Assembly (NCBI RefSeq): GCF_963675165.1
Contig: NC_087385.1
Span: 3,596,501-3,660,500 of the forward strand
Direction: 5' to 3'
Origin: Halichondria panicea
Taxonomy: Eukaryota > Porifera > Demospongiae > Suberitida > Halichondriidae
Length of the DNA: 64,000 nt
This document shows, piece after piece, positions 1-64,000 of the stretch. Position numbers and translations under genes: made by a program. Within the stretch, counting starts at the first letter, position 1. The number at the start of each line of letters is the position of its first letter. The notes under the pieces were generated by a model, which searched no databases, was not told the origin of the DNA, and saw only the letters and a list, made by a program, of their open reading frames with translations.

Positions 1-1
1 T

Positions 2-181
2 CTCTCCAGATATCGTAGAAGAAATGCTATAGTTGGTCTGTGTCTCCTGGGTGGAGTGCTGAGTGTGTATGGCTACTCCATGTTTGCCGTTAGACAGGAG
101 AGCTTAAACCTAGATGACATTGTAGACCCAAATGAAAATGTTTCAAACAATCCAGCACTGTTTGCTAGCAAATCAAAGTAG
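2..181 (+). CDS. COA3: COA3, cytochrome c oxidase assembly factor 3, C-terminal part
   Basis: This is the last coding exon, open from the left edge to a TAG at 179-181, giving 59 residues. COA3 (CCDC56/MITRAC12) is a small single-pass protein of the mitochondrial inner membrane that stabilises newly made COX1 during complex IV assembly. Seen here: a basic stretch (RYRRRN) followed by a hydrophobic span and the pattern VYGYSMFAVRQE. That corresponds to the family core of RN-x-ITGL, a membrane helix, then YGYTFYSVSQE. The C-terminal tail is short and polar, as expected. The N-terminal part lies outside the window, so its exon structure is unknown. The match rests on the membrane-helix motif recalled from the vertebrate protein, and I am fairly confident. 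Confidence 0.8.
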   Translation, partial: LSRYRRRNAIVGLCLLGGVLSVYGYSMFAVRQESLNLDDIVDPNENVSNNPALFASKSK

Positions 182-538
182 TTTTGCTTTGTGCTTAATA
201 CATTCACGTTCATAAATAAAAATTGAACACATCGTATTAATTAATAGAGTGTGTTAGCAACTTCAGTATTATAGATCTGGAACATTGAGAGCAATATTTA
301 CATTCTGAAGAAGGTTTCAATTAGGTTGTGAATTGAAGTGGTGCAGTATATATATAATTATGCGTGTATAAAATCATACACACATGACGTACTGCTACTG
401 TGCGAGTGCAGGGGACATTAGAAAGAAAAAGTACAAAAGAGAAGTATACGTACGGACATCATGTGTACCTACATTGCTACAAGTAAAGTATTTCAGTCAA
501 AAAAGAGTACACATACATTTATATATTTTTGTTCAAAG
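182..538. other. Convergent intergenic spacer between COA3 and HNRNPU
   Basis: AT-rich sequence holding the 3' ends of two converging genes. I see no further gene here. Confidence 0.5.
215..220 (+). promoter_or_regulatory. Probable poly(A) signal of COA3
   Basis: A canonical AATAAA lies 33 bases after the COA3 stop codon, at a typical position for a very short 3' UTR. Confidence 0.55.
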
Positions 539-3500
539 TTAGTAACGGCCATAGTAACCACTACCTCTTCTTGGAGGGGTTTGTCCTCCATAGTTTCCTC
601 GATAATTTCCTGGACTACTATACGGGGATCGATAGTGCTGAGGAGGGCCACCATAAGGACCTCCCCTGGGATTGCCGTACATGGGAGGAGGTGGCGCAGG
701 AGTCCCATATTGATTGTAACGGGGAGTCCGTTGTTGATAGCCGTACGAGTTCCCTCCATAGCCATACTGACCACGAGGGCTGTAAGAGCTTCTATTTGAA
801 CCATATGAGCTGCAGTGTTGAGGGTACAGTAGTCACTGCTACGTAACAATCATATACTTAGTATAATTAATAGTATCGCTAAGAGTGCAATATGGGATTA
901 ATAGTACGAGTAACAAGCAATGGCAAGGATACTAATTGCACGAGGCGTAGCTGAGTGCTATTAATCCCTTATTGCACGAGTAGCGTACTATTGATTGTTA
1001 ATCGTTTGTGATGCAGTTTTAAGGACATTTTTAGCTGCAGTTTCAGTAAAAAAATTAGCCGCGGCCGTTATTCGAACGTGCGGTCGTCAAGGCAGTAATT
1101 GCAAGTCGTTAATGACGACGTGCAATTACTGATACGCGATTAATCACCGTACGAATCACAGTGAATAATAGGACAAGATGCGATTATTCAGAGATTAGCA
1201 TCTATCTATCGTACATTTATACCTGTTTTGGTGAGGAGAGTATCCTGAATATCCCCCACCCCGAGCTCCACTGCTACCTCTGTATTCGTAACGACTACCA
1301 CTGTTACCTCTGTATTCGTAACGACCCCTTTTTGACTGAGGGTAGGATGGAAGGCCCAGGGCATCCTCTCGATACTGCCTCACAATTTTCTCTGCCGCTA
1401 TCCCATATATGTCTGAGTAATTCACATCTTGGAAATGTTCACCTGCCTTAGGGATGTAAAAGTTTGCTGCAGAAACAGAAAGAGGACAATACCCATCAAA
1501 GTAAAGAACACAGTCATGTTAACATTCTTAACTATGCAAAGGGTAGCTAGCTACTAACGTGTAACGGGTATATATATTTGGCTATATAATTATAGCTGGC
1601 GATTCTTAATTTGACGATAACTGCATTGGCATTATCGATGACGTACAAAATTGTATATTATATTGTCGGCGATTTTTAATTTGGCAAATTTCACCTAGAT
1701 TTGCCAAATTGTCAAATTTATTCGGGGCCAAATATATCCGCTATACGGTATGCCATAAAAGTAACTATACCCTAGTAGAACAGAATAAATACATAATGAA
1801 GACCGAATAACTGCAGATCCTCATGCAAACTCATTTGACAAAGCAATGTTCAATGATATCATTTAAAAATCCAAGAAATCATTATTGTTTTGAAAATAGA
1901 GCCAGGAGTTACATGTACATGACAGTGTACAGATAGAAGCCTGAGTAGAAGCGCTATATACACATTATACATGTATACTGAGATGGACAGCACAACAAAT
2001 ATTATATATACAGTAGGCAGAGGCCAGTGCAGTTATTCAATCAACCACGCACAATAGAATGAATAATGGCGTGCGTGTGTGTGTGCATAATTATATACAG
2101 TACTGAGCATGAATCACAGACGATCAGGCAATAGTCCATAAAGCTTTCCCCCAGAATCCCACCATATTCATCAGAACCAGGAAAGTTGCCTACCACACAT
2201 GTCCTGTCGTAATCCTAGAAGACTGAAGCACAGAGTCTGGTCCAGGTTGTCAGTCGTAGATGTTATGCGAAGTTTGATGTGTTAGGTACAGACTATGGAA
2301 TACCAATCTACGAGAAGTTCAAAGCTGTATGTACACGTCCATCTTAATTGTTTGTAAAGATGGCTAAATAAGCTGTAAACATGCAGGCTCTGCTGACCAC
2401 ACTGTTACACGTACACTACAGGTATTTACAGGCCATCACTCTGTAGTAGGCAACTATTTGTGTTTGGGTCGGCATGTAATTCGTTAATAAATAAGCCATA
2501 ACTGTCATAAATGCACACAGTGACGCCCTGAGTCTACTCTAGTGCTGTACATGTATGCACTCGTCATCACAAGATTAAAAAGTAAAGAGAGTCCATCAAT
2601 GTCGGTGTGTTGGTTGCTGTCTTGAAAGAGAGGATCACAAATAACAATGCACAGAAAATACACATAACCGTAACTGTCGAGATAAGCGAGGTTTAGCTTT
2701 AGGCTCAATGCAACCAGATTTTTTGCTTTTATTACATGTACTTTGATGATCGTGTTCTGAGCACAAATGACTATAGATTTGTGTACAATGTAAGGCTTTT
2801 TTAATGCTGGAATTTTCACGTAAAATATAACTCAAAAATGTCACAGGACGATTTTTTTTTTACATGTACAGTATATACATGCTCACCAGAGCAAATGTAC
2901 AATGACAATTAATTTGGGTGATCTTGTTGCATACTAGGCCAAAAATCATGCGGACATGCTTGCACACACAAGAAACTTTGACCAAAAGTTAGACAAAAAA
3001 GTAAATGCATGTGCATGCTCACAAGTGCACAAGTGTATAGGCCATACTAAAGCAGCATAGTCAACTCACCCTTCATGGCATTGATAACGTCATCAGGAAG
3101 GGGACCGCCCATCTCCTCGTTTTTGAGACCAGTCCTCCTGCGTAGTTCATGATGAGGAGGGACCACCACCTCAGCCTTGTGTACGAAACCCTCAAAGTAC
3201 TTTATCTTACGCTCCTGGGCATTCCGATACACATTTGTCTGCAGTTGGAGACAAACATTGCAGTGGCTGTACAGACTTGATTTATAATCTAGGCCTAACA
3301 GTATCACATAGCTATAGAAGAATATAACAAATAAACGTGTAGATCAACCTGATCTATGATGTAGTTCCTGTTGTTCTTTGCAGCTAACAAAAAAAGCTTG
3401 TTGAGCATCTCAGTGGCATTCTTAATGAGAGCCTCGAACCGTGACTTGTAGTTTGCCTTTCTGCTCAGCCCAGACACCTTCATCCGCTCCATGATGAGGT

Positions 3501-6500
3501 TGGTCCCCAGAATTGTGTACCGCTTCTCAGGGTACCTTGTATAGAACAAGATAGCCCATTACAACTAAGCTGTCACAAAGTTTGTGTTACACATTGTACA
3601 GGTTAATGGGGAAAATACAAATATACTACAGAATGAGCACTCAGCAGTGTCCATGTATAGTCAGTGGATTACTTACTTGCTGCAGTGTTTCTCAGCCCAA
3701 GTGGTCTTTCCAGAGGCAGGCAACCCAACCATCATGATCACTTCACACTCAGCTACTGATTTAGGTGCCTGAAGTATTCAACAGTAGTACGTATGAGCAA
3801 CATCACTAGACTTTAGTAAGGGCACATTTAATGTAAAATATGTCTTATTCACAGTGGCCACACGATATTAGGCATCTGCCAACAGCCACAAAAAGATGGT
3901 GGAATTGTCTAGGTAAGGTTACTAACACAGTATACCTGTGGCGCTGAAACCCTGCACTCCTCAGCAGCAGCCTGAATCAAGGCGTATCCTTCTACTCCCT
4001 CAGCCTCACACCACGGATCCCCCCCAAAGTTGATACTGAAGGCAACATTTTTGGTGGAAACACATGGGAAGAATGCTTCACCAGACAAAGACTCCTCTAA
4101 GGTAAAGGCTACACTCAGATCACAGCTGTTCTTGGAGAAGGATATTGTAGCAGGAGAATTCTCAAGGTCCTAGAATAAGAATATAGATGTGTACATACAT
4201 GACTTGTAGTGATACACATCTTCTACGTGTACAGTATGTTATGTTTGTAAAAATCGCACCAGGAAGCAGCCAATGACATCTCCTGGTCCATAAGACTCAG
4301 CATAGCTCTCAAACACGTTATTGACAACCTTCTTCCCAGTACTCCCGAATCCAAACGAGTGGTTGTCCTCTCCTAGCCCTTTGGAGTCATCTAATGTCCA
4401 ACCAACCCTACAGAGAAGTTCAAAAATGTTGACCCATGTCAAATCCAATAATTATTATTTAGTCATACCTTGCAGGGAATGTTTGAGCACTATTTAGTTT
4501 TTTGGCTAGGACAGAGTCTGTCCCGACCAATCAGATCTATTAATTAACAGCAATAAAGAATGACAAGAAGCGTACTGAATTTCATGCATTCTACGTAAAT
4601 AGGATGCATTTATAGTGCGCGTCAGCCTACTGATAGTCTAGTGCAAAGCTCTTCTTGTCCTTTAGCAAAATTCTTACAAGCCACAAAATTTTAGCTGCTA
4701 TGCTCATAAACACTCCATGGACATCACGTTTTAATAGCTATCGATTGACAAGAAGTCTCTGTGCTTTGAAGGTAAGATAAGCTTTGAGGTAACATCGAAA
4801 GAAGAACGAGAGGAAAGGTATTGAGGTATTGCATAAAAGGAACTGTCAATAGACCAAAATCTTTTCTCTAGGATGGTAGCTACATCTACAATATGTATAT
4901 ACAGGGTGTCATACAGGGGGGAAAGGGGGATATCCCCCCCCTAGCTCCAATTTCCCCCCCTTTTCAATTATGACTGAGTGTCCATAGCTGGGTATTGAAA
5001 TCACAGTCGACCTTTTTTTAGCAACATTTTCTCCTCTACTTCAAAATCCTGTATGACACCCTGATATATTTATATTGTACATTTTCGTGGGGCAAAATAT
5101 TCGTGGTGTTCGTGGTTGAAGCTCTGACCACGAATATTTTACCCACGAATGAACGACCTTGCCTACCTTTACCTGCAGTGCAAGCAGCAACCAAGAAAAT
5201 ATTCAACCACGAATGTGTTGCCCCCCCCCCGAAAATTACCTTATACACACATGTGTACTAGAATGAAAGCATACATGTACATGTATACTAGAAAAAACCA
5301 GCCTTAGAGCTGGCGTACTTAAAATAAGGTTTATTATGCTTAAAAACCAGGAAATATATACAGCACTGCACTGCAAGCGAACTATAGCCATATAACAGTA
5401 GATGTACAGCTAGCAGTGCAGTTCTGTGATTCCCTGTTTAATGAGTTACGTGTAATTAAGGTATCTACATTGTAGCTTGATGAGCTATACTATATGACAC
5501 ACAAAGAGTTATTTCGAGCATGCATATACCTGATGCATATACCTGATGGCGTGTGGATGTTCCTCCGTTTCTGGGAGTTCAACACTCACATTCTCTTCTA
5601 TTTTCACTTCATAGTAATAGCGGCCACCTTTGACCCCAGATGAGCCTCGTGTTGTTGCCCATAACCTAGCGAATCCCTGCTCTGAGAGACCACACCCACC
5701 TAAACCATCCTCTCTGATATCGAAGAACAGGTCAGAGGTGTCTGCAATTAACAGGCAACTTACGTACAATTTTTCACATGCATACTGTAATACATACACA
5801 TGCAACAGTACATGTACTCACACTTGTGCAGAGTGACAATACTAGCATCTTCTGGAGGCTGAAACTTGGAATCCATAAGCACTTGGCTGTCATCAAATGA
5901 ATCCGGCTCTTCAGGGTCAGGGGCTCGGGATGGGTCTGACTTGGTCTGTTCAGTTTTCACAGGGTGCTCAACGTCATGAGACCTCTTGGTACCAATTTGG
6001 GCAGACTCAGATTGATCCTGTCCATTCTCAGACTGGATAAAAAGAGAAGCAGCACTATGCACATAAGTAGTAGTACACGTACATGTCACGCACATGTGTA
6101 CAATAAGTACATGTAAAGACTCGTGAGTTACCACTGTTGCATGTTTCAAACACTGAAATATGCACACCATAAGAGCAAACCTTGGCCATAGTATCGGAGC
6201 TATCGGTTTCCATCTTCTGCTCCTCCAGCTCTGTTTTGACTAAACTCTCCTTAACCACAGGTGCATCACACGTTTCTACTGAGGAAAACCCAATCAATTA
6301 CTAACACACATATTAAAAACAATGTAGGTAGAGACAAGCAAGTAAATGCCGTAGAAATGAAACACCACAAGGTGCTGATGCCTTGGTGGAGGCGGCAGTA
6401 TGACACTAGCAGAAAGCTACTAGCTACATGTATTAAATACATGATACATGCACCTTGATCACACATGATGTACAATGGACATTGCAGGAAATGCTGCAAA

Positions 6501-9000
6501 ATAGTGAGAAATGATCGACCATAATTGTTGCTAGAAATAATGCTGATTTCCATAATTAATGGCTGCTGAACAGTAGCTTTGCAGCTTTTTTCTCACTCTT
6601 GAAGCTACCAATAGCTAGCGTTTTAGTGCAGAGCTAACTACTAAGTAGGTCCAGTAACATTCCATGGACAAGTTGTGCTACATGTACGTCACATTCTGAA
6701 AAGGCTGCAATGGCATTTTCAAGTAAGCAAAACTAGGTACAGTAGAACCTCGCTAATCTGAATAGAGCCAGACCAGACCCCATCCGAATACATGAAATTT
6801 CCGGATTAACGGATGTCATTAATTGATTATGAATATCATTAACGAACACACTTTTGTACATGTATTATGATATTACTGTGGCCAGAAGGGAAGCTGCTAG
6901 CTAGAATAGTATTTTATCTCAACTTTCTCTCCAATACAGTGAGTCTTGTGAATCTCTCTTTGTTTTCTTTGCAGTGGTCATTGTCTTGAGTGAGGTATCG
7001 AGCAGTTATTAATAGCTGATTCAGCAAAGCAAGTTAAATTGCGTATGCGCAGAAGTCTATTCTACTGACAGCCCCTCCTCTTTTCAGTTTGCTATTTTGT
7101 CCGGATTTGCGAGGTTTCAGACTAAAGGGGTCCGGATTAGTGAGGTTCTACTGTATAACTCGAAAACGAAGCATTATTTTGCAAATCCACAATATGAAAT
7201 CCAAGAAAACATGACTAGAAGCCTGTACAAGCTTCTACTTGCATTTCATTGATCCCTGCATGAGCAGCCGTAGCAGTCTACAGACAGACACACAAACACA
7301 CTACCGTATACCTCGCTTGTGTGTGCGCACCCGAGGCTGAACAATAGTGTGCATGCTTAATAATGTGGTCAATAGAGCATCACACCTCTGGGTTCACAAT
7401 ACAATATGAAATAAATTATGTGGGGTCATATCAAAATAGAGAGGCAAAGGTACATGTAGTAGCATTAATAAGCTTAGAGGAATTGTAAGTGGCTAAATAA
7501 CCTCTCTATAACCTGTACAAAAAATTAATATTTAAGCCTCAAAATAAGAATACGATTATTAAGAATACGATTATAATCAGGACCGGAACAACGACAGGCT
7601 TACCAGCTGATTTTTCTTCAGCTTTAGGTAGGTTCTCAGCACCTCCATCAGAGAGTGCACTAATATCAGCATCTGGTGCAACAGCAGCATCTCCTTCAAG
7701 ATTAACAGTGGTGTCAGTAGCACTGTCAGGGATAACGTCATTTGCACTACTGGCATCAACCTTTGTGGTGTCGTCCTCTGGCGTAGGCTGGTTCACACCA
7801 GTGTATACTTTAGGAGTGGGCTCAGTAGTGGTTGTATCCATGTCAGCTACCGGCTCGGCTTGCTCTGGTTCTGACGGAACAGGCTCAGAAGGTTCCTGCT
7901 GAGTCTCTGGCTTTATATCTGACTGTGCACCTGAACGAGAGAACCAGATAAGGTCATGACAGATGTGTGATGGTGAATGATTTACCAAAGATGACTCTAT
8001 GAGTAGTCTTACACATGCACGGTTACACGGTCTACAATGAAACGTACATGCATGTTTGTATACTTTTTCACTTATTGCGATATTTCCACACAAACTTTTT
8101 TGGAAAACACTTTTTAGGGCGATCAACCACCACGGAGAAAACAGCATACAACTCAAGATTTACAAAGAGCCGCTACTTTAAGGAATCCCCACCCAGGCAT
8201 AAAGCCTTGACTGTATGCATAGCGCATGGATTATTTATAGCATATCCGGCCTCTCACTCAATTTTGCCTAGTACATTGTGCATAATGATTTGAATGCCCT
8301 CAACTTGGCATATTTTACAAGTGCGCTGCACTGCACTGCATGATAATAAATTATTGTCTTTTAGTCCTATTGTTTTACATATTATACTTCAGTCTTGCAC
8401 AGTTCCATACCTTCTTGCTCTTCTTGCTGCACTGCTTCTACGTTAGGCTCCTCCTCCATCTGGGTCTCAGCATTACCCTCAGGTACTTCAGCCTCAGCCG
8501 CTCTACCCTCACCCTCAGCAGACTGTTCCTCAGTGGGCTGGTCTTCCGCGACACCCTCAATCTCAGCAGATTGTTCCTCAGTGGACTGGTGTTCTGGGAC
8601 ACCCTCACCCTCAGCAGACTGTTCCTCAGTGGGCTGGTCCTCCGGGACACCCTCACTGTCAACAGATTTTTCCTCAGTAGGCTGATCCTCCGGTACACTC
8701 TCATCCTCCTTGCGTCGATTGAAACAATTTGATTAGAACTGCTAATTATGTTAAACATGTTAAAATGTAGTGTGTTTTAAATAGAAAACTTAGGGTTTAC
8801 ATTTCAGTTTTTGAATTACCTAGGCTATACAATTTAAATAGCCAATAACTATAACTCACTTCTATTTCGTTGGACATTGCTTCTTGCAATCTCTGGGCAA
8901 GAACAGACTTTACACCAGCTGTAGTAAGTCCACGTTTTTTGAGCTCTTCTCTGAGTTCAACAACTTTTAACTTGGAAACATACGCTTCTATGTCTTCCAT
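539..9000 (-). CDS. HNRNPU: Heterogeneous nuclear ribonucleoprotein U (SAF-A) type protein
   Basis: Nuclear scaffold/RNA-binding protein that links chromatin and pre-mRNA. Thirteen exons (high-low): 9000-8860, 8708-8411, 7930-7604, 6278-6181, 6032-5822, 5741-5543, 4407-4260, 4169-3936, 3768-3677, 3535-3349, 3238-3070, 1466-1223, 809-539. All phases close, giving 872 residues (human HNRNPU 825). Domains: SAP DNA-binding motif at residues 1-45 ([15 protein letters not shown]); an acidic region 47-350 with a 16-residue repeat; SPRY about 358-545 ([10 protein letters not shown]); a polynucleotide-kinase-like P-loop domain with GLPASGKTT at 567-575 and the NILGTN-like TILGTN; and an R/G/Y-rich tail 745-872. 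Start: the first ATG, directly before the SAP motif. It sits head to head with EFCAB2. HNRNPUL1/UL2 are paralogues, so it may be co-orthologous to all three. The family assignment is secure. Confidence 0.92.
865..1002. mobile_element. Small palindromic element (MITE-like) in HNRNPU intron 12
   Basis: The arms near 866-911 and 955-1000 are imperfect reverse complements sharing a GGGATTAATAG core. There is no ORF. A second smaller hairpin (CAGTAATTGCA...TGCAATTACTG) follows near 1098-1133. Confidence 0.6.
1268..1327 (-). repeat. 30-bp tandem duplication in HNRNPU RGG-like tail
   Basis: Two copies of a 30-bp unit, differing at few positions, encode [10 protein letters not shown] and [10 protein letters not shown] in exon 12. 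This is recent in-frame growth of the RNA-binding low-complexity tail. Confidence 0.85.
1467..3069 (-). other. HNRNPU intron 11 (1.6 kb)
   Basis: AT-rich intron with short TG/AC runs and, at about 1560-1760, relics that end in the CCGCTATACGGTA terminus found in other elements of this window. I see no conserved coding segment. Confidence 0.5.
4902..5063. mobile_element. MITE with CAGGGTGTCATACAGG terminal inverted repeats
   Basis: A perfect 16-bp inverted repeat (CAGGGTGTCATACAGG) at 4902-4917 and 5048-5063 bounds a 162-bp element. TA flanks both sides, consistent with a TA target duplication. The interior has C- and G-runs and no ORF. It lies in HNRNPU intron 6. Confidence 0.8.
5083..5238. 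mobile_element. Palindromic element rich in CGTGG/CCACG motifs
   Basis: The left arm (ATTTTCGTGGGGCAAAATAT) and the right arm, ending in a C-run followed by GAAAAT, are approximate reverse complements. An internal pair of TTCGTGGT/ACCACGAA motifs is also present. It is non-coding and adjoins the 4902-5063 element. It resembles the element at 59678-59882. Confidence 0.6.
6740..7153. mobile_element. Non-autonomous pogo/Tigger-like TIR element, copy 1
   Basis: The 414-bp element begins CAGTAGAACCTCGCTAAT and ends with the reverse complement (GGTTCTACTG). TA dinucleotides flank both ends. The termini resemble pogo/Tigger families (established knowledge). There is no transposase ORF. It is related, in opposite orientation, to the copy at 16717-17397. 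It lies in HNRNPU intron 3. Confidence 0.8.
8504..8700 (-). repeat. 48-bp coding tandem repeat in HNRNPU acidic domain
   Basis: About four head-to-tail copies of a 48-bp unit encode variants of [16 protein letters not shown] within exon 2. Copies differ by a few substitutions and none is frameshifted, so the array is kept as coding sequence. Confidence 0.85.
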
Positions 9001-9238
9001 GTTGTACTAGAAATAATAGGTACTAGGTGTAGCTAGAATCCTCCGACAGTTTTAATATTCAGGCAGGTATTTTGCGCTTGCATGTATTTTAATGGTTGAT
9101 AACCTTTCACCTCCTAGTCCACACAAAATTAATGTGTGCGCATGCGCATCACTCCATCAGGTTGCCAAGAAACAAGAACAAAATGGCGGCATAGTAAGTA
9201 AGACAGCCTCATTTCCATTCCATGAGACGCAAAAAATA
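9001..9238. promoter_or_regulatory. Putative bidirectional promoter between HNRNPU and EFCAB2
   Basis: The two start codons are only 238 bp apart on opposite strands, so both transcription starts must lie in or near this gap. Two GCGCATGCGC-like segments lie near 9138-9148. I could not assign a TATA box with confidence. Confidence 0.5.
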
Positions 9239-9981
9239 ATGACAGACAAAACTGAAGAAACAGTGGAAGGTACACCCCTTATCGAGAAGGATCCCGTCCT
9301 TGTTGACATCAATAAGAAAATAGTAGAAGCATTTGATATTTTTGATCATGAGAGCAACAAGACAGCCGATGTGAGGTACGTACGTACATACGTAAATCAT
9401 ATATCTATGTGCATATGCGTACATGTAGGAGGTCAACATTGTTAATAATGCATAAAATAACATAGACAAACTGTCATTTTCGGAATAAGAACAAAAACAG
9501 CACTCATTTTTAATACCTTTCCTCCCTGCATGTATAAAATAGAGAAGTTGGCACAATCATACGATCTCTGGGTTGTTACCCTTCAGAAGCTGAGCTCCAG
9601 GATATGATTCAAGAGGTTGAGGAAGAAGAACCCACTGGCTTCATACGTCTTGACAAATTTCAGCCAATGATGGCCAGAGTAATGCTAGAAAAAAGGTTTG
9701 TTTTCCTTTAATTATTTTATTGTTACTCTCATTGACATTGTGCACACAGGTATCAACCTTCTTCAGAAGAAATTATACTAAAAGCGTTTGAGGTCTTAGA
9801 CCAAGATCGAAAGTCATATCTAACTGAAGTAGAGCTAAAGAAGTTCATGACTGAAGAAGGCGAAGCCTTTACGCCTGAAGAGTTGGAAGAGTTTCTCACA
9901 GCTGCTGTAGACCAGGAGAAAGGTGTGGTGCAGTACAGGGAATTTGTAACAACAATGTTACCTGATTCAGAACAAAATTGA
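9239..9981 (+). CDS. EFCAB2: EFCAB2 / DRC8, EF-hand subunit of the dynein regulatory complex
   Basis: Calmodulin-like protein of the nexin-dynein regulatory complex, which links doublet microtubules in motile cilia. Exons: 9239-9375, 9543-9695, 9750-9981 (173 residues; human is of similar size). Seen: FDIFDHESNKTADVR in the first EF-hand region, then TIIRSLGCYPSEAEL, EEEEPTGFIRLDKF and AFEVLDQDRKSYLT. These align closely with the remembered human protein (FDHESNNTVDVREIGTIIRSLG). The loops lack several calcium ligands, so calcium binding is doubtful, as in the family. Start: ATG at 9239. An in-frame ATG at 9092 would add 49 unlike residues and is less likely. The gene is complete and shares a short upstream gap with HNRNPU. 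Confidence 0.9.
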
Positions 9982-10412
9982 AGTATTTTCATTCATTTGT
10001 TTATATGTTCACGCAATTTTCTCATTATTTTATGACTTTTCATTTGTATATTAATTTTACACTGTCGGGTGTACATGACTTTTACATGTACACAGTGAAG
10101 TAAGGTACATTATGTGACATTTTATGTGGAACAATTATTTGTACAACATAATGAGAAATGTTGGTTGTGTATGTAAAGATCTACAAAGTACATGCAGGTT
10201 CTAATTTCTATGGGAGGAGCTCTGGTGCAGTACAATCAGAAGACTGGTACTGTAACCAGGGTCGCTGGAGAAGTCATGCGGCTAGCCTCGACTCCAGCCC
10301 CTTGAATAGTGGCCTTTTTCAGCGGCTTGGAATCGAGGCTATCATGCAGCCGGCTGTGACAAAAATCAATCACCTAGATATTATATATATAGGATCAGAC
10401 ACTGAGTTTAAT
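9982..10412 (+). other. Spacer between EFCAB2 and MOCS1
   Basis: Holds the EFCAB2 3' UTR and presumably the MOCS1 promoter. A palindromic piece near 10255-10360 carries CTAGCCTCGA and its complement, a motif that recurs at 12290 and 40703. No gene is visible. Confidence 0.45.
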
Positions 10413-13400
10413 ATGCTAGCTCGTTTTTTGAGGTCCATCCCCTCTAGATCTAGGTGCTGGAGAGCTAGCTCCAGTGATAGTGTCAAGCAGGATCAACTAG
10501 GAATAAAAGGTGCACAGTTTTCACAGTTTTTGTTGTATAATAATACTGTAAAATAAAATAAATTATAATATAAATGTCCATGTTTGATACAATACAATGA
10601 CATGTCTAATAGGTATCCATGATTGTGATACTGATCATGGTATAAGGGGTGAAAGTGATGGCAATCCTGTGGAACCTGATAAACTAGGGAGCAACATTTT
10701 GATGGATAGTTTTGGTCGAAAACACAACTATCTCAGAATATCTCTGACGGAAAGATGCAACCTCAGATGTGAGTTAAAATGCTGTATGGTGCCACATATC
10801 ACATGAGTATGAAGCTTTCCAATACTGGGTATTGCCAGGAAGTTCAGTTAATATTTGTTAACCGTTGTTTCAGGTGAGTACTGTATGCCTGAGGAGGGGG
10901 TGGAACTGTCTCCCTCCAGCGATCTGCTATCAACCAAGGAAATTGAAGTATTGGCTCGTATGTTTGTGTCACAGGGAGTGAACAAAATCAGACTCACGGG
11001 AGGGGAGCCTCTGGTCAGGAAGGATGTAGTGGAGATTGTCCGTAAGTATGTGGTGTGTGTGCTGGGTGTCAGTATATAGCAGAAAACTGAGGAAATATTG
11101 TTTTGGTACTCTTTACTCACTCTTTCATTTTAGGAGTAATGATTCACGTGTTCTTTACTTACAGGAATGCTCAACTCCATCCCTGGTTTAGACTGGATTG
11201 GCATGACAACTAACGGGCTCACCCTCTCCCACAAGGTTCGACAACTGAAGGAGGCTGGGCTCGGAGGACTCAATGTCAGTCTGGACACACTTGTTCCTCA
11301 AAAGTTTGAGTTCATCTCTCGAAGAAGGGGGTGGGAGAAGGTTATGAGGGGAATTGACGATGCACTGAAGCTGGGGTTTTCCTCTCTCAAGGTATGATCT
11401 CTTTTCACCCTTGAGAAGGTCTGCCTGTATGTACATGTATAGTGCTAGCCATTCCTCTGATGGCATGCATGTATATAGAGATACCCTAACACCATACCCT
11501 CGCGAAAGTACGTCTCCTAATAAGCCTACATTTCCCCCAGAAAAGAGTGGCCGTATTTTCGCGAGGGTACGGTACATGCGCTTACCAAAACACAAGGCAT
11601 TCCGAATTCTAATTAAGCAAAATGTTCGATCTGTTTTAGAAACGTGAATGTTGATATTTTGCTACTTACATCTACGTTAAAGCGTATTCTGTAGTCTGCC
11701 TTCTGCCTCAAAGAAATAGTAGTTAGCTGTAGGTTAGCCTCCTTTACAAGGCCTTAGAATACTGACTGCTTGCGTATGCGCAAAATTATTGGATATTTTC
11801 CCTGCATGGAAAGTTTCCCATTAAACTGACATTTTTACCAGAAAAATATCGTCCTGAATAAACAGACAAAGAGTACAAAATATTAATATTAACAGAGCTA
11901 TATAACTAGCTAGCTAGACAGGGTTGTAGGTTTGTTGCAGCAGCTATTTTCTTTCTGATAGAGTCTACATGTAGACTTTCACCAAGGTTAGTATTAGATA
12001 AGCGTGGCCTGTCCATAATATAGGCTAGTTTCATCTTTCACTTCGTTCAGATGATTATCATATCCACACTGTTGCAGGCTGTGAGTCTGTTTGCAGGCTA
12101 AGGGTACTTATTAGAATGCTATCAGCTGGGCTAGAAACCTTCACAATCGAACTTCTATCTACTTCCTTCAATCCACTTCCGTTTGTTTGACGTCATTGTT
12201 TTACTGAGCATATACGATGTTATCCACAAAGTCCTCAGTTTCTGGGAATTATGTGGCGCATGCGCAAACAGTCACTACCAGGAACATCTTCAGTGCGGCC
12301 TGGGATCGAGGCTAGCTGTAGGTATGCTCAGAACGATGATGGAATAATTTTTGTTTATTATGCCTCGGTGCGCTCATATGCACTGAAACCATTATGTTGT
12401 GTGGAACTGGGAACTGTTGTATGCATGTGTTTTTGTCCTGTTATGTAATAGCTTCTATAGGCTTCTAATCACTACTGCAAGTCTTTTTCTCAGATTTTAG
12501 ATGTTTTGATTTTCAAACTATAGCTAAACCATAGCTAATTTTACTTACTTTGAAGACATTTACTATTTAGACTCGTCAGGAGCCCATAAATAAGAGAAGG
12601 AGCGGCTGACTACGGTGATCACGTTTCGTAAGTGGTTATGACCGCATTTCCATATATATGCAGAGTCACTTAAGTGGTTGAATCCCTACATGGGGATTAC
12701 ATTTCGTAATTGCCGGTGAAACCGCACTTCCTTGTATGGAAGCGACTAAGTGCTTGCAAACCGCAGCCCTGTATTGCGTATAACACGTGTTACTGATCCC
12801 CGAGTATACGTTGAAGTTAGCCGCTCTTTCTCTTATTTATGGGCTCCTGGACTCATGTAGCAGAACGCAACTTTGCCATTCTACTTAGTACTTACACTAG
12901 AGCTAGCTATTGGTAGTTGCAATAGCGAGGAAAACTGCGAAGTTCCACTCCCAATACAGGGAGTATTAATTTTTTTCTAGTTGACATTTGTCAGACCGTG
13001 CTGCAAAATGATCGGTCATTGACTTCGTATACTAAGTCAGCATGCTATCTCAAATTCCTTACCACTGGAGCAAACTGTCCTCCAGGAGTCCACTTGACCC
13101 CGGAGCGCATGCGCTAATAATCCAGTTTCTACGGTATAGCACTGCTTTAAACTGCTATTAACTTTTCTTACACGTGGCAGATTAATTTTTATTCTATATA
13201 GTGCTCATGTTCTATGTTATCTAGCCAACTCAGCATATTTGGTCGGTCAATAGTGTCCGCTCAAGCTGACAGTTCAGTATAGTAGATTATGAGCATAGAA
13301 GTGAAGTAACAGGAGTAATACAATTAAAGTAGACTAGCTAGAGGTATGCTGAGATGTAGCCTCCTTCGCAGCCTCTCCTTTTTCTGTTCTTTGTCACACA

Positions 13401-16400
13401 GGTCAATAAGATAAAATACGGTAAAAATTGGAGGAACAAAGAAAGAAAGAACGAACCGTCCAAGAAAAAGGAGAGCCTGCCTCGCTAAGTCGCGTGACGT
13501 GGCACAGTGAAAATGAGCATGGGCTTTCAGCAGATGGGCAGAGCCTGACAGGCAACAAAGCCACAGGATGCCTACGCATTGCAGACTCACTTATAAAAGC
13601 TCTAGCCGACAGACGTAGACGTCGACATGGCTTACCTAGCATATAAAGACTAAAGTTTAAGTCTATCCTTGAGCCTAGCCTCAAGTTGAGGCTTGAGTTA
13701 TTATTATTATTATTATGCCTCGAGGCGTAGCCGCACGAGGGATACGACTGTGTGTGTGTCTGTCTGTGTGTCTGTTCCAGCTGTAACTGCTCAACGGTTG
13801 CAATGCGACGAAAGCTAACAGCTTCTATAGGCTTCTAGCCACGTTCTCTTGGATTTTGATTCGTGGATTAGCAAACTAAAGCTTCTTTCTCGAGTTATGG
13901 CTAGTTTGACTCACATTGAAGGCTGTTGCAGTCTCTTCAGAATCTTTCATAGCATCATCTGTTTGCACAAACTTTCTATTCAACATATGAGTTAGCCTTG
14001 CACTAAAGCGCTAGCTTTTTGTTAGCTACAATACTCAGAAAATATCTGTTAAAACAGCTAGCTAGCAGTAGCCATTTGTGAAATTGATCTCTTTGGACAC
14101 ACCCTTTAATTATTCCTATGGATGTAATGCGCATGCGCGCTCATTCCCCATGTGTGAGAAATAATATCCAAGATCCAGATCCAGATCCTCCTGGCAGAAT
14201 CATCTTTGTCTTGAAGACCTGGTAAGCCACAAAACACTACCATATAACAAAATATGCATGTACACAGGTCTTTTCTTCTTACATATTATATACACTGAAC
14301 TACAGATCCTGGAAGAATCAATTTTCTTCTTTCTTGAGGTCCTAGTAAGCCACATAATACAACAATAGATGCATGTAAATAAGTCTTTTCTTCTCAGTGA
14401 CTTTATATAGATAAGTTAACTTTAATATAAAATTCATTATAGAAACTAATATAACACTCTAATACTTTTCAGCGAAAGCAAAAACATGGCGAGAGGCATT
14501 AGCACAGCGCCAGCTTGAACACTAGTTATTGAGCAGTAGTCTAGTCTAGATACATTTATAGATACAGTGCATTTGTGAGAATGACATGACAATGTTGCAA
14601 GGTTGTGACCTCGTGAGTACTGACAGAGTGAGACTAATTTGTGTGCATGAGACAGTTTCCACAGAGGCACAAGCACTAATGTCGAATGTTCCCTTAGTTC
14701 GATACATGTAATAGATTGTATTGATGATGTTAGATCGATAGGGTCCAGTCAATTCCATAGTCGTGCAATCCTATTGTAGTAGTTTTAGAGGTTCTGCTCC
14801 TTTTGGAAACTTTATGGCAGTAGAACCAGCTCTATAGTGGATGCGGAAATAATACCTGAAAGATAAGCACTCAGGGTCTACATTGTCTGCTGTAATTTGA
14901 GACACTCGAATAGGAGCGTTAATCGAATGTGAGGTCTTGAAGCTCAAACAATAGAGAGAGTGGGAGCATATTGAGTTTGATAAGGCGAGTCTTGTAGTCT
15001 GTAGTTCTGCTGTAATTATCCGAGGATAAAATTGGTTGCCCTTGCCCTTCTAATTTGGATAGTGTGATTTACCAGGGCAATCTATAGCTTCTTCTTTATA
15101 TGACTTGGACTAAAACATTCCTTCTGATGACATGAAGGGATCTGTAGGATTTTTCAATGTTGGCATGTCAGAAGTAGTTGTCTAGGATCTGGGATAGGTT
15201 CCTTCTTTGCCCAGGTCCAAGGGCTATTATCAGATACAGTAGTACTCTAGCCTTTCATGCTTCATCTTGTAGAGCTAACTTAGTAAAAGTCTACATACTG
15301 TTCTGTAGCTAGCTAGCTTCACACACTGCTTTGCCTCTAGTTCCTGGTAAATACGCTCCAAGTACTGTGTCATAGTGTGTGGGAGGACACAGATATTGCG
15401 GTTTACTCTTGCCCACGCTCAATTAAATTTGGCTACGTCAGTAGCAGATCACCAGACTTAGCGGGGCAGGCTCTCCTTTTTCTTGGACGGTTTGTTCTTT
15501 CTTTCTTTGTTCCTCCAATTCTTACCTGTGTGACAAAGAACAGAAAAAGGAGAGGCTGCGAAGGAGGCTAGCTGAGATGCACTGTAAAGAATTAGCCTGG
15601 AGTCTTAGAAATATGGCAAAGAAGCAACAACTCCACAATCATAATTCTAGCTTTCTTGCTTTCTACTCTAGGGATCCTTTTCCATTGTTCCTGGTATGGG
15701 ATCATCACTATCTGGGATCACGATCCTTGAGCAGCTGTAGCAGTCTACACACATGCATACACACACACAAACACACTACCATATACAGAGAGTCCTAATC
15801 CGGTCCTATACTTATTAGACTGCCTCATCTTCCAGAACTCTATCAGTCTCGTAAGCCACGCCCCTTCACTCGAAGAAGGGTCTGGCAACAGTGTGCATGT
15901 GGAGTTGTCCCCTGCGCCAGGATCTTGCCACTGCCAATCAGATACATGTAGTAGATTTGTAAAACGTCATTATCAATCCACTCATATCATAAAACCACAC
16001 CCACATGATGTCATGGATTAGCATATATGGATAATAGGAGTCTGACATGCGTGCATGAATCACTACAAGTTTAGTACATTGATGTCATTGCGGATCCAGG
16101 AATGTTAAGAGGGAGGTTCCAAAACAGTTAATTTTATAAAAAAATAAGGTCATCACTTTTCCTAAGCAATGAGCATGCGCATTAGAGAGCCCTGCCCACA
16201 TATCAATTATGAAATCAGCCTAGTAACTCGGATCACGATCATTCAAGCTGAGTTGCTAGCTTGGTAAGTTGATCTCCAGTGTGTTCTTATGTGAAAGGGG
16301 GGTTCCATGGAACCTGTCTGGATCCGCCATTGCGTCCAGGCCACAATGCACTGAACTTGTAGTGATTCGTGCACGCATGTTGGACCTCCTCTGGGATAGG

Positions 16401-19400
16401 CTGAGCAGCTAATCTGTCACGCCCACTGTTGAAGAATGAAATTCACTTCACATGCACACTGTTACCAGAGCCTAGTTAGGCGTGGCTCGACCGTCCCTGA
16501 CGGGAGGTCAGATTGCAAGCCTATCTGGGATTTGTTCTAGCCCTATCGGATTGCAGCATTTTTCACGTGCAGCCACGCCCAACTAGATCATACTGTTAAA
16601 CAATAGTCCATGTGTGGATAATTATTCTTAAGCTGGTAAAGGGTAGAAATACAGAGGTACTGAAACAAACCTTTGCATTATAATTGTCACACAATTGCGC
16701 TACAATTTACCAAATACAGTAGAACCTCGCTATTCCAGACCCCTTTAGTCCGAAACCAGAGGAGGTCGGACATTACTTGAACTTTCACTAATTATGATCT
16801 TTTAAAGACATTCCAGGTCAAATTGCTTTTCGTTTTTTAGTAGAACATGACTGGATCTAGGCGGATCTAGCTAGTATGGGTATTATGTGCTGATAAGGGT
16901 TAGGTCCAGTAAAATCATAGACACCAAAAACAACTAGCTGTCAACAGATTCAGCGACAGAAGCCGTGCAGAAATATTGTCTCATGAATCAGTCGCCCTCT
17001 ATAACATAGACTCGTGATTAGGCCGCCCAACATTTAGAGGGCTGCTGAAATAGAGACTACAGAGAAGTACAGTAGACGCTACTGCTGAGTCAGCAAAAAC
17101 GAAAAGCAATTTGGCCTGGAATGTCATTAAAAGGTCATGATTAGTGAAAGTTCAAGTGATGTCCGAAACCTCGCAAATCCAAACAAAATGGCAAACTGAA
17201 AAGAGGATGCGCAATCTAGCTGAATCAGCAATAATTATATTAATAAACTGCTCAATACCTCGCCCAAAATAATGGCCACCGCAAAGAAGACGAAGAGAGA
17301 GCTTACAAAACTCACTGTATTGATCCGTTAATCCGGAAATTTCATGTATTCGGATGGGGTCTGTTCCGGCTCTATTCGGATTAGCGAGGTTCTACTGTAG
17401 TCTGGCTCCCCAACTGATCGTAAATTTATGCATTAGACTTAGACATAACAATTATCCTATTGTACGGGTATACCAGCTTGTATATATTTGCGAAGTAGTG
17501 CTGTACCTCACTCAAACTATGCCAATAACTCTAATCCATTTTGTTTTTGTTTTTTTGGCATGCATCCTATACTAATTTTAGCAAGGATTTTCCCTGGGTA
17601 TCCCCCTTTAGTGTGTCTAGGATGTCCCTGGGTTTTTCTACAGTATAATTGTGGCTGTACATATACTATGTTAATTTGTATAGGTTAGGATAACAATACA
17701 CATTGTAGGGTTTCATAATATGAAATAGATCCAAGCTGCTGTGCGAACACTCCTTATATTATATGTTGTCTCCTCTGCAAACATGTCGCCACATCGCACA
17801 CGCTAACATACCTGTAGGTGAACTGTGTGGTCATGAAAGGACTGAATGATGACGAGATTTGTGATTTTGTGGCTTTCACTGAAACCAAGGTATGAATTAG
17901 TTCGTAGGTTGAACGATTGCTACATTTATGTGCTACATGTATATACGTTCATGTTTTGTATGATTTAGTCCGGCCATTAACATCTTGAAACTCTGTATAT
18001 TTACACAGCCAGTAGACGTGAGATTCATAGAGTACATGCCTTTCGACGGTAATCGTTGGAACCTGGCTAAGTTTGTGCCGTACCGTTCCATGCTGACCAG
18101 AGTGCTTGCTCAGTGGCCGAACCTGGAAAGACTAGAAGACAAAAAGAATGACACATCAAAGGTAATAAATGAGGCAGCAGTACAATGAGTTGTACTATAA
18201 TTATTACAGACATCTGTTCAGTCGCATTGATACATTTACAGTACATTATGTACAAGGACTGTTAATTAAATGACATGTAATCCACAAGGATCTGCTTTGT
18301 TCGTTGATGATTTTCAAATTCATTTCAGGCATACAAAGTACCTGCGTTTGCGGGACAGATAGGTTTCATCACCTCAATGAGTCAGCAATTTTGTGGCACT
18401 TGTAATCGGATCAGATTGACCGCTGATGGAAACCTAAAGGTGTGTGTATGGTGTGTGTATTGGGTGCGGGTACATTTACAATAGGTGTGTGTTCATCAGA
18501 AGTACATATACAGTTTTGCGTGTATGGGCACGTTACTATAATTACATAATACATAATTATACATGACATGTTTTTGATTCATATCAGATGATTAGCATTG
18601 CAATATCTATCCCTTGTACTCCGCTAGTGATTTGGTTGACAGAGTCCAAGTTTGGCATCTAACATTTTAGTCTCGGGGAATTAAGCCTGTCCAGTTTTGT
18701 TCTGGCCTCTTGTACTGTTCAAAGATTACATAAACACAAGTATCACGTTCCTCTGTTTTGATGCAGGTATGCTTGTTTGGTCCAGTGGAGGTGTCCCTGA
18801 GAGATGCACTGAGGGGTGGGGCTACTCAGGAGGAGCTGCTGGACATTGTGGGCATGGCAGTCGGTAACAAGAAGAAACATCATGCAGGTGGGTGCCTGCT
18901 GCATGTGTGTGAGATCCAAGTAGCTGGCGAAAGCATTCCATTCCACCAACACATGCAGAATTAGGTGTTCCTTTTGTTGGAGACACTTCAACCATCATTT
19001 CTATTCCTGCAATCATCGGCTATTTTTTATCCTATGCAGGAATGCTGAATCTGCAAAAGATGAAAAACAGGCCAATGATACTCATCGGTGGGTGATACCA
19101 CTTTACTTGTCTTTGTAAGTCGGCATTACACCCATGTCAACATCAACGCCAAAAAGTGTATAAGTCATATCTACAGATTAGTCTTAAATAGTACTGCAAT
19201 AACATCTCCCAAATTTCTTTGTTTCATTGTGCAGGTGTGTTTGCTGTAACTGTAAGTAGAATGTCAAATCAAGTTTCAAATTATTTATTTTCTGCAAATT
19301 TCTGCACAAGCACCAGTAATTATGATAAATTACCTCGAAAGACTACACACACCACCAAAAGCACAAGTAACCGTGACAATGAAAACAATGATACCACAAT

Positions 19401-19878
19401 CCATAGATTGACACACGTCGATCACCATGGCAATGCCACGATGGTCAACGTCGGCTCGAAATTTGTTACCCATCGAAAGGCTGTGGCCAGTGGAAAGATC
19501 ACTTTGTCTTCAGAAGCATTCAAGCTAGTCCTTGACAACCAATTGAGCAAGAAAGGCTCGGTGTTAAATGTTGCTCAAATTGCAGGATTAATGGCTGCCA
19601 AGCAGACTGCCAATCTCATCCCCTTATGCCACAACATTCCACTGAGCAACGTCTCGTTAAAATTTGAACCTTGTGATTCGGACTGTACTGTGACGATATA
19701 CTCGAGCGTAGAGTGTGTGGGTGTGACTGGAGTGGAGATGGAGGCTCTCACAGCTGTTTCTGTGGCATTGCTAACGATATACGATATGACTAAGGCTGTA
19801 GCGAAAGATCATGTGATCTCCGACATTCAATTGGAGGAGAAAGAAGGAGGAGCTTCAGGAAAATTTAGACGTACATGA
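10413..19878 (+). CDS. MOCS1: MOCS1, molybdenum cofactor biosynthesis protein (MOCS1A-MOCS1B)
   Basis: Catalyses the first step of molybdenum cofactor synthesis, GTP to cyclic pyranopterin monophosphate, in mitochondria. Exons: 10413-10509, 10613-10768, 10874-11041, 11165-11391, 17818-17889, 18009-18161, 18329-18439, 18767-18887, 19040-19087, 19235-19878 (598 residues if fully spliced; human fusion about 636). Exon 1 reads like a mitochondrial presequence ([16 protein letters not shown]). MOCS1A is radical SAM: CNLRCEYC gives cluster cysteines 81, 85 and 88; TGGEPL follows; the second cluster is CGTC with C313, C316 and C330. MOCS1B (MoaC-like) has [14 protein letters not shown] and [10 protein letters not shown]. 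Retention of the last intron ends MOCS1A after IGG (see the next entry). Exon 1 is inferred from phase and composition only. The rest is secure. Confidence 0.93.
11491..11573. mobile_element. Small hairpin element with CCCTCGCGAAA arms
   Basis: ACCATACCCTCGCGAAA at the left and TTTTCGCGAGGGTACGGT at the right form an imperfect inverted repeat about 83 bp apart. It is non-coding and MITE-like. Confidence 0.65.
12577..12849. mobile_element. MITE with about 31-bp terminal inverted repeats
   Basis: The ends read CAGGAGCCCATAAATAAGAG and its complement, with about one mismatch over some 31 bp per arm; total 273 bp. The flanks both contain GACTC, a possible degenerate target duplication. There is no ORF. 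Confidence 0.85.
13357..15570. mobile_element. Composite with about 115-135-bp terminal inverted repeats
   Basis: Arm 13357-13491 is nearly identical to the reverse complement of 15455-15570. The left arm has about 20 extra bases. Apparent ORFs in the arms are mirror images of each other and not genes. The interior includes a GAGGCGTAGCCGCACGAGG hairpin, an ATT run and CT/GT-rich repeats related to those at 30430-30560. It could be one foldback transposon or two inverted insertions. Confidence 0.7.
16717..17397. mobile_element. Non-autonomous pogo/Tigger-like TIR element, copy 2
   Basis: CAGTAGAACCTCGCTATTCC begins the element and GGTTCTACTG ends it, with TA flanking both ends; 681 bp. Interior segments match copy 1 (6740-7153) in reverse orientation, including the ATTCGGATGGGGTCTG region. 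No transposase is seen. Confidence 0.8.
19040..19095 (+). other. MOCS1: Alternative MOCS1A ending with double glycine and stop
   Basis: Exon 9 can splice at 19087 (ATCG|GTGGGT) to join MOCS1B in frame. If unspliced, it reads on through the donor as Ile-Gly-Gly-stop (TGA 19093-19095), giving a 386-residue MOCS1A with the C-terminal Gly-Gly needed for catalysis in the family. Human MOCS1A is about 385 residues. The donor site and the GG-stop codons are therefore the same bases. Confidence 0.85.
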
Positions 19879-20269
19879 CTAACTTTTTGCTGACAAAATA
19901 TCATTGTTTTACACAAATCATGTATAAGCACATAAACAACAAAACTGCATGAAAAGATTAGCTACTAACGTGCATCTATATAAACTTACTATATACACTA
20001 TTGAACCACTTATATACTCACAATAAAAAATGTAAAAAAAGTTTGCCCCTAGATAGGTTATAATTTTATTACATTTATCCACAGAAGCAGAAATGAATAT
20101 TAGAGAGTGCCAATGAATATGCAATCTTTTGGAGAAACAAATTTTTAGTTGTCATAATGACATAATACTTGTCACCTATACATTGTAAATGCATTGAGCC
20201 CACTATAATGCTCAGTTTTGCTTGTGGATGAACGTAACAGTAAAACAGGTCCTAGGGGCGAGGCCTTTT
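19879..20269. other. Convergent spacer between MOCS1 and the first TRAF gene
   Basis: AT-rich 3' UTR sequence of two converging genes. No further gene is visible. Confidence 0.5.
20022..20027 (+). promoter_or_regulatory. Probable poly(A) signal of MOCS1
   Basis: AATAAA 144 bases after the MOCS1 stop. On the other strand an AATAAA (20070-20065) could serve the converging TRAF gene, so the two 3' UTRs meet within about 50 bp. Confidence 0.5.
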
Positions 20270-22797
20270 TTAGTAAATAGCTAAACCACTCAGGTCCACC
20301 TGAGCTTTTATGTAGATAGTGTTTCCTTTCGTAAAGTTCTCATCTTGAAGAACTGATTGCTTTGCAAATTTGGGAAATCCACTAGCGATGTTCATTTCGT
20401 TCTCCGGCTGTTGAAACGAAGGTGAATTGAGGTCAGGTGCAAATGCTTCAGTGATGCTAGCACTCGGGTTGTTTTGGTTGATGAGTGTGAACCTCACAGA
20501 TTGCTTGAAGGGCCACTGTAGAAGGTTGTCATGCTCAGACTTCATGAGAACAAAGAACACTGAGATGTGAGTACCTTTTCCAATGCCATCTCCATTCAAG
20601 TACACTCGAGTGCAAATACGATACCCCTGTGGACTCGTGAAGTAAGGCGGGCTGTAAATGCTCACTGTACGACGATCAATTGCCTCTCGGTACCTCCTCC
20701 TGATGTCTGGAATCTTCCAAACAAAGCTGCCATTCGTAGTACGTACATCAAGGATGTCCTGCCTTAGCCTTAGTTCATCAACAACAATAGTCTGCTGGGT
20801 CACACTCTCTTGAAGAATCTGCACATTCTGGCTAAGTTGCCTAATCTGGATTGTGTTGGTCTCACTGCTTTCTACAACATTGGCTAGTTGCCTGGATGAG
20901 ACACTAGATCCACCATCAACCATTACACGCTGACCAAATGACCTTACACTGGGAGATCCCTTGGACTTGATCTTCTTGGAGTCAACTCTACCGTCGGTCT
21001 CTACGCTATCTAGGAGCTCATGGCCATGGCGAACAGTCATTTCCAAGTTTCTGAGCCTGTCATCTAGTTTCGTGATCATATCGTCTTTCTCTGCAATAAG
21101 CTTATCTTTAGCTTTCATCTCCTCGTCCTTTTTCTTTATGACCTCCAACAACTCACTTCTATCGGCACCCAGAGTATCCACTTTCTCCCAAAGGACAGCC
21201 ATTTTCTCGAACATCATCAGTGTGTGCTGTTGTACATGCTGACCCATGGAAACTTTCTTTCCCTACAATAGTGTACAATACCATTTGCAGTCAGTGCATG
21301 CACCATTATATGGATACTTTCTCTCCTTACAATAGTGTACAATACCAGTTGCAGTCAGTGCATGCACAATCCTTGAGCAATAATTAATGCACTACTTGTG
21401 TATTGTGAATTGTGTGATAATGATTTTGCACGTTGTACAATACAGTGACAAACGCATTATTCAGTTTGTCAGATATGAATACTGTGCGACGACTAGGTGT
21501 ACGTTATAGCGAACAATAGAAAGCAAACACAGAACATAAGCGACATCTGAAGCTGTTAGTACCTTGAATCTACAGCCAGTTATCTGTTGAACTGGACAGT
21601 CCATTTCATACTCAGTACAATCATCTTCAACATGCTGTTGAAACTGTGTAGAAAACAAACATAAAACCAATGGCAATGTGAGAATGTATATTATTGTATT
21701 AAAAACCATGAACACAGAAGTAGTCATTTCACAATAGGCGAGTATAAAATAATACATGCACTTTTGACTTACATCACCCCGTCTTGGTAGGTTTGTATAA
21801 CAATAGTCACACACAACAGGATACTCTTGACAAACACTCTTCTGATGTTCTTCTACTTCATCTTTTGTAACCATTGAAGTACAATACGAGCAAGCAATAG
21901 TTTTCTTCTGGCACTCTCCAGAATGCTGATCCTTTAGGGACCTTGGAAATGCTTTACCACAGCCTAGTTCACACGGTGTTGTTGCATTCCGACATTGAAG
22001 CCTCATGTGATCCTGTATAATCAATCAATAGCAACCACTAAAAAGGAAATTCATGCCAAGCCAGGTGCATAATTTGGGGAGATCCCTGGGACTACCCCCA
22101 ATAATTCTTATCCCCAGGTGCTACACCTAAAGTTGCATGAATCTAGTTGCCACACACACCTACATGTATGTCTATAAAAATGCTTTATGTCACAACATAA
22201 TTATGTCAGAACACTGCAAGGACAGACTCAGCCAAAACACACCTCTGCTTCCACTAACAGACCCTTCCAGCCACACATCAGAGGGCAGTCAACTTGCAGA
22301 CGATTGATTTCTTTTATACACCCTTTGTCTTTTCGAACCTATGAAATGATTATGAATCAAACAGAAACAGTAAGAGAATTTGCTGCTCATACAGACATCA
22401 TGTCACTATCACTTACATGCTTCTTGGCAAAAGCTGTTGAATCCACTGGACACTGCAGTGCACTACGGAAATACAAAGTTATAATTATGATTGCTGTAGT
22501 GGTGAGAAAATAGCATAATTTATACCTATACACGTACACATACCTGTCATTAGCTAGCATTGAGTCAATGCACACAGCACAGAATCTACAGCCACAAGTG
22601 ATGAGCTGCACTGGCTCGCGAAGAATCTTCATGCACTTGGGGCACTCGAGGGTAGCAATGTCTGATCTCCTCATCTCGCCTCCGGACGGATGGTAAACAG
22701 TAGTATTTGAAACATCGAATCCTTCACTTGAGTGTATCGATACTTCTCCTGGCTCTGGCTCATGATCACTTGAAACGAATTCTTGATTTGTGGCCAT
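20270..22797 (-). CDS. TRAF family adaptor (RING, TRAF zinc fingers, coiled coil, MATH)
   Basis: TNF-receptor-associated-factor-like signalling adaptor and possible E3 ligase. Six exons (high-low): 22797-22544, 22462-22417, 22338-22243, 22012-21773, 21643-21563, 21262-20270; 569 residues, complete. Order: RING at residues 52-93; TRAF-type zinc fingers about 105-235 (CELGCG, CSYC, CDYC); a charged coiled coil about 245-340; MATH/TRAF-C 417-569 (SFVWKIPDIRRR, YSPPYFTSPQGYR, HISVFFVLMKSE). RING ligands are C52, C55, C68, C73, C76, C90 and D93, but the usual histidine of CGHRFC is Cys70 (CGCRFC). The zinc-finger number resembles TRAF2/3/5/6 more than TRAF1. I cannot assign a vertebrate subtype. 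It converges with MOCS1 and diverges from a second TRAF gene. Confidence 0.93.
21248..21368. repeat. 64-bp-offset tandem duplication at a TRAF splice acceptor
   Basis: Two copies of about 58 bp (21248-21305 and 21311-21368) cover the 5' edge of TRAF exon 6 and its acceptor. The intronic copy has TAAG where the used acceptor has TAG. Confidence 0.8.
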
Positions 22798-22810
22798 TTA
22801 AAAACTTTGA

Positions 22811-22999
22811 AACTTTACTGTGTATACTGCAGAGTCTTACGTCTGGCATTTAGGGGTTGAAGGGGTGTCAGAGAGTAGAACAGGAGAACCCTGATTCAGT
22901 AACTTTACTGTGTAGATCTATACTGAAGAGTCTTATGCCTGGCATTTAGGGTGTCAGATCAGAGAGTAGAACAGGAGAGCCAGAACCCTGATTGCAGCA
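22811..22999. repeat. Imperfect tandem duplication upstream of the first TRAF gene
   Basis: Two copies of roughly 85-95 bp, both with AACTTTACTGTGTA at the start and GAGAGTAGAACAGGAGA near the end, lie just 5' of the TRAF start codon. They probably duplicate promoter or 5' UTR sequence. Confidence 0.75.
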
Positions 23000-23955
23000 T
23001 ACATGTACTATACTATAAACAGCTACCGTACCCACAAGAAAATCATCGCAGATTTCACATGCTCGAGAGCGCTCGTGCCGCCATACGCTCGTGGATGTGC
23101 TTTATTATACGACGGAGAAGTCCGGTATTTTCCCAGGGTATTATTTTCCTCGTGTCATGTCGAGTCATCAATAAAATTATGTCAAATCAGTCGATCGAAC
23201 AATAACACAATTACAAGGGAAGAATCCAGTTACACAGGTACAGTACCGGTCCCATGAATGGTATTGCTAGACCTACCATGTGTGTGATGTGACATTTATG
23301 TATTATATATTTTCCCCTTGGGCCTTGGTAATCTAAATAAGGCCCCTAATTATGCGCCACCTCGGACGTACGTTTCTCCTATATGTATAGCACCATATAA
23401 AGTCACTTGCCAGCTATTTATTGTTTATACACTTAGCCTCGTAAACTAAAAGACAGTGCCTTTAATACTTTGTTTCAGATCAACCCCATGCCCATTTAAT
23501 ATAGTCTCGCAAGGCCTGGCTTGCGAGGCTATATACCCATGCCACAATAACTGATTGATGTACTAAATCTAGCAGCCTTCTCAGACCCTTATTGATATTT
23601 TGTTATAGCATGAGTCATGGCAATTCCATGTGTCTGTGTCTTTTTTGATAATAAATATAAATATATAGGCCTACTTATTATACTTTGTCAAACAGTCAGT
23701 TTCGCTAGTAAAATAAATCAAGCACTGCAATCATCAGCCTGTGGTTTACCTATATTATTATACCCGTGCGTGCATTCCCTGTACATCAGTGCCTAGAATG
23801 TGTATATAGAAGCTTCAAGTGCTGTCTTGCTACCTGTTCTTTCTGCCTAAAAACTGCTACATGTACATACGAAAGAGCTTTCAAAGTCTATGTAGATAGT
23901 TTGTTTCGCCTTTTTTTGTGACATAACAGTACCTGATTGCCATTTCTAGAGTCTA

Positions 23956-25460
23956 ACTAGAGCACTAAAGTGCAAACCCTCGGCTGGTGACATGATTATA
24001 AAGAAACCAGAAATATAATGCAGTGCATATAGTGATGTTGTATCATGTATGACTTGCACAGCAACTCAGGAGCAATAAAACTAAACCAGACTGGAGAACA
24101 TTTGAGAACAGGTAGTGGTACTATAGATATATATTATGCACTGTGGATTAGAATCACAGCAAAGAAGCCTGGAGTCTCAGAGAAGTATGGCTCCAGGTTC
24201 TGCATGGAGTAGGATAGTCAGCTAAAGCAGCAGGAGCTATAATTCAAGCTTTCTACTTTAGTGACCCTGTTCCATTGTTCCTGGTATATACAGCTTTCTA
24301 CTTTAGTGACCCTGTTCCATCGTTCTTGGTACAGGATCACTTCAGTTATAAGTAACGCATGTGCAAGTTCTGTTCAAGCTACATTTTGCTCGCTTTTATT
24401 AGACAACGAAGCTTTAACACCGAAAGCTGCCACTATTAGAAGTACTGACTTGTTGTGTGGAGGCTACCCATGCTGTAAACGCAGTGCTAGAGCATCCAGG
24501 TAAGCAGACCCAGTCACAAGCTTCTTAGCTTTTGCTTGTTTTTATTTGACAACGAAGGTTTAACATGAAATTCTGCCACTATTAAAATTAATAACTTGTT
24601 GTATGAAGGCTATCCATGCTGTAAACGCAGTGCCATGGCATTGCAGGTGAGTAGACTCACACATTACAAACAAACAAACAGACCAACGGACTACTATACC
24701 CGTGGCCGCCCACGCGCGCCTCGGGTAATGATAAAGGTTACAGAGAGACCAGCGTAGGTTTGACATCCGCAAGGAACAGAAAGTGTTAGATGCACCATAT
24801 TCTTTCAAGGCAACCTTCCTGATGCTGAAAAATTCGTCATCAGGATCGTCAGGAAGGAAATTGATCCACATACATTAAACCCTTGGAGCAACAGGTAATA
24901 ACAGTGTTATGGAAGAGGAGCTTAAAGAAACAGAAGTCAAAAGTGCACAATGGCTGCTGCATGCTTCTGGCAATACAGCTAAAAGTGGCAGATTTCGCTG
25001 TTAAAGCTTCGTTGTCGTATAAAAGCGGGCAAAAGCTAAGAAGCTTGAACTTTCACGTTGACAGCTAGCTAGCTAGCTAGCTAACTACATACGGCCTTTA
25101 TTCGAGGTACCCTACGTATTTACAGCTTGAATTGATCCCATACCGGGAATAATGGAAAAGGGTCACTACAATTGAAAGCTAGAATTGTTACTGGTTTGTT
25201 GTCTCTGTTCTGTTAGTAGCTGACTCTGGGATCCTACTCCAGGAACAATACTTTTCTGAGACTCCAGGCTTCTTTGCTGTGATCCTAGGACCTATATGTA
25301 GTCCACAGTGCATATCTCATGTACCACTCCAGTCTAGTTTATTTAGTTTTGATTACTCCTAAGTTCCTGTGCTCAGTCATACATCACTACATGCACGTCT
25401 GCATAAATTCTCTTCTGTAATCATGTCACCAGCCGAGGGTTTGCACTTTAGTGCTCTAGT
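23956..25460. mobile_element. Foldback-type element with long inverted repeats
   Basis: The left end (ACTAGAGCACTAAAGTGCAA) is repeated in reverse complement at the right end (to 25460). Further arm segments match: 24140-24330 with 25130-25320, and a TTAAAGCTTCGTTGTC segment near 25000 with its complement near 24400. Two direct sub-copies (about 24366-24505 and 24522-24660) lie inside. About 1.5 kb, with no transposase. It sits immediately 5' of the second TRAF gene. Confidence 0.75.
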
Positions 25461-25520
25461 TGTTAGTGATTCGTGTAACTAAATCAAATATTACTTTCTT
25501 TATTTTTCAGAGAGTCGTCA

Positions 25521-28500
25521 ATGTCATCTCTGAAGGGCTACAATACTCTTGACTGTCAGATACTCAACAAAGACAACCAGCCACTAGAGCCTGACTATCT
25601 CAAAAGATATTGTTGCGTGTATTGTCATTACATACTGAGGCAAGCCCTGCAGATTGAATGTGGGGACAGAATCTGTAAAGGTTGCATTCCCTTGAGGTAA
25701 GGAGTAATGGAAGATATCTTACGTACTACTACTAGTGTAGCTATGCCTCACACCTGATCAACCATGCATGAGGTACCGGTGTCTTAAGCCCTGTTTACAC
25801 CAGAATCTGGATTAGGTGTCGTGTAAACGGGGCTACCAGTATTATTATTGACTCACCAGTCACTCCTTATACACCAATGTTTTAGTGGCTCCCCAATAAC
25901 GTAAGTAGTATGTAAATTAGAAACTATGTTTCGATGTAACCATAATAAATAGTTGCATATACTCTGACTCAATCCCAGAAAATCATGGCATAGAAAATGT
26001 TGGCAGCATAATTAGGTAGATAAAACAATAAAGATAAAAAAGAACTATAAAAAGAAGAAAAAAGAACAATCCGTAAAAGATTGAGCAAATTTCTTTCAGG
26101 TCCTGCTTGAAGGTAAGCGGATTCAGAATACACGTATAAACACAGTACAAGTAAGAAGCTGCTACAAGAAAGATTAAAGAAGCACCAGAAGCTTCTAAAT
26201 GATGAGCACTAATACCAGAGCCCAAGCTCAGGCAGTGAAACATTCTGATGCTAACTAGTTAAGAAACCTAAGAAGAAGCAACAGTCCAATATAAATTATT
26301 ATGTGATGGTGAGACTGAAGCACAGTCCAGGAACTCTCATTGTGTAAATCAAAGCTCCAATCATTAATTTTGAATTGTGTATCAACAGAAACATGGCTAA
26401 CTGAGATAATTATTACCAATCAAGAGATTACACCAGACGGATCTACAGAAACGACAGAAGGTCACGTTGTGGGAGTAGTGATAATAGTATCAAAACACCT
26501 ACCGTCAAGACAATTATACTCACCTCCCTCTACGGGCTAACTAGTCGAAGTTGCAACGATTATAATTGTCTGTATTTATACCACTCTCACCATCATTATA
26601 TCAATCACACGCTTACCTCTCTTTCCAAATTTCGAACCAATATGGATCTTATTATTTCTTTCGATTCCCTTTTGATTGCCCTAACGATAACTGGTCTTCT
26701 ATCAGGTCCCTGTCTCCCACAGTCCAACTAAGCAGCCTATGCCACAAGCAATTAACTTTAAACTACAATCAAGCTAACTTTTGCAGTATAATTATTCTTC
26801 AAAAATCCACCCATCTCCTCAAGCCTCCCAAAATGTATATACTGCCTGGTCAGAACTGAAAACAGGAAAACAGCCATCACATCAACTATTAACAGATAAC
26901 TACCAATGTCAGGAGTTATCCACAACAGCCACTCTAACTGGTTCAACAAGGAAGTAAGCCGTAACGTGAAACCTTGACTCGCTCTCTGAAAAGGAAACTT
27001 ACTACTGCAAGCAAGCAAGCTATGTAAACTAGAACAACTACAAATTGATTACGACACATCAATTTAAGTTTAAACACGCTGATAACTCGATGGTCTCAAG
27101 GTAATAAACCTAGCACAGAGACTATCAGCCAACCCCAAAAACTGTTTTCTACATTTGACCGACCCCCGACCCCCCCCCCCCTCCCATCACAATCATCATT
27201 CTGGCTCAATTACCATATTTAAAAAGGTTCAGAATTACTAACTGAACCGGTAACTGACATCTTTATTGTGTGTGAGTCATACCTAAGTGGTCGTACCCAC
27301 TTTACAAGTTTTAACAGCTCATCATCCAGGCCTGTGATTTCTGGTGTACCACAGCGAAGTGCACTTAGACCTCTGCTTTTTCTGATCTATGCATGTGAAC
27401 AGTTCATACACTCCTGATGTAAATGAATGACGTACCGACATGTGGAGCCAACTCAAATATATATCTTTTCGTAAGATACAGCGTATGGACTCCTCTGAAA
27501 GCCAACATACCCTACAAACTGCACTTAACAACATCTCAACCTGTTGCTCTCAACAATGACAAATGCCAGTCCTGCACAGATGCCACAAAGTTGGAAACCA
27601 ACTTCAACCAGTGACCGAACAAAGAGATCTGGGAAGTGTTCTGCCAACCGCACTCTCATGGACCAAAAACTACAATGCAGTCTCTCCCAAATTTCTGCTG
27701 CTCAGCCCTGTCCTCACCGAAATACTTCTCTACTTAAGGATGGTTAGATCCCACTTCACGTACTGTTCTGAAGTGTGGCATCCAAACCTACTACAAGACA
27801 TAACTCGCCTCGAAAAACCCAACGTAAAGCCACCAAGTATAATTATACTGCAAAACTAGAATGAACTATGCAAAGATAAGACTTATCGTGCTCAAATTGC
27901 TATACCATTTACGATTGTTCTTTGTGAAACTGGGTTATGTCGGTAAGTTGTCAAACTTACCAACATAATTAACCCAGTATATCAAGTTTGCCAACCAGAA
28001 CGCTTCAGATAAAAAACCCGTTCACAACAAGCTTATCTATCATAATATTAAATTTTTTTAATCATTTTGATCCTCAATTTCCCTGTACTTTTCACTACCT
28101 ATGTCGTTGTAACTTACCAGAACTCACAGTGTTAAGGCAATCTGTCTCTGTTATGTCTTTCGGTTACCGGTATTCTTTCGATTATGTATTTTATCCCACT
28201 CAGAGGCATCATATTAGTGATGCCTGTCTATCAGTTACAACTTGTCAAGCCACACACTTTTTCTTTTTATATCATCACCTCACACAGTTACTGAAAGCTT
28301 GAATATAATATAACCTGCGGCTGCCTACACGCCTCCGGTTAATGAATAAGATTATCAAGTAATTTTCTACAGGTTATTCAACTGTCCTTTGTGTGGGGAT
28401 GAGATTGATCCTGAGAAGCCCAACCAGGTTAAGTGAATGGATGCTTCAGACCCACATCACCACTGTAGTTTAATAATATTCAATACACCCTAAAAATGTT

Positions 28501-31500
28501 GCTGTACGCTCAACTAAATTACTCAACAATGGTGTCCTAGGATAATTATGTATAATTGTATATATTGTTACAGTTTTTTAGTGACAGAAGTTGTCAGAAA
28601 GATGTTCTAGGCTTCACTGTCCTTTGCAAATGTCAAGAAAAGTTCAAGATTGGGGAATGGGAGGTATGTTTAATCCAGACGTTGTGTGAGTTAATTGTGT
28701 GGGGTGACATAATTGTACGTCCAGGGCAATCGCCTCCCTGTAAATTAGGATTCCCAGCAAATCGCATATCATTATTATACTCGAATTATGAAGCTATAAC
28801 ATGAAGGTCATGCAACTCTCATTATATAATTATACACAGTGTACTCAAAATTCATGTAAGAGGCGGGATATATGCTATAAAAGAATTCGGTGTACTCATG
28901 CGTCACTAAAAAATAGCTGCTGTATGAAATCTGAGAATTGTATGTGGCATTACATATAAAACAGGGTTTTTCATCGTTGGTTTTATCTCTCTCTCTCTAT
29001 TTTGTGTATCTGCATGAGTAAAACTACAATAGCGCACTTCTGTTACATTCTACAGTTGCACAGCGAAATTTGTGAGGAGATACAGAAAGTGACACCTAAA
29101 CCTGCAGTAGCAAATGTAAGTTGAATGTAGCAGTAGTTTACAGATGAGTGGACTAGTCGTACCTGTCTTAGGTATACCAAGAGTTCCTTGGTTATACTTG
29201 TGTAGTCTACTAGTTGTTACCATTTTACTTCGATATTTACATATCATTTTATAAAAATTTATTTCCAAGGTCCTGCCTCAAGATGTAGCTCAACTCGAAA
29301 ATGGATTGAAGCAAACACAAACTGAACTGTCGGAGCAAAAGAAACAGGTCTGTGCCAGATTGTTGGACTAGAAAACTTGTGTATAATTATTACAAAGACA
29401 ACATGACCATGCAGTGTTACTGTAACAGTAGTTACCAGTATAGCACAGTGTTACAGTAGTGGCTAGTGCATGGAGCAGGTGTTACATTGGTTAAAGCAGT
29501 GACAGTGTGACCGGCGTTACAGTAGTTACCATAATGCTCGTCAAATATACCCGCTATAAGCTATATGGTACTACTTGTCAATGCTCGTAATTATTACTGG
29601 CTATCGATATCGTGGAGCAGGTAGTTGGTGAAAAAGTTTCTACCCATTCGTATGAAATACCCCATTTAAAGATTTCGTATATTAAAATATTCGTACAGCT
29701 CAGGATAGTGACGTTGAATCTATTGCGGTAGAATAATTTCGTATTTTGCTCTTCAATACAAAATATCCGAAAATTTCCACCGTACGAAATAACCCGCTAT
29801 ATAGTATAAAAAACTGATTGGCTAGTGGAAGTATTTTATCCAACTCAATCTCACTTATTAGTTCACTCAGAAAATTATGTAGCTAGGATGAGTAGTACAG
29901 TGATCAAATTGTTGCTAATGACCTAAAAATAATGCTTATAGACACTGTTCAAAAAGTGTCACGTGATAATTATTATGAGTGAGGGTATTTCTAAACTTCC
30001 TAAACAGTGTCTAACTATACTGTATAGTGCGAAATTTTCGAGGCACTTATAATTATTTCGTGGAGCATTTCGTTGCATAATGATTGCTAACCCACAAAAT
30101 CCGCGAAAATTAAGTCCCTCGAAAAGTTCGCGCTATACGGTATTATTTACATACGACATGCATGAGTGTATATATATTCAGCAGAAATATGGCTTAGTCC
30201 CTGCTAAACACTGAGCTAAAGTCACTTTTGCATGTAACACCTAAATAACCTAGAAAAGCTGTAAAGCTGCATTGTTTCAGCAACAATCACAGTTTATCAT
30301 TTTCCACCGAGGCATCAGCACCTCACAGTACTTTCTGTTATTGGTAATGATAATTGATGGAATACATCCATGATATTAGTGCAGCCTTACCATTATAATT
30401 ATGTCTTGGAATATAGGGTAAAGCTGACAGTGCATGTGTGCATGTTTGTGTCTGTGTGTTCCAGTGCTCAACGATTGCTAAGCCTATAGCCTTGGATTTT
30501 GATTTGTGGATAATTGCTTACATTTGAAGGCTGTTGCAGTTAGTGTTTTCAGAATGGTGCAGAAAAACCTGCTCATACAAAGTTTTTATTCGACTTATTT
30601 ATTAGCCTCGCAGTTTCTAGGTATTTTATGCAATAGTGAAAATATCTGCAAGCTGCACGTACTGCATGCATGCAATGTAAAAGCAGTACTCATTATTGTG
30701 AAATTTGTAGATCTACCCCAGAGGAAGTCGGGACCACTTGACCTTTCACCTAATTACCTCTAATACATTTGAACATTCATCGACGCATTTAGTACCGCGG
30801 TGCTTAAACGTTACTATACATAGGTACAATGTATGTATACATTGTACCTACAAACTCCAGTATACTGGAGTTTGCAGAATCTTTGCAACACACCCATAAA
30901 AGCGTGGAGCGTTAAGCGTTCCTTATATGAAATATGTGTACACTGTGGTCTCAATGTAGAGCATAATTATAAGAAATGCACAATGCTCAAAACTTTTATT
31001 TATGTGTTGCAAAGATTTATGTGTTGCAAAGATTCTGCAAACTTCGGTTATAGTGCTGCAAGTTGATTGGCAATTTTTAAGTGATAATTATGAACTATAT
31101 ATGAATGTAAATTTTGTATAGGTTAATAGGTGCACCAAAAAGCTTGAATCGTTAGAGAAAGAAGTGCGCCAGCTCAGACTGTTGACTGACGAGGTACGAA
31201 GGGGTGTGGCAGCTTATGGGATTGCCCCCAGTCCAGGAAGCTCTTCAAGAACAGCAGCTGATGGAGAGCCTGCCGTGGTGAGCACTGTTGGTGTGTGCAC
31301 AAAAGTGTGTGTCATCTATCTAATCATAATTATATTTGTCTATAGCATATCCATATTTTTATTTTTTATCTAGAGCTATAATTATGCTAGTTGTTCAATG
31401 TCTTTAATAAATTTGTTTGCACATGCACCACTGTTTACAGAACTCCCGAGTACTGGACCAAATTCGAGAGACAGTCACGCAACTTGTGTCAGACATCGAA

Positions 31501-32118
31501 CAACAAAAGGGCACCTTAAGACAGCTAAATACATCAGTTGATCACTTCACACAGACTTTCCCACGAATGGAGACAGTTTTAGAAGAGTTGAATCTTAAAA
31601 TCGAAATCCTTGAAGTTAAGTCAACAAGTGGCGTGTACATATGGAAAGTGAACGACCTGGCAAGAAGAGCGCGAGAGGCAAGGATTGGTCGAACGGTGTC
31701 ACTCTACAGCCCTCCGTTCTATACTAGTCCACATGGATATCGTCTTTGCCTCAGGGCATATCTCTTTGGGGATGGTTCGGGGAAAGGTACCCATATATCA
31801 CTTTTTATCGTTGTGATGAAATCTGAGTACGATGATTTGCTTGCGTGGCCATTTCAACACAAAGTCACACTTACTCTAATCAATCAGGATCATCCGTTGA
31901 CCCCTGAACGATCAACCACACACCGATTTATTCCAAATGCTGATAGCTCAAGTTTCAAGAAGCCTGTCGACACATTTAATGTTGCTTCTGGTTTCCCCGA
32001 ATTTGCTCCTCTCTCTGTTATTACTGATCAAGCATTTTGTCACAACGATACTCTGTACTTTAGAATTAAGCTGGAAACCCCTGAAGCTGTTACTGGTCCA
32101 GATGAGCTGAAAGACTAA
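25521..32118 (+). CDS. Second TRAF family adaptor, short form
   Basis: TRAF-like adaptor on the opposite strand to the first. Exons: 25521-25696, 28373-28427, 28574-28663, 29056-29115, 29270-29347, 31122-31277, 31441-32118; 430 residues from the first visible ATG. All joins are in phase. RING-like: C32, C35, C47, C52, C55, C63 and C66, with Asp49 where histidine is expected (CGDRIC). Only one degenerate TRAF zinc finger follows (CKCQEKFKIGEWELH). Then comes a coiled coil (residues 135-265) and a complete MATH domain about 269-430 (GVYIWKVNDLARR, YSPPFYTSPHGYR, HISLFIVVMKSE). The MATH domain is clearly paralogous to that of the neighbouring TRAF. The first intron holds a decayed LINE. Extra 5' exons cannot be excluded. 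Confidence 0.9.
26340..27860 (+). pseudogene. Decayed non-LTR retrotransposon (LINE) with endonuclease and RT remnants
   Basis: Broken frames keep recognisable pieces. An endonuclease-like TETWL...VVGVVIIVSKHLPS lies near 26391-26520. Reverse-transcriptase pieces are VISGVPQRSALRPLLFLIYA near 27338-27397 (family core [20 protein letters not shown]) and, further on, RSHFTYCSEVWHP near 27743-27790 (family: SHLDYCSxVWxP). Stops and frameshifts interrupt every domain. It lies within the first intron of the second TRAF gene, in the same orientation. It is CR1/L2/jockey-type by motif, and the clade is uncertain. Confidence 0.75.
28428..31440 (+). other. Introns of the second TRAF gene between small exons
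   Basis: Apart from the listed exons, this stretch holds the palindromic element at 30019-30142, degenerate repeats near 29540-29815 ending in CCCGCTATA, and a copy of the interspersed repeat also seen at 13790-13990 (near 30450-30560). No extra exon is convincing. Confidence 0.5.
30019..30142. mobile_element. Palindromic CCGTATAGCG-family MITE
   Basis: CTGTATAGTGCGAAATTTTC on the left pairs with GTTCGCGCTATACGG on the right; 124 bp, non-coding. Same family as 52476-52653. Confidence 0.75.
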
Positions 32119-32187
32119 TTCTACTATAATTTATATAGCTGCAGTACTGTGCAATAGAACATTTTGGTTTATTTAGTTGCAGGACAT

Positions 32188-32263
32188 ATAATTGTTGTGT
32201 TATTTGCACTCAAGTTTACGATTAGATAATTGTTGTGTTATTTGCACTCAAGTTTACGATTTA
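32188..32263. repeat. Tandem repeat in the 3' flank of the second TRAF gene
   Basis: Two copies of ATAATTGTTGTGTTATTTGC plus the following 16 bases, almost identical, within the 240-bp convergent spacer. Confidence 0.85.
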
Positions 32264-32344
32264 TAGATTATTAATGTAATTCCCAATGTGCAACCAACAA
32301 GTGAACAGTATAAAATACATAATAACTATACATGTATATAGATC

Positions 32345-32359
32345 AATAAATAATTTATT
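32345..32359. promoter_or_regulatory. Two-sided poly(A) signal between converging genes
   Basis: AATAAATAATTTATT provides AATAAA on the + strand (32345-32350, for the TRAF gene) and AATAAA on the - strand (32359-32354, overlapping the stop codon of the DOK-like gene). The TRAF transcript probably ends inside the neighbouring gene's coding end. Confidence 0.5.
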
Positions 32360-35300
32360 ATAAATGTGTCACTCCTACTTCTATTCCACGGTACAACATA
32401 GTAAAAGTGGATTTGCTCAAATGCCGACTGTCTTTCAGCTCCAGAGATCCACCCAGTTCACCATCTGATGTGCTCAGGTGTGACAAACTCGGTAAATTTG
32501 TTTTAGTTGTGAGCATATTCTGCTGCTTGCGAGGTTTTGGGACAGGTGGCTTTCTTGGTAGCGATCGACTCTTCAACTGAGGCGTGGATATGTGGGGTGT
32601 CAATGCGGTAGTTCGTTCTTCTTTGGGTTGAAAGGTTACATGTTTTGGTGAGAGTGGTGTGTTCGGACCCTCTGAGGAGACAATAAAAACATGTGCTGTG
32701 GCATCACTTCTTTTTATTTGTTCTCTTCTCGAAATTCCATTCTCAGGGTTGTTTTCATTGCCCTTAGATGTTTCAGGTACATCAAAGCTTGAGGAAGACA
32801 TTGTATTCCTTCTAGGATGAGGGTGAGGCTTTCTTTGTTGAGGATTGTGTGTCGGATTACACTGTTCACTAGGGGACAAAGCCTTAGCAATGCCACTGTT
32901 GTTGATGTTCATTTCAGACGTGGTGGAGTAGCTTGTATCCAAGTTTCTGTACTTAGAAGTAGTACTATTTGTGGGAACAGAGACGCTTGAATGAAGAGAC
33001 TTTTCCTCACAAATGCTGAAAACGTCGTCATATAAACAATCAACACTAGAGTGTAAACCAGACGACAGCGTGCTCATCATCTGTTTGATAATGATATCGT
33101 TTTCGTAGTGACACTCCCCTTCTTCAGGCAAGAACGCGCTGTCATTGTTGTCTGACAAGGGACTGTCAGTTTTGGAAAAATCTCGAAGAAACTCCGACTC
33201 TGTTACATAGGACGGTGAGATTGGGTTCTCAAATTCTCGAAATGAAGTAGTCGAAGACGGTGGAGTTGGAATGATGTATACATCACTTGTGTCGGATACT
33301 TGACTAGCACGTTTCATTGAGGCAGACTTGATACCAGCTACTGTTTGATTCCCATACATCGAGATCCAATGTTTATACTGAGATTCACCTCTGCCCGTAA
33401 ATGTGGAAAGTTCAGAATCACTACTGGTGCGTTTGATACTCCGTTTATGCAGAGCTGGTCGAGCCTTTGGGAACAGGGTCGTTATGGAGTAGTTGGCAGG
33501 TTTGGCGGCTAGTCCTGTTTCACTGGTACTCTGTGTGAGTCTGGTGGGGGGGATTGTCAGGACTTGAGACGAAATGGGCAGCTGAGGGTGTGTGGCTTCA
33601 GCTGTATGATGTATGCATGTGGTAACAATTTTAGTGGAGAATCAAGCAGCAACTATATGAACTTATCATTACAACTGTACACGCTGATGTACAACTCACC
33701 AACAGTGGCACAGGGAGTTACTGCATGAAGCGGAGGCAATTGATGGACTAGCTGACCACCCAGAGCAGTTGAAATGAATCGTTCCTGCTTGAGATTGTAC
33801 GTTGGATGTGGTGGTACCTCAGGGGGAGGTGTAGGAGCTTTTCTTTTGTTAGCCTCCTCCCTCAAGAATCGTGCCCCGTGTTGAGAAGGTTGTGCTTCTA
33901 CATTGATCACCTTCGAAAAGGTACCTCCCCTTGTAGACGTAGATTCCATAATGAAGTTCGATCGAGACAATACCTTAGGACTGTTGCTAGGAGGCTGTTT
34001 GGGATTGGCTCTGATACCCCTGGGGGGTAATGGTAGTTGTTTTTTGAATAGCAATCCTCCGTTCTCCTGAGGCGGTAAGTTTCCCATAATATTGCGTTCG
34101 AATTGAACTTCCCCCGAGTCTGTGATTATGATGCGGCTGCTAATTTGATATGGTCCTTCATAGTGACTACGACTTTGATGGTACATGTGAGGTTGGTACT
34201 TTAGATATGGCTGGGCACTGGCTGGAATTGAGCTCTCATGATTCAATCGAGGAATTGTTCTTGGGGGTACATACAAGTGGAAATCATTCAAAGTCTTCTT
34301 GCTAACGGGGACATTCAGGGTGCCGTCTGTTTGGGTATGAATTTCAATAGAATCTCTGCTAAAGGACCCAGTTCCAGAGTCAGTTGATTCATCCCAAAAC
34401 TTCACAGGATATGCTGGGTTGATGGTTCCCATCGATGGTGAGTTGAACATACCAAGTGTAGGTTTGGAATCATGGGAGTTTTCTGGAGAGAGGTGTGGAG
34501 GTTGTGTGTCGTCTTCCGTGTAAGGCGGAGGAAGGGGAGGGGCTGGGATGTCCGGTTGCTTGATGTACCCACACTGGTGTGGAACTGTATAAATTTTCAA
34601 TCCATTTTCGAATTGTGGTCTGTCTCGGATTCTAGCCTCTCTCAACAAGAACTGCATGCAATCGTTGATAAACTTCTTCTCCATTATGAATGTGATTCGA
34701 ACACTTTGCCCTTCTCGAATACATGATGGACAAATCTCCATTCTGATTCCGACATCTGATTCCATGAATGCCTTGACACGATTCAAGTCCCATGCGTTGA
34801 GATTAATGTCATTGATAGGAGAGGCTAACACAAGGACACGATCCAACTGACCAACTCGGTGAGCTGGAAGATTAACGCCAATGCTGTACAGGAGGGCGTG
34901 GTCTAGTCCACTAGACGTATGGACTCGGACATGGAAAATGTGACCTGTGTATGTGTGGTTTGGGGGAGCATAATATACTTAGTACCTAAAACCACTGCAA
35001 CGCCCAAGTAGTTTTACTGGGTCGTTATATTAAGTAGCTAGTGATAAAACGAATTGTAACTACTTCTTTTGGATACATTGTAGTGTTAAAAGTCATGAAT
35101 GTGTTAATTCAAGCAGTCATTCTGCAGATGCATGGTCCCACTGTAAACCCTCCCTCCCCCCGGACTATTTACAGAAATAAACGGCCCCAGTGTACATTAA
35201 ATTGTCCCAAGACCCTAAAACTAATCCTAACTGGGTCCAGAAAGACAGTCAATGGGAACTTAAAATTCTGTAGATGATTTCAGAGGTATCAGCTATTGCA

Positions 35301-37836
35301 TGACAGAACCATAGCACGTGCGCATTCAACCAAAAGAAGTTTATCACCATTATCCTATGTCTATACAAAACTTCCCCAGATAATTAATGGACCCACCTTT
35401 GCCCAGACCGACTTTGAGGGCAGCCATCCAGTGAGCCTGACTCTCCATGCTATCAGTCCGGAACTGGAGAATTTTACCATCTGAAATGAAGACCTGGAAA
35501 AAAGAAAGTTAAAGGAATGATAATTAATGCCAGTACTTGTTGTGACTGAGTCAACTACATGACTGTAGTTTTAGTGACGGACTCAACACGCTCACACAAT
35601 CTTGATTACCTGGAATATGCAGTCACGAAAGGAGCGGACAGTAACTAAATCCTCAAACGAGATCCTGTTCTTAGACATATGACGGTGCTGGTCATAAAGA
35701 ACGAGTTGGTGTGAGTAGGTATGACCTAGAGTGTCGGATGAAAGTGTGCATGACGTCAACAAAAATTGTGTAGACAATCATGCATGTAGGCGTAGGAAAG
35801 CTATATACATGATTTATTGTAGACATGCAGCTGTGAACCTACACAAAAGCCATTAGTGGGATATTTTACCTAAAGTTTGCAAACAGGGAAACTACAGTGC
35901 ATCATTGTGATGGGAAAAGCAAGTGTTAATGAATGGCAGTTTAGTGAGAATACAGTCACAGCTGTCTTAACAGGCTTCAGGCTTAATTTAAAACAGGATG
36001 CGCACACTGTCAACACTGAATAATGGTTACTTTGGTAGTCAGATTATTGGCATCCTGCATTACAAGAAAAGGCAGTTTTTGGAAGCTTTCTATATTGACA
36101 GATATCATAATCATTTAGCTAGCTCACATAATTATAGAAACGTCTCGTGCTGTTGAGAAGTGTTTCATACTCATACAATGGGGTATGTATGGATTCAGTT
36201 TGAGGGCACTCAAAGTAAGGGACATTCCTAGCTACATTGTAAATATCTATGCAACAAACAGATCAACAGCTGGCCATGGTTCATTAATTTGGTCAAATGG
36301 GGTGCATGGGAAAATAAAATAAAATATATTCATAGCCTAGTATTTGCACATGCACACACACACAAATCCCAACTCAACTGCACAACAGTTAAACGTCAGC
36401 TAAACATGTACGTGGCACACGAATTGCTTAAGGTACCACAGTATTGAGCACCACTATGCTATCCCGTAAGAGCTACTAGTCAACTTTATGTGTTGTTCAT
36501 AAGACACAAACAACCATTTACAAGGTATACGTGTAGGCGTACAATGGCCACCAAATAATGTACGTACTAGTTACATAATTAATTTTGTCACATACCTCCT
36601 GCTAATGAGCCAGGATCCAGGATCATCTCCACATATCGAGGTCGCCATGACAACTACATGTGCATACGTAAAGGAGGATACTGAATATTTATAAGCTGCG
36701 TGAAATTATTTTAGGAACAATGGTTGCATTAAACAAATGCACGGAGTCAACAAAACATACTCCGGTGGATCAAGAGGATGTATAACGAAGGAACATGCTA
36801 CATGTAGCCAGAGACTTCAATAATTACCGTATATCTTCTAATTTATCGGACAGCAAAAAATCATTATTTTGGAAATTGTCCGGGTATAATAGGAACATAT
36901 TTTTATAAGCATGCGAAGTGTACGGAATAATTAGAACAAGCAAGCAGCTGCATGCAAGCTAGCTAAGTTTAATAGAACAGTGTGCGACTGCACTAGCTAC
37001 ATGTATCTAAAACTAGCTACTCAAAGCTATCTAACTGCAGCACTCAGTCTTACCTGACGTATATGAATGTAACTCAACTTTTCAAGGTATTATTTATCCG
37101 GATATTTAGAACAAATGTAATATTAAAGCACTGGAGTGTCCGTTGTATTAGAACAACAAAAATTGCCCAAAAGAGTGTCCGGGGTAATTAGAAGTGTCCG
37201 ATAAATTAGAAGATATACAGTAATAGGTCCCCAAAATCGCTGGAAGGAACTTGTTGCCTTGGGCTCTTAGTTATTTAATTTTGGTTGTAGCAAGTAATTT
37301 GGACCCAGTGGCGGATCCAGGAAAAAGAAAAAAGGTTTTCCAACAGCGCGCAATTTTTGGAGAACGCCCATGCACTGTCCCAATGAACTAATCTGAACGT
37401 AAAAAAAGGGTACTGACATTCTTCTAGGATGTATTTCAACAAACTTCTTCACTAATAATATTGTTTCTGGCCTAGAGAGCTAGTTCCACAGTAATAGCCA
37501 CTTGTAGTGCTGTACTGTAACCTCAATAAATTGCTCACTCAGCCAAAAAAGCCTAGTCAGCAATAAAAGCAAAAGGGGGGGTTCAATGGAACCCCTCTGG
37601 ATCTTCCGGTAAGGCATACACATGCACACTACAGTGTACATGTACCGTCTTTCATCTAATTACAGTACCGCTCTAATAAAAGAACCACTATCAATTTCAT
37701 GTGGTTGTGCTAGTGATAGTGTGGGCGACCATAGCCAACCACCTATGGTCATTTGTCGTTTCACCTAGCTGACTATACTCACCCTGCATCTTTTGAGTAG
37801 CATTCCTTTGTGAAGGCATCTTTGCAGCTGATCCAT
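32358..37836 (-). CDS. DOK/IRS-like docking protein (PH plus IRS-type PTB, long tyrosine- and proline-rich tail)
   Basis: Probable membrane-proximal adaptor for receptor tyrosine kinases. Exons (high-low): 37836-37783, 36653-36596, 35725-35610, 35493-35397, 34944-33700, 33601-32358; every phase closes, giving 937 residues. The PH domain (about 8-108) is spread over four exons: KGMLLKRC, SWRPRYVEM, HTYSHQLVLYD, then FRTDSMESQAHWMAALK. The IRS-type PTB (about 109-205) has LNAWDLNRVKAFM and ICPSCIREGQSVRITF. The tail has no enzyme domain but carries NPAYPVKF, LYVPP, DVYIIPTPP, HYEND and KYRNLD, possible SH2 or PTB docking tyrosines, and SH3-type KPPVPKPRKQQ. Family DOK proteins share PH-PTB-tail but are usually half this length. 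Exons 1-2 were found by phase and PH pattern. A vertebrate orthologue cannot be named. Confidence 0.75.
36825..37222. mobile_element. MITE with ATATCTTCTAATTTATCGGAC ends
   Basis: The left terminus CCGTATATCTTCTAATTTAT pairs with the right terminus ATAAATTAGAAGATATACAG, both followed inward by a GTCCG motif; about 398 bp, flanked by TA. It is non-coding and lies in intron 1 of the DOK-like gene. Confidence 0.85.
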
Positions 37837-38215
37837 TCTATTGAACAAAATAACCCTACATATAGATCTAAATGTGATTATTAAAACAGTAGATAACAGA
37901 ATAGTATACACAGGTACAGGTATAGATATATCTACCTAGCCCCCATAAATAAATGTAGACTATCATCATAATTATTAACTCACTGTTTCGTCCAAGAAAG
38001 TTAATTCATAGATCCAAACTTTACCACTATGGTACGTTGGTTAGGTACTCGCCTATAAATATATAATTACCATCTGATCGTGTGTTTAGCTCATTAGCCA
38101 CACCTTCTCTATTGACACTTTCGAAAAGTCACCGCATGTTAAATCCCATACACTATAATTATACTACATGTACCTGCTTTATAATAATTATAAAAAATTA
38201 TAAACACACAACAGT
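37837..38215. other. Spacer between the DOK-like gene and the molybdo-flavoenzyme
   Basis: Contains the DOK-like promoter on one side and the enzyme's 3' UTR on the other. No gene is visible. Confidence 0.45.
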
Positions 38216-41200
38216 TTAGAAAATAAACTGGCTGGAGTTGACCAAACAAGCAGTCTGAATAGCCTCGACTGTAGCAGGTCCCACTGTAGAGAGGAAAGGT
38301 GCAATGTATCCTCATACATACTATGGAGCATACCAAGAGGGAAATAGTCAGTATTCCCAGCATCTTGTCTAGCACTCTCGATGGCCCTCTTGGCAGCAAA
38401 CAGCACAGAGCAGCTCATACACTGAGGCGGCTCTCCAGAGGCTGCAAGTACCTCTCACAACACAAACACATTCGATGTACACACATACCTTTGGAGCTAA
38501 GGATGCCGACAGGATTAGGAGTATTCTCGAGGAGTTTGACTCGAAAATCAATAGGAATGTCTTTAGAGGAGGGAGGCTTGTACTCCTGCAGAAGGTGGGT
38601 ACGTGAGGGTGCTGTGCATGAGTCATACATGCATGTACAGTATGTGGGCTTACCCAGGTATTGTGAGTGAGCAGCTGTCCAGAGTCTTCATCGTAGAGAA
38701 CCCTTTCTGTGAGCCAGTAGCCAAGACCCATCACAAATGCCCCCTCAACTTGGCCAATGTCTATATCTGGATTGATGCTCTGTCCGCAGTCGTAAAGAAT
38801 GTCCACCCTCAGAATCTGTGTTTCTCCAGTCAGAACATCCACCTCAACCTCAGACACTGCCGTCCCCCATGTGTTGTACACATAGTAGCTTGGGATATTT
38901 TCATTCACACTGAAGAAAACATCCCATAACATTGTGTGCATGATTGGTTCGCCAAGCTCACAAGAATCTTGCCGACAAGTCAATCCCCTCAGAGTAGCAC
39001 TTCTTAACGAGGTCCGGCCATGAGAGGTCCGGATTCTTCACACGGATGGGCTGAATCCTACCATTTAGTACACCACAAGCATTTTTTGTACCCTTTCGTG
39101 GGTGTGTGTACAAACAGGTGAAAATAGCCCATTACGGTATACCGGTACCCATATTATGTAATCAAGAAAATATTACTCTTTGGAGCTTACCAAACAGTTG
39201 AGTTCACTTCCAATGCTTCCCCCTGTTCCTGCAGCATTCGAATTGGTGAGAGAGTTGGTTGGTTTGATCTTCACAAAGCCTATGGGCACTCCCAACACTT
39301 TAGCAGCCACCTGAGCCACCTACACAGGTTGATAATACAGTGTAGAGTAACCAAGGTGCACAGTATACAACTTCACAAATTATAATTAGGGCAGACTTGG
39401 TGTGACTGTCTTGATAGCTAGCAATTATTATTCGGATAAGCACTTAATTTCTAGTGAGAGATACGTCACGTATATATAGTAGAAAGTGACTCACAACTTT
39501 TCAAGTGACACAGAATCAACTACGTACATTTAAGCACATGATCTACTCCAGAGACATGTTAAATATGTCACACGTATCTCACCTTAGTGTTGATTCCCTG
39601 CCCAATCTCAACTCCACCGTGAGCTATGGCCACTGTGCCATCATCAGCATATATACTGACCAGGACTGTGTATGGTGAACCATTCCAAGCTATTCCGAAC
39701 CTCAGAGGCATCATCGTCAGTCCACGTTTACGCCAGCGATTGCCCTGCATATACGTACATGTAAGTTTGCCTTTTTGTTTGCAAAGACTCGCCTTGTTGT
39801 AAGCAGCCACTTCAGTCTTCCGACTCTCAACATCAGCAGACTGGTAGAGCTCTGACGCATAATGACATAAATTGTGCATTACTCAAACCTTTGAACTTAC
39901 GATCCCAAACAGCTGAGATGTTGCAGTACTTGAGAGGATAGCCTCGCGGAGTTACCATGCCTTGCTTGTAGAGGTTGGCCCTCTTGACATTCTCCACCAC
40001 TAGACCTTGGGAGCGAGCCACGTGGTCGATCATACTCTCCATGATGAAGATGGCAGGTAAAGTGCCTACAGTATAGGCAATAGAGCAATCCATGTTCAAA
40101 GGATTAATACTCACCTGGCGATCGACAATAAGTGTTCGCGTGAGTGTTTGTCTTGCACGCTCTAGTGGTTATTTCCCAGTTAGGACAGTGGTAGGCTATA
40201 GCAATTTAATACCCAATGAAACAGTGAAGCCATTCAATTTTTCTAATCACCATTGTCAATATGGTCTGCTGCCACCGAGAGGTAGTTGTCATTTGGGTTC
40301 CAGCCACAGTCAGTGTACACAGTCACCTTGACACCATTCAAAATACCATCCTTACTGAAGCCAATCTACCAGTAACATAGCAATTATCTTAAACGTATAA
40401 GGTGTTTGAATGTCTTACCTGGTAGGTAGCGAGGTAAGGAAACCTCTTGCCAACCAGCTTCATGTTGGTTTCTAGGTCCATGTGCATCTTCACAGGTCTG
40501 CAAAATATAGGACACACTGAGTGACATCGGTTTTAAAGTGCTACGTTCCATTATTGTGTGGATGATTGGATGGGCAACCACCTTTAAACTTAGAGCAGCA
40601 CTAAAAATATAAAATCTCCCAAAAACTACAACGTTTTAATAAACTAGCTAGAATGTTGAGACACAAATAAGTCCATAGCCTTTTGTTACATCGATCTTTG
40701 TAGCTCGAGACTAGCCTTGTTTCCGGCCCGACTCCTCTTTAGCGGAATAGAGAAAAGTTAGGCCAGGAACAAGGCTAGCTTGAGACTGACCATCAATCAT
40801 CTGATAACTGATAACTACAGAATAATCACTTACCTACGTGAGGCATGAGCACCAACTGCACACGCAGCTGCAACCATGTTTGCTCTTGTTAGTTTGGATC
40901 CGTATGCTCCACCTACTCTCTTGATGGAGACATCTACGGAGCTGGCACCAACCCCCAAGACCCCGGCTACTGCGGCCTGCACATTATCTATCCACTGGGT
41001 AGCACTGTAAACAGCATAGCCCTCCTCAAGTGGAACAACCACAGCTGTCTGCGTCTCCATGGTGAAGTGGTACTGACTACCACAAGATATCTGACCAGAA
41101 ATCACATGATCCGAGTTCTGAATGGCAGCTGTACAGACATCAAGTACGTATAACAGTTTTTTTACAAGGGAAACGCCAACTTACTGGTGGGGTCTCCGAC

Positions 41201-44200
41201 AGTGGTGGTCTCCTTTGAGGGGGTGGTGAAGAAGGAATTACTGCGAATGGCATCCTCCAAATTAAGGATTGGCTTTCCTTGACTATGATATTGCATCGTC
41301 ACTGCCGCTGCAATCTGATTGGCCTGTTCCTGAGTGTCTGTGGAGACTGGGGTGATACATGTGAATGAGATGGTATGGCTTACCAGCAAGGACCAATCCT
41401 ACTGCTTGACCAGCGTACTGAGACACCCTGTTAATATCAAGAAACAACTGCACAGAAAGCATCAAAGACACAATACAATCACTAGCAGTAATGAGACCAC
41501 TCACTTCTTCTGGCATGATGGTGGAGTTAGGAGAGACAAAAGTGTTCTTGCCCGGAATGTCAGAAGCTTTTAGGACCTGCACAAAACCTGGCATACCTTC
41601 TGCTTTGCTGGTGTCCATGGCTGTTACTGTAGCATTAGCCTGTAGAGCATATTCGGAGATTTTGATAACGTATTTTGTAACTCGATGATCAGGTGTTTTA
41701 AGAAATGCATGACCAAGAAAACGTGGCTAGAAGCATATGGATGCAATAGAAGCTTTTAGTTGTACGTGCATTTCGACTGTTGAGCAGTTACATGGAATGC
41801 ACAGACAGACAAACTTACACACACACATGCGCACGCGCGCGCGCAAATACAATGAGCTTATAACTAGGCGGCTATGCCCTAGGACATAAAAATAAACAAT
41901 CATGCACCTGAGTAGTGAGAATAAAAGCAGCGGCTAACTGGTTGGGTAGAGGGGGGATGTCAGATGTATACTGCGCCTCACCTGAAGCCTGCAATGAGAC
42001 ACAGGTGAGCTATAGCTAGGCCCAGAGAGTGAGAGTGTGTGCTGTACCTGAAGAGACGCTGTGAGTTTAGGCAGGGGTTTACTGATGGGGTACTCAGTAG
42101 GGTTAGACGAGTAGGTCTGGTTGCCCGACGACACAGGTCGCACGTACGGAGCAGCTGCAGACGCCACTACTTGAGAAAGGTGTCCAGGGATAGCCTCCAG
42201 GTAGAACTTTAGGGGATGTAGTCATAGTAAGGTGGGTGTGACGGTCACTTACCTTGTAGAAAAGGTTGATTGCCAGACTCTTTCTGTAGTCTGGTGATGC
42301 TGCTCCTGGGGGTGAGTTGGGGACCAACTCCTTGCTCAGAACCTCCAAAGCACCTTTACACACGTACACAACAATCTTTGTGTACAGCTGCTAATCTGCT
42401 GACCTACCTTTGAGAGTGTTGGGATCCAGAAGGCTCTTGCCATTGAGGAAGACAGAAGTTGAAGCACCTTCCACCTACATGTATTGAGGAAGACAAAAGT
42501 TGAAGCACCCTCCACCTCCACACACACACACACACTCAATAGGGCACAAAGACGAGCGAAATGCTTACAGCATGGGTGTCAATTCCTCCGAACACGAGTG
42601 CGGGAGGTGTTTTGACTGTGAAACTGTTAGAAGAGTCCACTTGGGCAGAGAAAGCTGCATTCACATAGGCGTGGGCATTCTAAAGGAGGGGTATCAATGA
42701 CAATTGAATTCATATATACTCAAAGCTACCTCTGCTCTTGGCATAATTTTGTAGCTCCTGAAAACCATGTCAGACCCACCAACTGGAATGTCCATGAACA
42801 ATATCATCTGCACACAATTTTCAACGTGTGATACACCCAAGGAAACAAAGAATAAAATGTCTAATGCTCATCAGTAATGACACAAATTTGGCAATTTCCA
42901 TCAACAGTGGACTATGCAAGTACTCACATGTTAAATATACCTGTTTGCTCATGTCTTGCTTCAAGAAAGTCCACAAGTCAACAGCAGTGTATTTGTCATT
43001 GGAGAAGCCTTGTGAGGAGAAAGCAAAATATTGTCAGCCTGCCATAGCATTACCACTCACCGAGAGCAATGGAGGCCCCAGCGGCAACCATAATGGTAAA
43101 AACGTCAGAGGGAAAGTTGTCATGGTCATGGGTGAGCATAAGGTTGCCGGCCCAGGAGCCAACGTTCCTTACAGGGACATTGGCAATCTTGAGGAGGTGT
43201 TTTGCCAGATGCTGAAAGACGGGTGACTGGTGGATCGTCAGCTGAGCTAGGAGCACTGCCAGAGGCACTCCTGCTCCCACTCTCATCCCCTCGGCAGTCA
43301 CCTGAGGGGTCCGGTTAGGGGTGGTCTAGGGAGGGGGTATGGCTTACCGTCACTTGGTTGAGCTCAGGAACAGCCTTCACATCAATATACACATCAAAAT
43401 TCTCAGGGACCTTGAATACACCTGCAAGACATACTCACATCTATCACTATACATGTACAAGAAACAGCAACAATAAGTACAAGGAAGTGCTAGCAGATAA
43501 ATTCCAACACCTATACTCACACTCACCTCTTCCAGTGTCTCCACAGAGCAGCTTGATGGTCTTACTACTCTGGGTAGCCTCACTAAAGACACTGGCCAGC
43601 TCAAAGAGAGAAACTGGGCGGTACCACTGACCCTCATCAGACCTCATACCCCCAACCACCTTCTCCTTGCGACACACATTTCCACCATTAAGATCCTGCA
43701 TTGGTACAATGGCTACTGAGCTGAAAGGGTGCATGGGTGTGGATGCTCACCTCTATGTCCACACATGCAACGCCACAATCATTGTGTGCAGCCTTCTCTG
43801 AGGCAAAAGACTTCATGGCATCCAGGATAGATCGGTAGCCAGTGCAGCGACACAGATTACCGTCAAAGTTATCTTCCACCTCTTGTTTGCTGGGGTCTGG
43901 TTTGGCCTTCAACAAACTGCAGCAATTGTGTGTTGGTGACTAATTAAAAATCAAATATTTTGCCTGAAAGGTTTAGACTTTGGAGGCTCATAACTTTATA
44001 TGTATATTGGTAACGTCTTTTTTATTTCCAGCGACCAATTATAGTGGCGCACAAAATTAATGCGTAAACAAGAATTTCAGTTTGGAGAACGTAGAGTAAT
44101 AGTAGCCGTTCCATGAGGCCATAATGATACAATTGACTGGTTATTCCTAAGAGCCAGCAAAAACTAATTCCAGAATTTACAGGCACAAATTGAAATTGTT

Positions 44201-44774
44201 TGTACCTGGTGCTTCTATTTGGGTGGCACTTAATGAAAAAAGACGGTAAGATCTTTGATCTTTCACCATGCGTACCTGTACATGGACATGACAAAGCCAG
44301 GAGTGCAATATCCGCACTGACTAGCGTTTAACTCTGCCACCTTAGACTGAATTGGGTGGAACCCTCGTTTGGAGCTGTGGAATGAAAGTTATATCACATG
44401 CTAAAGTGAGTCTCCCATCTTACTCCCCAATGCCCTCCACAGTCGTTATGGCCCATCCATCCACGGAGTACAATGGACACAGACACTGGGAGGTACGGTA
44501 TGTTGATCATTTAATCTAGTTAATAATGAGAGCTCACTGAGTTGATGGCGACAGTTTTGGTGCTGTTAGAGACAAGATCTGGCATGGTTGCAGTAACAAC
44601 ACAGCAGCCACAGCCACCCTCTGCACACATCCTCTTTGTTCCTGAGAGCCCTGGCTGCAAGCGCAACCACTCGTTCAGAGTTAACCTAGGACTGGCATTG
44701 TCCACGATCACAGCACGCCCATTCAGGGAGAACGACACAGAGGTCTTAGGTAATACACTACTGGCAGCTCCCAT
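38216..44774 (-). CDS. Molybdo-flavoenzyme, xanthine dehydrogenase / aldehyde oxidase family
   Basis: Oxidises aldehydes or N-heterocycles using Moco, FAD and two 2Fe-2S clusters. Thirty exons (high-low): 44774-44538, 44485-44424, 44374-44276, 43916-43751, 43695-43527, 43421-43348, 43301-43061, 43008-42941, 42807-42730, 42679-42569, 42474-42408, 42353-42253, 42206-42048, 41988-41908, 41639-41505, 41447-41384, 41337-41185, 41128-40834, 40497-40419, 40365-40251, 40195-40115, 40065-39901, 39851-39793, 39744-39583, 39319-39191, 39092-38962, 38909-38654, 38585-38489, 38441-38334, 38283-38216. 1269 residues. Cluster cysteines: C50, C55 and C58 (CAEGGCGCC), then C80; second cluster CGYC (120, 123) and CRC (155, 157). 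FAD region [12 protein letters not shown]. Moco: [27 protein letters not shown] with the catalytic-type Glu. CRSPG replaces the FRGFGGPQ of xanthine dehydrogenase, so aldehyde-oxidase-like activity is likelier; substrate unknown. One intron is GC-AG. Confidence 0.92.
40703..40787. mobile_element. Small hairpin element in enzyme intron 18
   Basis: GCTCGAGACTAGCCTTGTTT and, 40 bp later, AACAAGGCTAGCTTGAGAC form a near-perfect inverted repeat around a short loop. Non-coding. Related CTAGCCTCGA hairpins lie at 10255 and 12290. Confidence 0.7.
42434..42515 (-). repeat. 41-bp tandem duplication covering an exon start
   Basis: The first 41 bases around exon 11 of the molybdo-flavoenzyme (encoding [11 protein letters not shown]) are repeated just upstream in the intron as [11 protein letters not shown], complete with an AG. 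Including the copy would shift frame. Confidence 0.85.
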
Positions 44775-45021
44775 ATCACACTGCTCCTAGATCCTAGATC
44801 CTGTCTTTAGCTAGCTCTACGTGCTACAATGCAATGTAGCTAGCTAGCAGTACAGTCTTTGGACCCAGCACTCTAACTTGGCATTGGTATGAATCGTTAA
44901 AGGGCAATGTTGCAGCACTAAAACCTCATCACGTGCAACCTTGACAGACATCTTGTCCACGTTTTTTCAAGATCATCGCAACATTAACAGTTCACAAGAG
45001 AGTCTACCTAAGGTAGTTACC
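44775..45021. promoter_or_regulatory. Putative bidirectional promoter, molybdo-flavoenzyme and FNBP4
   Basis: Start codons on opposite strands lie 247 bp apart, so the promoters must share or abut in this gap. No specific factor site could be assigned by eye. Confidence 0.5.
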
Positions 45022-48000
45022 ATGGGCAGGAATAAAGCTACAGCACGTAGGACGCCTAGTAAAAAGCTAAAAGAATCAAGCAACGGTAAGTTATACATCA
45101 TTACAACATAACACTCTGTGAAAGAGTCATAAACCACTGTCCATTTATCAGGTTCGAGTTCGCAAACACCCTTTGTTGACCCATACCGCCAAACTGCTGT
45201 ACAGCTGCCCACTACATGTGAGTGTAAACTGGTGTACGTTTATATATTAAAGCCCTCCCCACCAACACAAATCAATCAGCTCTACAGTATGTGCATAGAT
45301 AGTAATATTTCCGGAGCAAATACAGAGGCTGCTACTACAGAAGTGAGTATTAGTAATGAGCATGTAAAATTTACTCAAACAAAACGAATGCACAGAGTGA
45401 CTTGGTGAACAAGACTGATCCCAAATATACTATCTATGGTATGTGCTTTATATGCATACCATCTCTGAAAGATCTATGTACTTCTGCCAGTATGATGGTA
45501 AGCCTATGGTTGGGTACCTTTACCCTCTATGCTCCGCTCCTCACACTACTTGTACAGTATATCAGAAACCATTTTTTCCGGTGGCAGCCTTTTGGGTACC
45601 GGTAAGTGTTCGTAACACCCTGTGTTGCATATGTCCTCCATCCCTCTGTTGAGTACATGCTGTGTTCTACAGATAAGGAGTCTGAAGGCAGTGAAGAGAG
45701 CACTGAAGCTAAGACAAAGTTAAAGGATCTTTTGGATGTCAGTTGTGTGTGTCAATGTAATGTAATATACAATGTAGGTGTAGATCTACACTTGCCTCAA
45801 CTGAGTCTACACTTGCCTCAACTGAGTTGTAGATTATAATTATACCTCTTATTCCACTGTGCCAGTATCCACTAATCATTACCCTTCCTCGTCGTCAGGG
45901 AATCATCGCTGTGAGCAGCAAGTACTCCATGGATGATGAACCTATGAACACCGAGCAGGAAACAGCCAAGGATTTAACTGCACATGCTGCAATGGTATGT
46001 ACTGTATAACTGTATAACCTTTGTACTCTCAGTGTATTTCGTTTATAATTATTTTCTATTATCCTACAGCTTGAATCGTGTGCGACGGACCCAGAAACGA
46101 AAGAAGCAGTGAAGCCTGAGGAACTAACATTTTGGAAGCAAGTCACCGATCCCAAATCAAACCATACGTACTACTGGAACCCCAGAACGAACCAGGTGTC
46201 ATGGACTCTCCCTGACAACGGAGTCATTGCTGATAACACTCCTGATAACCCCGTTCCAGAAGACACTAGCATGGAACCGGAAGCGGACAATCCATACGCT
46301 GATTACTATGCCTACTACAAGCAGTTTTATGGTAAAACTGATACAGAAGCTTCAAATACAGAAGAGGATGATGAAATTGCTGAAAGCAAAACAGATGATG
46401 AAAGTGCTAAAAGCAAGACTGATATACAAAGTGATTTGGTGAATAAGACCGGGCCAAAACCACTGTCTACAAAGAAGGATGGTGACCCAGCTACGGAGAT
46501 AATTATTGGCCCTCTTCTACCGCCCTCTCACGTACCCAAGGATGCACAGTCACATGTGACTGAGGAGGGTGATGTTACTGCAAGGCCAGGGCTGAAAAGA
46601 AAAGCTTGCTCAGAGGAGGATACTGAAGGCTTAACAAATAACAGCCTTGATCCTGTATCCAAAAAGCAACGCCTCAAGTCTAAGGCTGTTGGTGCTGCCA
46701 AGAAGAACCTTTCTCCCCAAATCAAACTGAGTCCACAGGCAGAGCAAGCATTAAGAGTGGGTTGTCAACTTGTCGTGTATTTAATGTACATGTACATGTG
46801 ATATGCACTGTTATTTGGTATACTTGCAATACATCCACCTTGTTATTGTTTCAGTATGATGATCGTTGTTTTTGCAGTTCCAGGTATCAAACATGGCTGA
46901 TCAGCTCACTCGCAAGCTAGGCTACCTGCATGTGACCAACGAAGGGCTTTCTGATGTACAGCTGCTCAGCATTCAGCTACATGTATGTATTTGTGCACAT
47001 GTGTATCTTATCAGTGCAAACCACAAAAAATGTTCTGTAACAACAAAAGGTCACCTTTATTTGTCCCTACAGACTCGACTCTCAGACTGGAAAGAGGGTG
47101 GTATCAACTCAAAGTTCATGCTCTCAAAGCTCAGATCCTTTGCAGTCTCACTACAGGAGTACGAGCAGTCTGCAGCTCCTGAAGGCTGGAAAGTCGTTTG
47201 GGACAGGTGCCGACAGCCATTATACTGCATTTGTATTGCTGTTTGTAGTATGGCTATAAATTGTACTGTGGTTTATTTTACTAGCTTTTACTTGTTGTAT
47301 ATATATGACCATGCACAGCTCCTCGTGTCGCTACCAGTACCACAATCTATCCACTGGGGAGACCACCTGGGAATATCCCACTCAACTAGCAGGTACACAA
47401 CAACAACCATGCACCAGCCACACTTCTCACAAGTACTGTAATGTGTACTTGTAAACTCAGAGTACTTGCCTTTTTCACCTGCAGACTCACATGAGATTTC
47501 AGGTCAAGAGGACAGCTCTGACAATGAAGAGTTTCCATTGGTCACCCCTGCTGCTCAACCAACCACGTTAAATGTTTCCCTTAGCAACCAACTTCCTACA
47601 AGTGATGAGCCGAACGTCAACCTACCTCCTGCAATGGAACCAACTAGGCTAAGTCAGCTTGTGACCACAGCAGAGGTTAGCAGCACTCCACCAGGACCAC
47701 CCCCAATAGAGCCGACCCCTGACCGTAAAGGAGAGTGTACTCCCAAAGTACAACCCACTGTGAGACATAGCAAGGCATGTCTAGCTTTTAGTACATGTAC
47801 ATGTAAAGTATGTTGTCATTGCTAGTGCAAATTTTACTGTACTTGAGTATGACGTACTGCAGTACTGGTTGTTTACGTGTACCGTTATTGTTCAATTCCC
47901 TGCTCCTACAGCCCCCTTCCCCATCCACCAAAAGTGAGCTCACCTTGCAGAAGGTTCGACAGAAGCTCTATCCCGGTCTACGCCCACAACGTTCTAGAGA

Positions 48001-51000
48001 GTCCACCGATAACATTGAGATACCGCTACTGGCACCAACTGTTATCACTGAAGTTCCCCCTGAAGCAAAAAACTATGCCATAGTGGAACAACAAGTGGTA
48101 CCCATAAACCCTGAAGGAGTAGAGTTTATTTCCGAGTACCCTCCACCCTCTGAAGAGAAAATTGTTTCTGACAGCCCAAAAAGCTCTGGAGTTTTTGACA
48201 TGGGTGTCATCAAATCAGATGAGTCAAGTGCTAAGGCTGCAGCTCCCTCTACACAACAAATAACCGAGAGTGAAGCTCGTATACGAGAAAGGCTGCTCGA
48301 AAGACATCGAATCAAATTCAGTGTGTCATCGAAAGACAAGAAAGAGGAGGTTCCTCCCATAAGTGCTGTCAAACAGCCAATGAACAAACCCCAACCAGAA
48401 ATTCCGGTGAATCGAGTAGAGCAATCCACAGGAGAGGGCGTCCAGGGTGCAGTCGTCATTGCTCCACCTCCCGGTAATACTCAGGGAAGCGGTGTGGATG
48501 ACTCACGAGTTGAACCAGAGACTGGAGAAGTTGAACCTTTACCTGGATCTAAAAGTGACCCTCCTATTGCAATTGAAAAGACTGAAGCAATGCTCGTGAA
48601 GACAAGCAAAGGACAAGGACAAAAGACGTCATCTGGACTGTACCAAAACTGGTCCCCCAGCCCCACGGAGAGCATCGAACGGTTCCCCTCCAGCGATCAG
48701 AAGAGGGTTACAAAGGAGGGAGAGGAATCAAGCGAGAGTAGTGCTGATTCTGGTTCCACTGGTAAAGGAGAGACCGTCGGGAGGTGCTACATGGACAGTG
48801 AGGAAAAAAGGGAAAGGATCACTTCTGAGAGGTCAGTAATGCTACTTAATGTACGTTGTGTATTGTTGATCCTTGTACATGTACATGTGAACAATTTAAT
48901 GCGTATAATTACATTCATTACTGGTGTTTACAAACATGTCCACATGTGTTCAGGTCAAGGTCGCCCAGTAGAAAGTCCAAGTATGAACAGAAACATGATG
49001 ATTACCACAGTGACTCGGATCGTGGGAGGTATGATTGAATGGAAATGTGATCTTTGTATGTTTAGTGCAGTAAATTGTATTTCTTGGTAGGCTATCACAT
49101 CTGTTCAATAGTTCACCCTGCCCCTCTAGGTATTCAGACGTTGAGGTCAGCTCTAGAAAACACAAGAGTTCCAGACGCTCACGAAGGGACTACAGTTCTG
49201 ATGATTCTGAGGAGCGCTCATCCAGGAGAGAAAGGCACCACAGGTGCAAAACCCTTGCTTAACTGTTTGTGTTACACCCCTTTTGCTTCCATGTATAGCT
49301 AAGAGTTGAACTCACTTGTACCTACATGTACATGTACCGTACGTGTGTAATAATATGGTGTTTATCTGCTGATATTTCACAACCCCTTTTTGCAGGTCTC
49401 ACCACTATGACAATTCAGATGATGAACACTCTAAAGATGAACACTCTAAAAGACGATCGTCAAGGAGCTCTCATCGCAGCAGCAAGAAGAATCGATCTCG
49501 TTCCCGTTCGGGGCACAGACGCAAACGATCTCACTCCAAAGATTCCCATTCCCCCCACTCCACTGAACGCAGCCAGAGGAGATCGCCAAAGCACAAGAAG
49601 GTAAAAAAAGAGAAAAGGAAGAAGCATCACAAAACTGATAAAGAAAAGAAAGATGGAAAGAAAGATGAAAATAAGGAAGAAGAGGCGTCTAAGCCACCTC
49701 CTAATGTCATTGTGGGAAAAGTCGGGCGGATTAGCACCCAACGCACTCTTGGGAAAGACAGAAAGCCAGACGATAAACCAGAGACACCTAAAACCCTGGC
49801 AGCTCAACAGCCTCAGGCCATGTCAGCCACGTACTATCAGCACCCAACCACTGGAGAAGTGCCCTACTACTATTATCAGGGTTACTACGATCCCAGTGCG
49901 TATCAGCAGTGGGGACAGGGGCAGGGGCAGTGGTACGGACAGGATGTAACTCAAGCTACTCCTGGAGTCGTGCAGTATCCGTCACAGTACACAACAAACT
50001 CACAGTATGCCACAACAACTGCTGCCATCCAGCCTGAAACAACACAGCCTGTAGTGTCTACGCCAATGACTGGAGAACCTCACACTGAACTAGCTCAAGA
50101 GTCGAGGGAAAATGTTGGCAGGCCTCCTACTGAGACAGAATCGATAAACGTTGAGGCAGACAAAGTAGAGACGGACACCGATAAAACTGAACACGTAGTC
50201 GCACCCAGAATGGAAGTAGCTGAAGCCGAGACTGGAGAAGCAGTTCAAATGTCACAAGATTTACCTCAAGAAGCAGCTGTTGTACAGGTTCCCCAAATTC
50301 CTATACCTGTTAGTTTGTCTGAAACAGTTGAGCCTAGTAAAGTACAGAGAGTTGCCGAGGATGTACTGAGGACTGTAGACTCCAGTGATAAGATTGCAGT
50401 GACCAGTAATGAAGTTAGTGAAGAAGTGACCAGTGATGAAGTTGGTGAAGAAGTGTCCGTATATACATACGATGCTGTGGAGAATCGCTCTAAACAAGGT
50501 ACCTGTGTATGCGATGCAAAGCCTTAGCTTCAGCTACTACTACTCTACATGTGCAGTGATATTTTTATTCACCAACTGTGATCAACAAGATTTTCCCATC
50601 TGTAAATAGCTGATTAGGACGGCCTTGACCTTCTTCTACACATACATGTGGTTCCACTAATTCCACTAGAGCCCACCTTGACAATTGTACCTAATAGATA
50701 TATCCTGAGACCGTGTTGTATACATAAAATTTCTCATAATTGTGTGTTTTGTATCATGGCGACCCTTACCAAATTATGTCCTGAGAATACTTGACCGCGT
50801 TAAAATGTAGGGACTGTATGCCGTTATTACACACTCGTTACCTTGACAATGTGATATACAATCCATGGTTTTGTTTGTTCGTAGATGCCTTTTTCGAATA
50901 GTACCAGTTATGTTTGTTATCTCACACATGTAGGAACAAACACAATTGAGGTGGAAATCGAGGAACCGATCATGGAGTGTGACATGGACATTGATGAAGA

Positions 51001-52146
51001 GAACACTCCAAGTCCACAGCCATTTTCACAGGAACCAAGCAATGAAGCTGGACTTGTTATTGCGAGAGATAACAGTATTGATACAAACATTTCTGAATCT
51101 ATTGCTCCTCCTGCAATTGCTGAGCATATCAACAGCCAAGAGGAGATTTCCCTTGCCATTCCACTTCCTCCCACACTTTTAGAGGACCCGCTACCCCAAC
51201 CACCACCAGAAGCCCCTCCAACACCCCCTGCAGACAGCAATTCACTCTCTGACAAGGACAGCTCCTTGCCCAAGCCTTTTGATGGAGATGCAGTTGTTGT
51301 TAAGAGTTCAGAGGCTCTACCTGCTCCTCCCACGCCCCCCACACCACCAGCTACAAGTACTCTAGCATCTACAACCACTACCACAGACTATTCAGCCTAC
51401 ATGCTAGCAAACCAACAGCAACAAGCTTACAGCTATGCCTATGCTACGAACAACTATGTGCAGGCAGCGTACAATGCTTATGTGCAGCAAGCCAGTGCTG
51501 CTGCATACCAGGCCTATGGTGCAGGATACCCTGGATACAGCGCCTACCCAGCAGCGTCAAGCTATGGCAGTTCTTACGGGGCTGGCTATTATGGGACTAC
51601 TGGGACTACAACTCCAACCACACCAACCAGTGGAGGCGGAGGCTATGGCAAGATGGCTTATCAGCTAGCTCAAGAAGTAAGTTTGTGTATTGTGTGCTAA
51701 AAAGTACCTTAATGTATAAACGCTTGTAATTTTGAAAGTAAGTTTGAACTTCCGTTTTGCACAAGGTAAAACGAAAATTAATGCTTGAGAGTGCGTTAAA
51801 CGTAGTCTAGCTAGTCCTCTTTTTCATCTGTTATCTGACTCCAAATTTCACTAAAAACTCCTAGTTGTACATCATTTGACACTCTTATTCTTGCTGAGAA
51901 TTTTTTTAAATTAGTGCCCTAAAATCTGTAAATTTACGGATTTTAGTACTACTCTCTTGTCAGTACAGTGTGACTGCTCTATTTAATGCCACTTGTGTCC
52001 TTGTGCAGGCTGCCAATACCAGTACTTCAGATAGTTCTGATGCAAAGAAAAGTGAGTTTGCGATTCCTGGGACAAAGTCTAAGCAGATGAAGAATATGAT
52101 GGACAAGTGGTCCTCTTTTAAGGACAAGGAAGACTCTAGCTCTTAG
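45022..52146 (+). CDS. FNBP4: FNBP4, formin-binding protein 4 (two WW domains, RS and low-complexity regions)
   Basis: WW-domain protein that binds proline-rich ligands such as formins. Exons: 45022-45085, 45152-45217, 45299-45342, 45396-45438, 45673-45737, 45899-45994, 46070-46756, 46878-46982, 47073-47206, 47319-47392, 47485-47759, 47912-48831, 48954-49028, 49130-49243, 49396-50498, 50934-51676, 52009-52146; 1581 residues (human about 1017). WW1 145-175 (YYWNPRTNQVSWTLP); WW2 428-457 (GETTWEYP). Between them QLTRKLGYL and RLSDWKEGGINSKF match the human segment ELANTLTSKFEFLG...RIADWREGALNGNY, the best evidence for orthology. Arg-Ser/Lys-rich region about 858-1020, OCRE-like tyrosine cluster 1066-1100, Tyr/Ala/Gly region 1440-1528, and a conserved C-terminal helix (KQMKNMMDKWSSF). 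Exons 3-5 are small and less certain. Confidence 0.88.
51389..51650 (+). repeat. Tyrosine-rich low-complexity (FUS-like) segment of FNBP4
   Basis: About 88 residues dominated by Y, A, G, S and Q, for example YGAGYPGYSAYPAASSYGSS, of the kind called prion-like or FET-type low-complexity sequence. Confidence 0.8.
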
Positions 52147-52848
52147 ACACTGTAAATTTGTTGGCTGAACACTCTCATTAGTGTTTGAGGTATATTATGC
52201 GGCTGAATACTCTCATTAATGTACATGTTTGAGGTGTAATTATTTTATGCTGTACATGTACAATAATTTGTGCTTTCTTATTTAATTGTGCTGCAATAAT
52301 TGAAGTTGACTACCTTAAGGTGACATATTTTCACAAGTAGATTTGTTTGCGAATTCACTGTTTAGCTCATTTTGCTGGTATTAAATTCTTACTCAAGTTG
52401 TGAAAATTCATAACCTTTCTGATTACTCACAAGTGGTTTTAATGACAGTGTAATTATAAAAGATGTATGTACGTACCGTATAGCGCAACATTTTCGTGGA
52501 TCTCGTGGGTTAGCAATTCCTACACGAAAATTAAGTCCACGAAAATTTTTCAGAATTATCTGCTATAACGTGCAAAGATTTAAAGGCATGGCTTCCGGTA
52601 AGCAGTCATTGTGCAACGAAATGTAAATGCCTCAAAAATTTCGCGCTATACGGGGGACACATGCGAAATTATTATGTGCTTTCTAGTGCTACTGTAATAA
52701 TTGAAGTTGACTATAATTATAAAAGATGTATTCACATAATTATTCAGCAGTCAGCAAGTAAAATTACTACAAAAGTGAAGGGGGGGGGGACACGTGCATG
52801 AAATTATTATTCTCAACTTAGTAATAGCGAGTGTTAACGTTTGTACAG
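52147..52848. other. Convergent spacer between FNBP4 and the bHLH-PAS gene
   Basis: 3' UTRs of two converging genes, the palindromic MITE at 52476-52653 and a G-run near 52781-52790. No gene is visible. Confidence 0.5.
52476..52653. mobile_element. Palindromic CCGTATAGCG-family MITE
   Basis: CCGTATAGCGCAACATTTTC at the left and AAATTTCGCGCTATACGG at the right; an internal GTGGGTTAGCAATTCC segment is shared with the 30019-30142 element (GCTAACCCAC). Non-coding. Confidence 0.8.
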
Positions 52849-55800
52849 CTAGGCATAGCTCCCAATGTCATCTAAGAGTCTTAGGTCCTCCCCTGTCAAC
52901 AGGGGAAGTTGGTCTGGCAAACTTTGCACACCCATTGGCAAGTGTTGATTTGAAACAGTGCAGGAGGCTTGAATGTTTGCTGAAATGGCAGTTATGGGGT
53001 GTTGCGGTTGAAGAGCAGTGTTGAAGGTGGAGGAGTGTTGTTGTGGAAACATAGTTGCTGGTTGAGAAGTGACGATTTGCCCGTTTAGTGTCTGTACCTG
53101 TTGAAACTGCTGGTTATCAGCAACTGATTGTTCGCAGCCATGAAACTCGTTTTTAACTGTCACTCTGCCACCTTGCCAATCAGGGAGAAAATCGTGTTGT
53201 TGGTACGGTACATTCATATGAGGTGCAGCTTGTGTGTTGATCGGAGATGTGAAGTACTGCTTATCTCCCTGAGGCATTGTCTGAGCCCATGTGTGACCAC
53301 GGGACTGGCTAGACGAGTCAATAAAATCTGGGGTGTACATATTCAAGAGAGGGGGTACGTTGGAATATAGATCATTCGATTGGGGAAACTGTTGTTGCAA
53401 GTCAGTCTGGGTATAGCCTCCAGGTTGGTTCAACTGCCCATTACGTACGTATCTTTCTTGCGTCAATGTATCTTCTTGTTTAATGTGCAAACTGCCAGCC
53501 GTACGGTGTTTCCCAAGTAGGTGAGTAGCAGCACCAGGCTGTGGAGTGTCGTTCACTTGATGTGAGTTTGAATGTGAGTATCCTTGATTCGGACCACTTG
53601 TATTGGACAAGAGCAACGATGAGAGGTGGGAATTTTGATGCTGAGGCTGATCAGTATGCGATGATGTTATGGCTTGAGGAGAGCTGTTCATTACAGGGAA
53701 ATGTTGGTGATGACTGCTTGTTGGGTTGCTGGAAATGTTCATTGTTGAAGAGTTGATGTTTGGAATAGTGGCGTTGCTATTCAATACTCCAAAGATCCCA
53801 TGCGTAGCAGCAGGGATGTTCTCTGAGCTACCAACTTCTGATACACACCCCAAGGGAGATGTCATATAACCCGAAGAGGGGTTTTCCCACGATGATTTCC
53901 TTTGTGGCATAGATACATCGCTTAAGGGAGAATTAGAAGAGAAGGAGGACACTTCAGAGGCTCCACTGTTTGGTGAGAACATACCCCGCCCACCAGCACA
54001 GCTGTTGCTTGAGGAGTAGCCAGCATCTGAGGTTCGTGAGGTGGTGCCGGTGTGGGTACGAATCATACCCCCCATACTCGAGTCGGGCTCTGAGCTTGTG
54101 GAGTCGGGAAGCATACTTTCTTCCGGTAGGAAGACAGTAGAGCTTGGATTGGAATCAGGAAAACTAATGTCGGGACTAGACGATGATGTCACTTCGTTTT
54201 TCGTTACTGACTGGTCAGCTTCGTCCAGAGGGTTCACGACCTTTCCGTCTTCGCGGGATACCAGCGGGAAGGGATCATGGGATCTGGAGTCCAGTTCTTT
54301 AATTACCAGGTCGTTATCTTCCTCTATTGCTGTAATGGCACGGTTCTTGAGAACCTGGTCTCCCTTCTCTTTGCTACATAGAGGAAATAGATGCACAGTA
54401 TGACACCAAACCAAGCAAGTAATTTTACAGATCGATAATATATATATATAAAAAAAGGGACTTACTCAATAAGAAAGTTCATACAGACGATGTAGGACGG
54501 CTTTCCGGTACGACTGTCGTACATCACTGTGGCTCTGGTCTGCAACCACACGTAGTAGCCATGCTTGGTAAGGAATCGGAAGTAACCACTGAGACCCTCA
54601 CCTCGAGACATCACTGCGAGCAGAGAGAGCACTTACTAAAAGCCACTATATACACCAGGCAACTTCGAGACAACATTGATTAATATAGGGTCTCTATTAT
54701 GGTCTTATGGCACACTGAGTAATTATTTGTCAGCCCATCCTTTACTAAGCTTCAACTTTGCATCTTAGTTAAAAGTATGTGACGATTCATACCACAAGCC
54801 AAGCATTGAAATCCAGATAAAGCCAGGTACATATACAGACAAAAAGCATTTCCAGACACAACTAACCTCCGCGGCTGCATTCCATAGTGGCTTCAGTGTC
54901 GTCATGGTGATGAAGCGTGAAGACTACATCGCCAAGGAGATCCTTCTTTCTATAACCCATCAGCTGGTTTAATCTATACAAAAGTAAATGGTGTGACACA
55001 TCAGTTGACACTAGCACTTCTATTATATTCTGAGCAAGAAAGACATGCCATAGGCTGTACACCATAAACAATGAGATCCACAGTCATAGATTTATAAAGC
55101 GTAGTGAAGAGTTCTATTTATTGGCACAATTAAACTTGTAGCACTCATAGATACATGTATGATCAAATGTGGTGTCAAAACCACCCCACTTTACCTCCCG
55201 TCAAAGAAGGTGCACTTCATCTCCATGGAGTAGTGAGTAACAAACATGTTCCCCTCGACCTTGAGCTCAAGAATGGAGGGTGGGCTCACCGGCCTAACCA
55301 CCACCACTAGGAACGCTTCACTGCCGGACAGCTTCAGGCTACCAGAGATATACACCAGCTGCATATAGGTGGGTGTGTGTTTATGAGCACACATTCAAGT
55401 AACTAAAGTGTACTGCAATCCGATTTGTTGTCTACAACCATACATACAAATACATCATCATTTTATCGGATCAATCCTTAGGCTATATACCTTCCTATCG
55501 CTATTAAATGTGCGTAGTACCTTGTACCCGGGAGTCTTGGAAATGGTGTTGGTCACTTTGAAACGAGAGCATTTCATTCGACAGAAGAATCCCACCTCTG
55601 CGCTTGCTACATAAAACAATTACGGTAACCATAGCTTAACATTGAGGACATACAAGTACACCATTCTACACAAATGCCTGAGGCGATATACTGCCCAGTA
55701 GTCACGTTTGCATAGTAAACAAACAAGCTATGTGTACAGTGAAAAACCTACATGTAAAAATTTCAAAGGCATTTTTAATCCTAGCTAATACATAGGATTG

Positions 55801-58183
55801 CGACCTTCCCCAGCACTGAAACTTTTACAACTCAGCAAATTTCAAGCCTTAGTAAACAAACATGACATACACACAACTTAACACACATGATTCACAATGT
55901 ATGAACAAACACAAACATACAAGAGCAATGAAAACACAAATCTAATCTTCTTACAAATTACATTATGTGATATCAAGACTATCTTGGTGATATAGACCTT
56001 ATATCTGGTTTCAAATGCATAGTTAATCATGACACTGTTACAAGTCCTATCGCGTTTCTAACTATTATGCAAAGCATGCGAAATTGCGTGCGCATGCTCA
56101 CTCTTCGGGTGTTTTTTGTTTGCAATCTATGCGAAAACTCGCACTTTGCATTCGAAGAAACCTCGCGTTTAAGCTCCTATATACGGTAGTGTGCTGAGTG
56201 TGTACCATTGTGTCCCAGTCTGGCCAGAGATGTGACTTCAGCATCATGGATGGACCTCTTAACACTGTCTTCATCCTCCTCTAGAACAAGGTCATACAGA
56301 CTGATGCCAATGTGCTCCGACTGTAGGTAGGTTTATAGTATTGAGTGTAAGGTTGAGCAGAATGGCACCAATGACATCTGCATCCAGCTAGCTATCATGC
56401 TTATGGATCGGTCCAATGTACAACAGCACCTTGTATAACTTTCCAAGGTAAAAATATTTATGATTTTGTACATATAATTGAAAAGAGACCTACAAAATTA
56501 CAAAATATATGCAAAAAGAGTGGTCAGGCTTGGCTAAAAGCTAACAACCAGGAATAAATTTGATGCTATGAAATTGATCACCTAATGGATGGATGCATGT
56601 AATATTGACATTCTATACATTGAATCGTTTGCACTTTTAAGTGTGAACAACGCTTAAATACTGGTCACACATCCACATTGTTGCACAATCACCTGAAACA
56701 GCCCAAGATGCCTGTGTATGCTCTCAGATAGGTAAGTGATTGTACCATCTGTAAGAGCAACCATGAGAAATCCATCGAGGGCCTGCAAGGGCACATTGAA
56801 GATACGCATGAACTCACAGATTAATTGGATATATGATGCTAATGAGTGCAAAGTTGGGTGCTATGTTTCAAGGTGGGGTTTGTAATTTGACAGGGGAAAT
56901 ACACGCTAATAGCAAAACACTTGGGTATTTCACTGCAATGTACAAGACACAACACCTTACAGTTTCAATGCTTCATTCTCACCTCATTTATCAAGCCTTG
57001 CATAATCCCAGCAGTCTCCTTGCTCAAAAGGCTTTGATCAACCTCCTTTTCTTTTGCTATGGTCTCCTCTGTCACGGCACTGTAATAAATGGAAGAGGTG
57101 TACGTACATCAATTCATTATAATCAAATAAAAAGAGCCAAGTTCAGCAGAAGCCACTGAAACTTTGGCACTCTATCGACACAACTCTATGTACACAACTT
57201 CTTTTGTTGTTAGTTAGCCAATGGCTGATAATGCAAGTAAAACTGATTTTGTTCTACATAATACCTGAATCCCTATGTACGTACTTTCAGACAACACATG
57301 ACTAATGTCAATAGTCTGCTATTGGTAATTGATACTAGTTAATAATGAAGTTCAATATGGCTCAACTTACGGACCTCTGCTCATTAGAGTCCAGCAGTGC
57401 TTTGAGTCTGAAGAAACACAGGGCCAGTCTGAGACGTGAGTTGTAGTCCAGCTGTGAGACTACATCCTTCGGGAATGGAAGTGCCTGTGCATGTGAGGGT
57501 GGGTATAATATGCAGTTGAGGAAAGCACATACACAAATATATGATATCATTGAGTGGTGCACAGAACATCATAGTTGTGTGTGTAAATAAGATTAGTATA
57601 GGTGGGTGCGTAGGAGAGCTATGCATAACAGTGCTTTAAAATTTGACCATTAAGAGGAAACAAAGCACAAGGTAAGGACTGTTTGATGGAGGTGAAGGGG
57701 CAAGCAATAGGTTGAATGTGTCTGCTGTACGAGTATTACATGGTATGTTCAAGGGTGGCGACACATACAGAGCTGAGGTCAGCTATAGGTGTGGGATTGG
57801 ATTAGATGAGGTCATGGGAGAACACATCTATGGTATGCCCACTGAATGCCTAGTAAGGCTATGGAAATGAAATTAAGAGCACCACAGAGTGCCAAACCTA
57901 TTATGTTATTCAATCTGATTTCCTGCACCCAAATAAACATAAATTGAAGGAAATATCAGTTACAAGAACACCCTATAAAGATAACACGTGAAAACCAAAC
58001 ATGTTTTTTACAAACAAATCATACCTCAGTAAGTTTGTCCATTATTGACTTATATGTGGTACGGCGCTTCTGTGCCAGTTCCTTTGATCTCTGCCTTCTA
58101 GCAACAACGGAGCAGGATTGCGAAACCGAGGCTTTAGTTGATCCATTTGTCTCTAGGGTTTGGGTACATCCAGACGCCAGCAT
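52849..58183 (-). CDS. Class I bHLH-PAS transcription factor, HIF-alpha-like
   Basis: Predicted DNA-binding factor that would pair with an ARNT-type partner. Exons (high-low): 58183-58025, 57484-57375, 57079-56983, 56782-56693, 56320-56206, 55606-55521, 55358-55195, 54973-54867, 54613-54466, 54373-52849; 866 residues, close to HIF1A/EPAS1 length. Basic region RRQRSKELAQKRR (28-40), helix 2 with LPFPKDVVSQLD; PAS-A about 115-200 (ALDGFLMVALTDGTITYLSE); FFCRMKCS linker; PAS-B about 250-355 with LTKHGYYVWLQT and YIVCMNFLIE, closest in memory to EPAS1 (LAKHGGYVWLET). The tail is Ser/Asn/Gln-rich and ends LLTGEDLRLLDDIGSYA, reminiscent of the HIF C-terminal LLQGEELLRALDQ. No LxxLAP hydroxylation motif. 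The exon 2 donor is ambiguous (57375 fits phase; 57371 is the stronger site). AhR or SIM affinity is possible. Confidence 0.88.
55607..56205 (-). other. bHLH-PAS intron 5
   Basis: AT-rich with no visible coding segment. A GCGTGCGCATGC segment is present near 56086. The join across it (HNG/SAEVGFF) is in phase. Confidence 0.5.
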
Positions 58184-58730
58184 GATAGTTATTGCCTTTA
58201 TACAAACGTAGGAAGATGGTCAGTTATCGGTGAAATCGACATACACACCAACAATAAAACATCGTATGGAAACACTCAATTTCACCCACCCTGTTATGTT
58301 TGTTCTTTCAAATGCTACAGTGTAGTATTTGAAAGAATAAACATTACTGTAGAACAAGTTATAGGTAGCTTCAGCAACTCGTGTACATAATGCGAATTGA
58401 CTTCCCCCAAAAAGTGACTTAAGAGTGCAACTGCAACTAACGTAACATTAGCGGAAAATGATAAATTCCAGCTAAAAGGTTCAAAGTACCTTGGGCACAG
58501 ACCTTTGATCTTTAACTTAGTAAAGAGAAGATCAGACTTTTGTGCAAAAGAAGGTCAAGTTTCGAGCATGTGTACACTGATAACACCTGACACACACATA
58601 CAGAGATTATTTTGTACAGATGCCATACAGACTATAAGCTGTACAACTTATTATTAGATTGTTAGTCTGTGTATTCTGTACCTCTCATACCTCTCACCTG
58701 GATGCTAGAGTACGTGTTGTATTTATAGCA

Positions 58731-58913
58731 TACCGTACAGCGGGGTAAATATAGCGACGAATTCATTTTGGCAATTTTGTAGGGCCGGTGCTTAAAATCA
58801 AAAAATAACCAATGTTTTATACTCAGTCCCAGGAGATCAATAATGCCATGCAGCATCAAATTAATAATAGTTCAATTGCCTCATTCGCCAAATATTAGAT
58901 CTACCCGCTATAC
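58731..58913. mobile_element. Palindromic CCGTATAGCG-family element, diverged
   Basis: Starts ACCGTACAGCGGGGTAAAT and ends ATCTACCCGCTATACG; the arms are imperfect reverse complements. Non-coding. Confidence 0.6.
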
Positions 58914-59677
58914 GTTTATGGTTAGCCCCTCGTTATACATGTACATTCTATAGCAACACTGTTCTCAAATACTTATTAAGCTGTGGGTGAGGTTCATATG
59001 AGAAAAACTGAATTACAACACCCTACACTGTTTAGTTATGTACTGCTACGTATGTACACTTCTAGGCTTCATCATTCAATTTCCTCGTGACACTCTGTAC
59101 AAGTTATGAGACATGCTATAGAACCACACCTTAGGCCCACTTCAGTATGAAGTATAAGCTTTTCAGATTGTTGGGAGAAGGGTAATGTATGCTTTTGGAG
59201 CATTTCTACATGCCTGGGATGAAATAATGACAATCAACTGCATCCCATGACTGCACCCATGCATGATTGTACAAACAGGCATGTATCCTATGCTTTACAG
59301 TATAGCAGCTATAGGCTAGCTAATGAGGGACGCAGTCTAATTAGACAGTATATACACACAACATGGCAAATTGGGAGCTCAGAGGTAAAACACGTGCATG
59401 TACAAACATGCATCATGCGCACAAGGTAACAGTAATTTTTGGTTCTACAACAGTCCTTCATGGAGTAGCACATACCCTGTAACTGTTTGTTTCAGCAAAT
59501 CAATAGTTCAGCTGCATGCTAATAAGGTCACAAGTGTCAATGGGCATGAGTACATTTTTGTTGAGTCTGTTATATTTTATATAGGTATACGTAGATAACA
59601 TCATGTTTATACAATGCAAAATTATAGCGGATTAGGTTACCTGGGTTATACAGACACAATTACATGCTCTATCGACT

Positions 59678-59882
59678 ACCGTATAGCGAGTAATTTTTGT
59701 GGGGTAAAAAATTCGTTATTTTTGTGGGCAAGCTGACCTCAACGAACGACAACTTAGGCATGGTGTCCTGGAACACACACAGGCAATGAAGTCAATGAAG
59801 TCAAATGAAATTCGTACTCAAGAAAATGTCCGTATTCAAGGTAAACGAAATTTTTACCCCCACAAAAATTACCAGCTATTAT
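59678..59882. mobile_element. Palindromic CCGTATAGCG-family element
   Basis: The left arm (CCGTATAGCGAGTAATTTTT, then GTGGGGTAAAAA) mirrors the right arm (TTTTTACCCCCACAAAAATT, then ACCAGCTATT). The interior includes the direct repeat CAATGAAGT. Non-coding. Confidence 0.75.
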
Positions 59883-60052
59883 GATATCGCAGGTATCATA
59901 GACTCTAGCTAGTATCCACTACAGGCCGGATCGGGACAGGCCACACACCAATTAATGGTCCACCACACACCCAGTCACAATAAAATCCTCTTCCTTTGAT
60001 ATGCAGGCTGAATTAACCAGTTGCCATAATCATTATAAGATCAATACCAAAA

Positions 60053-60222
60053 GTATAGCGAGGCACTAAATTTTCGCAGTTTTTGCGGATTGACCTTGAA
60101 CCTCAAAAATGTTGGTATCACGGTTTACTGAAAGACCTCTCTCTACTGTGGTCATTTGAACCTCTATCCTCGAAAATAAAATCCGCAAATGCGTCGAAAA
60201 TAACCTGCTATTACAGTAATCT
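60053..60222. mobile_element. Palindromic element of the same broad family
   Basis: AGTATAGCGAGGCACTAAAT...TTTTTGCGGATT at the left and AAATCCGCAAATGCGTCGAA...CCTGCTATTACAG at the right are imperfect reverse complements. Non-coding. Confidence 0.6.
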
Positions 60223-60858
60223 TTAATAATTACATATGTTTACATCACTTATACCAAAAGAAAAGTAGCATTACGAGCGTAATAATTATGAACACAAATC
60301 ATTTAGAGCTAGCCTAGTAGACATTGGGGGTACTGGTAGTAACAATGCCAGACATCAGTCTGCTAGCCGATAATTTATATACAGAACCTTGTACAACAGA
60401 ACACAAACGTAAATCTTGTACATCGATATATCAGCATGACAAAAATAATCTAGTACATGTATTAAACCTAGAACCATAGTGCTAGTTTACTCGGTGTACA
60501 AACATACAGGTACAGGTATATGTGGCTATTAAATGCAACACAAGATTATAATGTACAGTCTACTTTAATATTTATAATTATGTACTAGATCTAGACTTTT
60601 GCTTACAGTGAAGTTTTGTTGCTGATATATCGATATGTCGTACACAGTAGAAAAGAAGTTCTCTCTGGCCGGCTGTTACTGGAAATCAATAAAACTGTCA
60701 GTTCACCAAAACTATTGCACTTTATGACGTTTCCCTCTAGCTCTACGAACATTGCGTAATTGCATTCATTAATAAAAATCATGCATCATTATTAATTTTT
60801 ACATGTAGATCTATGTGAGTTCGAACTAATGTAATGAGTTAAAATCATATGGAAGTGT

Positions 60859-63795
60859 TCAGTAGTTGAGTGCACAGAGGAGGGCCACTGCACGCTTTAT
60901 CCAGTGGAACTGCGGCTTGCTTGATGGAATTTCAACTGCAATCACATAGTTGGTGGAGTGACCAGTGGTAGACAATGTGCCTGTGTGGGAGTGAATTAAA
61001 CGGGCCAGATTACGTAACAAATCATAATAGCAATTCAGCAAAATTCTTAAATAGTTTTCTGTCACAAATTCCAATCATAAATCTGAGTAAATTCATCGAC
61101 ATTAGACAGACAAACAGCTACTTCAAATGTTCTGGTATGTCATTACTGGTGAATGATTCTCATTAAAAAATGTAATCAGCTTACTAAGGTCATGGTACAA
61201 AAGATACACAACAATGACTCACCTGCTCGAGTGAGTGTCTTGTAGACAGGACACATGTAGATCCCACACTCTGGCTGCTTCCTGTCTGCAGTCGGGACGA
61301 GCCACATAACAGGCATGTCAGTGTAGAGCTCCTTAGGTCGAGACTCAGCTAATTCGAATGAGCCCATGTCCCATCTTGCACCCTCGACAAACAATCCTCG
61401 GATGTAACAACCATCTTCTGGTCGAGACGTGTAGGATGTGTAGGGATCCTTCATCACCTGTATGTGTGTGGCAGGGAAAGAGTGGCGTTCAAGGACCACT
61501 TAGGAAAAACAATAACCACTTCACCTCCTCCCCCCCCCCACATTGCACTTGAAAGGCCCATTATAACATTAAGCATTGTTTACCCACATTGATATTGAAA
61601 AAGCAAACTAACTTTGAAGTCAAAGCTGATGATGTCAATGGAGATGACTGCTTTTCTAGCAAAATTTTGCAGAGTTCCAGTCAGGAAAGCTTGTGGAAAG
61701 AAAAATCCGGAAATCCAAAAGACAGGGGGAATTCCATCATCAATCCAGCCCTGGATGAATTTCATTCTTTCCTCCAGATCCAGCACCCAGGTAGCCAGTG
61801 GTTTGAGAGAGGGATAAGCCTGTCGTATGTTTGAGTGTAAGCAATAACAGATATTAAAACAGCACCAGAAAATTATGGGGGTGGAACAAGTTCAAATCAT
61901 TAACAGCCTGCTACCTTTCCCACTCCTGGACAAACCCCACACTATACTAGGAATAGTTGTTACAGTATGGTGAGCAGTAGACAATAATTATGTTTATAAA
62001 GCTTACGCGTTGCACATAATTATTAAGGAGATAACGTTGATATTTGCCAAGTGATAGCTTTTGAAATTACTAAACTGGTCGTTTTAACAGACACATACCT
62101 TGGCAGCCCACATTTCAGGGACCTCATTGTTGTAAATACTGTTGAACATAGTCTCCAGAGCTTCAGACATGACCACTAGGCCCTTCAGAGCCTTCTTCAA
62201 GTCTTGCAGTGAGGAGTGGATCACTTTCAAGAGTCGGTTGTAGCGAATGACTTCCTGCACTAACACTGTATTCATGGATTCTGTGTACGTGACTGGGTAT
62301 TTTTCCATGATGTCAGCTATGGGCAGTGGCTTAGGGACACTCTCCATCACTTTCTTCACAACATCCTCAACAACCTGCAAAGAGAGAGAAGTGGGTAAGC
62401 TAATTAGAGTGACTACATTACCCCGCCAAGAGGAATGCCAGGAATTAATTAACTTATGTTTTACTGTAAAACAGAGTTCACCCTTTGCGCCCCTGGGTTT
62501 TAACACCACTACTAGCTTGATCGTCTTTATTGGTTGACAACCAGCTTGAGAGAAGTGATCCAGGATTTAATTGCAACCTTTTATCGCATTCTTCAAAAGG
62601 ACAGTAACCTTCTGTGGCTAAGGGTATAAATTGATGTACTGGTTTGCTGCACTAAGCTTTCCAAGCAGAACAACAAAAGCGCTAGCTGCTATATGCAGCA
62701 AAGGTCAAAAACCCAGGATAAGAATGCTCATTAAAAGTGACCCTATTGACCCTGGCATTCCTACTCTGGAATAATGTTACACTAAGTAAACTATCAAGCG
62801 AGATCAAAGCCCACAAGCCCTGCTGTCACACAAACGGAACAACCTGTAGGCATATCAAAGCATTCCATGGGGTTATATAATTATATGTACCGTATTACTA
62901 GAATGTTTTGCGAGCATCAAACATTTGCGAATTTTGCGAGGGTTGATCAATTCACAACAATAAAATCCGCAAAACCTAAATTATTACTAGTAAATACACA
63001 CGATCCTTGTCAGAACGCAGATCGCAAAGGGTCAAATTTTCTGCTGATTTGGCTCATTTGCAAAGGTTTTTCATCAGCAAAATATTCTAGTAATACGGTA
63101 TATCACTGAACTCTGTGGTACACAGAGAGCTGTTCAATTTTCACCCTAGAAGAACTTGTACAAACAGAGACAGGCTATTTAGTATAGCTGTCGCAACCAC
63201 CACAGCCCTTGTCATGAACGAACTTACTAACACGGTATAATTACATGTATCACCGAGTTCTTGATCTGGTATAATAATTATATTCTACTTTTCCATGAGT
63301 AACCTGCACGACAAAGGATATAGTTACTCACATCTTCCCTAGAAGTTCCAGCGCCTGAAGTTGACTTTGGCTGCAGTTTCAGAATTCCTGAGAGTAGCTG
63401 AGAGGTCTCATTTAACGCAAAGGTGATATTGGCATTGTCGTGAAGTCCAAATATCTCAGGGTTGCTGTTGATAGGCAGGGAACGAATGTAGTTCATATAC
63501 GCCTGTGTGGACAGACGGGAGAAATAAAAATCAATTTGTTTGTTCATACATTTTTGTATGAAAGCTATTTAACTACAGTGTGATGAAAAAAGATATACAA
63601 TACTGAGTCGAGTCTCACTTTATAGTCAGCATCTGGTGGTAGCTGGTGAAAAACACCCGACTCCGAAAATAAGTAGGTCTCACTGAGAGCGTCCTGGCAG
63701 TAGTAATCGTTGAGGATATTCATGATGCAACGCCTGTCCCAGTCATCAGTTACACGACCACCATAGTTGATGTGCCCAGCTGTGTACTTCAAAAC
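60859..63795 (-). CDS. DNAH1: Axonemal dynein heavy chain, C-terminal 395 residues (DNAH1-like)
   Basis: Motor subunit of ciliary inner arms; only the 3' end is in the window. Exons (high-low): 63795-63619, 63502-63332, 62374-62099, 61819-61613, 61457-61223, 60980-60859, all in phase; the gene continues past the right edge. Seen: [21 protein letters not shown] near the end of AAA6, [20 protein letters not shown], then the C-terminal domain with [25 protein letters not shown] and [18 protein letters not shown]. The very end ([15 protein letters not shown]) and [19 protein letters not shown] resemble DNAH1 more than DNAH7/3/12 as I remember them. The dynein call is certain and the subtype tentative. 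Confidence 0.9.
62888..63102. mobile_element. MITE with CCGTATTACTAGAATGTTTTGC ends
   Basis: TACCGTATTACTAGAATGTT at the left and AATATTCTAGTAATACGGTA at the right are near-perfect reverse complements; about 215 bp, with internal GCGAATTTTGCGAGG and complementary pieces. It lies in a dynein intron. Confidence 0.85.
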
Positions 63796-64000
63796 CTACA
63801 ACAGATTGAGAAAATTTGTTGACACTCAGTCACTGTGAAGATGAGTGCACATACGTAGAAACTGGATTATTAGCGCATGCGCGCAGAGATCTATACGCTT
63901 ATATTTGAGAATGCGCCTATAATGCAGTCATTTCGAGCCCCACCCAGCAACCGGATGTCTCTGTGATGAGTGCTGACTCGCAAACTGGCTAGAAAGTGAG
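63796..64000 (-). other. Start of a dynein intron at the window edge
   Basis: Upstream of the first visible dynein exon. It contains a GCGCATGCGCGC run and no recognisable dynein coding sequence. Confidence 0.4.

Follow-up and report, generated by a model that had tools for sequence, protein, structure and literature searches.

The question raised by this locus is whether a HIF-alpha-like bHLH-PAS gene in an early-branching animal, lacking an oxygen-degradation motif, belongs to HIF itself or to some other branch of the family, and the answer bears on when and how HIF oxygen sensing arose. The gene lies in a stretch of 64,000 nucleotides of Halichondria panicea DNA (the window, whose positions are used below), and the host is a sponge, in line with the early-branching animal that the initial annotation, made from the letters alone, had guessed. 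The reading that we favor, with a probability of roughly 0.78, is that this intact gene encodes a class-I (alpha-type) bHLH-PAS factor from the stem of the HIF/SIM/NPAS group, one that is not under PHD/VHL control.

Gene Structure and Domain Architecture

The gene was rebuilt from the sequence as a single open frame of 866 aa in 10 exons on the minus strand, with the ATG start at 58183 and the end of the stop codon at 52849, and both the coordinates and the length first given for it were confirmed by this model. Each of its nine introns has GT-AG ends, and an extra exon may lie upstream of exon 1. Exon 1 (58025..58183), which was defined by the frame, a GTATGA donor and a bHLH_HIF1A match at aa 14-86, encodes aa 1-53 with the start codon, the basic region and the first bHLH helix; the loop and helix 2 are found in exon 2 (57375..57484), between a CAG acceptor and a GTCCGT donor. 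An alternative GTAAGT donor is present 4 nt downstream of the latter. In the rebuilt model the linker and the start of PAS-A are encoded by exon 3 (56983..57079). PAS-A continues in exon 4 (56693..56782; ALDGFLMV...LGLFQ; PAS match at aa 116-181) and exon 5 (56206..56320), which holds the remainder of the Pfam match. The FFCRMKC segment is encoded by exon 6 (55521..55606), and the end of the PAS-A region together with the start of PAS-B by exon 7 (55195..55358), both in agreement with the PDB matches. PAS-B occupies exon 8 (54867..54973, 107 nt; PAS_11 match at aa 257-362) and exon 9 (54466..54613, 148 nt; TKHGYYVWLQT...YIVCMNFLI, within a Pfam match). Finally, exon 10 (52849..54373) encodes a Ser/Gln/Pro-rich tail of about 500 aa, free of LAP or RAP strings in the motif scans, and the stop codon. 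The protein strings quoted in the initial annotation are present, but its FLIE takes the last base from the intron and reads FLID after splicing.

The HIF/SIM-type architecture claimed earlier is supported by the PDB matches and by the Pfam matches to bHLH_HIF1A (1.9e-6), PAS (8.4e-12) and PAS_11 (3.3e-19), found in that order ahead of the long tail. Three alpha-type bHLH-PAS genes are carried by the host genome, all on one chromosome: the gene under study and two paralogs, C9:5.03M and C9:5.83M. The PAS-B exon lengths of 107 and 148 nt are identical at the same place in the models of both paralogs (splice-site check), and the exon 4 junction, after LGLxQ in phase 0, has the same position in the C9:5.03M model.

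Oxygen-Degradation Motif and Pathway Partners

None of the patterns LxxLAP, L..[LR]AP, [LR]AP[YF], LAP and RAP was found by motif scan in the 866 aa, and neither L..[LR]AP nor [LR]AP[YFW]I occurs in any of the three minus-strand frames between 52146 and 58700; the introns and the 3' flank are therefore free of such a motif as well. The statement in the initial annotation that the tail has no prolyl-hydroxylation motif was thus borne out. The PF11413 model gave no match in the host genome, in a search run without a positive control. By eye, the stretch LLNMYTPDFID resembled the HIF CODD with its Pro replaced, as an ODD remnant might. This stretch was not selected when the whole tail was aligned to CODD and NODD segments, the scores being reached by 1799 (HIF1A CODD), 2538 (HIF1A NODD) and 294 (EPAS1 CODD) of 3000 shuffles, and the candidate was dropped as chance. 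A loose motif scan of the C9:5.83M stretch gave no match, and that of C9:5.03M gave LGLRAPQKK, about 1.4 kb past the last modelled exon; it was taken as chance, with a stop soon after, and the C9:5.03M model is provisional at its 3' end.

Additionally, the host assembly (131.5 Mb) was searched for the pathway partners. One ARNT (240 bits to ARNT2) and one CLOCK/BMAL-like gene were detected. With the human FIH query, six matches of 38-61% identity were obtained at C5:4544828-4547394, the best candidate for FIH-like exons; one of them (C5:4546328-4546693) probably spans introns, since it contains seven internal stops. The genome has 27 Cupin_8 matches, ten of which were compared with an FIH sequence. 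EGLN1 and VHL gave no match in searches run without a positive control; in the same genome, exons were recovered both with human FIH as the query and with the PAS_11 model of Pfam. The host search for PHD/EGLN, VHL and ARNT proposed in the initial annotation therefore returned ARNT, but not EGLN1 or VHL. A scan of the genome contig collection for orthologs in other sponges yielded a single match, a bacterial PAS.

C-Terminal End

The segment LLTGEDLRLLDDI (aa 850-862; 52864..52902, minus strand), which ends 4 residues before the protein end, weakly resembles helix C in the CTAD of HIF. The last 57 aa had no match in Pfam or PDB. When the last 60 aa were shuffled 5000 times, the score against a 30-aa HIF1A CTAD was reached in 51 cases; the counts were 148/5000 against a 40-aa HIF1A CTAD and 480/5000 against EPAS1, and the apparent likeness to the CTAD helix has marginal shuffle support. 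In an anchored comparison, the tail offered 450 other windows of 22 aa, and 0 of them scored as high as the last 22 aa, a result not counted as proof because these residues were picked after the likeness had been noticed. The resemblance to the CTAD helix with which HIF binds CBP is the one possible novelty of this gene, and it seems improbable that the segment is a true homolog of that CBP/p300-binding helix. If it were, the coactivator arm (FIH and CBP being already in sponges) would predate degradation through PHD/VHL, and oxygen control would have come to HIF by the addition of an ODD to a CBP-recruiting HSN ancestor.

Placement Among the Alpha-Type Proteins

Among the 60 of 70 PDB matches listed, the best chains were those of EPAS1 and HIF1A (E 7e-48 to 2e-44), followed by HIF3A, NPAS3, AHR, NPAS1 and CLOCK; this ranking alone was not used for naming the gene, because SIM is absent among the matches listed. 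Identity was 31.7% to EPAS1, 31.1% to SIM1, 29.1% to HIF1A and 27.9% to AHR, SIM1 being equal to EPAS1 and HIF1A within noise. Of 18 alignment columns in which HIFs differ from SIM/NPAS, the gene has the HIF state at two, the SIM/NPAS state at five and neither at 11. It keeps 39 of 67 HSN-invariant columns, barely above the 38 of ARNT; by this measure the C9:5.03M paralog, which keeps 41 of 60, is the most HSN-like of the three genes. In the alignment, the basic region deviates from the HSN pattern (LAQKRR versus AARSRR in HIF1A), so that DNA binding is not assured.

A tree of 15 sequences, whose only sponge members were genes of this host genome, was then considered. In the best tree, the gene has a long branch and falls outside the HIF+SIM/NPAS clade (node 94.6/86), weakly sister to it (30/44), and ARNT and CLOCK are placed elsewhere. 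Among the constrained trees, the stem position was the best by the AU test (0.80). CLOCK was rejected by this test (0.006), but kept by the SH test (0.055). A branching point outside the HIF group is thus the most likely one for this gene, and the label "HIF-alpha-like" is not supported as worded, given the SIM1 identity, the two HIF-state columns and the best tree. No firm place inside AHR, NPAS4 or a sponge-only group, the outcome that the initial annotation had named as contrary to its reading, was obtained, but AHR (0.41), AHR/NPAS4 (0.48), NPAS4 (0.13) and a sponge group formed with the two paralogs (0.22) are within the AU confidence set.

One alternative is that the gene belongs to AHR or to another alpha class, perhaps as a receptor that binds a ligand, and that its HIF/SIM likeness would be shared ancestral sequence. 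Besides those AU values, PAS-B begins with PPSILE, as AHR does in the alignment, and Amphimedon is credited with one member each of AHR and of Sim/Trh/HIF in a published table (PMC5064789). However, the PDB score is higher for EPAS1 (167 bits) than for AHR (113 bits), the identity to AHR is below that to EPAS1 and the basic region is without the AHR pattern, which leaves this assignment doubtful. Unlikely, too, is a true HIF-alpha ortholog, once oxygen-regulated and now without that control, from a sponge lineage that lost the ODD as well as PHD and VHL. The leading PDB matches, the weak CTAD-like C-terminus and the HIF grouping, which the AU test does not reject (0.10), are consistent with such an ortholog, but the HIF-constrained tree is 9.6 log-likelihood units worse than the best tree, only 2 of the 18 diagnostic columns have the HIF state, and the tail has no ODD remnant by the shuffles. 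A SIM, Trh or NPAS1/3 ortholog is very improbable: the SIM1 identity, the five SIM/NPAS-state columns (perhaps ancestral, since AHR has seven) and the SH test (0.30) would allow it, but the AU test rejects both SIM/NPAS (0.011) and SIM1 (3e-5).

Proposed Function and Published Sponge Genes

As a stem-type alpha factor, the protein would pair with the sponge ARNT through the bHLH and both PAS domains, the pair would bind an ACGTG-type DNA site, and transcription would be activated through the long tail. Its amount would not be set by PHD/VHL oxygen-dependent degradation, and it would therefore be a constitutive or otherwise-regulated factor and not a hypoxia switch.

Sponge genes of this stem type are already in print, and this one is therefore not "unrecognised," as had been suggested. 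An Amphimedon Hif/Sim/Trh pro-ortholog was reported by Simionato et al. (2007; PMC1828162), one gene there against three here. Mills et al. (2018; PMC5800844) described sponge proteins sister to HIF-SIM-NPAS (HSN) and reported the full motif as absent across 26 sponge genomes and transcriptomes, no EGL9/PHD ortholog in sponges and VHL in only a few demosponges. Three HIFa/SIM-like genes and one ARNT, without ODD or CTAD, were reported in 2020 for Halisarca dujardini and Halichondria panicea (PMC7034838). By contrast, HIF1a, PHD and VHL are listed for Amphimedon in a whole-protein similarity search (PMC9618697). The names in use for such genes are "HSN-like" (PMC5800844) and "HIFa/SIM-like" (PMC7034838).

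The gene agrees with the HSN-like proteins in being alpha-type, outside HIF/SIM/NPAS and without the prolyl-hydroxylation motif, in hosts where no EGL9/PHD was found, and no differing feature was seen against their published description, on which the comparison was based. The set of HIFa/SIM-like 1-3 is the same as here (three alpha-type genes with variable tails and one ARNT, lacking ODD and CTAD in the published account); what differs here is the location of the three genes on one chromosome and the faint CTAD-helix likeness of the C-terminus. HIF1A/EPAS1 of cnidarians, placozoans and bilaterians share the bHLH, PAS-A, PAS-B, long tail and similar length, but the sponge gene lacks LxxLAP, lies outside the HIF clade in the best tree and has no demonstrable CTAD.

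An alpha-type factor without the hydroxylation motif, beside ARNT and FIH-like exons, fits a history in which the degradation switch was acquired after the transcription factor, a view already in print (PMC5800844). The "pre-oxygen-sensing form" offered in the initial annotation is accordingly a fair hypothesis, but one framed before by others. What is added is one further case, from a chromosome-scale assembly in which the three alpha-type paralogs share a chromosome, and a guess on the C-terminus that can be tested. In Tethya exposed to one hour of complete anoxia, transcripts of HSN-like group one and ARNT were up with a log fold change >1 (PMC5800844); therefore, such genes may respond in some way to the loss of oxygen.

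Structure and Domains of the bHLH-PAS Gene

The minus-strand gene at 58183-52849 was modeled with 10 exons encoding an 866-aa protein, all nine introns being GT-AG and the tail of approximately 500 residues being encoded by exon 10 alone. The Pfam families bHLH_HIF1A, PAS, and PAS_11 were matched in this protein, which bears out the gene with HIF-type domains described in the initial annotation. Among the matches listed, the closest solved chains were EPAS1 and HIF1A (156–167 bits), and HIF3A (134), NPAS3 (119), AHR (113), NPAS1 (99), and CLOCK (94 bits) were also found. The least certain junction is the exon 2 donor, GTCCGT, with an alternative GTAAGT 4 nt further on. The PAS-B exons measured 107 and 148 nt, lengths identical in the models of two other alpha-type (class I) genes of the same genome, which supports both the model and a shared ancestry.

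Plus-strand frames within 46049-52146 are directed toward this gene and terminate roughly 700 bases away from its stop codon. They include a WW domain at 46049-46798, an Arg/Ser-rich stretch at 49373-50524 and, at the end, a region rich in Tyr, Ala and Pro, and are perhaps parts of one gene. Elsewhere in the window, frames were detected for MoaC (19192-19875, plus), TRAF/MATH (20273-21262, minus; 31411-32115, plus), molybdopterin-binding (38372-39037, minus), and dynein heavy-chain C-terminal (62087-62566, minus) domains.

Phylogenetic Placement

Fifteen proteins, five of them from this genome, were aligned and 319 of the 479 columns were kept. EPAS1, HIF3A, NPAS1, NPAS3, and most of ARNT were taken from PDB outputs, and HIF1A, SIM1, AHR, NPAS4, and CLOCK completed the reference set. 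In the LG+G4 tree (SH-aLRT/UFBoot), built without cnidarian, placozoan, ctenophore or other sponge sequences, the gene was sister to HIF + SIM/NPAS (30/44). The HIF + SIM/NPAS clade itself reached 94.6/86, the AHR + NPAS4 group 92.6/74, and the pair of the two other alpha-type sponge genes 80/76.

The stem of the HIF/SIM/NPAS (HSN) group was also the best position in the AU test (0.80). Grouping with AHR/NPAS4 (0.48), with AHR (0.41), of all three sponge genes with HSN (0.39), and with the two other sponge genes (0.22) followed, then NPAS4 (0.13) and HIF (0.10). SIM/NPAS (0.011), CLOCK (0.006), and SIM1 (3e-5) were rejected, SIM1 being the only grouping excluded by the SH test (0.03). Eighteen columns discriminate HIF from SIM/NPAS; the gene carried the HIF state in two, the SIM/NPAS state in five and another in 11. 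It kept 39 of 67 HSN-invariant columns, compared with 38/67 in ARNT, 35/65 in AHR, and 41/60 and 36/66 in the C9:5.03M and C9:5.83M sponge genes. The tree, the AU tests and these counts make “alpha-type, probably HSN stem” a defensible description; of the HIF-alpha likeness initially proposed, the alpha-type character is retained, and HIF identity is the less likely reading.

Oxygen Motif and C-Terminus

The reported lack of a prolyl-hydroxylation motif was confirmed: no LAP or RAP string was present in the 866-aa protein, and neither L..[LR]AP nor [LR]AP[YFW]I occurred in any of the three minus-strand reading frames across 52146-58700. The Pfam oxygen-dependent degradation model PF11413 gave no match in the genome at E 10, but it matched nothing in any control genome either.

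Four residues before its end, the protein carries LLTGEDLRLLDDI, which, with one residue gapped, resembles LLQGEELLRALDQV of the HIF1A C-terminal transactivation domain (CTAD), which is likewise terminal in human HIF1A. With a score of 32, the match was equaled in 51 of 5000 cases when the last 60 aa were shuffled and in 135 of 3000 when the whole tail was; with a 40-aa CTAD reference the count was 148 of 5000, and against EPAS1 the figures were 480/5000 (last 60 aa) and 991/3000 (whole tail). The C-termini of the other four bHLH-PAS genes, to the extent that they were modeled, scored 16–25 against the HIF1A CTAD. This sequence likeness is suggestive only. In the portions of the sources consulted, Amphimedon is described as CAD-minus and FIH-plus, the earliest CAD-like sequences being in a subset of Cnidaria (PMC6488082), and the HIFa/SIM-like proteins of Halisarca and Halichondria as being without a human-type CTAD (PMC7034838).

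Related Genes and Pathway Partners in the Genome

The window corresponds to C9:3596501-3660500 of an assembly of 131.5 Mb in 39 contigs, whose source is most likely a demosponge. At least four further bHLH-PAS loci were found in this assembly, a lower bound because the search scores exons singly; six such genes are given for Tethya in the part of PMC5800844 consulted. Two are alpha-type, at C9:5034581-5041073 (L043, L044; best PDB match HIF1A, 142 bits) and C9:5831749-5835291 (L046; HIF1A and HIF3A, 94 bits each). The others are the ARNT gene sought as a partner (C13:0.90M; ARNT2, 240 bits) and a CLOCK/BMAL-like gene (C10:2.98M; BMAL1 89 bits, CLOCK 75 bits). In this last gene (L042 3449-5074), bHLH, PAS-A, and PAS-B lie within a single unbroken 542-aa frame, unlike the other four modeled genes. 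All three alpha-type genes lie on contig C9, which makes up 7.05 of the 131.5 Mb; by simple proportion, two independent genes would join a first one on this contig with a probability of 0.003. Their shared location, with their common PAS-B exon lengths (107 + 148 nt), suggests an old duplication within a chromosome.

FIH-like exon matches (38–61% identity to human FIH) were located at C5:4544828-4547394, and CBP-type TAZ fingers on C16. The degradation arm, also sought, gave no match for EGLN1 at E 10 or for VHL by Pfam or human protein query, which falls short of proving the absence of either. Six 2OG-Fe(II) oxygenase frames on C15 and C17 (L026-L031; 163–530 aa), five of which stay open throughout the match, gave no match to EGLN1 at E 1. 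On C16, four TAZ matches above the cut-off span about 40 kb (1450732-1491480; L037-L040) and may represent several CBP-like genes or a single gene accompanied by copies.

Comparison With Published Sponge Genes

As far as the excerpts consulted go, one Amphimedon bHLH gene has been linked to Hif, Sim, and Trh jointly (Simionato 2007, PMC1828162), sponge and ctenophore proteins have been placed as sister to HSN (Mills 2018, PMC5800844), and three HIFa/SIM-like genes plus one ARNT are reported in each of Halisarca and Halichondria (PMC7034838), like the three alpha-type genes and one ARNT found here. The gene is therefore not an unrecognized stem member, and its novelty is weaker since sponge members are known: it is an expected sponge gene, and the initial observation was correct and careful. 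In the consulted part of PMC5064789, Amphimedon is given a single AHR and a single Sim/Trh/HIF member and the calcisponge Sycon neither, so such genes may be missing from some sponges. HIF1a, HIF1b, PHD1, PHD2, PHD4, FIH, and VHL are listed for Amphimedon by whole-protein similarity in the portion of PMC9618697 consulted, a list at odds with Mills 2018 as regards HIFa and PHD.

Proposed Mode of Action

Judging from its family, the protein would pair with ARNT via bHLH and PAS, the pair would bind an ACGTG-type site, and activation would proceed via the long tail. The basic region reads LAQKRR where HIF has AARSRR, so site preference may differ. The protein is expected to be free of oxygen-dependent degradation because the hydroxylation motif is absent. 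According to the part of PMC5800844 consulted, expression in Tethya was altered at 0.25–2% air saturation for 128 genes out of 37,000, and none of the 128 had a predicted function in metabolism or stress. Complete anoxia for one hour affected 5981 genes; the six bHLH-PAS genes were all upregulated, and of these HSN-like group one and ARNT alone exceeded a log fold change of one (PMC5800844, same part).

Additional Observations on Contig C1

HLH was matched marginally at seven places (E 5.6e-4 to 9.6e-4; profile positions ~8–34) across 1.5 Mb (C1:15719282-17195321), which may represent a repeated gene or element. Part of mitochondrial cox1, with TGA read as Trp, is copied at C1:5280527-5280718 (L065 1501-1692) and presumably resembles demosponge cox1.
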